From assembly GCA_037039685.1 (NCBI GenBank), contig JAWNGF010000010.1, positions 1,426,001 to 1,490,000 on the forward strand: DNA of 64,000 nucleotides. Reading direction: 5' to 3'. The stretch's first letter is position 1. Each line of letters begins with the position of its first letter. The DNA comes from Ceratobasidium sp. AG-K (Eukaryota; Basidiomycota; Agaricomycetes; Cantharellales; Ceratobasidiaceae). Of the stretch, positions 1 through 64,000 are shown piece by piece. The translations under genes and the position numbers were made by a program. A model generated the notes under the pieces. That model saw only the letters and a program-made list of their open reading frames with translations, ran no database searches and had not been told where the DNA came from.

Positions 1-179
1 ATCATCAGAGGAAACAACGGTTCCTGAAGCAAACAACATTACCAAAAAATGGCATAGCATCCACAACAAAGCAATTGCATCAATGGAAAGGCAAAGGCTC
101 CCAGAAGAAAGGGCAAAAATCGAGTACCAAGAAGGCAAACTAGTATGGCTGTTGGGAAGAAACATCCAATCAAAGAGAC
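1..179 (+). pseudogene. Ty3/gypsy pol fragment (Gy3-like)
   Basis: An open stretch on the plus strand matches, residue for residue with few changes, the part of the Gy3 pol between integrase and chromodomain (Gy3 region near 57.2-57.4 kb): SSEETTVPEAN, then a run ending VWLLGRNIQ. It is cut at the window edge on the left and by the Gy1 LTR at 180 on the right. It is therefore an older gypsy copy, in the opposite orientation to Gy1, next to which Gy1 now lies. Seen directly; the family assignment rests on similarity to Gy3 in this same window. Confidence 0.85.
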
Positions 180-601
180 TGTCACAACCCTAACCAAACC
201 TTGGAGGCCGAGACTCCACAGGCAGTGAGGATGGGGGTTGGGACAACAGCAAAGGTCGAATGGACAGCAACTAAGGCCTAAGTGAGTCACACAATGAGTG
301 ATGGGAAAACAACAAGAGAACAAGTCTTGTGGTAGCAAGACTTGTGTTGCTGGTATATGTACTATCTACTGTGGCTATGTACAATAGAGAGTATGCAACA
401 AAGGGGAGAAAGCAGGAGTCCAAGAGAAGCAAGGACAGAACAAAGGAGGCGTGACAAGTCCATGGAAAGTGAGGAAAGAGTGAAGCTAGCCAGGCAAGCA
501 TGTCCTGCGGTCATAGCTTACATAATAGCGACTAAATGCGCCAAGGTGAGCAGAATGAGACCAAACAGAGCAACAAACAAGGCAAACAAAAGGTCATGAC
601 A
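180..601 (-). repeat. Gy1 3' LTR
   Basis: 422-bp LTR that begins TGTCACAACC and ends GGTCATGACA in plus orientation. On its right (the internal side) lies the tract ctacccccctttc, which on the minus strand is an AAAGGGGGG polypurine tract ending 3 bases before the LTR. Its partner is at 12181-12603. Inverted repeat ACAAGTCTTG / CAAGACTTGT lies inside, next to the predicted transcript start. Confidence 0.92.
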
Positions 602-625
602 CTACCCCCCTTTCTAGGTTGGGGC

Positions 626-1123
626 CTACTTGGAAAAAGACAAAACAGTCATATCAGAAGGCCCGCGGGCCACAAGCACAAACTCCGCCCTGTCATCCAA
701 CACAAATGGGTCCTCAGCCATCCCATTTCCCTTACAAAAACCGCAATCCTCCTTGTCTGTCAAGTAGATGATGGGGTCGGCACATTCGCCATCCTGGGTG
801 AGGTCGATGACCTCGAATGGGTGGCCAAGACAGGCCTTGCACAAGGCGTCCATGATGCGGACTGCATCGTGGATGTCTTGAGCGTCAAGGGCAATCCAGT
901 TGCGCCAGCGCACAAGGGGCTTGTCCACAAAGGAGCGGGGGGCACAAGCTGACCAATAGCAGCCAGAGACAATGAAGTAGAAGGCCTGCTGGAGGCCTGA
1001 GTGCCAATAACGGCCCTCGTTGCAGGTGGATTTGAGCGTCTGTTTGAAGGATGCGAAGCAGGTATAGAGGTTGTCAGAGACGCGGACCATGAACGGGTTG
1101 GTGGATTGGCAGGGGGCAGGCAT
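626..1123 (-). CDS. Gy1 third ORF, unknown function
   Basis: An ORF of 165 codons starting at the ATG at 1123. It lies between the pol chromodomain and the polypurine tract, on the same strand as pol. It overlaps the out-of-frame tail of the pol ORF. The protein has scattered cysteines, including a CGFCKGNG stretch near the C-terminus, and a WRNWIALDAQD stretch; I recognise no domain. Chromoviruses usually have only gag and pol, so an ORF here is unusual. Gy3 has a different ORF in the same place. It stays open although gag and pol are broken, which hints at recent or separate constraint, but chance is possible. Confidence 0.5.
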   Translation of the reverse strand: MPAPCQSTNPFMVRVSDNLYTCFASFKQTLKSTCNEGRYWHSGLQQAFYFIVSGCYWSACAPRSFVDKPLVRWRNWIALDAQDIHDAVRIMDALCKACLGHPFEVIDLTQDGECADPIIYLTDKEDCGFCKGNGMAEDPFVLDDRAEFVLVARGPSDMTVLSFSK

Positions 1124-4100
1124 GGCGTAGAAGTGGGAGTACAAGGGGTGGATGTGTTAAGCACACAGGAGAGGAAAGTAAAAACTTTTTGGTGGGGAGC
1201 TTGGACTCCCGCCGCTTCTTTAATATGTTTGGAATGCCAAATGGGCCGTTCTTCCTTTTCTTTGGCGGCTGAATTGTCCTTTGTCTCCTCATGGCAACGC
1301 TTCCTTGTAACCTTGGGGACTTCCTTGATGGCTTCTGGATGTTCCTGGTGGAACTTGCTAATGAGTTCTGGTGCGTTGCCAAGGTTCTCCACTGGTTCCC
1401 AGGAATTGTGTTCTGACATGTAGCCCTTCCACTTGACATAGTACTTGAGGATTCCTCTTTCCACCTTGGAGGACAGGATCTGTTCAACTTCATATTCTTC
1501 CTCACCCTCAGGGGTCTCAATGGGTGGTGGTGGTTCAATAACGCGTCCCTCAATCTCATCTTCTTCATACTTGGCAAGGCGGGATACGTTGACTACTGGA
1601 TGCATGGTCATGGATGGTGGAAGTTCCAGTTTGTACGCATTCCTTCCAACTGCTTCCAAGATTGTGAAAGGGCCCAGACGCTTGTGAGAAAGTTTGATTG
1701 ATGGTCCATTCAAAGAGATGTGATCATGACTGAGCCAAACTTTGTCCCCAATGATGAAGGGATCCTCTAGACGCCGTTGGTCCGCATATTCCTTGTCCCG
1801 TTCTTTACTCAGGGTCAGGCTTGCTTTGGCTTCTTCCAGGTTGTTGTGGATGCGCTGGGCGTGAGCCGAGGCTTCTGGAACTGAACTGTCTTCTAATGGT
1901 GTGCCATCAATGGAGGGGTGATGAGCCGAGTTGGCAAAGAAAGGGGTCATGCCAATGCTAGAGTGGAAGGAATTGTTATACGCAAATTTGGCAAAGGGAA
2001 GCAAAGAAGCCCAATCATGCTGTCTAAAGGATACATAGGTCCGCAGGAAGGCCTCTACCATTTGGTTGATTCATTCCGTCTGGCCATCTGTCTCAGGGTG
2101 ATAAGCAGTAGAGAGTCTGGGTCTAATCTTCAAGGCCTGATAGAGTTCTCTCATGAACCTTGATGCAAAGGTGGGGCCTTGATCTGACACGACTGTTTCT
2201 GGGGTACCATGCAGCTTCCAACAGTGTTCCATGAACAATTCTGCTAACTTGGGGGATGTGATCTTCTTGGTACAGGGAATGAAGTGTGCCATTTTTGTGA
2301 GTGTGTTGACAATAACCAGAATAGAGTCTAGGCCTCTTGATAGGGGTAGTTTGACAATCATATCAACCCAAATGTGTTGCCAGGGTTTAGGGGGGAGCTC
2401 TAGTGGTTGCAATTCTCCTAGGGGGCGCTGGTTGATTGGTTTGCTTTGTTGGCACAAGTCGCAGGATGACATGTATTTGTTGATAAATGCCTTCATTGAT
2501 GGCCACCAGTATTCCCGCTTGATCAATTCCAAAGTCTTTGCTTGCCCCATGTGACCGGCTGCCTTGTTGTCATGATGGAGTTCCAAGATTTGTCGCTTGA
2601 GCTTGTTGTTGCTAGGAACATAGACCCAACCTTTCCTGTATAGCAAGTTATTTTGGATCTTCCAATCCTCAAATTCCTTCTGGACTGTGGCAGGTGCTTT
2701 CTTGGGTTGATTGCTGAGGAACGCCCAAATGGACTGGATGTATTTGTCACTTGGCAGCTGATTTTGAATGGAAGTGTGAATCTCTGCCGTTGATGCTATG
2801 CCAGTAGATGTTTCTTTGGCCAAATTGATGAAGATGTGAGGTGCAAGTAGGGGTCTTTGAGGGACTACCCCCCCTTCTAGATCGTGGTCGCTCCACTGAC
2901 TGAGTGCATTGGCTTTTCCATTGAGTCTGCCAGCCCAATATTTGATCTGGAAATTGAATTCTGACAGGAAGACCGCCCATCTGTTTTGACGCTTGGTGAG
3001 GACTTTGGAGGTCATGAAATACTCTAGATTCCTATGATTGGTGATGAGTAGAACTGGAATTTCTGTTCCTTCCAATAGATGACGCCATTCCTTGAAAGCT
3101 TTGATAATTGCCAGGAGTTCCTTATCAAAAATATCGTAGTTTTGCTCTCCTGGTGATAGGCTCTTGGACATGAAAGCAACAGGATGCAGTTTGCTATCCA
3201 TTCCATATTGACTAAGGACCGCTCCCGTGGCTTTGTCTGATGCGTCACATTCAATGATGAACCCTTTTTCTTGATCTGGTTGTAACAGGATGGGTGCTTG
3301 TAGAAATTCCTGGATCATTCTTTCAAAGCTAGCCTGTGTCTCTGCATTCCATTCCCATGGTTTCCCTTTCATAGTGAGGTCATAGAGGGGTCTGGCAATG
3401 TGCGTATAACCCTTGATGAACCCCCTGTAGAAGTTTGCAAATCCCAGAAAGGTTTGAACATCAGTAACATTCCTTGGAACTGGCCATTTTTTGATTGCCA
3501 ACACTTTTTCTTCCTGCATCTCAACTGCTTCTCCCAAAATTACCAAGCCTAAATAGTCCACTTTTGGCACATGGAACAAACATTTCTTGAGGGAGCAATA
3601 GCAGCCCATCCGTTGTAGTCTACGCAGTACTTCTTTGACATGAGCGGGGTGTTCTTCTGGGTTTTTGGAGATGATCAAGATGTCGTCAATGTAAATTTCC
3701 ACATAGACTCCTTTGATGTCCCTGAATTCTGTGTCCATCATGTTCTGGAAGGTTACTGGTGCATTGGTCAGACCAAACGGCATGACCTTGGTTTCATAAA
3801 GGCCGTATTTTGTTCTAAACACCATTTTGTATAGGTCTTCTTCAGCAACCCTGACCATGTTGTAACCAGATTTTAAATCCAATTTGGTGAAGATCTTGGC
3901 TCCTTTAACTCATTTGATGAGATCATCAGTCCTTGGGAGTGGGTAACGGTTTTTCTTTGTCCACCTGTTTAAGTACCTGTAGTCCATGCACAGTCTTGGT
4001 GGCTGGGGAATGCTGTCAATATCATGGCGACGGACAAACATGACTGGTGACGCCCATTCAGAGGTGGATGGAACAATGAATCCCTTTTCCAAGTTTTTGT

Positions 4101-4752
4101 CAATCCATGCTTTCAGGATTTGGTCTTCTTCTTTGGTTAACAAATAGACCACCCCAATCTTGGGTTTAGCACCAGGTTCCAGTTCAATTTTGAGGTCATA
4201 GGGTTGATGTGGTGGGAGTTTATCAACTTCTTTTGCGACAAAAACATCCTGAAACTCCAGATACTTGTTGGGAAGCTTTCCCACTACCCCCCCTTCTAAT
4301 GCGCTGCACTCTCCGTAAAGACATTCAGACGCACAGAAGTGTGAATTGAATTCTAGTGTTCCTCCTGTCCAATCAATTTGTGGATTATGCTTTTTCAACC
4401 ATGGTATGCCTAAGACTACTGTGTGTTGTCCCAAAGGCGCTACATTGCAAGTGATTTCCTCCACATGATTGTTCATAATAATTTGGAAGGTAGCCTCCCG
4501 CTCAATAAGTCCATTTGCTATTGGCCGTCCATGAATGACCTGCACCTGCTGCGCCACTTTCTTCTTTTTTGTAGGGATTTTATGTTTAGCAATATATTCG
4601 GAATTAATGAAGTTTCCGGAGGCACCGGAGTCAATCATAGCAACTGTGATAAGGTTTTTCAGGCTTTTGATTGTTATTGGCACACGGAGTTGGTCTGCGT
4701 ATTTGGTGGAACATAAATGTATTTTGTTTACAGACTGATTTTGATTCTCCAT
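760..4752 (-). pseudogene. Gy1 pol (PR-RT-RH-IN-chromodomain), broken
   Basis: Reading from 4752 downward: aspartic protease (MIDSGASGNF), reverse transcriptase with intact YIDD, RNase H (ECDAS start), integrase with HHCC zinc finger (H..H..CDLC) and D,D,E (SDQGPTF; HPETDGQTE), then a chromodomain (EYEVEQIL...YYVKWKGY..NSWEP). In-frame TGA codons interrupt it between PR/RT (about 3907) and after the integrase Glu (2071-2073, where relatives have Arg-Ile-Asn). Both fit loss of a CGA arginine codon by C-to-T. The tail beyond the chromodomain runs to 760 in a low-complexity frame that overlaps the third ORF. The chromodomain places it among chromoviruses; the element is not functional. Confidence 0.9.
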
Positions 4753-4799
4753 AGCAACACAATCTAATTCTGTCTTCAGGGTGCCTGATGCTCCCTTCA

Positions 4800-6810
4800 G
4801 ACACTGCCTTTTCCCAATTCCTCATCAGAAACTTCCTCCAAAGCGGCTATTTTGATGACGCAATTTTTGGCAATATGACCCTTCTTTTGACAGTGTCCCA
4901 ACTTGGGTCAATTAGGTATATGAAAGGTTAAGCGGTTTGACTTAGATAAGTCTTAGAACCCAAGGAGTAGTGATAGTAAGAGGATTTGATTGAGCAAGTC
5001 GTAGTGGAGAGGAGGTCAAGCCTTGCCGTTAACCGGCTTGACCTCTGGGTTTATATACATGAGGGATCAAAGCCACGTCATCATCTATCAGTATGGGAAA
5101 GCCGAGTACAACTGATGATAAGCAAGATAAGAGATATGACTTGACATTCTGGAAGTTCCGGAAGCATCACCAATATCAAATGAAAAGACAAATACATCAC
5201 CTGATACAAGCTAAGCGCCAGAGGACATTTGTACCAAAAACGGAAAGTGTTCGGAAAAAAAGATATAAAATCAGAATAAAATGTCTGAGCTTAGTCAGCT
5301 CATGACAGACAGCAGTAACAGGTGAGTTCCAAACTGCTGGATGCTGCCAACTCAACTCCTGCCATCATGTGAGTATTTAAGTGTAGGTAGGGGAATGGAA
5401 GTTTGCTTTCAGATCCGTCTTCCCATTTGATAGTAGGAATCTTGAACCCTTTCTTGTTCTTGCCAATCTTTGTAATTTGTCCCCTGGTTGCGCCTTTTGG
5501 TCCCATGGTGTAAATCTTGTCCCCTTCCTTGAATTCCGTCTTCTGTGCTGTTGCACTCGTGGTCACCTTTTTGAAGGTTCCGCTTGGTGTCGCCTTCTCC
5601 AGGCCCTTGGCCTTTTTCTCCAAATTTCATGCAATAAGGTTTGCGTCAATCCTAGACGCATGATTCATCAACTGTGTGAGGGTAACAGCGTGGCAATCAA
5701 TGTTTTGAATTGACATGACATCCTGGATTTTGTCCTTGAGGCCAGAATAAAAATCGTCTTTGAGGGTAGTCTCATTGTAGCCCAGAGCACTGGAGTAAGT
5801 TCGGAAATTTGAAATATAATCGACCACCGACTTGGTTTGTTTCAGATTTCGATATTTCTGCCAGTAAACTTCCGCTTGCTCTACCTTGCCAAAGGCCTCT
5901 TTGAAGGCTTCTTCAAAGAGGGTCATGTTGTTAAGGATTGGTTGAGGGACACCAGCCATTTCCTGCTCAAGGAAAGGACAAATCATTCCCTGGCTTCCCC
6001 CCTCAGGTATGAAATGATGAAGAGGATCTGCTGATCCACTGTATTGTAATGCAGGTCTGAGGTACTGATGTAGAGGTTGCAGGCAAAGGTAAAGTCCCTA
6101 GCCTTCTGACCGCGTTTGCCATTGTACTCAGGGGGTTTGCTGGCCAAACTCTTTTTGGAAGTCCGGGGGGCAGCAGGAGTAGTGCTAGTGGCAGGTGGAG
6201 CCACAGGGGCTGGACCAAGTGTAAATCGCTCAATAGACCTTCCTAGCGCTTGTTGATTAAGAGGGGCCCTGCCCTGAGGTTGCGATGCGTTGAGATTTCC
6301 CCCTCTTCCTTGGTTACCAGGCTGATAAGCGTGTCCCCCAGCCTGGCGAATCAGAATGTCCATATTGTTTTGCATAGTATTGAGGAGCGCTTGATTGATT
6401 TGAACGTCGGCTTGAGTGGCTTGAATGTTTTGAAGGTTTAGGTCACCATCCCCTGAATTGTAGAGTATCCATTGGTGGATATTATCAACACATCTACTAG
6501 TGATTTCGACTTGTTGTGCGATTCTAAGTAGGAAGGCAGCGATATCCTCATTGGTGGTCCCACAAGTGTTGTACCATTGACCACTTTCTAGATGGCTCTT
6601 GATATATTGGTCTGATGGTCTGGTTTCCACTCGTCCACTTGCTTCTGGTTCCAGGGCTTGGAGATCCCCAGTGCGCATGGAGGCATTATTGCGGTTTGCG
6701 TTGGGTGGCAACAATGTAGCCACTGGGGCCCCTACACCAAATGATACTTGATACAGCTTGGTTCCCTGAACTGAAGGATCCAATTGGGAGGTCCCTGTCT
6801 CGCCTGACAT
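4800..6810 (-). pseudogene. Gy1 gag, broken and split by a solo LTR
   Basis: The likely start ATG is at 6810 (MSGETGTS). A Gln/Asn/Pro-rich N-terminal half is followed by a capsid-like domain (about 5640-6150) and a basic C-terminal part. A frameshift/stop occurs near 5983 and a TGA near 5630. The CCHC zinc knuckle lies at about 4850-5325 and is split by the solo LTR at 4894-5307. If the LTR and one copy of the 5-bp TSD are ignored, the reading frame across the junction gives a standard C-X2-C-X4-H-X4-C spacing. The start codon lies 26 bases from the CopA insertion, so the leader is displaced to 11696-12180. Confidence 0.85.
4894..5307. repeat. Solo LTR of the Gy2 family
   Basis: A 414-bp LTR (TGTCCCAACTTGGG...CAGCTCATGACA) of the same length and family as those at 49015, 55544 and 61292. 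It is flanked by a perfect 5-bp TSD GACAG (4889-4893 and 5308-5312). No internal sequence remains, so it is the product of LTR-LTR recombination after insertion into the Gy1 gag. It keeps the TATA-like tract and the GAGGTCAAGCC / GGCTTGACCTC inverted repeat. Confidence 0.95.
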
Positions 6811-6835
6811 GATGCCGGTTGCACTTGGAATCTGG

Positions 6836-7107
6836 TGTTGAATATTCAGTCTCATACGTGTATATATGTGTATCACGTGATTGTGTTCCACATGGACATG
6901 CGCTTTGGTAAAAAATTTTGTCCTCAGTTCTCTACTCTCAAGTAGTACGAGCTGAGGTATAGTTTAGATTTTACCTTTTATATTCATTTGCTTATATTAC
7001 CTGTAGTTACATTGATATCCAGGTATATATATGCTCAGTGCTCTACTCTCAAGTAGTACAAGCTGAGTTACATTGATATCCAGCCCAACACTGCGCTAAT
7101 CTCAAGA
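6836..7107 (+). repeat. CopA 5' LTR
   Basis: 272 bp, starts TGTTGAATATTC. It contains two copies of a hairpin block with outer stem CTCAG/CTGAG and inner stem CTACT/AGTAG (near 6928-6960 and 7036-7065), separated by a TA-rich stretch with tatatata. The primer-binding site GGTTATGAGCCC follows directly at 7108. This site is complementary to the anticodon arm of initiator tRNA-Met. Confidence 0.93.
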
Positions 7108-7111
7108 GGTT

Positions 7112-10100
7112 ATGAGCCCTGGTAGCGTCAAAAGTGAAGAACCAGAGAACCCAGAAAACGCTGTAAACGTTACTACTACTACAATGGCATTGACCGACGC
7201 TTACCTTAGCAAGAAAACCTACAAGATCCCGCTCCTGAAGGACAACGGATCCAACTATAGCTCATGGAAGTTCTGCCAAACAACAGTCCTGCAAATTTGG
7301 GGACTGCTCAAGATCGCGTATGGCACAGAAATGCCGCCTGAACCGCTCACCGAGACCGAGAAAAAGGACTCTGCCAAAGTATCAGCCAATAAAATCGAAA
7401 TTGAACAATGGCAGAAGCGAGACGACAACGCATTCGCTCAGATTACCCTGAATATGGAAGACGGAGCAATGGCCGACGTGATTGAGACGACATTGGCGCA
7501 CAAAGCATGGATGAAAGTTGTCAAACGCTGGGAAGGAAAAGGAATGCAATTGCTATCCTTTTACTATCAGCAATTCATGAGTGCAAAAATCGAGGAGGAA
7601 GAAGACTTATCTGCCAAGTTTAACAACATCCGATCGATTGCCTCCAAGATGAAGACACTCGGAGAAGCAGTGACCAACCTTATGCTTGCACAAGTCTTCA
7701 TGAATGCGCTCCCCCCGTCCTATGTGATTGTCAGCACGGTCATCCAGACATCCACTCAGACCAGCCTCATCACGCCCGACATGGTTGTCAAAGCGGCATT
7801 AGCTGAAGAAGAACGACGGAAGACAGGAGGCGGACTCACAGCAATGTTTGCTCAAGCCCCAAAGCCAAAATCCAAGAAACTGAGCGACCTGAAAGGGAAG
7901 AAAAAGGCCAAAGGCCCCCTATGCAACAACTGCACCAAGCCCGGGCACACCAAGAAGGAATGCTGGGTGAGAGGAGGCGGAGCCAAAGGGACCGGACCAC
8001 ACCAAAAGCGACAAGCCGCTAAGTCAACTGAATCAAAAACAAGCAAATCAAGTAACGCACCTAAAACCGAATTGGCAAAAGTGGTCCTCACAGCCGAAGA
8101 ACCCAATGATATGCCATTGATATATGCGATGCCAGCCGTGGACAATCAGTCAGCTAGAGACACGTGGCTGCTCGATTCGGGAGCGTCAAAACACATGACC
8201 CGAAATTGAGAATGGTTTTTGACTTACCAACCTCTGTTACCACCAATCGCCGTTTGAGTGGGCAACGGGAATATGATAAATGCGACCGGAATCGGCCGTG
8301 TCCAGCTTATGCTATGCAACGGAACCCGTAAGGAGACCAACATGTCAATCAACAGTGTATTGCACGTACCGGGACTTCATGCCAGTCTGATGTCCATCAG
8401 ACAACTCGCCAAACGTGGCACTTTTGTTCTTTTTGCCAAAAGTGAGGCAAGACTCCCGGCAAACGATGGCCGTGGACCCAAGATTGGCTACGCACGCAAG
8501 TTAGGCGTCAAACTTTACCGACTAAATGCGCACATTAAACATGCAGAACCGACCGCCCATGTTGCCATTGTCGAATCGGAGAACCTGAACAATGAGGATG
8601 ACCTAGAAGCAAGCAAATTCATTGCATATACGGCCAGTCACATCACCCAAGCCAATCTACATACCTGGCATTGTCGCCTAGGACACATAAACTACAAGTA
8701 TGTCCTAGATATGGTCAGAAAGGGCGTTGTACGAGGGATGGACATTGTAGGCAGTCGCTTACCACTGCAATCACAATGTGAGCCGTGCCTCAAAGGCAAG
8801 CAAACCCACGCCCCATTTCCAACGTCGACAAATTGAGCGTCCAATGTACTCGAGTTACTCCATAGCAATCTACATGGGCCTGCCACTGTTCAAGCCATTC
8901 AAGGTTATCAGTACTTCGCTGGCACGATTGACAACAAGTCCCGCAAGATATTTGTTCACTTACTTAAGCATAAAAACAACTACTTGAATCACTTCAAGGA
9001 GTTGAAACCGTCAATTGAGAATCTGACAGGCAAGTGGATCAAGCACTTACAAACGGATGGCGGAGGCGAATATGCATCAAATGCTTTTGAAGCATGGCTG
9101 AAATCGCACGGAATCGAGCACCAGAAGACCGAGGCGGATTCTTCAGCAAGCAATGGCGTAGCAGAGCAAGCAATTCGTACATTAAATGATAGTCAACAAG
9201 CGATGCAAGCGGATGCAGACTTACCTGACAAATATTGGGGACTTGCAATCATTCACGCCGCATACATCTGGAATGTAACGCCAAAAGATTGCTTGACGGT
9301 AAAACCCCGGACAAAAATTTCACGGGCAAGCTACCCGACATCTCCTGACTCCGCACCTTTGGCTGCAAGGCATGGGCTCAAGTACCCAATGGTCAACGTA
9401 CCAAGCTACAGGCAAGATTGATTGAGTGTACTTACCTTGGATTCGCCCCAAATCAAAAGGCGCATATTCTCATTCAGCGCTTGATTGGTCGCGTAATCAC
9501 CTCACGTGACGTTGTATTTGATGAGGGAGGCAAGATGCGACAACGCATGATAATTGAAGATTTTGAGGACAAGTTCCCAGAACAAGTGGGCAATCAGGAG
9601 CACCAGGAGCCAACGCCTGAAATCATCATCAAGCCAGAGCCAGTAAGCCAACAAGAATCTGATGCCGAGCCAACAAGCAATTCCCCCATTGAGCCAGAGC
9701 CGCCAGCGAAACAGCCTGAGCCTCCACGTCGATCAGGTTGAGCTACTAGACCGCCACTACGATACGGAGCTGAAGTGGGCATGCAGAACGAGACTGCCAC
9801 ATGAACCAATAAGCTGACAACTGAGAGCGCCCTAAATGCGCTAATTGAACATCCCCCCGACACCTATGCCAAAGCTATGGCACAACCAGACACCAATCTA
9901 TGGCTCAAAGCTATGATTGAAGAAATCAAATCGATTACTGAGTATAAAGTTTGGAAACCGGCTGATAGACCAACTCACAAAAGGGTCATCAAATGTCGCT
10001 GGGTGTACGCATATAAGCGCAACGTCAATGGCAAAATCCTCAAATACAAAGCCCGACTCATTGCCAAGGGTTTCCTTCAAGCTCCAGGTGTCGATTATGT

Positions 10101-11379
10101 TGAGATCTCGTTGCCAGTGGCCGCATCAGACGCATATAGGGTGCTTTTCAGCATCGTTGCAAGCAAAGACCTCGAGCTCCTTCAGCTTGATATCAAAACG
10201 GCGTTCCTACACGGCGTTGTCAAGGAAGAGCTCTACATGGAGCAACCCGAGGGATTTGCCAAAGGCGATCACGTCTGGCAACTTGTTAAAGCGTTATACG
10301 GTCTGAAACAAGCCGCTTGAGCATTCTACCTTTGACTTAAGGAGGTTCTCGAAGTGATCGGATTCACAAGAACCAAAAGCAACCACGCCGTATTCATTCA
10401 GCGGGATGGCGATAATTTAGCGATAATTTTAGCTCATGTGGACGACATGCTCCTAGCTGGCAAACCTCTCTCGTTTCTAGAGGAAATCAAGTCGAAAATG
10501 CGCGAATTGTTCGACATTGTCGATCTAGGCAAGGCATGCATGTTCATCGGAGTTGAAATTGAGCGCAATCGCGCTGCTGGCACGCTCAAAATTTGTCAAA
10601 AACGGTACATTAGCGACATATTAGCTCGATTCAGCATGACCAAGTCCAAGCCATGGGATACACCAATGGCAGAGTCACCAAATCTACCCAAACTCAACGC
10701 TCCTACTGTTGATTGGACGCTCTATCAACGTGGAGTCGGATTGCTCATGTATGCAATGATTTCAACTCGTCCCAACATCGCTTTTGCGACCGGATTGCTT
10801 GCCCAACACGCCGCTAATCCTGGCGACAAGCATTGGTCAGCATTCAAACGGGTTCTACGGTACCTACAAGGCACAAAAGCACTTGGGATTGTATTCGAAT
10901 GATCAAAATTGTCAAAGCCGATTGGATATGTTGACTCAGACTATGCTGGCAATCCTAATACGGGTTGATTGACTACTGGTTGGATCTTCCAACAAGCCAG
11001 AGGAAGCATCGCTTGGTCATCCCAAAAACAACCAACGATTTCATTGTCAAGTACCGAGGCTGAATATGTCGCTGCTGCAAGTGCCACCCGCCAATTGATT
11101 TGGCTTTGTCAATTTCTTGAAGAACTTGGAGTTTTGTCAAAAGGTCCGACAACTTTGCTTACCGACAATCAATTGAGCATTGCATTGGCCAAGAATCCCG
11201 TTAATCATCAAAATACAAAACATATTTGAGTAAAACATCATTTTATTTGAGAGGTGATTGCACTTCACAAAGTCGACCTTCAATTTATTCCGACCAAACA
11301 ACAGGTTGCCAATGCGCTTACTAAACCACTTGGTTGCATCAAATTCCCTGGTTTTGTTACTGGGATGGGAATGTTTTAA
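7112..11379 (+). pseudogene. CopA gag-pol polyprotein pseudogene
   Basis: Starts at ATG 7112, inside the primer-binding site. Order: gag with CCHC knuckle (CNNCTKPGHTKKEC), protease (LLDSGASKHM), integrase (HHCC, then D-D-E with TDGGGEYASN), reverse transcriptase (YVDD-like motif as LAHVDDMLLA), and RNase H ending at 11379 (GMGMF stop), which is the copia order. In-frame TGA stops occur at 8207, 8834, 9739, 9802, 10318, 10333, 10900, 10966, 11227 and 11248, nearly all where CopB has CGA. A one-base deletion lies near 9290. It is non-functional. Confidence 0.95.
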
Positions 11380-11418
11380 ATCCTTTCATTTCATTTTTTG
11401 CATAATCCTGAGTGGGCG

Positions 11419-11690
11419 TGTTGAATATTCAGTCTTATATGTGTATATATGTGTATCACATGATTCTGTTCCACATGGACACACGCTTTGGTAAAAAATT
11501 TTGTCCTCAGTTCTCTACTCTCAAGTAGTACGAGCTGAGGTATAGTTTAGATTTTATCTTTTATATTCATTTGCTTATATTACCTGTAGTTACATTGATA
11601 TCCAGGTATATATATGCTCAGTTCTCTACTCTCAAGTAGTACGAGCTGAGTTACATTGATATCCAGCCCAACACTGTGCTAATCTCAAGA
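11419..11690 (+). repeat. CopA 3' LTR
   Basis: 272 bp, near-identical to the 5' LTR at 6836-7107 with a few transitions (for example ACATGATTCTG against ACGTGATTGTG). It is followed by the TSD TCTGG. Confidence 0.94.
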
Positions 11691-11695
11691 TCTGG

Positions 11696-12180
11696 GATGT
11701 TGAGCGTCCTAGGCCAAAAGTTCTACTGATGCGTCCTGAAACCAATTCCCCCTGTGGGTAAACCGACATGAGCTATAATAAGTGCGCTTCCTGGTGCGCT
11801 GCAACCAAATATGGCTAGTAGTGTTGATTATCAAAAATGAAAAGTCCCCTGGGTAGAGATAGATAGAAGGGGGAACCTAGTTGATGGTAGGTTCAAGGCA
11901 AAAGTGTCAGAGGTCCTTGTTCCAATAGAATATATGAGTGGCGCTTCCTGATTAGGTGGCAACGGCTCAGTGATATCAGAGGATAGGGGATGTTGTCAAC
12001 ATGCTAATGGATGCAAGCTGCAATATGCCTTGACGTGTAAATGATGCAGGGGAGAGATAGGGGTATTAGCTATCAATGGTGAAGGGTGTGCAGTGCTCAG
12101 AGATAACCCAGTGATGATAAACCTGGTTCCAACAGTGACAAAGACTGTATCCGCGACAAAGGCAAAAAGACTTGTTCTAG
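11696..12180 (-). other. Gy1 5' leader with self-priming site
   Basis: This 485-bp stretch is the Gy1 region between the 5' LTR and the CopA insertion; it has no ORF. At its right end, in the sense of the element, the 12 bases AGAACAAGTCTT (minus strand, 12178-12167) start 2 bases from the LTR. They are exactly complementary to AAGACTTGTTCT on the minus strand of the LTR (12329-12318), about 30 bases downstream of a TATA-like motif (12354-12360). No tRNA 3'-end match is evident. This is the arrangement of Tf1/sushi-type self-primed elements. Confidence 0.65.
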
Positions 12181-12603
12181 TGTCACAACCCTAACCAAAC
12201 CTTGGAGGCCAAGACTCCACAGGCAGTGAGGATGGGGGTTGGGACGACGGCAAAGGTCAAATGGACGGCAACTAAGGCCTAAGTGAGTCACGCAATGAGT
12301 GAGGGGAAAACAACAAGAGAACAAGTCTTGTGGTAGCAAGACTTGTGTTGCTGGTATATGTACTATCTACTGTGGCTATGTACAATAGAGAGTATGCAAC
12401 AAAGGGGAGAAAGCAGGAGTCTGAGAGAAGCAAGGACAGAACAAAGGAGGCGTGACAAGTCAATGGAAAAACAAGGAACAAGTGAAGCTAGCCAGGCGAG
12501 CATGTCCCGCGGTCATGGCTTACATAATAGCAACTAAATGCGCCAAGGTGAGCAGAACAAGACCAAACAGAGCAACAAACAAGGCAAACAAAAGGTCATG
12601 ACA
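12181..12603 (-). repeat. Gy1 5' LTR
   Basis: 423 bp, partner of 180-601. It carries a perfect inverted repeat ACAAGTCTTG (12321-12330) / CAAGACTTGT (12337-12346) beside the predicted start of transcription. It abuts truncated CopC at 12604. Confidence 0.92.
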
Positions 12604-12606
12604 CAT

Positions 12607-14016
12607 TTAGTTGGTAAATTCAACACCTAACTTGCATGCATAGCCAATCTTGGGTCCACAGCCATTGTTTGCCAGTAGTCTTGCCTCACTCTTGCCAAAA
12701 AGAACAAAAGTGCCACGTTGGGCAAGTTGTTTGACAGACATCAGACTGGCATGAAGTCCTGGTACATGCAGTACACTGTTGATTGACATGTTGGTCTCCT
12801 TACAGGTTCCATTGTGTAGCGTAAGCTGGACACAGCCAATTCCAGTTGCATTTATCATTTTCCCCTCACCCACTTGTACAGTGATTGGTGGTATCAGAGG
12901 TCAGTAAGTCAAAAACCATTCTTGATTTCAGGTCATGTGTTTTGACACTCCCAAATCCAGCAGCCATGTATCTCTAGCTGACTGATTGTCCATGGCCAGC
13001 ATTGCATATCTCAATGGCATATCATTGGGTTCCCTGGCTGTAAGAGCCACTTTTGCTGATTTGGTTTTAGGTGTGTTACTCAATTTGCTCAGTTTTGATT
13101 TGGTTGACTTAGCAGCTTGTTGCTTTTGGTGTGGTCCAGTCCCCTTGGCTCTGCCTCCTTTCGCCCAGCATTCCTTCTTGGTGTACCCAGGCTTGGCGCA
13201 GTTGTTGCACAGGGGGCCTTTGGCCTTTTTCTTCCCTTTTGGGTTGCTCAGTTTCTTGGATTTTGCCTTTGGGGCTTGAGCAAACATCACTGTGAGTCTG
13301 CCTCCTGTCTTCCACTGTTCTTCTTCAGCTAATGCCGCTTTGACAACTATGTTGGGCATGATGAGGCTGATCTGAGTGGATATCTAGATGACCATGCTGA
13401 CAATTGCATAGGACAGGGGAGTGCATTCATGAAGACTGGTGCAAGCATAAGGTCAGTCACCACTTCTCCAAGTGTCTTCATCTTGGAGGCAATTGATTGG
13501 ATGTTGTTGAACCCAGCAGATAAGTCTTCTTCCTCCTTGATTTCCATGCTCATGAATTGCTGATAGTAAAAGGATAGCAATTGCATTCCTTTTCCTTCCC
13601 AGCATTTGACAACTTTTGTCCATGCTTTGTGTGCTGATGTTGTCTCAATCACATTGGGCATTGCTCTGTCTTCCATATTCAAGGTAATCTGAGTGAATGC
13701 GTCATTGTCTTGCTTCTGCCATTGTTCAATTTCGATTTTATTGGCTGATATTTTGGCAGAGTCCTTTTTCTTGGTCTTGGTGAGTGGTTCAGGCAGCATT
13801 TCTGTGCCATATGCAATCTTGAGCAGTCCTCAAATCCAGGGGACCATTGTTTGGTGGAACTTCCATGAGCTATGGTTGGATCTCTTGTCCTTCAGGAGCA
13901 GGATCTCATAGGTTTTCTTGCTAAGGTAAGCGTTGGTTGATGCCATTGTTGTAGTAGTGATTTTTACAGCATTCTCTGGGTTCTCTGGTTCCTTTTTGAT
14001 GCTACCAGGGCACATA
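12607..14016 (-). pseudogene. CopC gag-protease fragment
   Basis: Starts at 14015 with MCPGSIKKEPEN (CopA and CopB have MSPGSVK). It retains the CCHC knuckle (CNNCAKPGYTKKEC) and a degenerate protease site (LLDLGVSKHMT instead of LLDSGASKHM). It ends after GCGPKIGYACKLGVEF. Frameshifts near 13350 and 13820 and a stop near 12926 break it. Where CopA and CopB have TGA after the protease, CopC has CAA; both are one deamination away from CGA, on opposite strands. Confidence 0.88.
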
Positions 14017-14019
14017 ACC

Positions 14020-14178
14020 TATTGCAATATGCACAGTGCCAAGCTGGAAATTGATGTAACTCAGCTTGTGCTACTTGAGAGTAGAGAATTGAGGATATAA
14101 TTTCCCTGAAGCGCAAGTCCATGTGGAACACTGTCATGTGATATGCATATATACACATATAAGACTGAATGTTCAACA
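14020..14178 (-). repeat. CopC 5' LTR, short form
   Basis: 159 bp. It has the same termini (TGTTGAACATTC...) as the CopA and CopB LTRs but only one copy of the CTACTCTCAAGTAG hairpin block, whereas the 268-272-bp LTRs have two. The degenerate primer-binding site GGTTATGTGCCC follows (14008-14019). Confidence 0.85.
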
Positions 14179-14855
14179 ATTCTGTCACTCAAATTGTATT
14201 GGATTGCAGAGTTTTGCATCATACAGTGTCCACTACTTGTGCAGACTATTGCCCAAACCTTCCCACATCTGTTGGTGGGTGGCCACACAAGCTTTGTCTG
14301 ACTGCAGTCTAGCATGCTGTCTGCCTAGTGACCCATGGAAACTCAGTATCCACTTGGGAGGCAACACAAACACCCTCCAACCTTACAGGGGTATCCATAA
14401 ATCCTTAAATGGTTTGTTGTGCACTGAAAAGTGCTGGTCTTAAGGCCATGAAAAAGGTCAAAAAACCGAAGCTCACTGCTGAAGCCTGGAAGGCATGTCT
14501 TGCCTTTGCTGTGGCACACCAGCACTGGACAGTGGAGAATTGGAAACGGGTACTCTGGTCCAACAAGACTAAGACTAACCACCTGGGGTCAGATGGGGTC
14601 AAGTGGGGCTGGGTGTGTGGAGGAAAGGAGCTGTTTGAGCGGCTGATGGTTGGAACAACAAATTTTGGAGGCAGATCTTTGATGTTTTGGGGGTGTATGG
14701 GATATAATGGGACCAGTCTGGGATGCAGGTTAGAAGGAACATTGACCCAGGGGGTTTGCCTTGAGATTTTGGGTGGTGGGCTTGGTGGCAGCCTGGAGCA
14801 TTTAGGGTTGGAGCCCAAGGGGGTGATTTTTCAGCAGGACAATGCCAGCTCTCAC
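14179..14855 (+). pseudogene. TcB: Tc1/mariner transposase, 5' part
   Basis: Matches the TcA transposase from the N-terminal HTH to the second catalytic Asp: stops lie near 14310 and 14400, then an open frame from 14409 (LKSAGLKAMKKVKKPKL ... FQQDNASSH). The first catalytic Asp is replaced by Asn (LWSNKTK; TcA has LWSDKTK). The left end is cut by CopC and the right end by CopB at 14856. The frame continues at 19764 after one CTCAC copy. Confidence 0.9.
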
Positions 14856-15123
14856 TGTTGAATATACAGTCTTATACGTAGATATATGCGCATCACGTGA
14901 TTGCGTTCCACATGGTCTCGAGCTTCGGAGAAAGTTTTCCTCAGTTCTCTACTCTCAAGTAGCACAAGCTGAGGTATAGTTTAGATGTTTCTTTTCATTT
15001 TCTATTACTTATATTACCTGTAGATACACGATTATCTAGGTATATATATACAAGTTCTCTACTCTCAAGTAGCACGAGCTGAGATACACGATTATCTAGC
15101 CTGGCACTGCGCATATCGCAACA
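14856..15123 (+). repeat. CopB 5' LTR and adjoining PBS
   Basis: 268 bp, TGTTG...CAACA. It includes two copies of the hairpin CTACTCTCAAGTAG with outer stem arms CTCAG/CTGAG, each followed by tacacgattatctag. The PBS GGTTATGAGCCC (15124-15135) begins at the next base and overlaps the gag start ATG at 15128. It is complementary to the anticodon arm of initiator tRNA-Met, as in elements primed by a half-tRNA. Confidence 0.94.
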
Positions 15124-15127
15124 GGTT

Positions 15128-16219
15128 ATGAGCCCTGGTAGCGTCAAAAGTGAAGCAGAAGAGGACCCAGTGAACGCTGTAAACGTTACTACCCCAACAA
15201 TGGCATCGACCGACGCTTACCTTAGTAAGAAAACCTACGAGATTCCGCTCTTGAAGGACGACGGATCCAACTATGATTCGTGGAAATTCCGCCAAACAAC
15301 GGTCCTACGCATACAAGGACTGCTCAAAATCGCTTATGGCACCGAAAGACAGCCTGAACCACTCACCGAGATCGATAAAAAGGACTCTGTCAAAGTGTCA
15401 GCCAATAAAACCGAAATCGAAAACTGGCAGAAACAAGACGATGATGCATTCGCTCAAATTACCTTGAACATGGAAGACGGAGCGATGGCCGACGTGAGGG
15501 AGACGACATCGGCGCACGAGGCGTGGACGAAAGTTGTCGAGCGCTGGGAAGGGAAAGGAATGCAGTCGCTTTCTTTCTGCTATAAGCAACTCATGAGCGC
15601 GAAAATCGAGGAGGAAGAAAACTTATCTGCTGGTTTCAATCGCATCCGATTGATTGCCTCGAAAATGAAGACCCTTGGCGAGCCCGTTACCGACCTACTG
15701 CTTGCCCAAGTCTTCATGAATGCGCTCCCCCCGTCCTATGCGATTGTCAGAACGATCCTCCAGACATCCACCCAGACCGGACTCATTACCTCGGAAATGG
15801 TCACAAATGCCGCCTTTACTGAAGAGGAACGACGGAAGACAGGCGACGGACTCACTGCGATGTATGCTCAAGCTCCCAAGCCGAAATCCAAGAAACCGAG
15901 CGATCCAAAAGGGAAGAAAAAGGCGAAAGGCCCCTTATGCGATAACTGCGCCAAGCCCGGGCACACCAAGAAGGAATGCTGGGCGAAAGGAGGCGGAGCC
16001 GAAGGGACTGGACCACACCAAAAGCGACGAGCCGCTAAGTCAAACGAGCCGAAACCGAGCGAATTGAGTACTGCACCTAAAACCGAGTCAGCCAAAGTGG
16101 CTCTGACACCCGCTGAACCCGAGGATATGCCGTTGCTATATGCGATGCTGGCCGTGGACGATCCGTCTGCCCGAGACACGTGGCTGCTCGACTCTGGCGC
16201 GTCAAAACATATGACTTGA
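15128..16219 (+). CDS. CopB gag-protease
   Basis: 363 codons. The N-terminal part is the UBN2-type copia gag (YLSKKTYEIPLLKDDGSNYDSW; long helical middle). A CCHC knuckle CDNCAKPGHTKKEC lies around residues 278-291. The aspartic protease begins at LLDSGASKHMT at the end. It stops at TGA 16217, followed by another TGA 6 bases later and a third at 16271 before the frame opens again. All three correspond to CGA or its CAA derivative in sister copies. It could be a recent loss or a site of readthrough; loss is simpler. Confidence 0.88.
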   Translation: MSPGSVKSEAEEDPVNAVNVTTPTMASTDAYLSKKTYEIPLLKDDGSNYDSWKFRQTTVLRIQGLLKIAYGTERQPEPLTEIDKKDSVKVSANKTEIENWQKQDDDAFAQITLNMEDGAMADVRETTSAHEAWTKVVERWEGKGMQSLSFCYKQLMSAKIEEEENLSAGFNRIRLIASKMKTLGEPVTDLLLAQVFMNALPPSYAIVRTILQTSTQTGLITSEMVTNAAFTEEERRKTGDGLTAMYAQAPKPKSKKPSDPKGKKKAKGPLCDNCAKPGHTKKECWAKGGGAEGTGPHQKRRAAKSNEPKPSELSTAPKTESAKVALTPAEPEDMPLLYAMLAVDDPSARDTWLLDSGASKHMT

Positions 16220-16273
16220 AATTGAGCATGGTTCTCGACTTACCAGCCATTGGTACCACCAATCCCAGTTTGA

Positions 16274-19200
16274 GTGGGCGACGGGAACCTGACTAATGCG
16301 ACAGGAATCGGCCGTGTGCTGCTTACGCTATGCAACGAAGCCCGTCAGGAGACCAAAATGTTCATTGACGGTGTACTACACGTACCGGGACTGCATGCGA
16401 GCCTCATGTTGGTCAAACAGCTTGCCAAAACTGGCACCTTCGTTCTATTTGGCGACAAGGATGCCAGGCTCCTCGAGGACAAGGGCCGTGGACCCGAGAT
16501 CGGCTATGCACGCGAGTTAGGTGTCAAGCTTTACCGACTAAATGCGCGAGTTAAACATGCCGAACCGACCGCTCACCTTGCCACTGTCGAGCCGGAGGGC
16601 CTGAACGATAAGGACGACCTAGAAGCAAACGAGTTCATCGCATATACCGCCAGTCACATCGCTCGAGCTGACCTACATACCTGGCATCGCCGCCTAGGCC
16701 ACATAAACTACAAATACGTGCTGGATATGGTCAGAAAAGGCGCCGTTCAAGGAATGGATATTGTAGGAAGTCGCTTACCGCCGCAATCGAAATGCGAGCC
16801 GTGCCTCAAGGGCAAACAGACTCGTGCCCCGTTTCCGACGTCAACAAATCGAGCGTCCGACGTACTCGAGCTACTCCATAGCGACCTACACGGGCCTGTC
16901 GCTGTTCAAGCGATTCAAGGCTATCAGTACTTCGCCGTCACGATCGATGATAAGTCCCGCAAAATGTTCGTGCACTTACTTAAGCACAAGAACGAATACG
17001 CAATGCACTTCAAAGAGCTAAAAGCGTCAGCGGAGAATCAAACGGGCAAGCGAATCAAGCACTTACGAACCGATGGCGGAGGCGAATACGCATCGAACGC
17101 ATTCGAAGCGTGGCTCAAGTCGCACGGAATCGAACACCAAAAGACCGAGGCGGACTCATCGGCCAGCAATGGCGTTGCAGAGCGAGCGATTCGCACATTA
17201 AACGACAGCCAACGGACAATGCGAGCAGATGCAGACTTACCCGACAAGTTCTGGGGGTTTGCCATCGTCCATGCCGCATACATCTGGAATGTGACGCCAA
17301 AACGGTCGCTTGACGGCAAAACCCCGGACGAGGTATTCACGGGCAAGTTACCCGATGTCTCCCAAATCCGAACTTTTGGCTGCAAGGCATGGGTTCGAGT
17401 ACCCGATGGCCAACGTACCAAGCTGCAGGCAAGATCGCTCGAATGCACTTACCTCGGATTTGCTCCAGGTCGCAAGGCGCACATGCTTATCCAGCGCCCG
17501 ATTGGTCGCGTAATCACCTCACGCGACGTTGTATTCGATGAAGGAGGCGAAACCCAACAGCAAGTGATCATCGAGGACTTCGAGGACGAGTTCCCAGAGC
17601 AAGTGGGCGATCAAGAACGCCAAGAGCCAATGCCTGAGGTCGCCGTCGAGTCAGAAACCGAGCCAGAGCGCCAAGAGTCAGTAAACGAGCAAGAATCCGA
17701 GTCCGAGTCCGAGCCAGAAGAGTCGAATAGCGAGCCCGAGATCGAGCCGGCAAGCAATTCCCCCGTCGTGCCAGAGCCGCCAGTAACTCAGCCCGAGCCT
17801 CCACGTCGATCAGGTCAAGTTACGAGACCGCCGACACGATACGGAGCTGAAGTGGGCGCGCAGAACAAGACTGCCATGCGAGCCGATAAGCCAACGACTG
17901 AGAGCGCCATGAATGCGCTAATTGAGCATCCCCCCGACACCTATGCCAAAGCGATGGCGCGTCCAGACGCCAATCTATGGCTCGAGGCGATGATCGAGGA
18001 GATAAAGTCGATTACCGAGCACAAAGTTTGGAAACCGGCCGATAGACCGAGCCACAAGCAAGTTATCAGATGTCGATGGGTGTATGCATACAAGCGCGAT
18101 GTCGATGGCGAAATCCTCAAGTACAAGGCTAGACTCGTCGCCAAGGGATTCCTGCAGGCTCCAGGTGTCGATTATGTCGAGATATCGTCGCCAGTAGCCG
18201 CATCGGACGCATATAGGGTGCTTTTCAGCATCGTCGCGAGTGAAGACCTCGAGTTACTTCAACTCGACATCAAGACTGCGTTCCTGCATGGCGTTGTCGA
18301 GGAGGAGCTCTATATGGAGCAACCCGAGGGGTTTGCCGAAGGCAATCATGTCTGGCAACTCGTTAAGGCGTTATACGGTCTGAAACAAGCCGCCCGAGCA
18401 TTTTACCTTCGACTTAAAGAGGTTCTTGAGGCGATCGGATTCACACGGACCGAAAGCGATCACGCCGTATTCATTCAACGCGATGGCGATAACTTGGCGA
18501 TAATTTTAGCTCATGTGGACGACATGCTACTCGCTGGTAAACCTCTTTCATTTCTGGAGGAAATCAAGTCGAAAATGCGCAAATCATTCGATATTGTCGA
18601 TCTAGGCGAGGCACGCATATTCGTTGGTGTCGAAATCGAGCGAAATCGCGAAGCTGGCACACTCAAGATTTGTCAAAAGCGATATATTAGCGATATACTA
18701 GCTCGATTCAGCATGACCGAGGCCAAACCGTGGGACACGCCAATGGCAGAGACCCCAAACCTGCCCAAACTCGATGCTCCTACTGTCAATCGAACGCTTT
18801 ATCAGCATGGTGTCGGATCGCTCATGTATGCGATGATTTCGACCCGTCCCGATATCGCTTTTGCGACCGGTTTGCTTGCCCAACACGCCGCTAATCCTGG
18901 CGACGAGCATTGGTCAGCTTTCAAGCGAGTTTTGCGGTACCTACAAGGCACGAAGGCACTCGGGATCGTATTTGAACGATCGAAATCGTCCGACCCGATC
19001 GGATACGTTGACTCTGACTACGCTGGCGATCCGAATACAAGCCGATCGACTACCGGCTGGATCTTCCAACGTGCCGGAGGGAGCGTCGCTTGGTCATCCC
19101 GTAAGCAACCAACAGTTTCCTTATCGAGTACCAAGGCCGAATACGTCGCTGCTGCGAGCGCCGCCCGCCAATTGATTTGGCTTCGTCAATTCCTTGATGA

Positions 19201-19456
19201 ACTCGGATTTTTGTCCAAAGGTCCGACAACCTTGCTTACCGACAATCAATCGAGTATCGCATTGGCCAAAAACCCCGTAAATCATCAAAATACGAAGCAT
19301 ATACGAGTCAAACATCATTTCATTCGAGAAGTGATCGCTCTTCGCGAGGTCGATCTCAAATTTATTCCGACCGACCAACAGGTCGCCGATGCGCTTACCA
19401 AACCACTCGGACGCGTCAAATTCCCCGGCTTCATTGCTGGGATGGGAATGTTTTGA
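16274..19456 (+). CDS. CopB integrase-RT-RNase H
   Basis: 1060 codons in one open frame. Order: rest of protease (LHVPGLHASLMLVKQL), integrase zinc finger (HRRLGHINY... C..CLKGKQ), integrase core with D-D-E (HSDLHGPV; TDGGGEYASN; SSASNGVAER), an acidic repeat-like spacer (residues about 450-520, rich in EPE), reverse transcriptase (HVDDMLLA), and RNase H (SDYAGDP; TEAEY changed to TKAEYVAAA), ending GMGMF. Codon use is CpG-rich in contrast to CopA. With the gag part it makes the usual copia polyprotein. One RNase H residue is odd: the normally acidic STEAEY is STKAEY. Confidence 0.93.
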   Translation: MGDGNLTNATGIGRVLLTLCNEARQETKMFIDGVLHVPGLHASLMLVKQLAKTGTFVLFGDKDARLLEDKGRGPEIGYARELGVKLYRLNARVKHAEPTAHLATVEPEGLNDKDDLEANEFIAYTASHIARADLHTWHRRLGHINYKYVLDMVRKGAVQGMDIVGSRLPPQSKCEPCLKGKQTRAPFPTSTNRASDVLELLHSDLHGPVAVQAIQGYQYFAVTIDDKSRKMFVHLLKHKNEYAMHFKELKASAENQTGKRIKHLRTDGGGEYASNAFEAWLKSHGIEHQKTEADSSASNGVAERAIRTLNDSQRTMRADADLPDKFWGFAIVHAAYIWNVTPKRSLDGKTPDEVFTGKLPDVSQIRTFGCKAWVRVPDGQRTKLQARSLECTYLGFAPGRKAHMLIQRPIGRVITSRDVVFDEGGETQQQVIIEDFEDEFPEQVGDQERQEPMPEVAVESETEPERQESVNEQESESESEPEESNSEPEIEPASNSPVVPEPPVTQPEPPRRSGQVTRPPTRYGAEVGAQNKTAMRADKPTTESAMNALIEHPPDTYAKAMARPDANLWLEAMIEEIKSITEHKVWKPADRPSHKQVIRCRWVYAYKRDVDGEILKYKARLVAKGFLQAPGVDYVEISSPVAASDAYRVLFSIVASEDLELLQLDIKTAFLHGVVEEELYMEQPEGFAEGNHVWQLVKALYGLKQAARAFYLRLKEVLEAIGFTRTESDHAVFIQRDGDNLAIILAHVDDMLLAGKPLSFLEEIKSKMRKSFDIVDLGEARIFVGVEIERNREAGTLKICQKRYISDILARFSMTEAKPWDTPMAETPNLPKLDAPTVNRTLYQHGVGSLMYAMISTRPDIAFATGLLAQHAANPGDEHWSAFKRVLRYLQGTKALGIVFERSKSSDPIGYVDSDYAGDPNTSRSTTGWIFQRAGGSVAWSSRKQPTVSLSSTKAEYVAAASAARQLIWLRQFLDELGFLSKGPTTLLTDNQSSIALAKNPVNHQNTKHIRVKHHFIREVIALREVDLKFIPTDQQVADALTKPLGRVKFPGFIAGMGMF

Positions 19457-19495
19457 AAATTTCTTTTCATTTTTTCGTCTAATCCTGAGTGGGCG

Positions 19496-19763
19496 TGTTG
19501 AATATACAGTCTTATACGTAGATATATGCGCATCACGTGATTGCGTTCCACATGGTCTCGAGCTTCGGAGAAAGTTTTCCTCAGTTCTCTACTCTCAAGT
19601 AGCACGAGCTGAGGTATAGTTTAGATGTTTCTTTTCATTTTCTATTACTTATATTACCTGTAGATACACGATTATCTAGGTATATATATACAAGTTCTCT
19701 ACTCTCAAGTAGCACGAGCTGAGATACACGATTATCTAGCCCGGCACTGCGCATATCGCAACA
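19496..19763 (+). repeat. CopB 3' LTR
   Basis: 268 bp. It differs from 14856-15123 only at AGCACGAGC (AGCACAAGC in the 5' copy) and AGCCCGGC (AGCCTGGC in the 5' copy). Both are CpG in this copy and TpG or CpA in the other. It is followed by the TSD CTCAC. Confidence 0.96.
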
Positions 19764-20050
19764 CTCACAAGGCGAAATTGTACCTCAAATGGTTTGAGGA
19801 CAATGGTATTGAGTTGCTTGAGTGGCCAGCATACTCACCCGATCTTAATTCGATCAAAAATTTATGGGCAGAACTCAAAAGGCATTTGGTCACCTATGAG
19901 GATGCCCCGAGTGGCATACTCGAGCTTTGGGAGTGGATTCAATCCAAATGGAATGCAATTCCACCCAAGTACTGCCACAATTTGGTTGAAAGCATGCCAA
20001 AGAGAATGGCTCAGGTGTTGAAACAACAAGGGGGAGTGATTTGGTACTAA
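19764..20050 (+). pseudogene. TcB transposase, 3' part
   Basis: Continues the frame broken at 14855: ...YLKWFEDNGIELLEWPAYSPDL, then the catalytic Glu region (SIKNLWAELK in place of TcA PIENLWAELK, so the catalytic Glu is Lys), ending GGVIWY stop at 20048-20050. With the Asn in the 5' part, two of three DDE residues are lost. Confidence 0.9.
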
Positions 20051-20225
20051 TCAGGATTGCCATTTTTGGGGTTACTAAAGTGTATGAACAATCTCCATGT
20101 TTTCTTATGTGTGTAACTCAACCATTTCCGATTCAATTCACGCAAAACACTATTTATTCTGTAGCTCCTATGATCATGTAACCCCTTCTTAATTTTCTGT
20201 ATTATTAACAGGCTGGCTCCCATAT
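20051..20225 (+). other. TcB 3' untranslated tail
   Basis: The non-coding sequence after the stop is recognisably like the TcA tail: catgtttt, then taact-a-cc-tttc, and aattttctgtattattaacaggctgg against aattttatatatttattgggaggctgg. Similarity fades near 20225, so the element's end is about there. No terminal repeat could be placed. Confidence 0.55.
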
Positions 20226-20439
20226 TGCACGGTGTACGCCAGAATGGCGCTTAATTTGCATATAGTTTTGTTGCTAACTGTACAGTTGACATCAATAAAT
20301 TGTTCATATGATGACCAGCTTCTGAAGTATTTGTTTCTAGAGTTCACTCGTAAGTACAAGAGAGTCCATCACCCATATACGGTGTGTGATGCCTACCTGC
20401 AGCTCTCGATCCCCATTCGGCATTGATGTCCAGAGCTAC

Positions 20440-22405
20440 CAATGAGTTTAATGCGTAAACTCTCAGTTCTTTTCCATCCAAAAAGGAAGGGCAGAACGTA
20501 CCTGAACATATTGCCAGGCTTTTTCCTTGTCGCCAAGCTTTAGTGTTTCCGTGCTTGTGATTTCGCAACACAGTTGTCAGTGTGGGGCTTTCGACGCAGA
20601 TCATCAGATTTACCTCACGTCTTTGAACAGCTCCCCAATCCTTAGAGTTCTTTTGGTGTCGTTCTGCAAGGCCTCGGTCCAGAGCTGTATTTCAATTAAC
20701 CCACGCATGTGAAGCACCGAGTACGTGACCAGCCTACCCGCGTAAAGAGGCCTGAGCGAAGGTCAGAGTAGTTTACACTATCCTGCCGCTGGTGGCAAGC
20801 GGCCCAGGTGAGCTGTGTCGAGCGCATCAAAAGGCAAACATCTCACGAACTATCCAGGACGATGATCTTACCACATTCGCCTGAATACTATCCATATCCC
20901 GCTCCTCTGGGGGAAGTTCTTCTTGCATCTCGATCTTCTCTTCGGTTCGAAACGGGCTTTTCACGGCGCCTACGGCATTGCGAATGCCTTGAGTGATTGA
21001 GTCTATTGCGCCTTTCGATCCGGGTCCGCGGAAGCCTGCTCCTTCAAGCTTTACAGTGTTATCTAAGGACCTCAAGTTACTATTGAAAGTCTGACACAGA
21101 AGCCGAACTCACTGAAAATCCTTCCGCTTGCGCAAGACTGCCGGAAGCTCAATCAAAGTGGGTGTGGAAGCATACCAGTATGCTTACATCTATGACACAC
21201 TGATCTCGAAAGTTCATCAACCATGAGACATTTTTGAAATTCGGACTCACGGTCAGGTTTGATCCTTGTGGCAATCTTGCGAATTCATTGTTCAGCTCCT
21301 GAACGTGAAAGTTCAGTTGTGCCTACCATTTACGGATCATTTGCTCACCCAATCATAGATGTAAAATGGTGGACCGGGGGTTGACTCGCCATGTATACCG
21401 CCTGAAATCCGTGTAACAAGCGCTAACAAGGACTGTTATTTATTGGAAACGCTATCAACGATGTATTCACCTTCATTGTAGTAAACTCGTTCGCTGGGCT
21501 TGATAGACTGGCTGAAAACCCGACCGCTTGGTTTCGCCAAAAATGCTCTCCGTTCGGTGTCCCCACTGCCAGGCTTGCCGCCCTCGTAAACCCTGCGCGT
21601 TTCCTTGCCTTTCCCTTTTTCACTGTCCGTGCGTACTCCATGACCGGAGACTATATGCGGAAACATTGTTAGCTGGCAACGAAGATATCAAATAATAGGA
21701 GACTGACAGTGAAAGAAACGATAGTCCCCCGGGGTTGTGCCGTTGACCAACCACCTAAGACTGTCCATCTGTAGCAAAGTAAGGTCGTGCCAGGAGGCAT
21801 GGCTGGATGGAAGACCTACAATATTCTCCCGAGTTGGGTCGCTGGCACCATTGAACCGAAATCCATCGGCAAGTATACGGATATTGGCAGGGTCGTACCC
21901 ACGATCCTCTAGCGTCGCAGTCAGTAACCATCTCATGATTGGGGTCGAGATAGGCTAGGTACTCAGAGTCTTATGCATAAGTACCGCATCTCGGATGGTT
22001 GACGGCATCCATCTAATGCCAGGTGTTTGCACGGCCTCGTGATCGCCGTAGACCGGAGCGACCTAATTATCATAATTACTACATCAATTCATGCATAGGT
22101 AGAACTTATTGGACTGGCGTACAATCAAAGCTCGACGCAGAGCTGAGGATCGGATGCTCCTGGTTGTATCTGCAATACGATCGCCTTGCAGGATTGCGAA
22201 CTCCAGTTCCCATTTATCTTCCGGACTCGCATCTTCCATTTGTTTTTTCTCGGGGAATATGCCTCTGCTTTGGGTTGTATTATAACTGAGTTTAGCAATG
22301 GGATAGTACGTCATGGCAGTAGAAAGAGTCAAATATCGAGGAGCTCCCTGCGCCAGTGGACGGACGTAGCCAAAATGAGGATACTGTCCTAGCGGAGAGC
22401 GAAAC
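20440..22405 (-). pseudogene. Metacaspase (peptidase C14-like) relic
   Basis: Minus-strand pieces in the right order for a basidiomycete metacaspase: N-terminal region ending RRALIV (22405-22090); MRWLLTATLEDRGYDPANIRILADG ... LRWLVNGTTPGDYRFFH (21936-21700); SGHGVRTD with the His of the catalytic dyad, ending near IVDSVSNK stop (about 21640-21430); ELNNEFARLPQGSNLTV (about 21300); a PPEERDMDSIQANV block (about 20900); and a CHQRQDS-type block (about 20790). The segment with the catalytic Cys (DSCHSG in the family) is missing or unrecognisable, and stops break the frame. It is a decayed gene rather than a working protease. Boundaries are approximate. Confidence 0.7.
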
Positions 22406-23340
22406 ATTTTGGGAGAAAAGAAATAAGTGGCGTGAGTAAATTAAGGGTGGTGGGAGGGTGGGGGACTGTTGCAACCGCTGCGGGAAGTCAGGTCCACGTT
22501 GGAAGGCATTTGCAAGCCTTTTTGACGGGAAGTACATTGAGTTCCCTGAGGCGGCGACTTACAGCCGTTCTGTGCTTGCGCGGTCTGGGTGCTATACTTC
22601 AAAACTTGACATCCAAGACGACCGAACAACGCCTGAAGGTCATCGGACCATAACAAATATATCAGTTAGGTGGGGCATAATCTACTCGATGATGGGTGCC
22701 TTGCCGCGCCCGATATATCATGAGCCGAGAGTGCGGAGGGCTATTGCCACCGGATCTTGGCATGCACGTTGCCTGAGGTAGGAGCCTGTTACTCGTATGC
22801 CTCGCGAAAGCTATCTCTCGTTTGAGAAAAAGAGGCCCCCTTCTGAATCATCAGCAAGAACTGCGAGGCTATCGAAGGCTATGGGCGCCATACACAGCAT
22901 GAAGCGGCTGCATATAGCGCCCATAGCGCCCGATATCCCTGCGCGCTTTTGTTGATGCTGTACCTACGTATGGAGCCCATGGGGTTTGAAACCGTTGACT
23001 CGGACCAGCCAGTTCATTACAGTATGTCTCCGTTGGATTTCGCACATTTTCAGGAGCTAGCTGTAAGTGTATCATTATTTTAGGGGACCAAATCTCCGAG
23101 AGCTACATGATCGAATGTTTATGCTTGTTGTGGCGGAGACGATAATCGGCCTTGTTGTCCTATTTTAAACTGACTGCATGTATCCGAAAGCTCACGTCTG
23201 ACTGTATTCGGTGGGCGCCGACTCTTCGATCTGGTACATCATCCCAACAACTGCACCCACAAAATATGCCTACTCGTACCCTAAAAGGGTATGGCTCTAC
23301 CAAATGCCAAAAATCTCATTTGGCTCGAGAGATCCTGTGA
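22406..23340. other. Intergenic, no gene recognised
   Basis: Only short unsupported ORFs. A perfect 11-bp inverted repeat GCTATGGGCGC (22878-22888) / GCGCCCATAGC (22917-22927) encloses a 28-base loop; this could be the end of a small element but nothing else supports it. Confidence 0.5.
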
Positions 23341-23555
23341 TGGAGGGTTCTTTCTCGTCGAGCTCGTGACAGCTCATGAGTGCTTACAAAACGTTATGAA
23401 CAAGAACAAGCCTTTTGCTCGTTCGTCTCATGAGCGCTTTTGAGCAATCCCGAGCGCTCCAGACACCGCCGAGAAAGGTCCAGGCATCACGAGACCTCCA
23501 TGAGCTAAACGATGTTTCCAGTTTTTGGTGGAGGGTCTCTTGGACCTGTCATATT
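23341..23555 (+). repeat. Dispersed repeat R1 (left of oxidase cluster)
   Basis: About 200 bp that aligns in the same orientation, with few gaps, to 33958-34150 (shared anchors CTCGTCGAGCTC, GCTCGTT, CGAGAAAGGTC). By eye roughly 70% of positions agree. Both copies are rich in GAGCGCT/TCATGAG-like half-palindromes. No ORF. Class unknown (SINE-like or MITE-like). Confidence 0.6.
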
Positions 23556-24597
23556 GCTGTTCTATACTTCATGCACATCGGGGGTCAGTAGTTCTTCTGG
23601 AAGACGGATCAACCACATGAGTCACGGCTAAACATCTCGGAACGAGACATACTGATGCTTTATCTCACGCATCTTCAATTTGGAGCCACCTCAGCTAACA
23701 GAAGTGGACTGGATCGTAGGCATCCTTGTGGAGGTGGGTAGCCGCCACCGGGTTTACCGCTCCGGACGGACTGGGCGCTATTCGAAACTTGGTTGCCCTC
23801 TCACGGGAGCATGATTCCGCGAGGTCTAGTCATCAGCCTCAACGGATCCAAATACACCACAGCCAAATCATCACAGCCACCCAGCAACGTGGCTCGTATC
23901 TGTCTAGGCTCGCGCCCAGCCGTTCTGAGCTTTGCGCCGCACCGCAGATGGGTCAGGGACGGAGAACTAAACAAAGAGGGGAGCGCAAAGCTGTAGAAGG
24001 GTAGGCTCGAAACCGGCCGCCTCCATTGCTGCCGCGTTTGTCGAGGTCCTACCGCAGCTATGGTATGTTGAGGTCCTAAGCGCTGGCGCATCGTCCGCGT
24101 CATGTGGTCATTAGATTAGTCGTTGTTTAGTCGCTGCTTGGTCGAGCTTGTGAGACGGCTGGTTACGAGCCAAGAATCTGTCGGGTTGCAGTGATAGAAC
24201 AACTGCACAGAACTGTTCCAACTTCAATGTTCACCTTCACACCGGATAGGGGTTCATTCCAGAGCGGTGTCACCAGCAACACGGCAATAACCCCGGGTGA
24301 TTTGCCATCGCCGTGCCAAACCGTGCAAGTGAGAGAGCTCACTCGCAAATCTGGGCTAGTTCAATGCCTACGCGTGGTAACTTTGTCTGATCTGCTCTGG
24401 GGGTTACACGGCTAACGCGACGAGCGCCATGCCGATCTGATTACATCAGTAGATACGAACTCGACACTAATTTAGGACCTTCTTGGGACAGTACTCTGTG
24501 AATTAGCCAAGATTCGTTTGCCGAGCTAATTCAACACGGCACTTTTTACTGATAAATCGGCCCGGTTTTATTCTTGTACAGGCACTAAATGCGGTAT
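23556..24597. other. Intergenic, no gene recognised
   Basis: No ORF with recognisable similarity, no intron-like signals in register and no clear repeat. Short ORFs on both strands overlap one another. Confidence 0.5.
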
Positions 24598-24840
24598 ATT
24601 AAAGCTAGAGCCTTGCCGCAAAATCAGACATGGTCCGGAAGTAGGATAAACATGGCTTCGTTGTGCGCCAGAGATATGGAACGGCGCCGGATCTGCTCAA
24701 GATGCTCGTCGAAAGGCGGCTTGACTTCCCGCATGCCTAGCCAGCCTAGGTACGTATGAGATAGAATAGCCAAATCAGGTTGATTATTTGGTCTGCATGT
24801 AGTTTGCAATAGCTGCAGTAAATCATAAATCAATGTGTAA
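24598..24840 (+). pseudogene. Relic of the last exon of a LodA-like gene
   Basis: The DNA matches the last exon and 3' flank of the intact LodA-like gene (33321-33540): TAAAG acceptor, GACATGGTCCGGAAGT, then a region translating as SDMVRK-stop-DKHGFV, and a CAGGTTGAT shortly after the stop. One codon is now TAG (TGG in the intact gene). The rest of the gene is not visible upstream. The fossil points toward the 3' end of the LodB-like gene at 25101, so an older oxidase copy once lay convergent with it. Confidence 0.8.
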
Positions 24841-25100
24841 AGTCCCGAGAATCAGAACGGTTCGGCGTGAGCTTGTTTCCAGATCATCAAGCGAGACCTG
24901 GCCTCTTTCCTCGTTTAGGGCGATGAGCCGGCGTATGCTGCTATCCTGCCCTCGTGGGAGCCCAACCAATCCGGCTGACCCACTCTGGGCTGGAAAAGGA
25001 ATAACCATGACTAAAAAATACGCTCGTTGTATTGGGTTGAGTCCGATAGAAAACTATGCATTAAATCCAATAGGCACGTCGCGAGTACACACCAGCTTTG

Positions 25101-26431
25101 TTACTTGGAACGCCGAGCCCAAAACGCGCCACGAAACATTGACTGAGTATAGTAATAGTCTTTATGCTGCTCATAGTCTTTTCTAACCTCCTCAAATACC
25201 TTCGTGACTGACGCGATATCTTCCGGCTCAGCTGGAGTACCGCAGCCTACGGTCTGGTTAGCCAACATAGCGCCAACTGACAAACCTCCGCGTAAGGCGG
25301 TTATCATGCCCTGGGATGACAATGGGTCAAACGCCATCGCTGCATCTCCGACAGCGCACCAGTGGTCCTCCTGGCTCCCAAACGGCGCAAGAAACGATGT
25401 TCCAGCACTGGTACATCGTGGATAATTTGTTTTTGTACCAGACATCGGGCGGTAATCGTTGCTGAGAATAGTCTGCGATATATGCGTTGTGTCTTGATGG
25501 AGCATATCCAAGAAAACCTCTTTGTTCCGAGCAGACTTTGCCGCTGCGTCGCAGTCGTCGGTGTGAAACGCAACAAGGCGTCTCTGATCAGGCAGTCGGG
25601 CACTGTACCACCAGCCGGTTTCTGCCGCCTCGATGAGAGTTCGACTGTCTCGGTCCAAGTTGGTTGTGGCAAACACCGCATAAAATGCGAGCAAGCTATC
25701 GAGTTTAACCATTTTGGCTCCGAGCTGGTATACATCTAAGATTTTTGGAGCTACTGAACGGGTGAGGTACGGCGTACCTTTCGAGCGACGGATGACTGCC
25801 TCCCTGAAGCATCCACCAGCCATTGTGCGCGATACTGTTGCATTTCCGCACCTTCCGAAGTCACGACCACAGTCCACGTTCCGTCATCGGCTTTCTCCGC
25901 AGAGCTAAAAGTGCCTTTGACAAGTGCACAGTCCTTGGCTTCTCGATTGGTACAGAATGAACGGACATGTTCCCTCAAAGACTCGTCGAATACAGGGCGA
26001 TCGAGATGCCAACCGGCGCCGTATGGGCTCATAATGGAGAACGTTTCTTGTAGATCAGGAGACTGCCAAACAGAGGCATTTCCTGCGCAGCGTGTATGCA
26101 GTCCTTGGGCGGTGTCCTGTGAAAGTCGTTCGAATAGCGAAGGAGATAGCTGGTAAAGGACCTGGTTGGCCCGTGGCGGCAAAGACTCTCCGATCTACCC
26201 AGATAACTCAGGATTGTGCTAAGCCACAGCCTGGGATGTGCGTACCTTGAACTGCGTAGGATTGGAGTTGTCCACAAGCAGAAATGAGGCCTGGGGCGCG
26301 TTGTGTACCAGCGACACGGCAGTAGCACAACCAGCCGGTCCGCCGCCGACAATGACCACTAACAACAAATGAAAAATTGTGGACGCATGGCAGTATGTAA
26401 AACTTCTAGGCTTACCGTCGAATGAGTTCAT
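25101..26431 (-). CDS. LodB-like FAD-dependent oxidoreductase
   Basis: Four exons on the minus strand: 26431-26416, 26358-26246, 26194-25778, 25724-25101; introns of 57, 51 and 53 bp, all GT-AG; 389 residues. Start chosen because it leads in frame through a 16-base first exon to the FAD motif. Motifs: Rossmann GGGPAG (10-15), IGES (44-47), DASGR (171-175), GWWYS (219-223), GDAAMAFDPLSSQG (308-321). These are the marks of the tryptophan-halogenase/LodB group of flavoproteins; the halogenase WxWxIP motif is not seen. In bacteria LodB and GoxB are needed to make the cysteine tryptophylquinone cofactor of LodA and GoxA, probably by hydroxylating a Trp. The LodA-like gene 5 kb away supports that role here (inference). 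Confidence 0.88.
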
Positions 26432-27008
26432 TGCAGGCTAGGTGGGACTAGAGAGACGTAAGCTCACGTTGCCCCTTATGAATTTGTCCCGCCCTTCACG
26501 AGCATTCATAATCCGGGTCTTTCCCATACGCTTGGTATCTCCTCATGTGGGCGAGTCTGCTGACCATTCAAGTTGGGATCTCAGATCTGGCAGAACAGTA
26601 TAGAACCAGGTCTTTGGAAGAATTGAGGACCACGCCGGTTTGAGGGTTGATCCGCCAGTGATGCGTTTGTCGGCAAAAGCCGAAGCGCAAATGAAAGCAC
26701 CGGGATTACTATGGTGGCTTCTGTCTCTGGTCTCAGTGCCAAACCACCAGGTTGCTTGATGATCGGATTGCTCTTTTCCTGGCGAACGAGGGTGGGCATA
26801 GCAATGGCATGCCGATGAGCGCTTGTATTTGGCTTGTTCGCCTGCGTGGTTACCCCACTACCACTTAGCTCTCGCGCCCCATTCCCAACGCAGCCACCCT
26901 CTGGCGCACAAAATGTGCGCTTTCGTGTGCACTCGCAATGTGCAGCTGCTGACGTCAATGGCACAGCTCTTACATAAGACGGTGCCTCATCGCACCTAGC
27001 TCAGCGAA
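26432..27008. other. Intergenic upstream of LodB-like gene
   Basis: Holds the promoter region of the LodB-like gene (read leftward). No clear TATA box in the first 100 bases. No other gene recognised. Confidence 0.4.
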
Positions 27009-27200
27009 AGCTGCACTCAGCAAAAATTGAAAGTGCTCCGATGCGCTCCGGAGCTGGGGTTTTGCTCAGGAGCGCTCTGTCAGCTCCGGAGCGTGCTGGG
27101 AGCGTCGCAATCACGTGCTCCTGAGCGCTCCAGGAGTCTAAGGAGCACTTCGGAACACTCACACGCTCCGGAGCATTTTCACTTTTTGCTGAGCAGTGCT
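27009..27200. repeat. Fold-back element (MITE-like)
   Basis: About 190 bp with imperfect terminal inverted repeats of roughly 38 bp: the left arm reads CACTCAGCAAAAATTG, then AAAGTGCTCCG; the reverse complement of the right arm reads CTGCTCAGCAAAAAGTG, then AAAATGCTCCG. The inside is full of CTCCGGAGC palindromes. No ORF. Confidence 0.6.
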
Positions 27201-28015
27201 AATTTAGGCTCGGGAGGGCTCGTTAGCGTAAACGAGCCCAAACTAGCACGTGCGGTTTTTTCTGAGAGTGCTGTCGAGCGTACTGGCAGCGACCGCTGTT
27301 GCACGCGACACAAGCGCAATTTTATCATTTTTTTTATCGTGGACTAACAATTCAGACATCCATCGCCTTGACTTAACATGCTTCCACTCGACCAATATTC
27401 CATTTCTGCCACGTGGTAGCCGCCAAGGCTGTACCAGAAATTTTCGCGCCATTGACACGCGCCGTGTCAGAACCGGGAGCGCCGTTACCATTCACAACAC
27501 ACCAGACACACCTAATGATCGCGACGCTCAACACTCGACTCATATGTGGATACATGAGACACGAGCGCCGCACACACTACGGAAATACGTGAGATCCGAC
27601 TTGTGACTTGATTCCTAACACCGATGCATGGCGATCGACATGGATCGCAGAATGGACGATTTAGTATAATACCTGATCCCTGACGCACGCAGCACCCGCC
27701 CTAATCTACCCCATTGATCTATTGGCGCATTACAGTTGTATTTATAATTATTCCATGCATACACACACCCTCGCCTTATATATTCATTTTACCGCAACTT
27801 ACCCTAATATCGAACCTCAGCATGACCTGATCGAATGAAAGAGGATTGATAGTCTAAGAGGGTACCGTACTAGTGTTTGATAATAGATCCATAGTGCTCA
27901 AGCTTGCAATGGTCGAGGTGCAGTCACCGAAGTCCTCGTGCGAAATCAGGCCGCCCGCTCTGTACCAGTATCAAATGCCCCAAGCTCTCGTAGAACGATT
28001 GCTCTACCAAAATAT
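27201..28015. other. Intergenic, no gene recognised
   Basis: Short ORFs only. AT-rich around 27660-27860. No supported gene. Confidence 0.45.
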
Positions 28016-28242
28016 CTGGGTCCAGGAGTGCTGGGGAGCGCCATAGTGTGACGGCCAGACTCACGGAGGCTCCGGAGCGCCATGCTGACATGATTCGACT
28101 GACTTATATGTCATTCTTTGTGCGTATCACACGTTTAGGCTACTAGACTAGGACAAGTGGGTTGACTGACAGCCGTGTGGCGCTCCGCAGCCTCCGGGAG
28201 TCTAACCGCGCACTATGGCGCTCCCCAGCGCTCCCAACCCAG
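28016..28242. repeat. MITE with 75-76-bp terminal inverted repeats
   Basis: 227 bp. The left arm 28016-28090 (CTGGGTCC...GCTGACA) and the reverse complement of 28167-28242 share most positions, including GCTGGGGAGCGCCATAGTG and the ACTC-CGGAGGCT block. The 76-bp AT-richer centre has no ORF. The target duplication is unclear. It lies between the LodB-like and ferritin-like genes. Confidence 0.8.
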
Positions 28243-28403
28243 ATGCTTTTGGTTGTGTGGTGGTCGGACTCCTTGTGCGGCTTGGTTTGAAGGCAGAGAT
28301 TTAATTAGACAGTCTTTCGTTTTTACAGCTGGAACGAACACTGTTGACACCACATTCAATTTCATTGATTCATCACATATAATGCCATCCAAATCAACGC
28401 AGT

Positions 28404-29782
28404 CTAAGAGTCGAGTTGGGAAAGGTCGAACAGGCCTCTTGCCCTGCTTAGCGCAGTTTGAAGTTTTTTATTCGTCGGATAATTGTCTGATGCCGTCTGG
28501 AGGGCTTCCACAAGCTCGCGATGAGCTGACGCCACAGAGCTGAAAGGGTAATAATTAAAAGGGGGTGCCGCATACTTCTCGCCTCCGTCAAGTTTCTGAG
28601 TGACAAGGAACTCGGCACAATACTTCATGATAAACTTCATGAGTGGCATAATATTGCCAATGAGATCCTGTCGATGATTACTCGCAGTCCAGCATTTTTC
28701 GATTGACAACAAAAGATAGCAGTACTGTAAGGAGGAGTATCAGTCAAGTACCAAACTTAACGAGTCGTAACCATACCGCTGCATCTGATGCCAGCATAAC
28801 CTAGCTAGAATGTGAGCAAAAATGGACGCATATATTGGGGCTTCACTTACTGTTTGTATGTTCCCTTTGAACTGCGACGTGATGGGATCTTCGACGGTAG
28901 GAATGTAAGGGATATCTTGCCCTGCCAGCTCTTTAAATATTTCATAGTGAGAGGGCGTGACTAGATTATCCGTTCCGGTGCTTCCTTCGCCTTGTTCGAC
29001 GATGAGTTTTAAGGCCGCCAACGCTTCGGCAAGGTTTGTGATAGCGTGCAACCCCTCGTCGTGGTATATGCGGTCTGCCGGGACAAATTGCTTGTCCGTT
29101 GTGCTCGGATCGAAGAGACCGGGTGTCTTGTCGTTAAGAATCTTTAGTCCTGGTATCCAACGTCCCAGAATTGCTCGAGCACCTCAGACATCTATGATTC
29201 TTACCTAAGCCAAAGCTTTCATAGAATTCACCGATGCTACCGTAGCCCGGCATAATGTTTCCCCTGGGCAGGGTAATGGGCTCAAAGGGCTCTTCGACCT
29301 AACCGAAAGGAATTAACGCAATAAAAACGTCAAACGCCGAAATGTGCTTACTTTGACGAACATATCAATAGTATCTTTATGTGGCGGTGCGAGATGCAGC
29401 TCCAGAGGATCGTAGAATATTTCACAGGGATACTTTGGTGTGTGTTCTTCACCCCAGAGAACCGGTTCAAATTTGCATGCGCGCATTAGGTTTCCCGCCA
29501 GGCAAAGGTGGAGCATTTCCTGGATCACGATACCTGAGGGGAAGTTTAGCACTGAAATGAGCACATCCGACTGACGAGCCCACCTCTTATTTTGTCGGAC
29601 GCATCACTCTCATCCTTATCAACGTCCACACAATACATCGAGAACAGATACATCGGAATAGTATGAAGCTCCAAGAGCACTGCCGTTTGACAATGCTTCT
29701 TCAGCTCATCTAGATTCCACTGGGTAGGCCAGCCGCGAGGTGCTGGGAAGGCAGGCTTCGGAAGAGATGACGAGTCGGGCAT
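28404..29782 (-). CDS. Ferritin-like VioB/RebD dimer-synthase-type protein
   Basis: Six exons, minus strand: 29782-29584, 29533-29352, 29298-29205, 29149-28851, 28800-28777, 28724-28404; introns of 50, 53, 55, 50 and 52 bp, all GT-AG; 372 residues. The exon joins restore family-like sequence, for example KIRG|IVIQEMLH. Putative metal-ligand residues are E38/H40 (LLELHTIPMYL) and E72/H75 (QEMLH). Later parts match the ferritin-like domain found in violacein VioB and rebeccamycin RebD-type iminophenylpyruvate dimer synthases (GYGSIGEFYE, APPFNYYPF near the C-terminus). VioB itself is about 1000 residues, so this is the stand-alone short form common in fungi and bacteria. Its reaction here is unknown. 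Diverges from the LodA-like gene and sits beside LodB. Confidence 0.8.
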
Positions 29783-29835
29783 CGCGAAAAATAGAGCCTA
29801 GCAGGATGTGTGCCGGCCATCATGTCCCAAGCTGT

Positions 29836-29847
29836 CTCTATTATAAC
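29836..29847 (-). promoter_or_regulatory. TATA box of the ferritin-like gene
   Basis: GTTATAATAGAG on the minus strand, about 60 bases before the start codon at 29782. Spacing is usual for a fungal core promoter. No transcript data. Confidence 0.4.
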
Positions 29848-29859
29848 ACCAGCTACGAG

Positions 29860-31130
29860 GCTCCACGGGCGAGTAATCAAAGTAATGAGCATATCGTGAT
29901 TGGGCTACCAAAATAAGATGTCGACTTTGCGGTATCGTGAGCGGAACTTTTCGGATTTGGTGATGCTTGCTCTCGGGCCCTGTGGGATTGTTGAACTAGT
30001 CATGCGCTCAATGCGATCTTGATGATCGCACGCCTTGCCGGGCCGAACAGTGGCTGAAGGGGGTAGATCCACGTACTGACAATCACCTACACGCCAAATT
30101 CGGCTGTCCCTCGATCTAAAAGCTGTCCACGACTCGTTGTAGTGAGTTATGCTCCTCGGTGATGTCGAAGGTTCACGTTCCCTACGCCAGATTGTGTGAT
30201 CAAAATTTGCACACAACTCTCCGCGCTTCTTGAAGTCTTCTCTGATTTTCAGCGTCTACCATCGGGAGTCTTTGAACCCCAGGTAGCGGTATCAAGCCCC
30301 TTCTTCGACGATGACTCCCGTTTGTCCTGCGCGGCTACCGTGTGGCGCCAATCAATTCTCCTGCGCTGGCCAATCACGGCTCGAGGATTTCCATCCATGC
30401 GCACTTTGTTCTAGTTCACCGCAAGTCTCAATTCATCATTTATGCGAAGTTAAACGCACCTGGGCGCTCAAGAGAAAGCTAGCATGCAACCAATGAGCAT
30501 CGGGCATACATCGAAACACGGTGACTACATAGGCTGTACTCAGTAATGCATGTATGAGCCAACCAAGGATTGTATTAGAAGAGAGCGAGCCACATGTCCA
30601 GTTAGCCAGTGGCATTATCAGTGTTGGCTCTAACCTTGAGTCTACGGAAAGCGCTATTTTTGGTGACGAGATCTCGACCAGATCTCGCGGACACATTTCA
30701 CCGGTTCAGATTAAGCAAGGTATTGGACCACAAGAGCTGCTGATGCTAATCACGGTTAGGTATGAAGAAATATCAAGAACCCCGAAGAACCGGCCATGTT
30801 CGACATTTGCCGCAATTCCGGTTCGGTGTCCTTTCTATTACTTGAGGTGGGGTGAGGCGTTTGAGTGCCCCTCTCCTAAAACCTTCTCTATCTTTTGCGC
30901 ACCCCTAGAATAAAGCCAATAAAAAAAATGAAGTCTCGAGGATATCGACGCGTTTGTACATCGGCGAACCTACTTGGGTCGCTAGATATATCATGAGGCG
31001 GCGTGGATATCGGTACCTACCGAGTAGTTTACATGGGGGCGCTCGGGCCTATTCCCTGAGCTTACCGAATTTTTGGTCTTCCTTAGGAGTAGGTTGGGTC
31101 CTCCTGCTCCATAGCAGCTTTGATGACCAG
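29860..31130. other. Divergent intergenic region
   Basis: About 1.3 kb between the ferritin-like and LodA-like starts. Contains only small overlapping ORFs without recognisable motifs. Probably carries the upstream control regions of both genes and some decayed sequence. Confidence 0.4.
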
Positions 31131-31138
31131 TCTCGTCG

Positions 31139-31148
31139 GAGTATATAA
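31139..31148 (+). promoter_or_regulatory. TATA box of the LodA-like gene
   Basis: GTATATAACC about 55-60 bases before the ATG at 31202, in the place expected for a short 5' UTR. Confidence 0.45.
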
Positions 31149-31201
31149 CCTGACAAGAAGAGCCGTTGGATGCATTCTCCAGGGAGCACTCTCGTATCAT
31201 C

Positions 31202-33457
31202 ATGTCTTTCACACCAGATCAGGTTGCATACGTTGACATCTATCCACCTATCAACATCGCTCGAGTAGGAGGTAAGTGTTAAGACTATCTTTGACGAGAC
31301 TAACGACTGATCGATATGTAAAGACTCGAGCGAGTACTTCATCGGTACAGAGATTCCCGGGGTTGAGACTGTTCCTGAAGGCGGGTTCAAAGACAAGGAC
31401 CAGAAAATCAAGAAGCAGGTAATTATGTCTTATATCTAACGCATACAGTCGCTGAGCGGTATCGTCGTCAACATAGGCTGCCCGTTTCCGGGTGTACGCG
31501 TTTGACAAAGACTCGAAGCCACTTGGAGAAGTCACCAGCAAAGACTACCTATTGACATGGACCTGCCATGTCGCTAACAAAAAAGCGGCCTGGGTCATCT
31601 TCCGGGGCAAGTACAGGAAAGAGACGTGGCAGCTACGCAATAAAACCGTTCAGGGATGGGTGGGTTGAGATGCGTTTTATGTTAGATGATATGCTTACAT
31701 ATATGCTGAATAGCCAGAAGGACAGCCGCCAAACTACGATTACACAAACACCCGAACTAAGCTGATTATTGACTCTGGGGAGCAAACGATCGAAGGAGAA
31801 AACGCTCAGTCTGTTGCTCTCCAGGGAGAGTTTCAGGGAAGTCTCGACAAAGCGATTCCGGTGCAGCTAGGCGAACTCCGTACCGATGAGCATGGCCGCT
31901 TGCTTGTTCTGGCCAGCGACGGGGACTCGTTCTCTGCCATTCCTCCGGCTCATCAAGACCTTCACTCTGGCTTCGATAACGATGGTTGGGTCAGTTTACC
32001 TCTTAAGTTTTCAAATGTGTCTACAATGACTGAAGCAACACCTTAGGTGGACAAGATGTGCGATGGAAGCGTTCGCGTTACAGTCAAGTCCAAGTCCCAG
32101 CCCGAGTAAGCGACCCGTGGGTTCTCTCATGCCGCTATACTAACTTGTGCTCACGTAGGTTGAAGATCACTGTCAAGAATAGGGCGACGATCCTAACGGC
32201 ACCCCCGAGGTTCGCTTCCGGAACACACATTCCGACAACGTTATATGAATTGATCGAGGATATATATGAACAATCCCGCCGCGGCAAGGGGTATGATGTT
32301 GGGGAAGTAGTTTACTACCGCGACATCTACCCACTATTCAGGAGGATATATCTACTATCTTGGACCAATCAGTTTGCTTTTGACGGTCACGGTACGAACA
32401 TCAGTAGCCTGCGTTGTACCCTCACTCACAAACCCTCCAAAAGGGGCCTCCAATATGGACTATTTCGATAACCCCGATTTATCTGATCCTCAAGCGAACA
32501 ACAAGGCGCGTCGCAGAATTTTCCAAAAAATGCGACTTTACGTCGTTGATGGAGATGCGGACAACGAGAGGATCCGGGATGGGCAAGCTAACGATAAGTT
32601 TATGCCTCGTCTTGCTGGAGATGATGGTAAGACGAGAAATCCCACTTACACATACTGATGTGGTCTACTGACCTGAGCCATCCTAGGGGACTGCCAACCT
32701 GGCGTTCGCGATCGCTGGGCTTCCTTGACGCGACTTCAGTATGAGCGAATGCAGAAGTGGTCGGAGGGGAACTTCACCACAGGGCAGCCGGAGGTTCCAT
32801 ACGAGTCCTTTGATAAAATCCCACTCGCACAGCAGCCAGACGCTCTGACTCGTTCGGCAATCGAGTGGTCGATTGGAGCCCCTCTGTATCCCGGTATCGA
32901 ATGCTTCTGGATTGCGCAGGCGTCGAAGATGTATAACCTAAGGGAGAAGTTTCGGTTTTCCGATATCGTAACACCTGGCGACCTCGGCAAGGGTCTGTCT
33001 CTCCCGTGGCAGTCTGACTTTAACATGTGCAATACACATTGGTGAGAGTTGTTTTCGGAAAGATGCAAACACAAACTGACATTGACTCTTGGACTAGGTG
33101 GCCATCGGTATCTATTTCCTCTGCGTCACTAATTGGACGCGCTGTTGACTAAGAATTATAGGTTCGGCCGGATGTTGTTGTGACCGAGGAGTACTTCCAG
33201 CAGGTGAAATCGACCAGTCTGCCAGACCAGTTGGCTAGCAGTTTGAAAAAGCGCTTCCCATGGGATCAAGGTAATCAGGAGTACCTGGCTTCCCAGCCAT
33301 TCTAACATAACTGACTTTGTCTAAAGGCCTTAACACGAATTCGGACATGGTCCGGAAGTGGAATAAGCTTGGCTTCGTTGCGCGCGAGAAATACGAGACG
33401 TCACCCGATCAGCTCGAGATTCTGATCGAGAGGCAGCGTGATCTCCCGCGCTCTTAA
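31202..33457 (+). CDS. LodA-like CTQ-type amino-acid oxidase
   Basis: Eleven exons: 31202-31271, 31324-31418, 31477-31659, 31714-31989, 32047-32105, 32159-32391, 32444-32626, 32687-33041, 33098-33107, 33162-33270, 33327-33457; all GT-AG; sum 1704 nt, 567 residues, no stop. Family marks: DIYPPINIARVGDSSEYFIGTE (1-35 region), KKQAARFRVYAFD, DNDGWVDKMCDG, QFAFDGHG, SIGAPLYPGIE (428-438), PWQSDF, and WWPSVRPD (485-492). LodA and GoxA oxidise L-lysine or glycine, releasing H2O2, with a cofactor made from a Cys and a Trp. The Trp pair W485/W486 is present. At the place where I expect the cofactor Cys the residue is Ser428, with C439 close by. Exon 9 is only 10 bases. Substrate unknown. Cytosolic: no signal peptide. 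Confidence 0.87.
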
Positions 33458-33957
33458 CCGGCCTCAATGTTCATGAGACGGACCAGCCGGGTCAGGTTGA
33501 TCCTTCGGCTTACTTGTAATTTGTAACAACTGAAGTGAATAATGAATCAATTTGCATCGCCTTGAAGGAGTAAGTCGCTGCGGGGTTCAACTCACAAAGT
33601 TTGCACTCGGGTCATCAGGAATATCAATTCTTTTGGGAGGACTATGGATCCTGCAATTGCTACGTATACACAACCTACGTACGACCCGAGAGCGCTACGT
33701 AGAGCGGCTTCGCAGGTAGCATAGAGTTACAAAATATTCGTGCGCCCTGTATTTCCTGTGGTAGATGTTAACTAATTCGCAGATTATACGTTGCACACCG
33801 GAGATCACCCAAAATTCGTCTGGCTAATTTTGACTCGATTCTGGCTGCATTCCGGGCAGACGAGCGTCAGACCCGACTCTGACCGAGGTCGGGCTGATAA
33901 TGTGAGCAAGATGCGATGTCCGTCAGTAAAAAACTGGGATCTCGGATGGTCTCAGGA
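33458..33957. other. Intergenic 3' of the LodA-like gene
   Basis: 3' UTR (AATGAATCAATTTG near 33540) then unassigned sequence. The first part is shared with the relic at 24736-24840. No gene seen. Confidence 0.4.
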
Positions 33958-34150
33958 CTAAGGGGCCTTCCTCGTCGAGCTCATGGCAGCTGGTGAGCGC
34001 TCACAAGCGGTTACGAACACTCACGAGAAAAATGCTCGTTTATCTCTCGGGCGCTCACGAGACGTCACGAGAACTCGGGAGACCAACGAGAAAGGTCTCT
34101 GAATCCCGAAGCGTTACGAGCCCGACGAGAGTTTTGAATTTTTGTAGAGT
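33958..34150 (+). repeat. Dispersed repeat R2 (right of oxidase cluster)
   Basis: Direct-orientation partner of 23341-23555, starting CCTTCCTCGTCGAGCTC and including CGAGAAAGGTC. Together the two bracket the LodB-like, ferritin-like and LodA-like genes plus the LodA relic (10.6 kb apart). Confidence 0.6.
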
Positions 34151-35259
34151 GGACACGGATCAACCAACCGAGCGTGAGGAGACCGAGGAAGAGATCGCTG
34201 AGAGAATCACCAGCCAACTTACACTCAATGATTGACATCCTCTGTAGGACTTTCTGTCATCTATCCCTCACTTTCATTTCGCTTTGTACATGTAGTCTTT
34301 GTCTGGTTACAAGCTATGTACATATTTATACCCCCAAAAGGGGAGTTACGTCAGAAACCCGATCCAAAAGCAGAGCTGACAAAGCTGCTTGCTCGTGTGT
34401 TGAGAAACCCCTCCTCAACGATAAACTTACATATGAAATGTGACCATCACGATCGTTAACGAGGGATTCGGCTGTATATAGCACTGTATAGTCCTTAATT
34501 GCTCCTCAGGTGGTTGCTGAAGCGACTGCCACCCTTGTTTCATCTTTGGTCAATTCGCCTATCGCATTGTGTAGATAGTGTATTAGAGTGGAACTTGGGC
34601 CTAATGTGACAAGTTAAATATGTCAAAGTGTCAATGCCAACTTGTGGCATGAATTATATACCAAAGATTGATATTATGATCAACTCTCAAATCTTGGGTA
34701 TAATTTATGCTGATTTTTGGCGAGTACCAAAAACGGACAACTGGTATAAATTTTACCAAAACCTAAAAAAAGGTCAACTCTGCCGAAAATTTCAGTATAT
34801 AAGGTTATACCAGAGCTCATGGCTTACATTACTAGACGTGTCCGCTTTCAGTGAGCAATGCGCTGAAGATTATCTTCGGGGGTGACTGGGGGGCAAATTA
34901 TCCCCACAACCTAATTAAATGTCCCCTTTGTGGTACTGATGGCCGCGAACCATGCGCAAGGTGACTGAAAAAAGATGTAATCCATCACTGAGAGCGGCCA
35001 TTTTCGGTTCAGTGCACTTGCAGATGTTATTCAGTAACCTGAGACCCCACAGTGACGTTGTCAACAGCACGGTTTTGTGTTCAATTGATTTCGTTTACAA
35101 CTGCTAGATATTCATCAAATCGATATAGATTTTTGCAAAAGAATTCAAAGAGTGTACAATCCCAAAAACGTGGCACAGGATTATCTATCCGGTTTATTTC
35201 AGGCGCTACCCCAACCGCCAACAAGACTCGCGCAGCATCGACGAGTATCAGATGTCCGC
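34151..35259. other. AT-rich intergenic, no gene recognised
   Basis: Low-complexity AT-rich DNA, especially 34600-34830. Small ORFs without motif. Nothing else supported. Confidence 0.5.
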
Positions 35260-36018
35260 TTACCGATACCCTGTTGTCATAACGTAATAAAAAGGGGACA
35301 TAAAGGCAAGAGAAGAAGTATACTCACACCAGGTTATTCCAAAGACGCCAACATCGAGGCCAGTGAACGCCTGAAACAGCCCAGGAGTGAGGTCGAGCGA
35401 GCCATAGGCGCACCCAGGGCACTGTTGATCCTCAATTAGTAGATGGTCCAGAATGGGTTCTCATCACACTTGCCAGATCGACAATAGCAGCGTTCACCTG
35501 CTTTCCGTAGGCTTGGATGGTGATGCCACGCCAGCAGTTGGCACCACCGTTCCAGAGCTGCCGAGTAATTCAGTCAGTCTATATGCGTAGGTCTATGGCG
35601 ATGCCGAAACCTCACAGGCTGGTCAAGAGCGACAACATACTCATTGTCATAGTTGAACCCACCGCAGCTGTAAGCATGGTCAGCATGCTCCAGTATGAAA
35701 ACACATCCCCCAGACGTACGCCCCAAGGCCGGTGTGGAACCACGTCGCCTGACCAGAGTACGCCTGCCTCTTGGCCATGTCCCGCTGGGTCAGCGGTCCA
35801 TGCGCGTTCTTGTCATACGGAAGCCCATGGGTCGCATTGTACCCAGCGGTCGCGTTGTAGACGGTCACGCCTGGAGGAGGATCATGATAGGGAACGACAC
35901 CGAGGGGCAGTCCAGCGGTGCTGTTGCTCGCAGGAGCGACAGCGGGAGCGGGAGCGGCGAACGCGAACAGTGAGGTGGAAAGAAGAGAGAGAGCAGCAGA
36001 GACAACGGAGAACCTCAT
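35260..36018 (-). CDS. Secreted double-psi beta-barrel protein, copy 1
   Basis: Five exons: 36018-35720, 35667-35616, 35557-35474, 35421-35328, 35270-35260; 179 residues. Signal peptide MRFSVVSAALSLLSTSLFAFA, a Pro/Ala-rich propeptide with N-glycosylation sites (NST, NAT twice), and a Lys-Arg before QAYSG that looks like a Kex2 site. The mature part is a barwin/expansin-like (RlpA-like, DPBB) domain: YSGQATWF, WNGGANCW, PGCAYGSLDL, ending FGITWWYR. Probably an extracellular carbohydrate-binding or effector-like protein; no catalytic motif proven. Intron 3 has a GC donor (GATCTG|GCAAGT) where copy 2 has GT. Paralogous with 38394-39164 and transcribed away from it. Confidence 0.88.
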
Positions 36019-36098
36019 GGTGAGTGTGATGCAAGTGAGAAATTGAGAGAAAAGTGGGCACCAGTCGCTGGATGGTGAGCTCAAGCAATGTGGGTCTG

Positions 36099-36108
36099 TC
36101 TTTTATAG
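36099..36108 (-). promoter_or_regulatory. TATA box of DPBB copy 1
   Basis: CTATAAAAGA on the minus strand about 85 bases before the ATG. The 5' UTR between it and the ATG is similar to that of copy 2 (CACCATCCAGC-ACTGG block), so the promoter-proximal part was duplicated with the gene. Confidence 0.6.
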
Positions 36109-38295
36109 CGCACAGCGATCTCGTCGAGTAACCAAGCGAGCATCAAGCAATCTGATAGTCTTCCTGGAAAAAAATCGTCTCTTACACAAACCATCTTCCC
36201 ACAAACACTGAGACGCCTCCAAAGTAGATTTTGAAGTGGCCACTGTCACACATGGTGTACGTTCGCGTAACCCGCCTAAGAACCCACACTTGTGGCCCAA
36301 ATGCGAAGCCACCGTATGTTCCATCGATGAGATTCCGACGGACGGAGTTGATAGTCCGACATTGGCTCGCTCCCAGTTATCGAAGGTACGTCCAGCATTT
36401 TCCAAGTAAGGCATTACAATCCTCACTCAAACAACTGTGGCACCTACCGTTTTTGGAAATCCCAGCTGGTTGTCCCAGTCATTTCGGCCCTCGCCTCGAG
36501 ATACCAAGCGAACCGTTCGACATGCCTCAAACTGTCAATATTCCTGATTGACTAGTAATGGAAGTTTGTCGGATAGAAGGCGAGCATCAGCTTATCTCAA
36601 CGGATTTTCTGTGTTGACTATGGCCGGTCGGGAGCTCACGAGGTGCTCGGCAAAGTATTAAGAATGCTTGTTGTCCAGCGGAAATGCCTGCGTATGAGCA
36701 AAACTGGGAAGAAACGAACCCTGAGCGTCTCTATCAAAAACTTCCTCAACAATCGTGTCAATCGACAGGCGGACACAAACTTATCGGGGTTATCAATTAT
36801 CTGAACAATCAAATCCCCAATTATCAATGCCCTTTATTGGCTGCGCAAATGACCAGACCAGGAACAAGCGGCCCGACCCAACAAGCGGGCGCGGGCAATC
36901 TACGCCGAACAGATAGCGCCGCGGTCGCTTGTGGGACCCGGGTCTATCCGCTTATCTCGTATATGACTTCTGGCAGCCGTTTCTTCGAGCGGGAGTTTCT
37001 CACCGCCGCTTAAACCGACGCCTTACTTGCCTTAGCCGGATCAACCTTTTGTATATGGACGTGAGGTATCAAAGTATACGAGTGTATGCGCCCCTATCCG
37101 GCAGGAGGGTACAAATGGTCCAAGAGGAATTGGATAGTGAACAGTACTTAGGTAATTACAGTCCTGAGTGAAGAATGTGCATCCATCCAAGCAGCATTGG
37201 GAAACTGCGCTAAAGTTCAAACCTTGTTGCCACCCACCCTCAGTCCTCGTAAGTGGTTGCACGCGGTCTCCAGTAAACGACGATGTATAAGCCGCTGATT
37301 GAACACCTCTCTGCAACCAAACAAGATTGGACAAAGGGAGAATGCTCTAATTTAAAGGAAGCGTTTTGACCTAAACTAAGCCAATATCTCAACCAAGAGA
37401 CCCGAAGTTTGATTGTTTAGGCTCGTCTATTCCAACTATAATGAGCGAAACATATTGAAAGCGCAAGCCGCACTACCGCAAGTCTTCCACAGGCTACAAA
37501 CCAAAGTTGAGTAGCCAGACCTTGGTCCGAGAAACAGCCGTTGTCACTACTTCTCCGGTGTAAACGGCCCGTACATATCTGCCGAGGCTGACCCTTGTTC
37601 CTAGTTTGGTGATTTGCGCAGCCAATCATACGGACCCATGATTAAGAATTTGATTGTCGAGGTACACAATCGAGTTGATAACCCTGTTTGTGCACATCAA
37701 TTGATATGCTGGTCGAAGGACGACTTGCTAACAGAGGCGCCCAAAGGCTACAGTTTGTCGGTCTTGCCCACTCAAGCGACTTCCGCCAACGAACACACTT
37801 GGTCAGCATGTTATCCAGACTATTGTCAACGGCATATGCGTCTAACCTCTGTAGCTTCTAGATTTCGCAATTCTGCCCGATCAGCAATACTATTGAACTG
37901 AGGCACATGCAAAGGTAAGGTGCCAAATATGTCCAGACCGGGACGCAACTCGAACCAATAGTGAACTCTAAAAATAGTGGGTAGTCCTAAACCGTCATGA
38001 TTTTGCCTATTTTAAAAAATGCGGGAATTATTTTCGACAGTCTTTGTATGTGAACGCCAGCTGATTTGCTCGGATTGCTGGAATACCTCTGATAGAAAAG
38101 CGATCGCTTGGTATTTGATCACAATGGTGTTCCGGTTCTTGAGCGGCTCGAACAAGCGCGAACCATGTGTTACATTGGGCGCTTTTGTCTACATTGCGTC
38201 GGTATACGGGTTTAGGTAGTACGCGGATGTCTAGGAATCTTGTTGAAGGCAGAACTATTCCAACGCTTGACACAGCCTAGTTACTTGACGAGATC
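36109..38295. other. Shared intergenic region between DPBB genes
   Basis: 2.2 kb with small overlapping ORFs on both strands and no recognisable domain, repeat pair or RNA gene. Probably regulatory plus decayed DNA. Confidence 0.45.
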
Positions 38296-38302
38296 TCAGT
38301 AT

Positions 38303-38312
38303 GCTATAAAAG
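38303..38312 (+). promoter_or_regulatory. TATA box of DPBB copy 2
   Basis: GCTATAAAAG about 85 bases before the ATG at 38394, with the same downstream leader as copy 1. Confidence 0.6.
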
Positions 38313-38393
38313 ATAGGCTTGCATTGCCCTATCTCACCATCCAGCAACTGGTACCCACTCTACTCCACAGCTCTCACTCACATCCTACTCACC

Positions 38394-39164
38394 ATGAGGT
38401 TCTCCATCGTCTCTGGTGCTCTTACTCTTCTGTCCACTTCTCTCTTCGCATTTGCTGCGCCCGCTACTGCTCCCAACGCTGCTGTCGCTCCTGCGAGCAA
38501 CAGCACCGCTGGACTGCCCCTCGGTGTCGCTCCCTATCATGCTCCTCCTCCAGGCGTGACCGTCTACAACGCGACCGCTGGGTACAATGCGACCCATGGG
38601 CTTCCATATGACAAGAACGCGCATGGACCGCTGACCCGGCGGGACATGGCCAAGAGGCAAGCTTACTCTGGGGACGCAACATGGTTCTATCCAGGCCTTG
38701 GAGCGTAAGTTTGATCTCCTTGACTTGTTGTTTCAATCACATTAACGACGAAATAGTTGCGGTGGGTTCAACTACGAGTGGGAGTATGTCGTAGCTCTCG
38801 ACCAGCCTGTGAGTGCTCGGTATCTCCATAGATTCACGCATATAGGGTGACTGAACTACCTGGCAGCTCTGGAACGGCGGTGCTAATTGCTGGCGCGGCA
38901 TTACTATTCAAGCCTACGGAAAGCAGGTGAACGCCGCTATCGTTGATCTGGTAAGCATATTGTTAGGTGATCAACTTCATATGCTCACCAATGACATGCA
39001 GTGCCCTGGATGTGCTTACGGCTCGTTGGACCTCGCCCCAGCGCTGTTCCAGCAATTTACTGGCCTTGATACCGGACGTTTCGGCATCACCTGGTGTAAG
39101 TGACTCTCGCCTCGTTATTCCGCGCAACTACCTCACAATGCTTCTGGCAATAGGGTACCGGTAA
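38394..39164 (+). CDS. Secreted double-psi beta-barrel protein, copy 2
   Basis: Five exons: 38394-38704, 38757-38808, 38867-38950, 39002-39095, 39154-39164; 183 residues. Signal peptide (1-21), Ala/Pro-rich propeptide with NST and two NAT sequons, Lys-Arg at 87-88 (Kex2-type), then the DPBB domain (YSGDATWFYPGLGACGG; WNGGANCW; VDLCPGCAYGSLDL; TWWYR end). Intron positions and phases equal those of copy 1, so this is a recent duplicate. Likely secreted to the wall or apoplast; whether it loosens walls, binds chitin or is an effector cannot be told. Tail-to-tail with HEM13, 249 bases apart. Confidence 0.9.
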
Positions 39165-39413
39165 ACGGCTTCGCGGTCGCCGCTCGTCAATGCTCAAGTA
39201 GAGCGAGCGACCCGATCAACAATGATGGATAAATGAAAGAATAACTTTGTTCAATGCTTCCCTTTTGATTTTTGAAATTCTCGGGCATCTGCCCGATGTC
39301 AGTTTGTACCGTTTTGAACAGAGACACGTTTGAGAAACGAAAGTGTGACATTTATCACCCGACCCTAAGGTAAAACACTTCCAACCAAACTTTTCATCCG
39401 AAAACAAGAAAAT

Positions 39414-40635
39414 CTACCGAACCCACATCCTCGGCGTCCTCAATACCTCCATCAACGCCGCCTCTCTCGACCCACTCTGTGTCCCAACCTCGGACATGTA
39501 CTCCCATCGCGCCGTCTCTGGCAGAGTCATCAAAATGGACTCGATCCGCGCGCTAGGTGTTTGCAATCCGAATTTTGTCCCTCTGATTTCCCATTAATAC
39601 GCCGACTCCCTCTGATTGACGATCGGGAACTCACCGATCGACGACAAGGTTGAACTCGACGTATCTACCTCTCCGTATCAGTTGCCATTTGCGTTCCTCC
39701 TCGGTCCATAGTAAATGAGCCCGGCGTTGCAGAATGGGTAAATACGATGGGATAAATGAATTTGCAATTGACTGGACAAAGGCGAAACATTCGTCTTGGG
39801 TCTGAGGTCGTGCTGCCGGGTCGTAGTGTGTGTCTAGGCGGGAGTGTCTATGCATAGAGAGGTCGTCGAAAAATATTCCTCCAACTCCTCGTGCCTCCTA
39901 CATTAAAAGTGAGCGAGTAATCCCGTGGGATGGGTGATGAGCTGGCTTACCTTACGGTGCGGAAGATAAAAGTACTCGTCGCACCAGTCCTTCATCGCAT
40001 GGTACAAGTCTCTCCCGTGGATTGCACAGGCATCCTGGATCGATTTGTGGAAGTGTATGCAATCCTCCTCGTACAAGTACGATGGTGTGAGATCGGACCC
40101 GCCTCCAAACCACCATGCCAACGGTTTCCGATCTGCCGACTATCAATTTCAATTCGAAAATTATCTCGATCCACTTACCCGTCGTCTCGTCCATCGGATC
40201 CACATCCGAGTCGTCTACCTCAAAGTACCGCCAATTCGCGTGTACGGTTGGCGCATGCGGGCTTCTCGGGTGGATAACCAAGCTCAACCCAGCGACAAAG
40301 AATGGTAGTCCGGTGGGCGGGATATGTTTCGTATCGACTGGGAGACCTGCATGGTCCGCGCGCATATGTGCAACGGCAGCAGCCGGGAGACGACCATTGA
40401 TGACGGAGATATTCACACCAGCTTTCTCAAGGGGCGCAAATGGGGGCATTACACTCGGGTCGCGAGGTTTGTCTGTGCCCTGAATAACGCAAGAGATGCC
40501 TTGACCACCCTCTGGTCGGGACCACGAGTCGCGAACAAATTTAGGGCCGTTGGGGTCGAGAGACTCGAGGGCACTGACAATATCATTTTGGAGAGTGTGA
40601 ATAAACTCAGAGACGCGGGAGCGCATAGCAGACAT
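39414..40635 (-). CDS. HEM13: Coproporphyrinogen III oxidase
   Basis: Oxygen-dependent enzyme that makes protoporphyrinogen IX from coproporphyrinogen III in haem synthesis. Four exons: 40635-40179, 40132-39951, 39897-39635, 39582-39414; introns 46-53 bp; 356 residues. Start is the first ATG in frame (MSAMRSRV). Signature parts in order: [26 protein letters not shown] (159 onward), [73 protein letters not shown], ending RTPRMWVR. Length matches fungal HEM13 without a mitochondrial presequence, so a cytosolic location is likely. Exon edges near 39582-39636 may be off by one base. Confidence 0.95.
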
Positions 40636-41969
40636 GGTGGTGGTGGTTGCGGAGAGCAAGTTGAGTGTTGATTTTTTTCGGGTTTTGACTGGCCGGTTGT
40701 CTGCGCCGTCGCCGATCGTATCAGGTCGAGCTCATCACCTGCCGCCGGCATCCGCGGCGATTACCAATTTGGGCCGGTGGCTGTGCTGTACGCCGCACCT
40801 CGTCGGGACCTCGGAGTCGCCTCAGCCAATGGAGGTATTGCTGTATGGCGAGGCGGATACCTTGGGTACATCTGTGCCTGGGAGGTTGCACCATGTGATA
40901 CCTCGCATCAGACTGTGGGGTTAATTATATGTAACCGATGTGGACACACGCCGAATCTGGCAATTATCCCCAGGACTAGAACCTCACATACACCTCGGAA
41001 GTTCACAAAGACACACATACGCCGGCAAATTACACATCTCGGTCCCGAAAACGTAGTCACAACAAACCGCGCCGCTGTCCAAACAACCCACCACAGTTGG
41101 GCGCTCAACTAAGCGCTGGTCGTACTGGCTCGGGTATTGTTGCGCCACCTTGCCGACCCCGCGTCGGAATGATCATTCAAAATTCCGGCGATTCGTTGGC
41201 CGGGGAATAACAGCATGCTGGTTTCTTCTGAGCGCTGGAAGGTTGCTGCTGTAAATATGGGTGTAAATTATGTGTAAATGTGTTGGTTCGGTTTCGACCG
41301 TGTCGAGGAAGACATATCAATGTCGAGACGCCTTCCACAGCCTGGAAATATAAGAGTGCAAGTATAGCCGAGCGCAGCAGAGAACCCCGGGCTAGTGCCT
41401 GTGCGGTGGGCGTTTACGGCTTGGCACGCCCAACGACATTGCGAAAGCTCACAGCACCCCGTGTTTCGCACGCCATTTCGGAGATGTGGGGTTCTCGAGG
41501 GTACGATTGATCGTTTGAGGAGAGTCAATAGACTCTAGTCATATATGTCTCATTTCGCGGGCATCAACCTGACACCTGCCTCTACATCCAGCGGTTAGTC
41601 CAAGATAGGAGTCTTCGATCAACTCTATACGGCTTCGATATATTACCCGTTGCGTACGACACAGCAATCAGACCAGACGAGTCGACGAAGGGAAGTCAAA
41701 AAACTTGAAATAATGATAGCCCGCAGTAACCTTTACGACACGAGTTTACTCACTCGACAAATTGAACTTCGCCGTCTCTACTATCTTGGCTCGCATCGCA
41801 GACCAGGCACTACACACTGCCATAATCGGTCATCGAAGCGCCCAAGCTGCGGGCTGTGTTGCTTAGTCAGCGCTCGATCGGGCAACTGCCTCATTCTTGG
41901 CTGTGCCCCGTTGCAATATAATATCCGACACGCGCTCCAGATCTCCCTCATCACTCCACCTCTCTCAAC
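40636..41969. other. Intergenic, no gene recognised
   Basis: Contains the HEM13 promoter side (from 40636) and unassigned sequence up to the next start. ORFs on both strands are short and overlap; no motif. Confidence 0.5.
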
Positions 41970-42859
41970 ATGTCTCTCACCCGCCATTTCTGCTGCTGCC
42001 TTCCTGTGCGTCTCGGTGTATTTGTTCTGTCTTTCCTTTCGCTAGTGGGAGGTGGGATTTACGCGGCGGCGGTGTGGTATGGCTTCTACCGTAAGTGCAA
42101 TTTATTATCCCTTTGCCCTAGCTAATCTTCTCCTTCACCAGACTCGCAAAAGGATGAGGCTCTCTCTCTTACGACTACGCAAAAGATCGCGTTCATTGTC
42201 ACCGGCGTTGTCTATACGATTCTTGCTCTCGCCGCCCTGATGGGTCTCATCGGTGCTATTGGACGTAAACGCGGATTGGTTGCAACATACAGTACATTTA
42301 TGTGGTTTCACCTTGCGGCTCAAGTTGCTGTTGGCGCGTTCTTCATCTACGCGTTGTTCCAGAACAGCGGTGAACTCGTAAACCAATGCAAGGAGCAGGT
42401 GAGTAAGCCCGATATTACAATAGGCGCTTAGATTAACAGTCGGGCAGGTCAACCAAATCAACAAGGCCAACCAGGCTGCCAACTCCAACGTGCAGACCCT
42501 CAACCCCGATGACGCCTGCCAGTTGTTCACCAAGTGGGGTAGGACCGGCGCTATCATCTCCCTCGTCGTCATCCTCCTCATCGAGCTCTGTAAGTTTCTC
42601 TTGAGATTTAATTTGTTCTGGTCTAACCATGTGTATAGACTGCTGCTTCATCGTCTCGCGCTACGTCTCCCAGCTCACCGACGAGCAATCTTTCCGTGCC
42701 GTTAACCGTGGCTCGCACGTCGAAGCCAACGCTGGCCGAACCTCCGGCTACTATCCCCACGAGCCCCTTCATTCGGGTACCGAGCTCCTCAGCAAGGAGG
42801 GCAAGCCCAACGACTATCCTTATGCTCAAGCACCGCACTCGTTCGGTCACAAGGCCTGA
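41970..42859 (+). CDS. Four-helix (tetraspanin-like) membrane protein
   Basis: Four exons: 41970-42090, 42142-42398, 42448-42589, 42639-42859; introns 49-51 bp; 246 residues. Four hydrophobic spans: LGVFVLSFLSLVGGGIYAA, IAFIVTGVVYTILALAALMG, FHLAAQVAVGAFFIYALF, and GAIISLVVILLIELYCCF. The first is preceded by a CCC cluster (likely palmitoylation). A short loop between spans 3 and 4 has two Cys (NQCKEQ, DDACQL). The soluble C-tail is about 60 residues. The topology fits tetraspanin-like proteins known in basidiomycetes, but the CCG motif of true tetraspanins is absent. Function unknown. Confidence 0.8.
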
Positions 42860-43119
42860 GCGGCTGGGCTTGGCAGCCGAGCGTGAATTCCGTGTGGTTT
42901 TGGGGTTGACGCGTGGTGTGGAGCGTGTTTATTCTTCTTTTCTTTACGATGATTATGTTTCCACGATTCGGACTCGAATGTTTTGAGATGTACGATGTGA
43001 ACCAAAATGATGTATTCGTACTTGTTTGATTGATATTGATGATTTCTACACCGCTTGATACGAGTCTCGTGGGCATGTGTAGAACGTAAAGGCGACTATT
43101 AGAATCGAAAGTTGCAGGG

Positions 43120-43430
43120 TCAGTTGGGTTGTGCTTTACGTTTGGCCGCCATTACCCAAGTTGGGAATTTGACACGCGGATTGAGCTCGAACCAATGTAC
43201 CTCCACCTTTGCCGGATCTGAACTCGTGCTAATGGTCATTGAACCCGAGCTTGCTGACCTGCGCATCCCGTAATAACTCGTTGCTAGACCGTGGGGAACT
43301 CGGCTATCGGGAAACACCGCCACTTGATCGGCTATCCCGTCGATCAACCGCTGCGCCACAACAGACGTGTTGTCACAATTAACCTGCACGAGTCGGTGGC
43401 CGTATCGTACGACAATCAGAACCTCTTAAA
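43120..43430 (-). CDS. Hypothetical ORF, possibly an exon
   Basis: About 100 codons open on the minus strand (YGHRLVQVNCDNTS ... FPTWVMAAKRKAQPN stop), without a clear start. I recognise no domain. It could be the last exon of an uncalled gene or chance. Confidence 0.25.
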
Positions 43431-43719
43431 ATAGGACGGAAATAGTCATAGCGGTCTTTTTATGTATATACTCTTGCCGTATTGCGACATCCGCTCGGCC
43501 CCGCAGAATCGGGTAATCCCGGACTTTCCAAGAATAATACGCGTACGATTTATTGGAGTGGGGAAAAAAAAACCAGTAATGTAGATTTTTTTCAGAATGC
43601 ATCACAACTTCAATTCAACAGACATGTCCAGCACATCTACAAAGCGCACAAAACACACAAAACACATTTCACACGCATACATGCACAACACTTGGGTTAA
43701 CTCGAGGTAGACAGTAGCT

Positions 43720-44250
43720 TTAGTTGGGGAACAGCCCCGAAATATCAGGCGACGGACTATGCTCAGCTGCAGGGCTCCACACCAGCCCGTGGCGTTTCTT
43801 GAAGCCTGTCAGCCAACCCTTGGAAAACTTAATTCTTCGGTCTTCAGCGATGCCCAGCGTATCGCACAGCTCCCGAGCCTTGGTAGTGATATCCTCGCCT
43901 CGCACACTTGAAAGTCCGCCCTCTTCGTCAATCCACCTGACCAACTCAGTCTCGACTTCAGGCAACGTGACTAGGGTCCCACGTTTGGCATCTCCGCCAC
44001 CGCTGGCGACGTATGCCCGAATTTTGTCTTCGGCTTTGAGGATGCGCGAGATGCTTGATTGGGTGATGTTTTGGAACCCAAGCTGGCGCAGTGGAGAGAC
44101 CATGGAATCCATCGAGAGCTTGTGTCTGTGGAGGTGGTAAAACTCGAGGACTTGGAGTTTTTGTTCAAAGTTTAGATTTTGTCGCGCTTTGGGCTCTGAG
44201 GGAGCTTGGTACGGCTTTTCAATCGTGTCAGCATCGCACTCAATCCTGAA
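43720..44250 (-). CDS. CENP-B/pogo-type HTH protein, 5' end unclear
   Basis: Open from 44250 to a stop at 43720 (about 176 codons). It has an N-terminal HTH like CENP-B/Psq (FEQKLQVLEFYHLH ... NITQSSISRILKAEDKI), then the CENP-B-type/Tc5 HTH (LPEVETELVRWIDEEGG ... ARELCDTLGI ... FSKGWLTGFKKRHGL). No DDE domain follows. It is either a small domesticated DNA-binding protein or the N-terminal fragment of a pogo-like transposase. A TAA at 44251 blocks extension, so an upstream exon may supply the start. Confidence 0.65.
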   Translation of the reverse strand, partial: FRIECDADTIEKPYQAPSEPKARQNLNFEQKLQVLEFYHLHRHKLSMDSMVSPLRQLGFQNITQSSISRILKAEDKIRAYVASGGGDAKRGTLVTLPEVETELVRWIDEEGGLSSVRGEDITTKARELCDTLGIAEDRRIKFSKGWLTGFKKRHGLVWSPAAEHSPSPDISGLFPN

Positions 44251-44253
44251 TTA

Positions 44254-46612
44254 AGGCTCTAAACTGACGTGATACTGAACAGAGTCAGAGTGACCAGACT
44301 GGCTGGTGGTAACAGTGCTAGTGCTAGCAACGGCGGCAGTATATCTACACGGACAGTCTTCAGCGCACAAATCCATAGGATAGCAGATGCTGGTTTTTTC
44401 GGTCTAAAAGGCCTTACTTTTATACTCAGACGTGCCAAGAATAAAATATTCTAGCACGTACCCAGCCAAATCGGTAGCCGACTAATGGTGACGAGGTTTT
44501 GCTCGAGATTGGTGTGACTGAGTAAGCACAGTCGCGGTGCCAGGGCCTACGAAAACGCTTGACAAATGGGAATGAACGACTTGCCGCCGGCACATACACC
44601 TGGCAAGGCCGCCAGGTCCTTTAGATCTGCATATCCAAATGCCTCGGAGTATAAGCGATGCTAATACCGGGATGATAGCCAGCTCATCATCTCACTCGTA
44701 GATGATCTCGGCTTGTTTGATGAGTGGCGAGGTCTTGCGATAGGGATGCGAGGGATTACTATATATGGCTTCCGTTTCGCACCGAGCTTTAGACGGCTCC
44801 AAAACATTTCAACAATCTCCTGACTCATTTAAGTTGTTAGCCGAATGAGCGGTCACTTACTAGAGGAGCGTGCACACAGAAATGTCAAAGTTAGAGCGGA
44901 CCTGGCTATGTCCGAGCCAATAATAACCACCAATTCGAGGTTCTCGAACGGTAACTCTGCTATAAGGATCGCCGCTAGAACTCACTGTGGAACCTGTAAA
45001 GTTGACTCGGGGGTCAGAAGACACCGCTGCACCTCAATAATCTGCGTGTGCAAAATAAAAATATACATTTGGTCGTTCTTAAGGAATGCTTTTGAGACGT
45101 AAGGCAACGAAAGGTGTTTAATTTTATCGCTTTTTCGCGTGCAGTGGGTTGATTCGCAATTGTAGGTATATATGCATTATTCTTACAATGAGGCAAGCCT
45201 CGGAGCAGGAACGGCCGGAGAAGAAGAACAATAGAGAGCGATGAATCAGGACTCTTGCAGTGGCGAGTTCAGCGGTAAGTGTCGCCAAGAGCGTGATACG
45301 GGCTGTATGATTTGAGTCGCATGTCATGTGGCAGAAATACTGTTAATAAGCCTATATTTTGAATTGAAAATCCCCCTAAACGTTCAACTTGAACAGGTAG
45401 CTACCCGCAGCCGGAGTGTACCCAGCCGGATTCTGATTGTAGCTGTGGCCTAGAACACGGGGTCCGAGTTACGGTATGCCCTCGTTTGTATCACGTTTAC
45501 TCAGTTTACGTCGTGGCTTCGCTCTGCCAACTACCCTATCTCCAAAGTATGGTTTGTGGTCCTCGCGGAACGTATGGTACACGCTACTTACTCATGGATC
45601 CACTAACCTGTTCCCTGGTCCCCTCATACTTTGATTGGCGCTCCTAACTAACCCTCGTATAATTCCATATGTATCTACTCCCTTCAGAAGAGGACCTCCG
45701 ACTAGGGGCCCCTCTTACCCCTTAGATTCTTGATCATCACCGAGTAAAGGAGGGTTTCATATTAATCGTCCCAATCTCCATATGTCCTGCTAGAGTTAGT
45801 CTATGTGTGGCCGTGGACGCCTGGAATGGAACCGACATCGTACCAGCGCATATATCCAGAGCAGAACCTAGAAGATGTTGCCTCAGAGTGGCTCGCAGTC
45901 ACGACTGTACGATTAGACCGTGAAAAACACTTTACGTAACTCGTTATAGACACGAGACATCTATATCGCAGTAATAAGGTAGGGTGATAACATAACAAAG
46001 TAGGTCACATTGAGATTCGTGTCCAGCGGAGTATACTACACACGTAGACTGAGTCGAAAAAGAAATGCACACGTGACCTGGGTCAGTGCATATGAGCAGC
46101 GACGAGCGATAGAGGGCTCGGGTGGCTTGGTTGCATTATCATAACTTTTAGATAGTCGGTAATAGTCCATGCGCACAAGCTTTCAGAATGTTCCCAGCAT
46201 TTTCCGACAGTGTAGGACCGAGATACAATCAGAGTGGCTGTGCATTTCTTTTTGGGGTTTGCACTGGTGGGGCATAGACTTGAGATTCACAACGGGAATC
46301 TGGTTTTTAGAATAAGAGACATACATATAGCAGCACTTTAATAGTATTTAATACATCGTATGGAATGTAAGCTACACTTATTATAGGCAAAAGCGCAAAA
46401 GAAAATAATAAGTTCAATGAGTTCAGTGCCCTACACCTCTGTAGGTATGGACGTTGAGCGGCTGGTTCATTAGTAGAGGGAGTGGAATTGACTAACCAAA
46501 GTCTGTTTGAACTGCTTGCAAACTTGCACGTTGCCCCATGCTGCTTGAGGGACAGGTATTGTGCTTTTCCCAAAATCGCAGCAGAGCTACAGGACAACAC
46601 ACGTCTCCTGAG
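44254..46612. other. Intergenic, no gene recognised
   Basis: 2.4 kb with only short ORFs on both strands. No recognisable domain, LTR or RNA gene. Confidence 0.5.
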
Positions 46613-46743
46613 CGCACCAATCTTGGCACCCATATGCGCATGCACTGATAGCTTATACCTGCTAGATTCCAGCGGCAAAATCCTTCTAGGGCAGGAGTAA
46701 TAGAGCAATTACTCATCAAACAATCCTCTTTTGGCCTATTTTA
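46613..46743 (+). repeat. Outer inverted repeat, left arm
   Basis: Begins CGCACCAATCTTGGC. Its reverse complement recurs at 48336-48466 (first 80 bases nearly identical, the inner part weaker). It surrounds TcA. Confidence 0.75.
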
Positions 46744-46745
46744 TA

Positions 46746-48333
46746 CAGTACCTCACAATATTATACAAACAGACAGTGTTTATTGCATATGTAAACGATA
46801 GCGGAGGATCCAGCCTCCCAATAAATATATAAAATTAGCGGAAGCATAGAACGACATAAGAGGTACATGATGAAAAAAAGAATACATGATTTGACCGAGA
46901 AACGGCTAAGTTATGAGTGAAATAAACATGGGGGTTGACTGTATGATTGTGTGGCGGAAAAAATGTCAAAACTGATTAGTAGAAAATAACACCTCCTTTC
47001 TCCTTTAAAACCATTGCCATCCTCTTTGGCATGCTTTCAACCAGTTTCTGACAATATTCAGGCTTGATTGCCTCCCATTCAGTCTGCACTCGCTCCCAGA
47101 GCTCAAGGATTCCGCTGGGTGGGTTCTCATAGGTCCCCAGTCGTCTTTTGAGCTCAGCCCACAGATTTTCAATGGGGTTGAGGTCCGGGGAGTATGCTGG
47201 CCACTTGAGCAACTCGATACCATGATCTTCTAACCATTTGAGAGAGTCTTGGGCTTTGTGGGAGCTTGCATTGTCCTGTTGGAAAATCACTGTCCCCTGC
47301 TCCAACCCCAATTGCTTGAGACTCCTGCTCATTTCATCCCGTAAAATCTCTTGATATAATACCTTGTTGAGTGCTCCTTCTATTTTGCATCCCAGCCCGG
47401 TCCCATTATAACCCATGCAGCCCCACAACATCAAGGAGCTGCCGCCAAAATTTCCCGTTGGGATGATCAGGTGGCTAGACAGCCTCTTAACTCCACGTAC
47501 CCAGCCCCATTTGATGCCATCCGACCCCAGGCGATTGATTTTTGTCTTGTCTGACCACAGCACTTGTTTCCAATCATCAATTGTCCAGTGTTGGTGTGCT
47601 ATTGCAAAGGCAAGTCATGCCTCTTTGGCTTCTTGTGAGAGCTTTGGTTTTTTGACCTTCTTCACAGCCTTCAGACCTGCACTTTTGAGGGCACAATGGA
47701 CAGTTTGAGGATGCATAGTGACTCCTGTAAGATTTGAAAGTAGTTGTGTGGCTGGTATGGTGGAAACCAAATTTCCATGGGTGACAATGCAAACAGCATG
47801 GCAGACAGCCGTTGGGGAAAGTTTGCATGGCCGCCTGCCAAGGGGGGGAATGAGATTGGGGCAGTGTTCAGCCTGTACAGCAGTGACCATACCACATGCA
47901 ACATGGCAATCCGACACAATCCAGGTGACAGAGTGGCCAGAATCGAGTGCAGAGAGGATTGGATGAAGTTTAAGCTTGGAGATGGCCTTAGGCATAGAAA
48001 AAGTCTGTAAACAATTGGTGTTCTACTATGAATGACATTGTACAGTACTTATATGCATGCTCCAACCATCTTGAAACAAGTTCAAGTGTATGCAGGCAAT
48101 ACTCCTGTAGTCTGTGAAACATGTTACCAAATTGTACACACATGTCTCAGGCATTGTCCGAATTTTTACTCCGCCATTTTTCGACCAAATTGAACGAATC
48201 AAAATGGTGTGGGTATCTTACATGTTTTGTAACACCCCTATATTTTACTTTTAATTACTGGGAGACTTGGGCTGAGGTTCAATCCAAAATGCTGAGAAAG
48301 CGCCCAGCATCTGTATAATATTGTGAGGTACTG
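46746..48333 (-). mobile_element. TcA: Tc1/mariner element
   Basis: 1588 bp with perfect 22-bp terminal inverted repeats starting CAGTACCTCACAATA, flanked on both sides by the TA target (46744-46745, 48334-48335). It encodes a DD34E transposase on the minus strand. It sits at the centre of a longer inverted repeat. Confidence 0.88.
46976..47995 (-). pseudogene. TcA DD34E transposase with one stop
   Basis: 339 codons in one frame from ATG 47995 to the stop at 46976, with a single in-frame TGA at 47615-47617 (the TcB copy has Cys there). N-terminal HTH (VTWIVSDCHVACGMVTAV), then D (LWSDKTKINR), D (FQQDNASSH) and E (PIENLWAELKRR); 34 residues lie between the last two catalytic residues, the DD34E spacing of Tc1. 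C-terminal end GGVIFY. Apart from the stop it looks complete, so it is recently inactivated or a rare readthrough case. Confidence 0.9.
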
Positions 48334-48335
48334 TA

Positions 48336-48466
48336 GTATATTGTAATAGAAAGCGCCAACTTGAAAATAATTACTATGTAACTCCTGCCCTAGAAGGATT
48401 TTGCCGCTGGAATCTAGCACGTATAAGCTATCAGTGCATGCGCATATGGGTGCCAAGATTGGTGCG
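48336..48466 (-). repeat. Outer inverted repeat, right arm
   Basis: Inverted partner of 46613-46743. It is truncated at 48466 by the Gy3 LTR; the last five bases GTGCG are the probable Gy3 target duplication. Confidence 0.75.
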
Positions 48467-48933
48467 TGTTGTAAGCTACTTCTTGATGGCTGTGAGACAA
48501 GCCACGAGGGAGAGTGGACGGCACTAAGACCTAAATGACCTCTTGAACTGCAACACACTTAAGTGTCTGTAGGCTCTTAAGGGTAGGGGTGGTTCAAAGT
48601 GTCACTCAAAGGGGATGTTTGACAAGACAAAACAAGCTGGGGTTACCAGGCTTGTTGGTTCTCTATATATATTCACAAAGAGGCCAAGTCATACAAGGCA
48701 CAGCCACACAAGTCATACAAAACAGCCAGTCAGGAGTGTCCATGTGAGTCATGCTGTATAAGCAGACATGACTTGTACAAAGCACAGCTGCGTTATGCAA
48801 TGTAACAGAATAACCACAAGAAAGTGGCAACGCGGCACAGGAACAGACAAACAACAGACAAACAGAACAACAAACACGACAGCAGACGGGCGAGACACTG
48901 GACGAGCCTTATGGAGTGAGCTGGCTCACAACA
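48467..48933 (-). repeat. Gy3 3' LTR
   Basis: 467 bp, TGTTGTAAGC...GGCTCACAACA. On its right is TTACTCCCCCTT, the complement of a polypurine tract. On the minus strand a TATATATAG (48664-48671) is followed about 30 bases on by an AACAAGC/GCTTGTT inverted repeat (48631-48637 / 48650-48656), the same layout as in the Gy1 and Gy2 LTRs. Confidence 0.88.
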
Positions 48934-49014
48934 TTACTCCCCCTTAAGAGTCCATTTGGGGGACCTCAAATGGACTCACTGTAATGTGTGGTCCTTTTCC
49001 TTCCGCCCCATGTA

Positions 49015-49428
49015 TGTCCCGACTTGGGTCAATTAGGTATGTAAGAGTTAAGGGGTTCGACTTAAACAAGTCTTTGAACCCAAGGAGTGGTGATAGTAAG
49101 AGGATTTGAATTAGGCAAGTCCTAGTGGAGAGGAGGTCAAGCCTTGTCGTTAACCGGCTTGACCTCTGGGTTTATATACATGTGAGATCAAGGCCACGTC
49201 ATCATCTATCAGTGTGGGAAAACCGAGTACAACCAATGATAAGCGAGATAAGAGGTATGACTCGACATTCTGGAAGTTCCGGAAGTATCACTAATATCAA
49301 ATGAAAAGACAAATACGTCACATGATACAAGTTAAGCGCCAGAGGACAATTGTACCAAAAAAGGAAAGTGTTCGGAAAAAAGGATATAAAATCAGAATAA
49401 AATGTCTGAGCTTAGTCAGCTCATGACA
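49015..49428 (-). repeat. Gy2a 3' LTR
   Basis: 414 bp, TGTCCCGACTTGGG...AGCTCATGACA. Followed on the right by TTACCCCCTCCT, the complement of the polypurine tract, 3 bases away. Confidence 0.96.
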
Positions 49429-49438
49429 TTACCCCCTC

Positions 49439-52400
49439 CTAAGGGCCTGGCGCGGTGGGATGAAGTTTGTGAAATTTATCAACTAGTTCAGGAGCGTTCT
49501 TGAGATCTTCTTTTGACTGCCAAGAGTTGTCTGCATGAGAGTACCCTTTCCACTTGACGTAATAGTGGAGTTGGCGACGGATTTTCTTGGAATTAAGGAT
49601 CTCTTCAACCTCCCATTCTTCTTCTCCATCTTGTGTGACAATAGGGGGTGGTTGAGCGGGTTCGCGGCCGTGGGGATCAGAGTGGAATTTTTTGAGCAGC
49701 ATGACATGGAAGACAGGATGAATTTTCATCGATTTTGGTAACTCCAGTCTAAAGGCGTGAGTCCCTACTTTTTCCAGCACCTTGTAAGGGCCTAAAACTT
49801 TGTGAGAGAGTTTTACTGAAGGTCTGTCTGTGGATATGTTCTGATGATTAAGCCAGACTTTATCTCCAGGGTTTATCTCTTCTGGTTCTTTGGCTCCTTT
49901 ATCAAAGTAGTGTTTGTAGGACTTATTTGCTAGGATGAGGGCGGCTTTGACTTCGTCGTATCCTTTCAGCAGGAATTCCGCATGGGCATCAGCCTCAGGA
50001 ACGGTATAGTCTGATTCTTCCCCGATGTTCATCCTAGGGTTAAAACCTTGACAGATTTGAAAAGGGGTTTTGCCAGTGGATGCTTGGATTCCATTGTTGT
50101 ATGCAAATTCTGCCATAGGGAGCAGGGCCACCCAGTTGTTTTGCCTATGGTTGACAAAAGCTCTGATAAAGATTTCAACCACTTGGTTTGCCCGTTCTGA
50201 CTGTCCGTCTGTCCTTGGATGGTACGCTGTGCTGAAGGTAGGTTTTACATCTAACCGTTTGTACAGATGCCTAATGAACTTTGAGTTGAAAGTGGATCCT
50301 CTATCTGAGACTGTTGCCTTTGGAGTGCCGTGAAGTTTCCAAATGTTTGCGACAAAAATATTGGCTATGTCTACTGCTGTGGCCGTTGATTTGCAAGGGA
50401 GATAGTGTGCCATCTTGGAGAACCGATCTACTACTGTTAAGATTGCGTCATATCCTTCTGATTCTGGGAGCCCTACAATCATGTCATAGGAGATCTCTTC
50501 CCAAGGTCTCTCAGGAATATGTAGAGGACGCAGTAATCCTGTGGGGAGTTGGTTCGATGGTTTAACTCGAATGCATGTTTCGCAGTGTGACACATAAGAG
50601 TTGACAAATTTCTTCATAGTTGGCCAGTAGTAAGTTCTGGAAACCAATTCCAATGTTCTTGCTTGTCCAGGATGCCCAGCTGTAATATTGTCATGGCGCG
50701 ATTCCAATATCAGGTTTCTGACAGTTTCATCCTTAGGGACAAAGATCTTTCCTTTGAACATTAGGAGTCCTTCTCTGTATTCCCAATCTTTGACTTTTTC
50801 TCCGTTTCTCAGCCTATTGTGGGCTTCCTCTAATCTGGGATCTTCGAGGATTGCTTCTCTGATTAGATTGTTAATTTCCTGATCAGGGGTGATAGCCGAA
50901 ATAAAAATGTCTGGTTTGAGGAGAACTTGGTTCTCTACCCCCCCCAAAGGTTCTAGGTCGTATCGCCTTGAGAGAATGTCTGCTTTCTTGTTTTGGCTTC
51001 CTGGTCTGTACAAGATTTGGAAGTTGAAGTCTACCAAGAAATTCATCCAGCGGATTTGGCGTTGATTCAATTGCTTGGATGATGAGAAGTATTCCAAATT
51101 TTTGTGATCTGTTATTACTTGAACAGCTTTTTCTGTGCCTTGAAGTAGGTGCCGCCATTCTTTGAAAGCTCTAATTATTGCCAACAGTTCTTTGTCGAAA
51201 ATGTCATAGTTTCGCTCAGCCGGATTTAGTGATTTAGAAAGAAAAGCTACAGGGTGTAGTTTCCCTTCTTCATCCTTCTGAGATAGAACTGCTCCTGTAG
51301 CAAATCCCGACGCATCTGTTTCGAGGAAAAATTCCTTATTCTGATCGGGCTGCATCATCACAGGTGCCACTTTAAGAGCTTCTTTTAGCGCATTCATGGC
51401 CTCTTGTTCTTTGCTTGTCCACTGCCACTTTTGATCCTTCTTAAGTAGGTTGTACAGAGGTCTGGCTTTGCCAGCAAAGTCTTGAATGAATCTTCGATAG
51501 AAATTGACGAATCCTAGGAATTCTTGAACTTGTTTGACGTTTTTGGGAGCTTTCCAGTTCATAGCCGCCGTGACCTTTTCCTGATCCGTTTCGATTCCTT
51601 TATTGGAAATGACCAATCCTACCCAGTCCAGTTTGGTTTGGTGGAATTTGCATTTCCTCAATTTCGCGATTAGCTTGTGTTCCCTTAGTCTTCTTAGCAC
51701 CTCTTTCACGTGTCCTGGATGATCTTCAACTCGTTTGGAAAAAACAAAGATATCATCAATGTATACGAGTACGAAAACCCCCATAATGTCCCTGAATATG
51801 GAGTTCATTAGGGACTGGAAGCTTGATGGGGCGTTTTTGAGACCGAAGGGCATGACTTTCCATTCGTACATGCCGTATTGAGTTTTGAATGCTGTTTTCC
51901 ATTCATGGCCTGCTGCTATTCGGGTTTGATGGAATCCTTGTGCCAAGTCTAGAGTGGTGCCAATGACAAATCCTTCCAGGGCCCTTAACCATTGGTCCAA
52001 TAGAGGTATTCCACTCGCGTTGAATTTGCATAGCGAATTCACATATCTGTAGTCAACGCAAAAGCGTAATTCTGGGTTGCTTGGATCTTCTGGATGTGGT
52101 TTTTTGACAAACAGAACCGGGGAGGCCAAAGGAGACTTAGAAATCTGAATGTGTCCCCTTCGGATCAGGGTTTCAAGTACTTTCTTCATTTCCTTGTCTT
52201 CAGCTGGGGACGTTTTGTAGATAGGGCCGTGCTTTAGTTTAGCTTCTGGTAGGAGGTCGAGCGTGATGTCCGTTGGCCTGTGAGGTGGGAGTTCTTCTAA
52301 CCTGGATTCGTCGAATACATCTGCAAACTCTTTGTATTCCTCTGGTAATGTGGTTTCGGCTGCAATTTGGAGTGTAGACGGGACTTCTAGGCAGTTTTCT

Positions 52401-52837
52401 GAGCAGAAGTTGCTTGTGTATGCAATTGTCCTGTTTTTCCAATTAATTTGTGGGTTATGTTTCTTGAGCCATGACATCCCGAGTACAATAGGGTGTCTTC
52501 CAATGTTTGTGACATGACATTCTATTTCGCTGGAATGTGTTCCCATGACAAGTCTAAATTTTGTATAGTGGGTGACTTTTCCAGACGAGACTTCTCGTCC
52601 GTCTATAACTCGCAGAGTCTTTGGTTTTTTGTGTTGAAAAAGGGGAAGGTTTGCCTCTCTTGCTAGGGAAGGGTTGATGAAACAGGAGGTTGCGCCGCAG
52701 TCAAGGAGTGCTTGTCCAGAGAATCTTTTTGATCTGTTAACTGACTTAGAATCAGGAGCCGTAGCTAGTGGATGAGCGGTGAAATCAAGGTATAATTGGT
52801 TTTCATTTGATATTGACATGATTTCTAGTTCATCCAT
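49439..52837 (-). CDS. Gy2a pol: PR-RT-RH-IN-chromodomain
   Basis: 1132 codons from ATG 52837; the frame is also open upstream into gag. Protease: LLDCGATSCFIN (about 45). Reverse transcriptase with VYIDDIFVFSK. RNase H (ETDASGFATGAVLS). Integrase zinc finger (H..H...CETC) and D,D,E (VVDRFSKMAH, SDRGSTFN, HPRTDGQSE). C-terminal chromodomain (EWEVEEIL...YYVKWKGYSHADNSW). Relative to gag the frame is -1 and no stop lies between, so a -1 shift at the TAT-TAA gag end, or reinitiation at the ATG 36 bases on, could give Pol. Chromodomains direct such elements to heterochromatin in known chromoviruses. Confidence 0.96.
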   Translation of the reverse strand: MDELEIMSISNENQLYLDFTAHPLATAPDSKSVNRSKRFSGQALLDCGATSCFINPSLAREANLPLFQHKKPKTLRVIDGREVSSGKVTHYTKFRLVMGTHSSEIECHVTNIGRHPIVLGMSWLKKHNPQINWKNRTIAYTSNFCSENCLEVPSTLQIAAETTLPEEYKEFADVFDESRLEELPPHRPTDITLDLLPEAKLKHGPIYKTSPAEDKEMKKVLETLIRRGHIQISKSPLASPVLFVKKPHPEDPSNPELRFCVDYRYVNSLCKFNASGIPLLDQWLRALEGFVIGTTLDLAQGFHQTRIAAGHEWKTAFKTQYGMYEWKVMPFGLKNAPSSFQSLMNSIFRDIMGVFVLVYIDDIFVFSKRVEDHPGHVKEVLRRLREHKLIAKLRKCKFHQTKLDWVGLVISNKGIETDQEKVTAAMNWKAPKNVKQVQEFLGFVNFYRRFIQDFAGKARPLYNLLKKDQKWQWTSKEQEAMNALKEALKVAPVMMQPDQNKEFFLETDASGFATGAVLSQKDEEGKLHPVAFLSKSLNPAERNYDIFDKELLAIIRAFKEWRHLLQGTEKAVQVITDHKNLEYFSSSKQLNQRQIRWMNFLVDFNFQILYRPGSQNKKADILSRRYDLEPLGGVENQVLLKPDIFISAITPDQEINNLIREAILEDPRLEEAHNRLRNGEKVKDWEYREGLLMFKGKIFVPKDETVRNLILESRHDNITAGHPGQARTLELVSRTYYWPTMKKFVNSYVSHCETCIRVKPSNQLPTGLLRPLHIPERPWEEISYDMIVGLPESEGYDAILTVVDRFSKMAHYLPCKSTATAVDIANIFVANIWKLHGTPKATVSDRGSTFNSKFIRHLYKRLDVKPTFSTAYHPRTDGQSERANQVVEIFIRAFVNHRQNNWVALLPMAEFAYNNGIQASTGKTPFQICQGFNPRMNIGEESDYTVPEADAHAEFLLKGYDEVKAALILANKSYKHYFDKGAKEPEEINPGDKVWLNHQNISTDRPSVKLSHKVLGPYKVLEKVGTHAFRLELPKSMKIHPVFHVMLLKKFHSDPHGREPAQPPPIVTQDGEEEWEVEEILNSKKIRRQLHYYVKWKGYSHADNSWQSKEDLKNAPELVDKFHKLHPTAPGP

Positions 52838-52872
52838 ATTACTAGCTAATATATCACCGAGTACTTGGCTCC

Positions 52873-54225
52873 TTAATAAGCCTCGGTGACGTCTTTTCCC
52901 GATTCGATGTCTGAAGAGATTTCTTCAATCTGAGCTTCAAACCCTGAGGCTGTGTTCTTGGAAGGACAGACTCTTGCTGAGTGTCCCTTGCCACCGCAGG
53001 TGAAGCAAATCATTGGTCCTTTTCCTTTCCCATCAAGATCCATTGCGTTGGGGTCTTTAGCAGGAGTGGATGATTTGGGTGTTTGAATAATTGGAGCGTT
53101 GAAGGTACTGGTTCGAGTGTCTTTTTGAATTGCTCCAAAAGGAACATTCCCTTTTGTCCCATCGTCCCAGGAGATCTGTGGTACTGGGCGGCCCTTGGCG
53201 TTTCTGGTAATGTTTGAGATTTTGCCGTATTGCACTCCCCCTGTAGGCTTTGACATAAAGACACGGTCGTTTACGTTGAATCTTTGACCTAGTGAGGTAT
53301 TTGCAGCGCTTGGGGTTGTCTTGGCAGTGGTTTGTTTGGAGGTACTGGTTTGTGGGCCTTGCGACTTCTTTGGTGCATTAATGGCATTCATTGTAGAGTC
53401 AATTTCCAGGGCTCTTTCGCGAACTTGGTTGAATGTTCTTGTTGCTTCGTGGGGTTTAAAGTTCTGTGACACCATGGCCATTTTGATTTCATCCTTAAGA
53501 CCGTCATAGAAATCATCACGAAGTACTCGATCAGTGTATCCGAGTACCGATGAATAAGTGACAAAGTCTTGTAGATAATCTTGGACAGAGTTCTTCTGGA
53601 TCAACTTCTTGTATAATTGTCTATATCGGTCGATTTTGTGAACATCGCCGAACCTAGCTTGCATTTCGTTCCAGAATTCATCCATGTCATGTAGCCAAGT
53701 TGTTGCTCCCCTCCTTGCCGTGTCCACATCAATTCCAGGTTGCATCCATACATAGGCAGGCCCCTTGCAATAGCCCATGATATAAGTGATTTTTTGTTCT
53801 GTGGTTGCTTGTGGGGATGTGTGGTTTATGTACAGAGTACATTGCGACTTAAACTCATTGAACTTATCTACATCTCCAGAGAATTCCTCTGGGGGATGCA
53901 TCTTGAGTTTGTATCCTGGGGTGGTTGTTGACGCGGTGGTAGAGGGTGTTGCACCTATGTTTGCAAGTGATTGCGATACCGCATTCATTAATTGGTGAAG
54001 GGGTGCGATTTGTGCGGTTTGATTTTGAATTGCATGAATATCTGCAATGTTATTGTCGATTCCCAATTCTAGGGTAGAGGTGATGCCATTTAAGGCATTA
54101 ATGTGACCGTTAATTTTTCGCACTTCGTCTATTAAGGCATTGATTGCCTGTGCAACTACATCGGGTCCAGATGTTGCTGAAATTTGGGTAAATCCCCCTT
54201 GACCAGGTGATGGGGCTCTCGACAT
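52873..54225 (-). CDS. Gy2a gag
   Basis: 450 codons from ATG 54225. N-terminal helical region, a Thr/Pro linker, a Ty3-type capsid domain (HPPEEFSGDVDKFNEFKSQC ... LRDDFYDGLKDEIK), an SH3-like or basic segment (FNVNDRVFMSKPTGG), and a CCHC knuckle CFTCGGKGHSARVC near the end. Ends ..DVTEAY stop, directly before pol in another frame. No damage. Confidence 0.95.
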   Translation of the reverse strand: MSRAPSPGQGGFTQISATSGPDVVAQAINALIDEVRKINGHINALNGITSTLELGIDNNIADIHAIQNQTAQIAPLHQLMNAVSQSLANIGATPSTTASTTTPGYKLKMHPPEEFSGDVDKFNEFKSQCTLYINHTSPQATTEQKITYIMGYCKGPAYVWMQPGIDVDTARRGATTWLHDMDEFWNEMQARFGDVHKIDRYRQLYKKLIQKNSVQDYLQDFVTYSSVLGYTDRVLRDDFYDGLKDEIKMAMVSQNFKPHEATRTFNQVRERALEIDSTMNAINAPKKSQGPQTSTSKQTTAKTTPSAANTSLGQRFNVNDRVFMSKPTGGVQYGKISNITRNAKGRPVPQISWDDGTKGNVPFGAIQKDTRTSTFNAPIIQTPKSSTPAKDPNAMDLDGKGKGPMICFTCGGKGHSARVCPSKNTASGFEAQIEEISSDIESGKDVTEAY

Positions 54226-54249
54226 ATTGGAGCGGGGAGAAAGGTAGAT

Positions 54250-55055
54250 TTATTGAGATCCAAGGCCGTACAAAATGTTACGAATTCTTCTCCGAACCCT
54301 TCTATCTTTAATAATGCGCAAACTCCTCAAAAATATCAGTTCAAGGTTTTCGTCCTCCAGAAACAACGCGTTGATTACTCCTAGTTCGTCGTACTGTTCG
54401 TATATGTAGTTACGATGAACGTCTTCAATAAAGAGTGTTAGGGACTCTAGTCTAAGCTGTTCCCTGTGTTGTTCCTGTGTGAGTCGAGGTCTTGGTCCCA
54501 CTGAAAAGGATTGGGTGCAATAGAATTAAGGTGATTTAGAAGGCAATAATCCTGGTTGATAGGAATACGCACTTCTGCTGCAAGATGACAGTATTTTCCC
54601 TTGATTTTGTCTTTAAGGGTTTCAATAGTGCGCCACTGTCGTTTATTGTTGTTGATGAGGGTTTCGACCTTTCGAGTGTGTTTTTCTTGGATTTTAATAA
54701 GTTGGTCGCAGTTTTCAATCAAGACGCGGGTTTGTTCTTGCAATCGTTCGACTTCGATATTGGTGTCCGCTAGATTTATGCTTTGGACACGATCTTGATC
54801 GGCTTGTTGCTTGTTTGTATTGTCGAGGTCAATTTCGATGAACTCGAGCCTTGAATGGAGGGATTGATAATCGGCTTCGAGTTGATTGTGGTTTTCGTCG
54901 TTTCTGGTACGTTCGACTCTTAGGTCCTCTGCTTGTTCAACTTGATCTTCTTCTAACACTTCAATTCGACTGTTTAATTCGTCGACTTTAGTGTCTAGAT
55001 CAAGTACAAAGTCCTTTAATCTAAAGACTGCTTCGCAGAGGCTAAAAAATGCGGG
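54250..55055 (-). CDS. Gy2a ORF0: coiled-coil protein upstream of gag
   Basis: A 200-codon open frame (55061-54447) that is Glu/Asn/Gln/Leu-rich with heptad-like coiled-coil character (VDELNSRIEVLEEDQVEQAEDL; IEVERLQEQTRVLIENCDQL). It contains no Met at all, so an ATG must come from an upstream exon or the ORF starts at a non-AUG codon. The stretch CCCCGCATTTTTTAG upstream is a good 3' splice site. A second short frame (GPRPRLTQEQHREQ ... NILYGLGSQ stop at 54250) joins in phase if GTATTC...CCTTTTCAG (about 68 bases) is spliced. No family recognised. Typical gypsy elements have no such ORF. Confidence 0.55.
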
Positions 55056-55261
55056 GAACACTTTTAAGGTTAATTAGTTAGTTACTAATTAGTTCCTTTT
55101 TAGTGCGTACTGGTGGAAACGACGGTTTGATGGGGTTCTTGATGGATGAGAGTGTTAACTTGGGTGGTGCTCCGACCACTTTCCAGTTTTGCTTGAGAGG
55201 ATCTGGCTTCCTCGAGATGTTGATTTGGATGTGAAGGGTGCTAGGCGCTAAGCTTTTGCTT

Positions 55262-55271
55262 TATATACTCC
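55262..55271 (-). promoter_or_regulatory. Possible internal promoter for ORF0
   Basis: AGTATATAAAGC on the minus strand, in the leader between the 5' LTR and ORF0, about 200 bases before the ORF0 splice acceptor. A canonical TATA box outside the LTR. Confidence 0.35.
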
Positions 55272-55530
55272 TTATCTGATCTTATCAGTTATCAACAGCC
55301 TTGGGCGGGCGTGATAGCGACAGTGTATAACAGAGTAAGGGTGTATTTAGCTGACTAAAGCCGCTATGACCCGAAAGAGGATAACGATTGGGTTCACTGA
55401 CAGCGTATAGCGACGTGGGACTACTGGTCTATATCAAGTATAGCTCTTTGTCCGTTGTACTATGCCCGTTTTCCCGTGTACGTTCTATCTACTTGGTGGA
55501 AGAGCAGGGGCTTAAAGCCAATGCTAGGAT

Positions 55531-55541
55531 AGGCTTGACCT
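55531..55541 (-). other. Gy2a self-primer-binding site
   Basis: AGGTCAAGCCT on the minus strand, two bases from the 5' LTR end. It is exactly complementary to AGGCTTGACCT on the minus strand of the LTR (55673-55663), which starts about 30 bases after TATATAAA (55707-55700). So the RNA 5' end can pair with the site, as in Tf1. No tRNA 3'-end match seen. Confidence 0.7.
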
Positions 55542-55543
55542 AA

Positions 55544-55957
55544 TGTCCCGACTTGGGTCAATTAGGTATGTAAGAGTTAAGGGGTTCGACTTAAACAAGT
55601 CTTTGAACCCAAGGAGTGGTGATAGTAAGAGGATTTGAATTAGGCAAGTCCTAGTGGAGAGGAGGTCAAGCCTTGTCGTTAACCGGCTTGACCTCTGGGT
55701 TTATATACATGTGAGATCAAGGCCACGTCATCATCTATCAGTGTGGGAAAACCGAGTACAACCGATGATAAGCGAGATAAGAGGTATGACTCGACATTCT
55801 GGAAGTTCCGGAAGTATCACTAATATCAAATGAAAAGACAAATACGTCACATGATACAAGTTAAGCGCCAGAGGACAATTGTACCAAAAAAGGAAAGTGT
55901 TCGGAAAAAAGGATATAAAATCAGAATAAAATGTCTGAGCTTAGTCAGCTCATGACA
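55544..55957 (-). repeat. Gy2a 5' LTR
   Basis: 414 bp with the promoter: TATATAAA at 55707-55700 and a perfect 11-bp inverted repeat GAGGTCAAGCC (55662-55672) / GGCTTGACCTC (55685-55695) around the predicted start. Confidence 0.96.
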
Positions 55958-56685
55958 ATGTACTCCTCAAACCCTTCCTCCTCCAAGGTTAGGTTGATGG
56001 GATTGAACACGGTATTACCCGGTTTGTCTGAGAACTTTTCCCACTCCTCCCAAGTTTCCTCCTTTGTCCAATCCGCCTTGGACCAGTCCAAAACCCGCTT
56101 CTGGGCTTCCACAAACTCCTCATCCCATTGTCGCACGTCAGCCTCTGCCTCCTTCCATGCCAATACATCGGTCTCCTCCTTCCTCCACCAGTAAGGCTCC
56201 CATTCAATTTTTTCCTTCTGGTAATGGCCCCTCTCCATCCTCCAGTCGCTCAGGTCCTTCTCGTAGTTGGCGTCCCAAGCATTGTTCCACCTGGGTCGGA
56301 GTGTTGGTGGTCTCCCTTTGTACCCTGGTTCCCATTCACTTGAGTATGCCCCCTCTTGCCCCCACTCAACAACTCCGAGCATGTGGGTGGAAAGGAGGAC
56401 AACCTCCAAGACCTGGAACGCGGCGCATCCTCGACAGACAAAGATGTCCTTTCGCAGGAGTTGCATGTGTGTCGGCCATTTTTTCCCAACCCACTGGAAT
56501 TCTCCCAAGTCTGAGTGTAGGATGTTGTCCGATGCCCTGAAGTGCATTCTTCCCGAGCTTTGCTGGGACCTTCTGAAGACGTAGAGTGCGGCCCCAGTGT
56601 CAAGGATTCTTGCCATAGCAAATGCTGGTCCGTCAAGGACACGGGTGAGGTTGTTGGCAATGGTGGAGCGGGTGACAGCAGGCAT
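55958..56685 (-). pseudogene. Gy3 third ORF, split by Gy2a
   Basis: Starts at ATG 56685 (MPAVTRSTIANN) and is open to the Gy2a junction; its last 11 codons and stop lie at 49009-48976 on the other side of Gy2a. The exact TSD means the frame is preserved over the junction (253 codons in all). Trp-, Glu- and Lys-rich second half with repeated W-(K/D)-(E/A) patterns; charged C-terminus. No domain recognised. It sits between the pol chromodomain and the polypurine tract, as the Gy1 third ORF does, but the two proteins show no evident similarity. Confidence 0.7.
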
Positions 56686-56763
56686 TGTAGAGCGCAAGAA
56701 AGATTTAGAGTGTAGAGTTGGGAGTGTTTCTTGGAGTAGTAGCAAGTTTTGCAAGTGTCACTA

Positions 56764-59700
56764 CCCGTTGCGCCCCCTCTGCCTTTTATCTTTCCTGGAA
56801 CATAGTTAGATGGCGTGGGAGCTTTGGGGTGTTGGCATAGAAGGTCCTTGATGATCTTCAAAAGGTGACCAAAATCTTCCACCCTTTGTTTTGTGTCTTC
56901 TTCACTTCCATAACCCTTCCATCTGACCCTGTAAAAAAGACCATCCTTTGTCTCCTTCCAATCCAAAATCTTCTCTACTTCATATTCTTCTTCTCCTTCT
57001 TCAGTAATTATCGGCGGTGGTCAGGGTTGGTTCCGTTTGAACTCTGTGTCTTCTATGTAAGGGCTGAGCAAGTTGGTGTGGAAAACAGGGTGCACCTGCA
57101 TTGTTGCTGGTAGACTGAGCTCATAAGCATGTGATCCTATCTTCCGTTTCACAACAAATGGTCCGTGCTTCTTGTTATCCAGTTTCTTTGAGGGTCTTTT
57201 TGTTTGGATGTTTCTTCCCAACAGCCATACTAGATCTCCTTCCTGGTACTCGTTTTTTGGTTCTTCCTCCAGGAGCCTTTGGTTTTCCATTGATGCAATA
57301 GCTTTGTCGTGGATGCTACGCCACTTTTTGGTAATGGTGTTTGCTTCAGGAACCGTTGTTTCTTCTGATGAGATGTTCCACAATGGTTCCCTGCCGTAGA
57401 CTATTGCAAAAGGGGAACTACCCATTACATGGTGCTTCTGCAGATTATAGCTGAATTCTGCAATTGGTAACAAGTCCGCCCAATCATCTTGCCGGTAGTT
57501 GACAAAGGATTGCAGCCAGCCTTCCATCCATTGGTTGATTCTTTCTGTTACTCCATCTGTCTGGGGGTGGTAGGCAGTGCTGAAACTTGGGCTAGTTCCA
57601 ATTCTCTTGTAAATGGCCTTTATAAGTTTAGAATTGAAAGTAGTCCCTTGGTCTGAGATCGTGCTTTTTGGAAATCCGTGTAGTTTCCAAACATTTGTGA
57701 CAAAGAGATTTGCCAACTCACTTGCTGTGTGAGATTCTTTGCAGGGTATGAAATGTGCCATTCTTGAGAAGCGGTCCACCACTACCATGATGCTGTCTGA
57801 CCCTCTGGACCTTGGCAGTTTTACTACAAAGTTGAATGCTATGTCTTCCCAGGGACCCTTTGGAATTTCTAGAGGTTTGATTGGTACTATTGACTTTGAT
57901 CCCTTTGTCCATTGGCAGGTTTCACAGGATTCCACATATCTGTTTACGCTCTGCTTCATCCCTGGCCAGAAGTATCTTCTTGCTATAAGTTCCAACATCC
58001 TGGCTTGTCCCTGATGCCCTGCAATCCTTGAGTCGTGGTGTAGCCGCATGATGGACAGTCTGGCTTCCTTATCTTCCAGGACGTAAATCTTCCCTTTGTA
58101 CCATAATAGACCTTCCTTGAAGTTGTAATCTTTTGCGCTATGTTGCAGGGTTCTTGGTAACATTTCCCTTGATTCGCAGATTTCCTTGATCTTTGCCAGT
58201 GCTTCATCAGTTTCTTGTGCTTCCTTGATAGTTGCCATAATGTCTGTGTCCATCTGTCCCATAAACCCTTTAAATTTTTCAGCAGATATCATAATTTGTT
58301 CCGGTGTGGGAATATCCTCATGGTCAGATTGTCTTGACAACAGGTCCGGTTTAGACAAAAGGATTCCAGGATGGTATATGATATTGAAGTTGTAGGAAGC
58401 CAGTAGTTGATGCCATCTTGCGTGTTGACGGTTGAACGTTCTTGCTTCTTTCCAGAACTGTAGATTCCTGTGATCAGTGTAGATAGTGATTGGATCCTTT
58501 GTTCCCTCAAGGTATAGCCTCCAATGTGTCAGTGACTCTATGATTGCCATAAGTTCCTTGTCATGGATGTTGTAGTTGAGCTGCGCCTCATTGAAGGATT
58601 TTGACAGGAACACTATAGGGTGTAGGTAGCCATTGTCTTGCCTTTGAGAAAGAATTGCTCCCATTGCTACTCTGCTTGCATCCGTTTCCAGAAAAAAGGG
58701 TTTCTCAGGGTCAGGATGGCGTAGTGTGGGCTCCTTGCTAATTTCTGCTTTCAGGGCATCAAAAGCCTCCTGCTGATCCTTCTCCCATTTCCATTTATTA
58801 TCCTTTCTTGTAAGGGTAGTCAAGGGTTTTGCTAAACGGCTAAAATTTGGTACAAATCTTTGGTAGAAGTTTGCAAATCCTAGGAACAATTGAACCTGCT
58901 TGACCGTTTTTGGTTCCTTCCATTCTTTTATTGCCTTGACTTTTTCTTCCTCCATAGAGATGCCAGAATCACTGATTCCAAGTCCGGTATATGTAAGTTT
59001 GGTAACAAAGAATTCGCATTTCAGGAGTTTTGCAAATAGGTTTTCATCCAGCAAGATCTTCAGCACCTTCCTGACATCTATAGTATGTTGACTTCTGTTT
59101 TTAGAGAAGACTAGGATGTTGTCAATGTATACTATAATGCATATGTTGATAAGGTCATGGAAGATGTGGTTCATGTATCTTTGGAATATGGCAGGTGCAT
59201 TTTTTAGTCCAAATGGCATGACAATGTATTCAAACAGGCCTTCCTTGGTTCTGAAGGCTGTCTTCCATTCGTCCCCTTCCCTAATTCTGATATTGTTGAA
59301 ACCCATGTGCAGATTGATTTTGGAGAAGATTTTTGCATCCTTGATTTTATCTAGAAGATCTTCCATTAAGGGCATTGGGAACCTGTCGTCCTTTGTAATG
59401 GCGTTCACTCCTCTGAGGTCTTGAACAAGCCGTAATTGTTGCACTGCTTCTGGGTTCTTTGGATCAATGGGTTTTTTGACAAAAAAACAAGGTGAAGCAA
59501 TGGGGGATTTACTGGGTTGAATCTTCCCAGCGGCAATTTCCTCATCCAGGTATTCCCTTAGTGCAATTGATTTGGCTGGTGAGAGTGGGATAGGCCTGGC
59601 CGGTTTTGGAAGTTCAGCCCCTTCTTTGAAGTCAATGGCGCAGTCGTATGGGCGATGGTCCGGAACTCTCTTGAACTTTTCCTTGCTAAATACATTGGCA

Positions 59701-60164
59701 AATTCCTTGAATTCTTCTGGTAGGTTGTCTATTGAGGCTGTTCTTGCCTGTATGGGTTCAGGTCACCATGATATGTGCCTTGTTTTCCAGTTAATATTGG
59801 GGTTTGCCTCCTCCAACCATTCAAGTCCTAGAATGAGCTTGGATTCTCCAGTAGGCATAGCAAAAAAGATTTGTTTGAAGGTCTTCCCCTCTACGTCTAG
59901 TACAAGCTTGGCTTTGAAGCGTATTTGGTGTGAGAGCTCTTTTCCCTGGATGCCAATTACTTTTTGTGGAGAGGGAAGCTCAATGAGAGGAATGTTGTTG
60001 GAGCGGGCCCAAGAGATGTCCATAAAGTTCTTAGAAGCTCCTGAATTGATGAGAGTAGGGACTGGTTCTGTGATTCCAGCAATGTTTGTGTAAACAATGG
60101 TTGATTTGTTTGTTGCTCTAAAGTACATTGTTTCCATTGCCGGTTCTTTGGTCTCTCCACACAC
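56764..60164 (-). pseudogene. Gy3 pol with mutated catalytic residues
   Basis: Protease part 60164-59763 (LINSGASKNF: catalytic Asp is Asn), then a TGA, RT from about 59750 with YIDN in place of YIDD, RNase H (ETDASRVAMGAILS), integrase zinc finger (CETCQWTKG) and D,D,E (VVDRFSRMAH, SDQGTTFN, HPQTDGVTE), a TGA at 57021-57023, then the chromodomain (EYEVEKILDWKE ... YRVRWKGYGSEED). Both Asp-to-Asn changes are GAC/GAT to AAC/AAT after a C (ATC-AAT; GAC-AAC), that is, CpG to CpA. Otherwise long open frames remain, so inactivation is fairly recent. Confidence 0.92.
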
Positions 60165-60166
60165 AG

Positions 60167-61291
60167 TTAGAGGGAGACCCCTTCTTTTCCCGAGTCTTCT
60201 ATGATCATAGCTTCTCTTCCCTTTATGCTGGGTTCAGTTGTTATCCATTCCTTGGACGAGCATTTGAGCAAACGGTGACCTTCTTGACCGCACTTCAGGC
60301 ATTGGTTTGATGCTATTCTTGCCTTGTATACTTTGTCTGGAAGCCGTTTTGTAGAGGCTTGCCCAGTGGTGGTTGCTTGGGGTGTTTTCTTCCTGGTGGA
60401 TGCTTTGATCTGTTGCAATTTCTGGTCGATGGAGATCGCAAGAGTGATCCATTGGTTAAGGTTAAGGTGTCTTTTGGTTCTGTCCTCATTGATAAGGGAT
60501 AGCTTGAAACGTGCTAGTTCTGTTTTGATTTCTGGCTTGAGTCCCTCCTTGAATTGGTTGATAAGAGCTTCTTACCCCCAGTTGACGTCAATCATGTGGA
60601 AGCGGAATTCCGTTGCATAGTTTGCTACTGAGTTGACTTGTTTGCTTTTTTGGATATTGGCTTCTGCCTTAGCCCTCTTGTTAGGGTCACTAAATTGTTC
60701 CATGAAGTGCAACTTGAATGTTTCCCATGATGCTAGGTTTGGATCAGGTGCTCCATTGTTCATGGATCGGAGTAGCACCTGTGCCCAATGTGTAGCAGAT
60801 CTGTTATCCAATTTGAAATTTGCTAGAGCTTCTCTAATTTGTTCTTGTCCTGAGCTGTATTGGTTGCCCAACCTGACAAAATAGCTCTCCATTTGGGTGA
60901 TGAACATTTCTGCTCCCTCTCCTTTCTTCCCGTCAAAAGCTTCTGGTCTAGTTACTTTTGGACGCCTGTTTTCCCTTCTGTTGTCAGGGTTTTCAGAAAG
61001 CTGACATAGCCTTTGTTCCAATTCGTTGAGTCTGGTAGACTCTGCTTCAGGGTGGGGAGGAGATATGGCATGTAGGGATGCTTTGTCCATCTGCTCGCGC
61101 ATGTTGTTGATTGTCTCTTGCATGGTGTTAATTTGTCCAATAGCAATCCTTCCGTCTCCCCTTAGTCCTTCTAGTCCTTGGGTGATTGCTTCATTCCAGG
61201 CTAACTGTGCCTGCCTCGTGGTGTTAAGGTCTTCCTGTACATTGTTTACCAGTCCTTGTGTGTTTGTGACTTTGTTTCTTAGGTGGATTAC
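60167..61291 (-). pseudogene. Gy3 gag, truncated and with a stop
   Basis: Open from the Gy2b junction (61291) to a TAA at 60572, then continuing in frame to 60167. N-terminal helical part, capsid domain (RPEAFDGKKGEGAEMF ... WETFKLHFMEQFSDPNKRAKAE), and a CCHC knuckle CLKCGQEGHRLLKC. The 5' end is beyond Gy2b, outside the window. Confidence 0.88.
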
Positions 61292-61705
61292 TGTCCTGAC
61301 TTGGGTCAATTAGGTATATATAAGGTTAAGGGGTTTGACTTAGACAAGTCTTTGAACCCAAGGAGTAGCGATGAGTAAGAGGATGTATTTGGCAAGTCCT
61401 AGTGGAGAGGAGGTCAAGCCTTGTCGTTAACCGGCTTGACCTCTGGGTTTATATACATGAGGGATCAGTGCCACGTCATCATTTATCAGTGTGGGAAAGC
61501 CGAGTACAACTGATGATAAGCGAGATAAGAGATATGACTCGACATTCTGGAAGTTCCGGAAGCATCACTAATATCAAATGAAAAGACAAATACGTCACGT
61601 GATACAATTTAAGCGCCATAGGACATTTGTACCAAAAAAGGAAAGTGTTCGGAAAAAAAGATATAAAATCAGAATTAAATGTCTGAGCTTAGTCAGCTCA
61701 TGACA
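61292..61705 (-). repeat. Gy2b 3' LTR
   Basis: 414 bp, TGTCCTGACTTGGG...CATGACA; more diverged from the Gy2a LTRs than they are from each other. Same inverted repeat and TATATA layout. Confidence 0.95.
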
Positions 61706-61715
61706 TTGCCCCCTC

Positions 61716-64000
61716 CTAAGGGCCTGGCGCGGTGGGATGGAGTTTGTGGAATTTATCAACTAGTTCAGGAGCGTTCTTGAGATCTTCCTTTGACTGCCAA
61801 GAGTTGTCTGCATGAGAGTACCCTTTCCACTTAACGTAATAGTGGAGCTGGCGGCGGATTTTCTTGGAATTAAGGATCTCTTCAACCTCCCATTCTTCTT
61901 CTCCATCTTGTGTGACAATAGGAGGTGGTTGAGCAGGTTCGCGGCCGTGGGGATCAGAGTGGAATTTCTTGAGCAGCATGACATGGAAGACAGGATGAAC
62001 TTTCAACGATTTTGGTAACTCCAGTCTGAAGGCGTGAGTCACTACTTTTTCCAATACCTTGTAAGGGCCTAAAACTTTGTGAGAGAGTTTTACTGAAGGT
62101 CTGTCTGTGGATATGTTTTGATGATTAAGCCAGACTTTATCTCCAGGGTTTATCTCTTCTGGTTCTTTGGCTCCTTTATCAAAGTAATGTTTGTAGGACT
62201 GATTTGCTAGGATGAGGGCAGCTTTGACTTTGTCGTATCCTTTCAACAGGAATTCCGCATGGGCATCAGCTTCAGGAACAGTATATTCTGAATCTTCCCC
62301 GATGTTCATTCTAGGGTTGAAACCTTGGCAGATTTGGAAAGGGGTTTTGCCAGTGGACGCTTGGATTCCATTGTTGTATGCAAATTCTGCCATAGGGAGC
62401 AGGGCCACCCAATTGTTTTGCCTATGGTTGACGAAAGTTCTGATGAAGATTTCAACGACTTGGTTTGCCCGTTCTGCCTGTCCATCTGTCCTTGGATGGT
62501 ACGCTGTGCTGAAGGTAGGTTTTACATCTAATCATTTGTACAGATGCCTAATGAACTTTGAGTTGAAAGTGGATCCTCTATCCGAGACTGTTGCCTTTGG
62601 AGTGCCGTGAAGTTTCCAAATGTTTGCAACAAAAATATTGGCTATGTCTACTGCTGTGGCCGTTGATTTGCAAGGGAGATAGTGTGCCATCTTGGAGAAA
62701 CGATCTACTACTGTTAAGATTGCGTCATATCCTTCTGATTCTGGGAGTCCTACAATCATGTCATAGGAGATCTCTTCCCAAGGTCTTTCAGGAATATGTA
62801 AAGGACGCAGTAATCCTGTAGGAAGTTGGTTTGATGGTTTAACTCGAATGCATGTTTCGCAGTGTGACACATAAGAGTTAACAAATTTCTTCATGGTTGG
62901 CCAGTAGTAAGTTCTGGAAACTAATTCCAATGTTCTTGCTTGTCCCGGATGCCCAGCTGTAATATTGTCATGGTGCGATTCCAATATCAGGTTTCTGATG
63001 GTTTCATCCTTGGGGACAAAGATCTTTCCTTTGAACATTAGGAGTCCTTCTCTGTATTCCCAATCTTTGACTTTTTCTCCGTTTCTCAGCTTATTGTGGG
63101 CTTCCTCTAATCTGGGATCTTCAAGGATTGCTTCTCTGATTAGATCGTTAATCTCCTGGTCAGGGGTAATAGCCAAAATAAAAATGTCTGGTTTGAGGAG
63201 GACTTGGTTCTCTACCCCCCCCAAAGGTTCTAGGTCATATCGCCTTGAGAGAATGTCTGCTTTTTTGTTTTGCTTCCTGGCCTATATAGGATTTGGAAGT
63301 TGAAATCCACCAAAAAATTCATCCAGCGGATCTGGCGTTGGTTCAATTGTTTGGACGATGAGAAGTATTCCAAGTTTTTGTGATCAGTTATCACTTGAAT
63401 GGCTTTTTCTGTGCCTTGGAGTAAGTGCCGCCATTCTTTGAAGGCTCTAATGATCGCCAATAGTTCTTTGTTGAATATGTCATAGTTTCGCTCAGCCGGA
63501 TTTAGTGATTTAGAAAGAAAAGCTACAGGGTGTAATTTCCCTTCTTCATCCTTCTGAGATAAAACTGCTCCTGTGGCAAATCCCGACGCATCTGTCTCGA
63601 GGAAAAATTCTTTATTCTGGTCGGGCTGCATCATTACGGGTGCCACTTTAAGAGCTTCTTTTAGTGCATTCATGGCCTCTTGTTCTTTGTTTGTCCACTG
63701 CCACTTTTGATCCTTCTTGAGTAGGTTGTACAGAGGTCTGGCTTTGCCAGCAAAGTCTTGAATGAATCTCCGATAGAAATTGACGAATCCTAGGAATTCC
63801 TGAACTTGTTTGACATTTTTTGGAGCTTTCCAATTCATAGCTGCCATGACCTTTTCCTGATCCGTTTCGATTCCTTTATTGGAAATGACCAATCCTACCC
63901 AGTCCAGTTTGGTTTGGTGGAATTTGCATTTCCTCAATTTCGCAATCAGCTTGTGTTCCCTTAGTCTTCTTAGCACCTCTTTCACGTGTCCTGGATGATC
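61716..64000 (-). pseudogene. Gy2b pol, broken
   Basis: Matches Gy2a pol from the chromodomain to RT. A TGA at about 62530 replaces CGG (Arg in LYKRLDVKP), and a one-base deletion near 63272 shifts the frame between RNase H and integrase. Continues past the window end. DIFDKELL has become DIFNKELL, another G-to-A change. Confidence 0.92.

Follow-up and report, generated by a model that had tools for sequence, protein, structure and literature searches.

A fungal locus encoding a LodA-like predicted CTQ oxidase, a LodB-like flavoprotein and a ferritin-like protein

The genome of Ceratobasidium sp. AG-K carries, close together, genes for a LodA-like protein with the putative residues of a cysteine tryptophylquinone (CTQ) cofactor, a LodB/GoxB-like flavoprotein and a ferritin-like protein of family PF12902 (hereafter Fer). 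We give about an even chance to the reading that they form one redox unit, in which a CTQ amino-acid oxidase and its maturase would be joined by a diiron partner acting on the oxidase products. The occurrence of the same grouping in some bacteria suggests that Fer really works with the oxidase.

In fungi the grouping is not new. It has been known since 2015 for five fungal lodA genes, in "group V" loci (Gymnopus luxurians and others) where a LodB-like gene lies opposite to LodA and a PF12902 gene nearby or between (PMC4417212); the spread of the trio among fungi is taken here from that paper. An earlier note on this DNA, which knew of no characterised pairing, had thus been anticipated for the grouping but not for its function, of which no test was found in the available part of PMC4417212. 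What is added here are bacterial Fer-LodA-LodB operons and split-LodA loci, neither of which was found in the literature searched (titles and abstract openings, subscription journals being mostly outside). That 2015 paper was also the only one found on LodA-like proteins or quinohemoprotein amine dehydrogenase with a ferritin-like protein, and a search for LodA together with heme oxygenase-like and diiron gave nothing.

The locus and its duplication

The trio spans 8.36 kb at 25.1–33.5 kb of the window, that is, of the whole 64,000-nucleotide stretch analysed, in agreement with the three intact, intron-rich genes in 8.4 kb described in the earlier note. Gene models were built from splice sites and homology (Table 1). 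The order along the window is LodB (−), Fer (−), LodA (+), so that the LodB-like gene is opposite to the LodA-like gene with the ferritin-like gene between them, as in the group V arrangement. All ten introns of the LodA-like gene are GT-AG (52–60 nt); introns measure 51–57 nt in the LodB-like gene and 50–55 nt in the Fer gene. The interval given in the earlier note began at 24598, ahead of the trio, where a remnant of a LodA C-terminus sits (52% identity to LodA residues 526–567).

Table 1. Positions of the trio and associated features in the window
Feature	Position	Strand	Remarks
LodA-like CTQ amino-acid oxidase (predicted)	31202..33457, stop codon included	+	11 exons, 567 aa
LodB/GoxB-like FAD flavoprotein, probable CTQ maturase	25101..26431	−	4 exons, 389 aa
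PF12902 ferritin-like protein (Fer)	28404..29782	−	6 exons, 372 aa
Decayed remnant, second LodA C-terminus	24612..24737	+	tblastn, blastn
Duplicated segment	19764..46711		other copy C10:1014903-1041846 on same contig

A 26.9-kb segment was found to occur twice on the contig, a duplication left unremarked in the earlier note. The copies are 99.76% identical, with zero differences in the exons and introns of all three genes, and repeated DNA is found at both junctions of the segment. A Pfam survey of ten open frames of the window, a partial annotation with intron models for the trio genes alone, yielded retrotransposons along with fragments of a DDE transposase and of a coproporphyrinogen oxidase. 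A biosynthetic cluster around the trio was considered and rejected, as no PKS, NRPS or P450 was detected in these ten frames.

Three predicted proteins

The LodA-like protein contains LodA_N (PF17990, residues 14–225, 175.7 bits for a cut-off of 26.3) and LodA_C (PF18417, residues 374–493, 93 bits for a cut-off of 25). An alignment with eight bacterial relatives, nine sequences in all, shows no variation at Cys481 and Trp486, the putative CTQ residues, or at Asp477 close by. Cys481 and Trp486 also line up with the CTQ pair of solved LodA (2ymw/3weu), the stretch with the tryptophan scoring only 7.2 bits. As far as sequence goes, the earlier proposal of a CTQ-type oxidase is borne out. The protein remained below the equivalog cut-offs of LodA proper (NF038172, 138.9 bits against 600) and GoxA proper (NF038173, 298.3 bits against 750), and since the LodA and LodB scores are far under such cut-offs, neither substrate nor even activity is predicted.

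In the flavoprotein a Trp_halogenase domain was identified (40.7 bits, cut-off 21). Its two best NCBIfam models were GoxB (209.4 bits) and LodB (195.4 bits), both below the cut-off of 400, and QhpG scored 124.8 bits (cut-off 240). The protein is thus a relative of LodB/GoxB rather than a proven equivalent, and its previous description as LodB-like holds. Its best solved relatives were CmlS and other halogenases, and QhpG (7ctq) was also found.

Fer matched PF12902 with 127.9 bits (cut-off 22.3) and the solved protein 3hl1 with an E value of 8e-12. Its putative diiron ligands are Glu38, Glu72, His75, Glu129, Glu213 and His226, identical in 22 of the 24 alignment rows spanning all six columns; the two other rows, both from Calothrix, have Asn at one of them. 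Four further rows cover the columns in part, and duplicate loci carrying the same genes had been removed before counting. These six conserved residues (4 carboxylate/2 His) would place Fer in the diiron carboxylate class. RebD belongs to PF12902. The earlier label "VioB/RebD-type ferritin-like" proved right for the family and, judged from these comparisons, is too specific for Fer beyond it: no NCBIfam model, VioB (TIGR04492) included, matched at E 0.01, and PMC9705886 describes VioB as carrying heme b and having catalase activity, against putative diiron-type ligands in Fer. In the fungal genome searched (53.6 Mb, 17 contigs), two further PF12902 genes were found on contigs C13 and C14, which are devoid of LodA matches; the protein family therefore also lives apart from LodA.

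Bacterial counterparts of the gene set

Fer-LodA-LodB operons were found in four bacterial genomes (L074, L084, L086 and L101). Moreover, in a sample of 245 genomes PF12902 lay within 5 kb of LodA, by coordinates, in five of the 25 LodA-bearing genomes (G013, G057, G137, G210 and G253), against 0.03 expected. As G013 is the centre genome, picked for its LodA, the count without it is 4/24, the expectation of 0.03 applying to 5/25. The tie between LodA and a ferritin-like protein claimed earlier thus extends beyond the fungal genome. PF12902, present in 80 of the 245 genomes, was not enriched at the genome level with LodA (11/25 versus 69/220, p 0.26). Elsewhere LodA was found in 12 of 398 genomes (the centre genome, G004 = L036, among the 12), with Fer in the stretch at two of these, in three of 296 (G013 again), with Fer in 0/3 loci of the other two, and in 12 of 367, with Fer adjacent by coordinates in one; in this last sample G574 repeats from the 398-genome sample and G009 is the centre. 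Neither Fer nor LodB was present at L104, where LodA ends at a contig edge.

In the LodA tree, built without L101–L105, the split proteins or any core shorter than 380 residues, the fungal LodA forms a long branch that finds no place among the others. In the Fer tree, which excludes L101 as well as L069, L070, L081 and L082 (domain match too short), the fungal Fer groups only with its own paralogue, and the label "LodA-linked" does not cluster (108 of 500 shuffles were as low). There is no support for the trio having come as a whole from bacteria in one transfer, the fungal LodA and Fer standing apart from the bacterial linked ones. LodA and Fer may have become linked on more than one occasion.

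Six bacterial loci combine a split LodA-like protein with PF12902, a LodB/QhpG-type flavoprotein and a radical-SAM protein. At three of them a single frame holds both Fer and the CTQ motif. The Fer match at these three, as in L070, is incomplete, lacking two or three ligand columns out of six. Across the six loci, matches to LodA_C are weak (22.5 to 26.2 bits, cut-off 25), LodA_N was under cut-off or unreported in the two loci scanned, and a local LodA profile gave E values of 5e-6 to 7e-10; L069, L081 and L082 also give a weak flavoprotein match (about 1e-9 to 4e-10). The scan with QhpG and QhpD-type models covered L068, and the radical-SAM protein of that locus had no match in the window. 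Because L068, L069 and L070 were selected for a nearby Fer, they are examples and not a rate.

When bacterial genomes were scanned with the fungal LodA alone, no relative was obtained; a two-sequence alignment, with the motifs [ME]CNT[HA]WW and [VK]P[EA]GGFKD, then gave 16 loci. In the motif-enriched set, LodA was fused to a heme-oxygenase-like diiron domain (HDO, PF14518) in 17/49 and the Cys-Trp spacing was five in 23/49, shares that are enriched by the use of these motifs and give no natural frequency. Among the 19 best matches of the fungal LodA in the set compared, 16 are HDO fusions (31–36% identity). PF14518 is C-terminal to the LodA part in all four complete fusions scanned (L046, L024, L071 and L045) and absent from L039, which ends at a contig edge. 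The predicted structure of a fused extension (mean pLDDT 79, pTM 0.61) points to the fold of diiron N-oxygenases and not of catalases, residues past 289 being barely covered by the comparison. PMC4417212 places PF14518 N-terminally in five LodA proteins; the four fusions in which we observed it after LodA include that of Calothrix PCC 7103, a strain tabulated there. A search of the fungal genome, blind to introns, gave no PF14518 match. LodB alone with LodA, with no Fer or HDO match nearby, is common, including at the spacing-five loci L075, L076, L093 and L095.

Possible roles of the ferritin-like protein and known systems

By homology with the bacterial pairs, the flavoprotein would help to convert Trp486 and Cys481 of LodA to CTQ. 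The mature enzyme would then oxidise an amino acid or a related amine with O2 to an imine (then an aldehyde or keto acid) and H2O2. Fer, as a putative non-heme diiron enzyme (4 Glu/2 His) acting on LodA's side of the chemistry, might take a LodA product (imine, aldehyde or H2O2) into a second oxidation, and in most close bacterial relatives found the fused HDO may fill its role. Against such a redox unit we counted the equivalog scores, the genome-level counts, the tree positions, the C13 and C14 genes and the partial Fer matches.

Fer could instead guard against peroxide, scavenging the intracellular H2O2 of LodA in a catalase- or rubrerythrin-like manner without product chemistry. The PF12902 profile matches bacterioferritin (E 0.00027) and, not significantly, dimanganese pseudocatalase (E 0.7), and VioB, PF12902 too, has its reported catalase activity; some LodA proteins have a catalase-fold domain attached (PMC4417212), which peroxide removal fits equally. 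However, the fused bacterial alternative is modelled with the fold of N-oxygenases and not of catalases, and LodB is the sole partner at many LodA loci, so we consider this role rather unlikely. Alternatively, Fer could act on LodA itself, adding the first oxygen to Trp486 (or aiding the thioether) before LodB completes CTQ. Its position beside cofactor-making genes in the split-LodA loci, in half of them in frame with the CTQ motif, would fit, and the first hydroxylation in LodA/GoxA is ascribed to autocatalysis and not to LodB (PMC7876137). According to the same paper, QhpG by itself inserts both oxygens in its own system, and LodA-LodB pairs devoid of a nearby Fer or HDO are common even at a spacing of five; a second maturase is therefore unlikely.

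The earlier note had proposed a VioB/RebD-like coupling, in which the LodA imine would be dimerised by the PF12902 protein. According to PMC9705886, VioB acts on an imine that its partner amino-acid oxidase produces, and three PF12902 relatives scanned gave weak VioB-model matches (17–35 bits, cut-off 1250), but Fer itself matched no NCBIfam model, has 372 aa for 1003 positions in the VioB model, differs in its putative ligands from VioB, which is reported with heme b, and is accompanied by no further tailoring gene in the ten frames scanned, which makes coupling quite improbable. That Fer is a chance neighbour, LodA and LodB alone belonging together, would agree with a fungal trio that is not a single operon and with a PF12902 family widespread elsewhere; the bacterial operons, the adjacency count and the ferritin-like gene beside five published fungal lodA genes (PMC4417212) leave very little room for it.

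Extending the redox-unit reading, one could speculate, though we hold it improbable in this full form, that CTQ oxidase and diiron oxygenase make up a recurrent two-enzyme machine, built independently with two unrelated diiron folds. Quinone-derived electrons or peroxide would drive diiron O2 activation without an outside reductase, so that a single coupled reaction would both oxidise and oxygenate the amine. Fungal LodA-like proteins have been a separate group since 2015, with a ferritin-like neighbour so far unexplained. The bacterial operons, the split loci with radical-SAM protein and the fused HDO lead to a testable rule, namely that a subset of CTQ oxidases has a diiron partner. If true, this would mean a new amino-acid oxidation route and a reason for these genes staying together.

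The fungal protein shares with LodA/GoxA of marine bacteria the two LodA Pfam domains, the CTQ Cys and Trp and a flavoprotein partner. It differs in its size (about 570 aa), in the ferritin-like partner at its locus, in its Cys-Trp spacing (5 residues against 65 in LodA) and, by eye, in Tyr434 before PGIE where LodA has CPGIE, residues that the alignment leaves unpaired; the fungal scores lie below the equivalog cut-offs of LodA/LodB (L-lysine 6-oxidase) and GoxA/GoxB (glycine oxidase). The QhpC/QhpD/QhpG system of quinohemoprotein amine dehydrogenase maturation shares with the trio a flavoprotein of the same superfamily and CTQ, the latter predicted in the fungal LodA, whereas the fungal flavoprotein scores lower on QhpG than on LodB/GoxB. 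Quinohemoprotein amine dehydrogenase also has a short Cys-Trp spacing, like the fungal LodA. The LodA-HDO fusions share the spacing of five, a CNTxWWP-like motif and a diiron-type partner, which is fused and heme-oxygenase-like in them but separate and ferritin-like in the fungus. With VioB/RebD the common points are the PF12902 family (VioB by relatedness) and an amino-acid oxidase as partner; those proteins are about 1000 aa long, with heme b and a flavin-type oxidase partner, and their VioB model does not match Fer. The four bacterial operons have the same three families side by side and the same six ligands, whereas their LodA is 27–33% identical to the fungal one (L074, L084 and L086 compared) and the trees do not join their proteins to the fungal ones. 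The likeness to the group V loci, which rests on gene arrangement without the sequences of the published five, comprises the opposite orientation of the LodA-like and LodB-like genes and the PF12902 gene close by or between. Here there is a single intact set, carried without any difference in both copies of the 26.9-kb segment, and a decayed LodA remnant accompanies it.

Gene models and duplicated surroundings of the trio

The three-gene set claimed in the earlier note is indeed present. Full models, based on splice sites and homology, were obtained for a LodA-like quinoprotein, a LodB-like flavoprotein and a ferritin-like protein; all 18 introns are 50–60 nt long and keep the frame. The products match LodA_N/LodA_C, the FAD/Trp_halogenase group and PF12902, respectively, each above its curated Pfam cut-off.

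Features of the trio and its surroundings (positions in the window unless stated otherwise)
Feature	Position	Strand	Remarks
LodA-like gene	31202-33457	+	11 exons, ten GT-AG introns of 52-60 nt, 567 residues
LodB-like gene	25101-26431	-	4 exons, 389 residues
Ferritin-like gene	28404-29782	-	6 exons, 372 residues
Decayed LodA C-terminus	24612-24737
Duplicated segment, 26.9 kb	19764-46711		other copy at 1014903-1041846 of the same contig, 99.76% identity
Coproporphyrinogen III oxidase fragment (heme pathway)	39955-40731	-	within the duplicated segment
Inverted pair of 0.68-kb stretches	35469-36132 and 38280-38955		81% identical; first stretch contains part of a secreted-looking small protein with no Pfam match
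Inverted repeat	28006-28253		78-bp arms, 85% identical; between LodB and ferritin-like gene; a stretch with many short GC-rich palindromes nearby (by eye)
Copia- and gypsy-type retrotransposon frames	763-3909, 15083-19453, 49442-54249, 57024-59762		around the trio
DDE transposase fragment	19664-20050

Because a decayed LodA C-terminus is found there, a second LodA gene probably once adjoined the LodB gene. The trio belongs to a segment whose two copies lie about 430 kb apart on one contig, with repeated DNA at both junctions. None of the 64 differences between the copies falls within the exons or introns of the trio genes, and divergence is higher in the outer kilobases than in the middle. Taken at face value, the assembly shows a recent segmental duplication here; an assembly artefact is possible, though the outer flanks of the two copies differ. 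In an intron-blind search of the whole fungal genome, the LodA_C family was found at two places only, namely the two copies of the segment.

The three predicted proteins

Cys481, Trp486 and Asp477 of the fungal LodA show no variation in an alignment that includes eight plasmid-borne relatives. The cysteine tryptophylquinone (CTQ) residues of solved LodA (2ymw, 3weu) align with this Cys and with the second of the two Trp residues in HWWP, the Trp stretch alone giving a weak match (7.2 bits). The Cys-Trp spacing is five residues in the fungal protein versus 65 in LodA; five is also the spacing in 23 of 49 bacterial LodA cores used for comparison, a set enriched by the search motif. Equivalog scores are far below cut-off (LodA, 138.9 versus 600; GoxA, 298.3 versus 750), and in the LodA tree the fungal protein forms a long branch of unsure placement.

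The best models for the flavoprotein are GoxB (209 bits) and LodB (195 bits), both under the cut-off of 400, with QhpG third. Among solved structures, it is related to CmlS and other halogenases, with QhpG (7ctq) ranking lower. By analogy with the established role of LodB/GoxB, we infer that it may take part in CTQ formation.

The earlier label of the third protein, "VioB/RebD-type", is too specific: the NCBIfam model search gave no VioB match for it, and VioB is reported to carry heme b (PMC9705886). Its solved relative is 3hl1, whose source is named in the same paper as Caulobacter vibrioides. Of the 24 alignment rows that span the columns of Glu38, Glu72, His75, Glu129, Glu213 and His226, 22 conserve all six residues, among them the fungal paralogue; the other two, both from Calothrix, have Asn at one column. 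Another four rows span the six columns incompletely. Four carboxylates and two histidines are one known ligand set of ferritin-like diiron oxygenases (PMC13108848). Given this conserved set, the lack of a VioB match and the heme b of VioB, "PF12902, probably diiron" is the better label. Two more PF12902 genes, 99.46% identical over 2577 bp, lie on other contigs of the fungal genome (C13:1519 kb and C14:107 kb; loci L012/L013), neither of which has a LodA match. In a hand-joined model of the C13 copy, none of the six ligands is lost.

Association of the three genes in other genomes

The order Fer-LodA-LodB (Fer being the PF12902 gene) was found on a single strand at four bacterial loci (L074, L084, L086 and L101), with the families above the Pfam cut-off in all four. 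Just upstream of the L074 operon lies a second, fragmentary LodA N-part (L074:6762-8107), an arrangement that calls to mind the decayed LodA C-terminus next to the three fungal genes. In a sample of 245 genomes, PF12902 lies within 5 kb in 5 of the 25 LodA-bearing genomes, against 0.028 expected. The Fer-LodA signal is one of adjacency, since co-occurrence at genome level is not enriched (11/25 with LodA versus 69/220, p 0.26). At most LodA loci, LodB is found without Fer.

In the Fer tree, the fungal protein pairs with its paralogue, apart from the bacterial LodA-linked Fers, which are scattered. Because of this topology and the long, unsure branch of the fungal LodA, the grouping of the three genes may be of convergent origin.

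Six further bacterial loci (L068:4903-11722, L069, L070, L080, L081 and L082) carry a split LodA-like quinoprotein (an N-part and a CTQ-motif part) with PF12902, a radical-SAM protein and a LodB/QhpG-type flavoprotein. Their hosts are Mycetohabitans endofungorum, Embleya and Streptomyces NRRL F-2580, plus, for three loci, members of a Streptomyces-order genome sample. A single open frame encodes both the CTQ motif and PF12902 in L069, L081 and L082. These loci seem to combine elements of the LodA and the quinohemoprotein amine dehydrogenase systems.

LodA proteins of about 1080–1370 aa that end in a heme-oxygenase-like diiron-type domain (HDO, PF14518) at the C-terminal side were found at L024, L033-L041 (L039 being cut by a contig end), L045-L048 and L077-L079. 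Five such proteins are described in PMC4417212, where the domain is placed N-terminally. In the fungal genome, an intron-blind search gave no PF14518 match. About 650 bp from the fusion of Streptomyces cinerochromogenes and divergent from it lies a gene for a 1044-aa protein (L046:6152-9283) with PF12902 at its C-terminal end, no Pfam match in its first ~670 residues and no NCBIfam match over its whole length.

Proposed role of the ferritin-like protein

The trio most likely forms a unit in which LodB would mature LodA, LodA would convert an amino acid or amine into an imine and H2O2, and the ferritin-like diiron protein would act on this output, on the imine/H2O2 side. This product-side role is preferred over a role in maturation because LodA with LodB but without a Fer or HDO match nearby is common, and because the fold of the fused HDO alternative has its best matches among proteins acting on small amines. 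Four loci of the former kind have the spacing of five (L075, L076, L093 and L095); PF14518 is present elsewhere in the genomes of L075 and L076. The ferritin-like protein could also be a peroxide guard, a possible role with which two observations agree: other LodA proteins carry a fused catalase-fold domain (PMC4417212), and the PF12902 profile matches bacterioferritin, its match to pseudocatalase being non-significant.

For the five of five fungal lodA-like genes reported in PMC4417212, lodB is opposite in orientation and a ferritin-like gene lies nearby or in between. The trio is a further member of the gene set described there in 2015, to which the present analysis adds bacterial evidence for the third gene as a true partner, probably a diiron enzyme.
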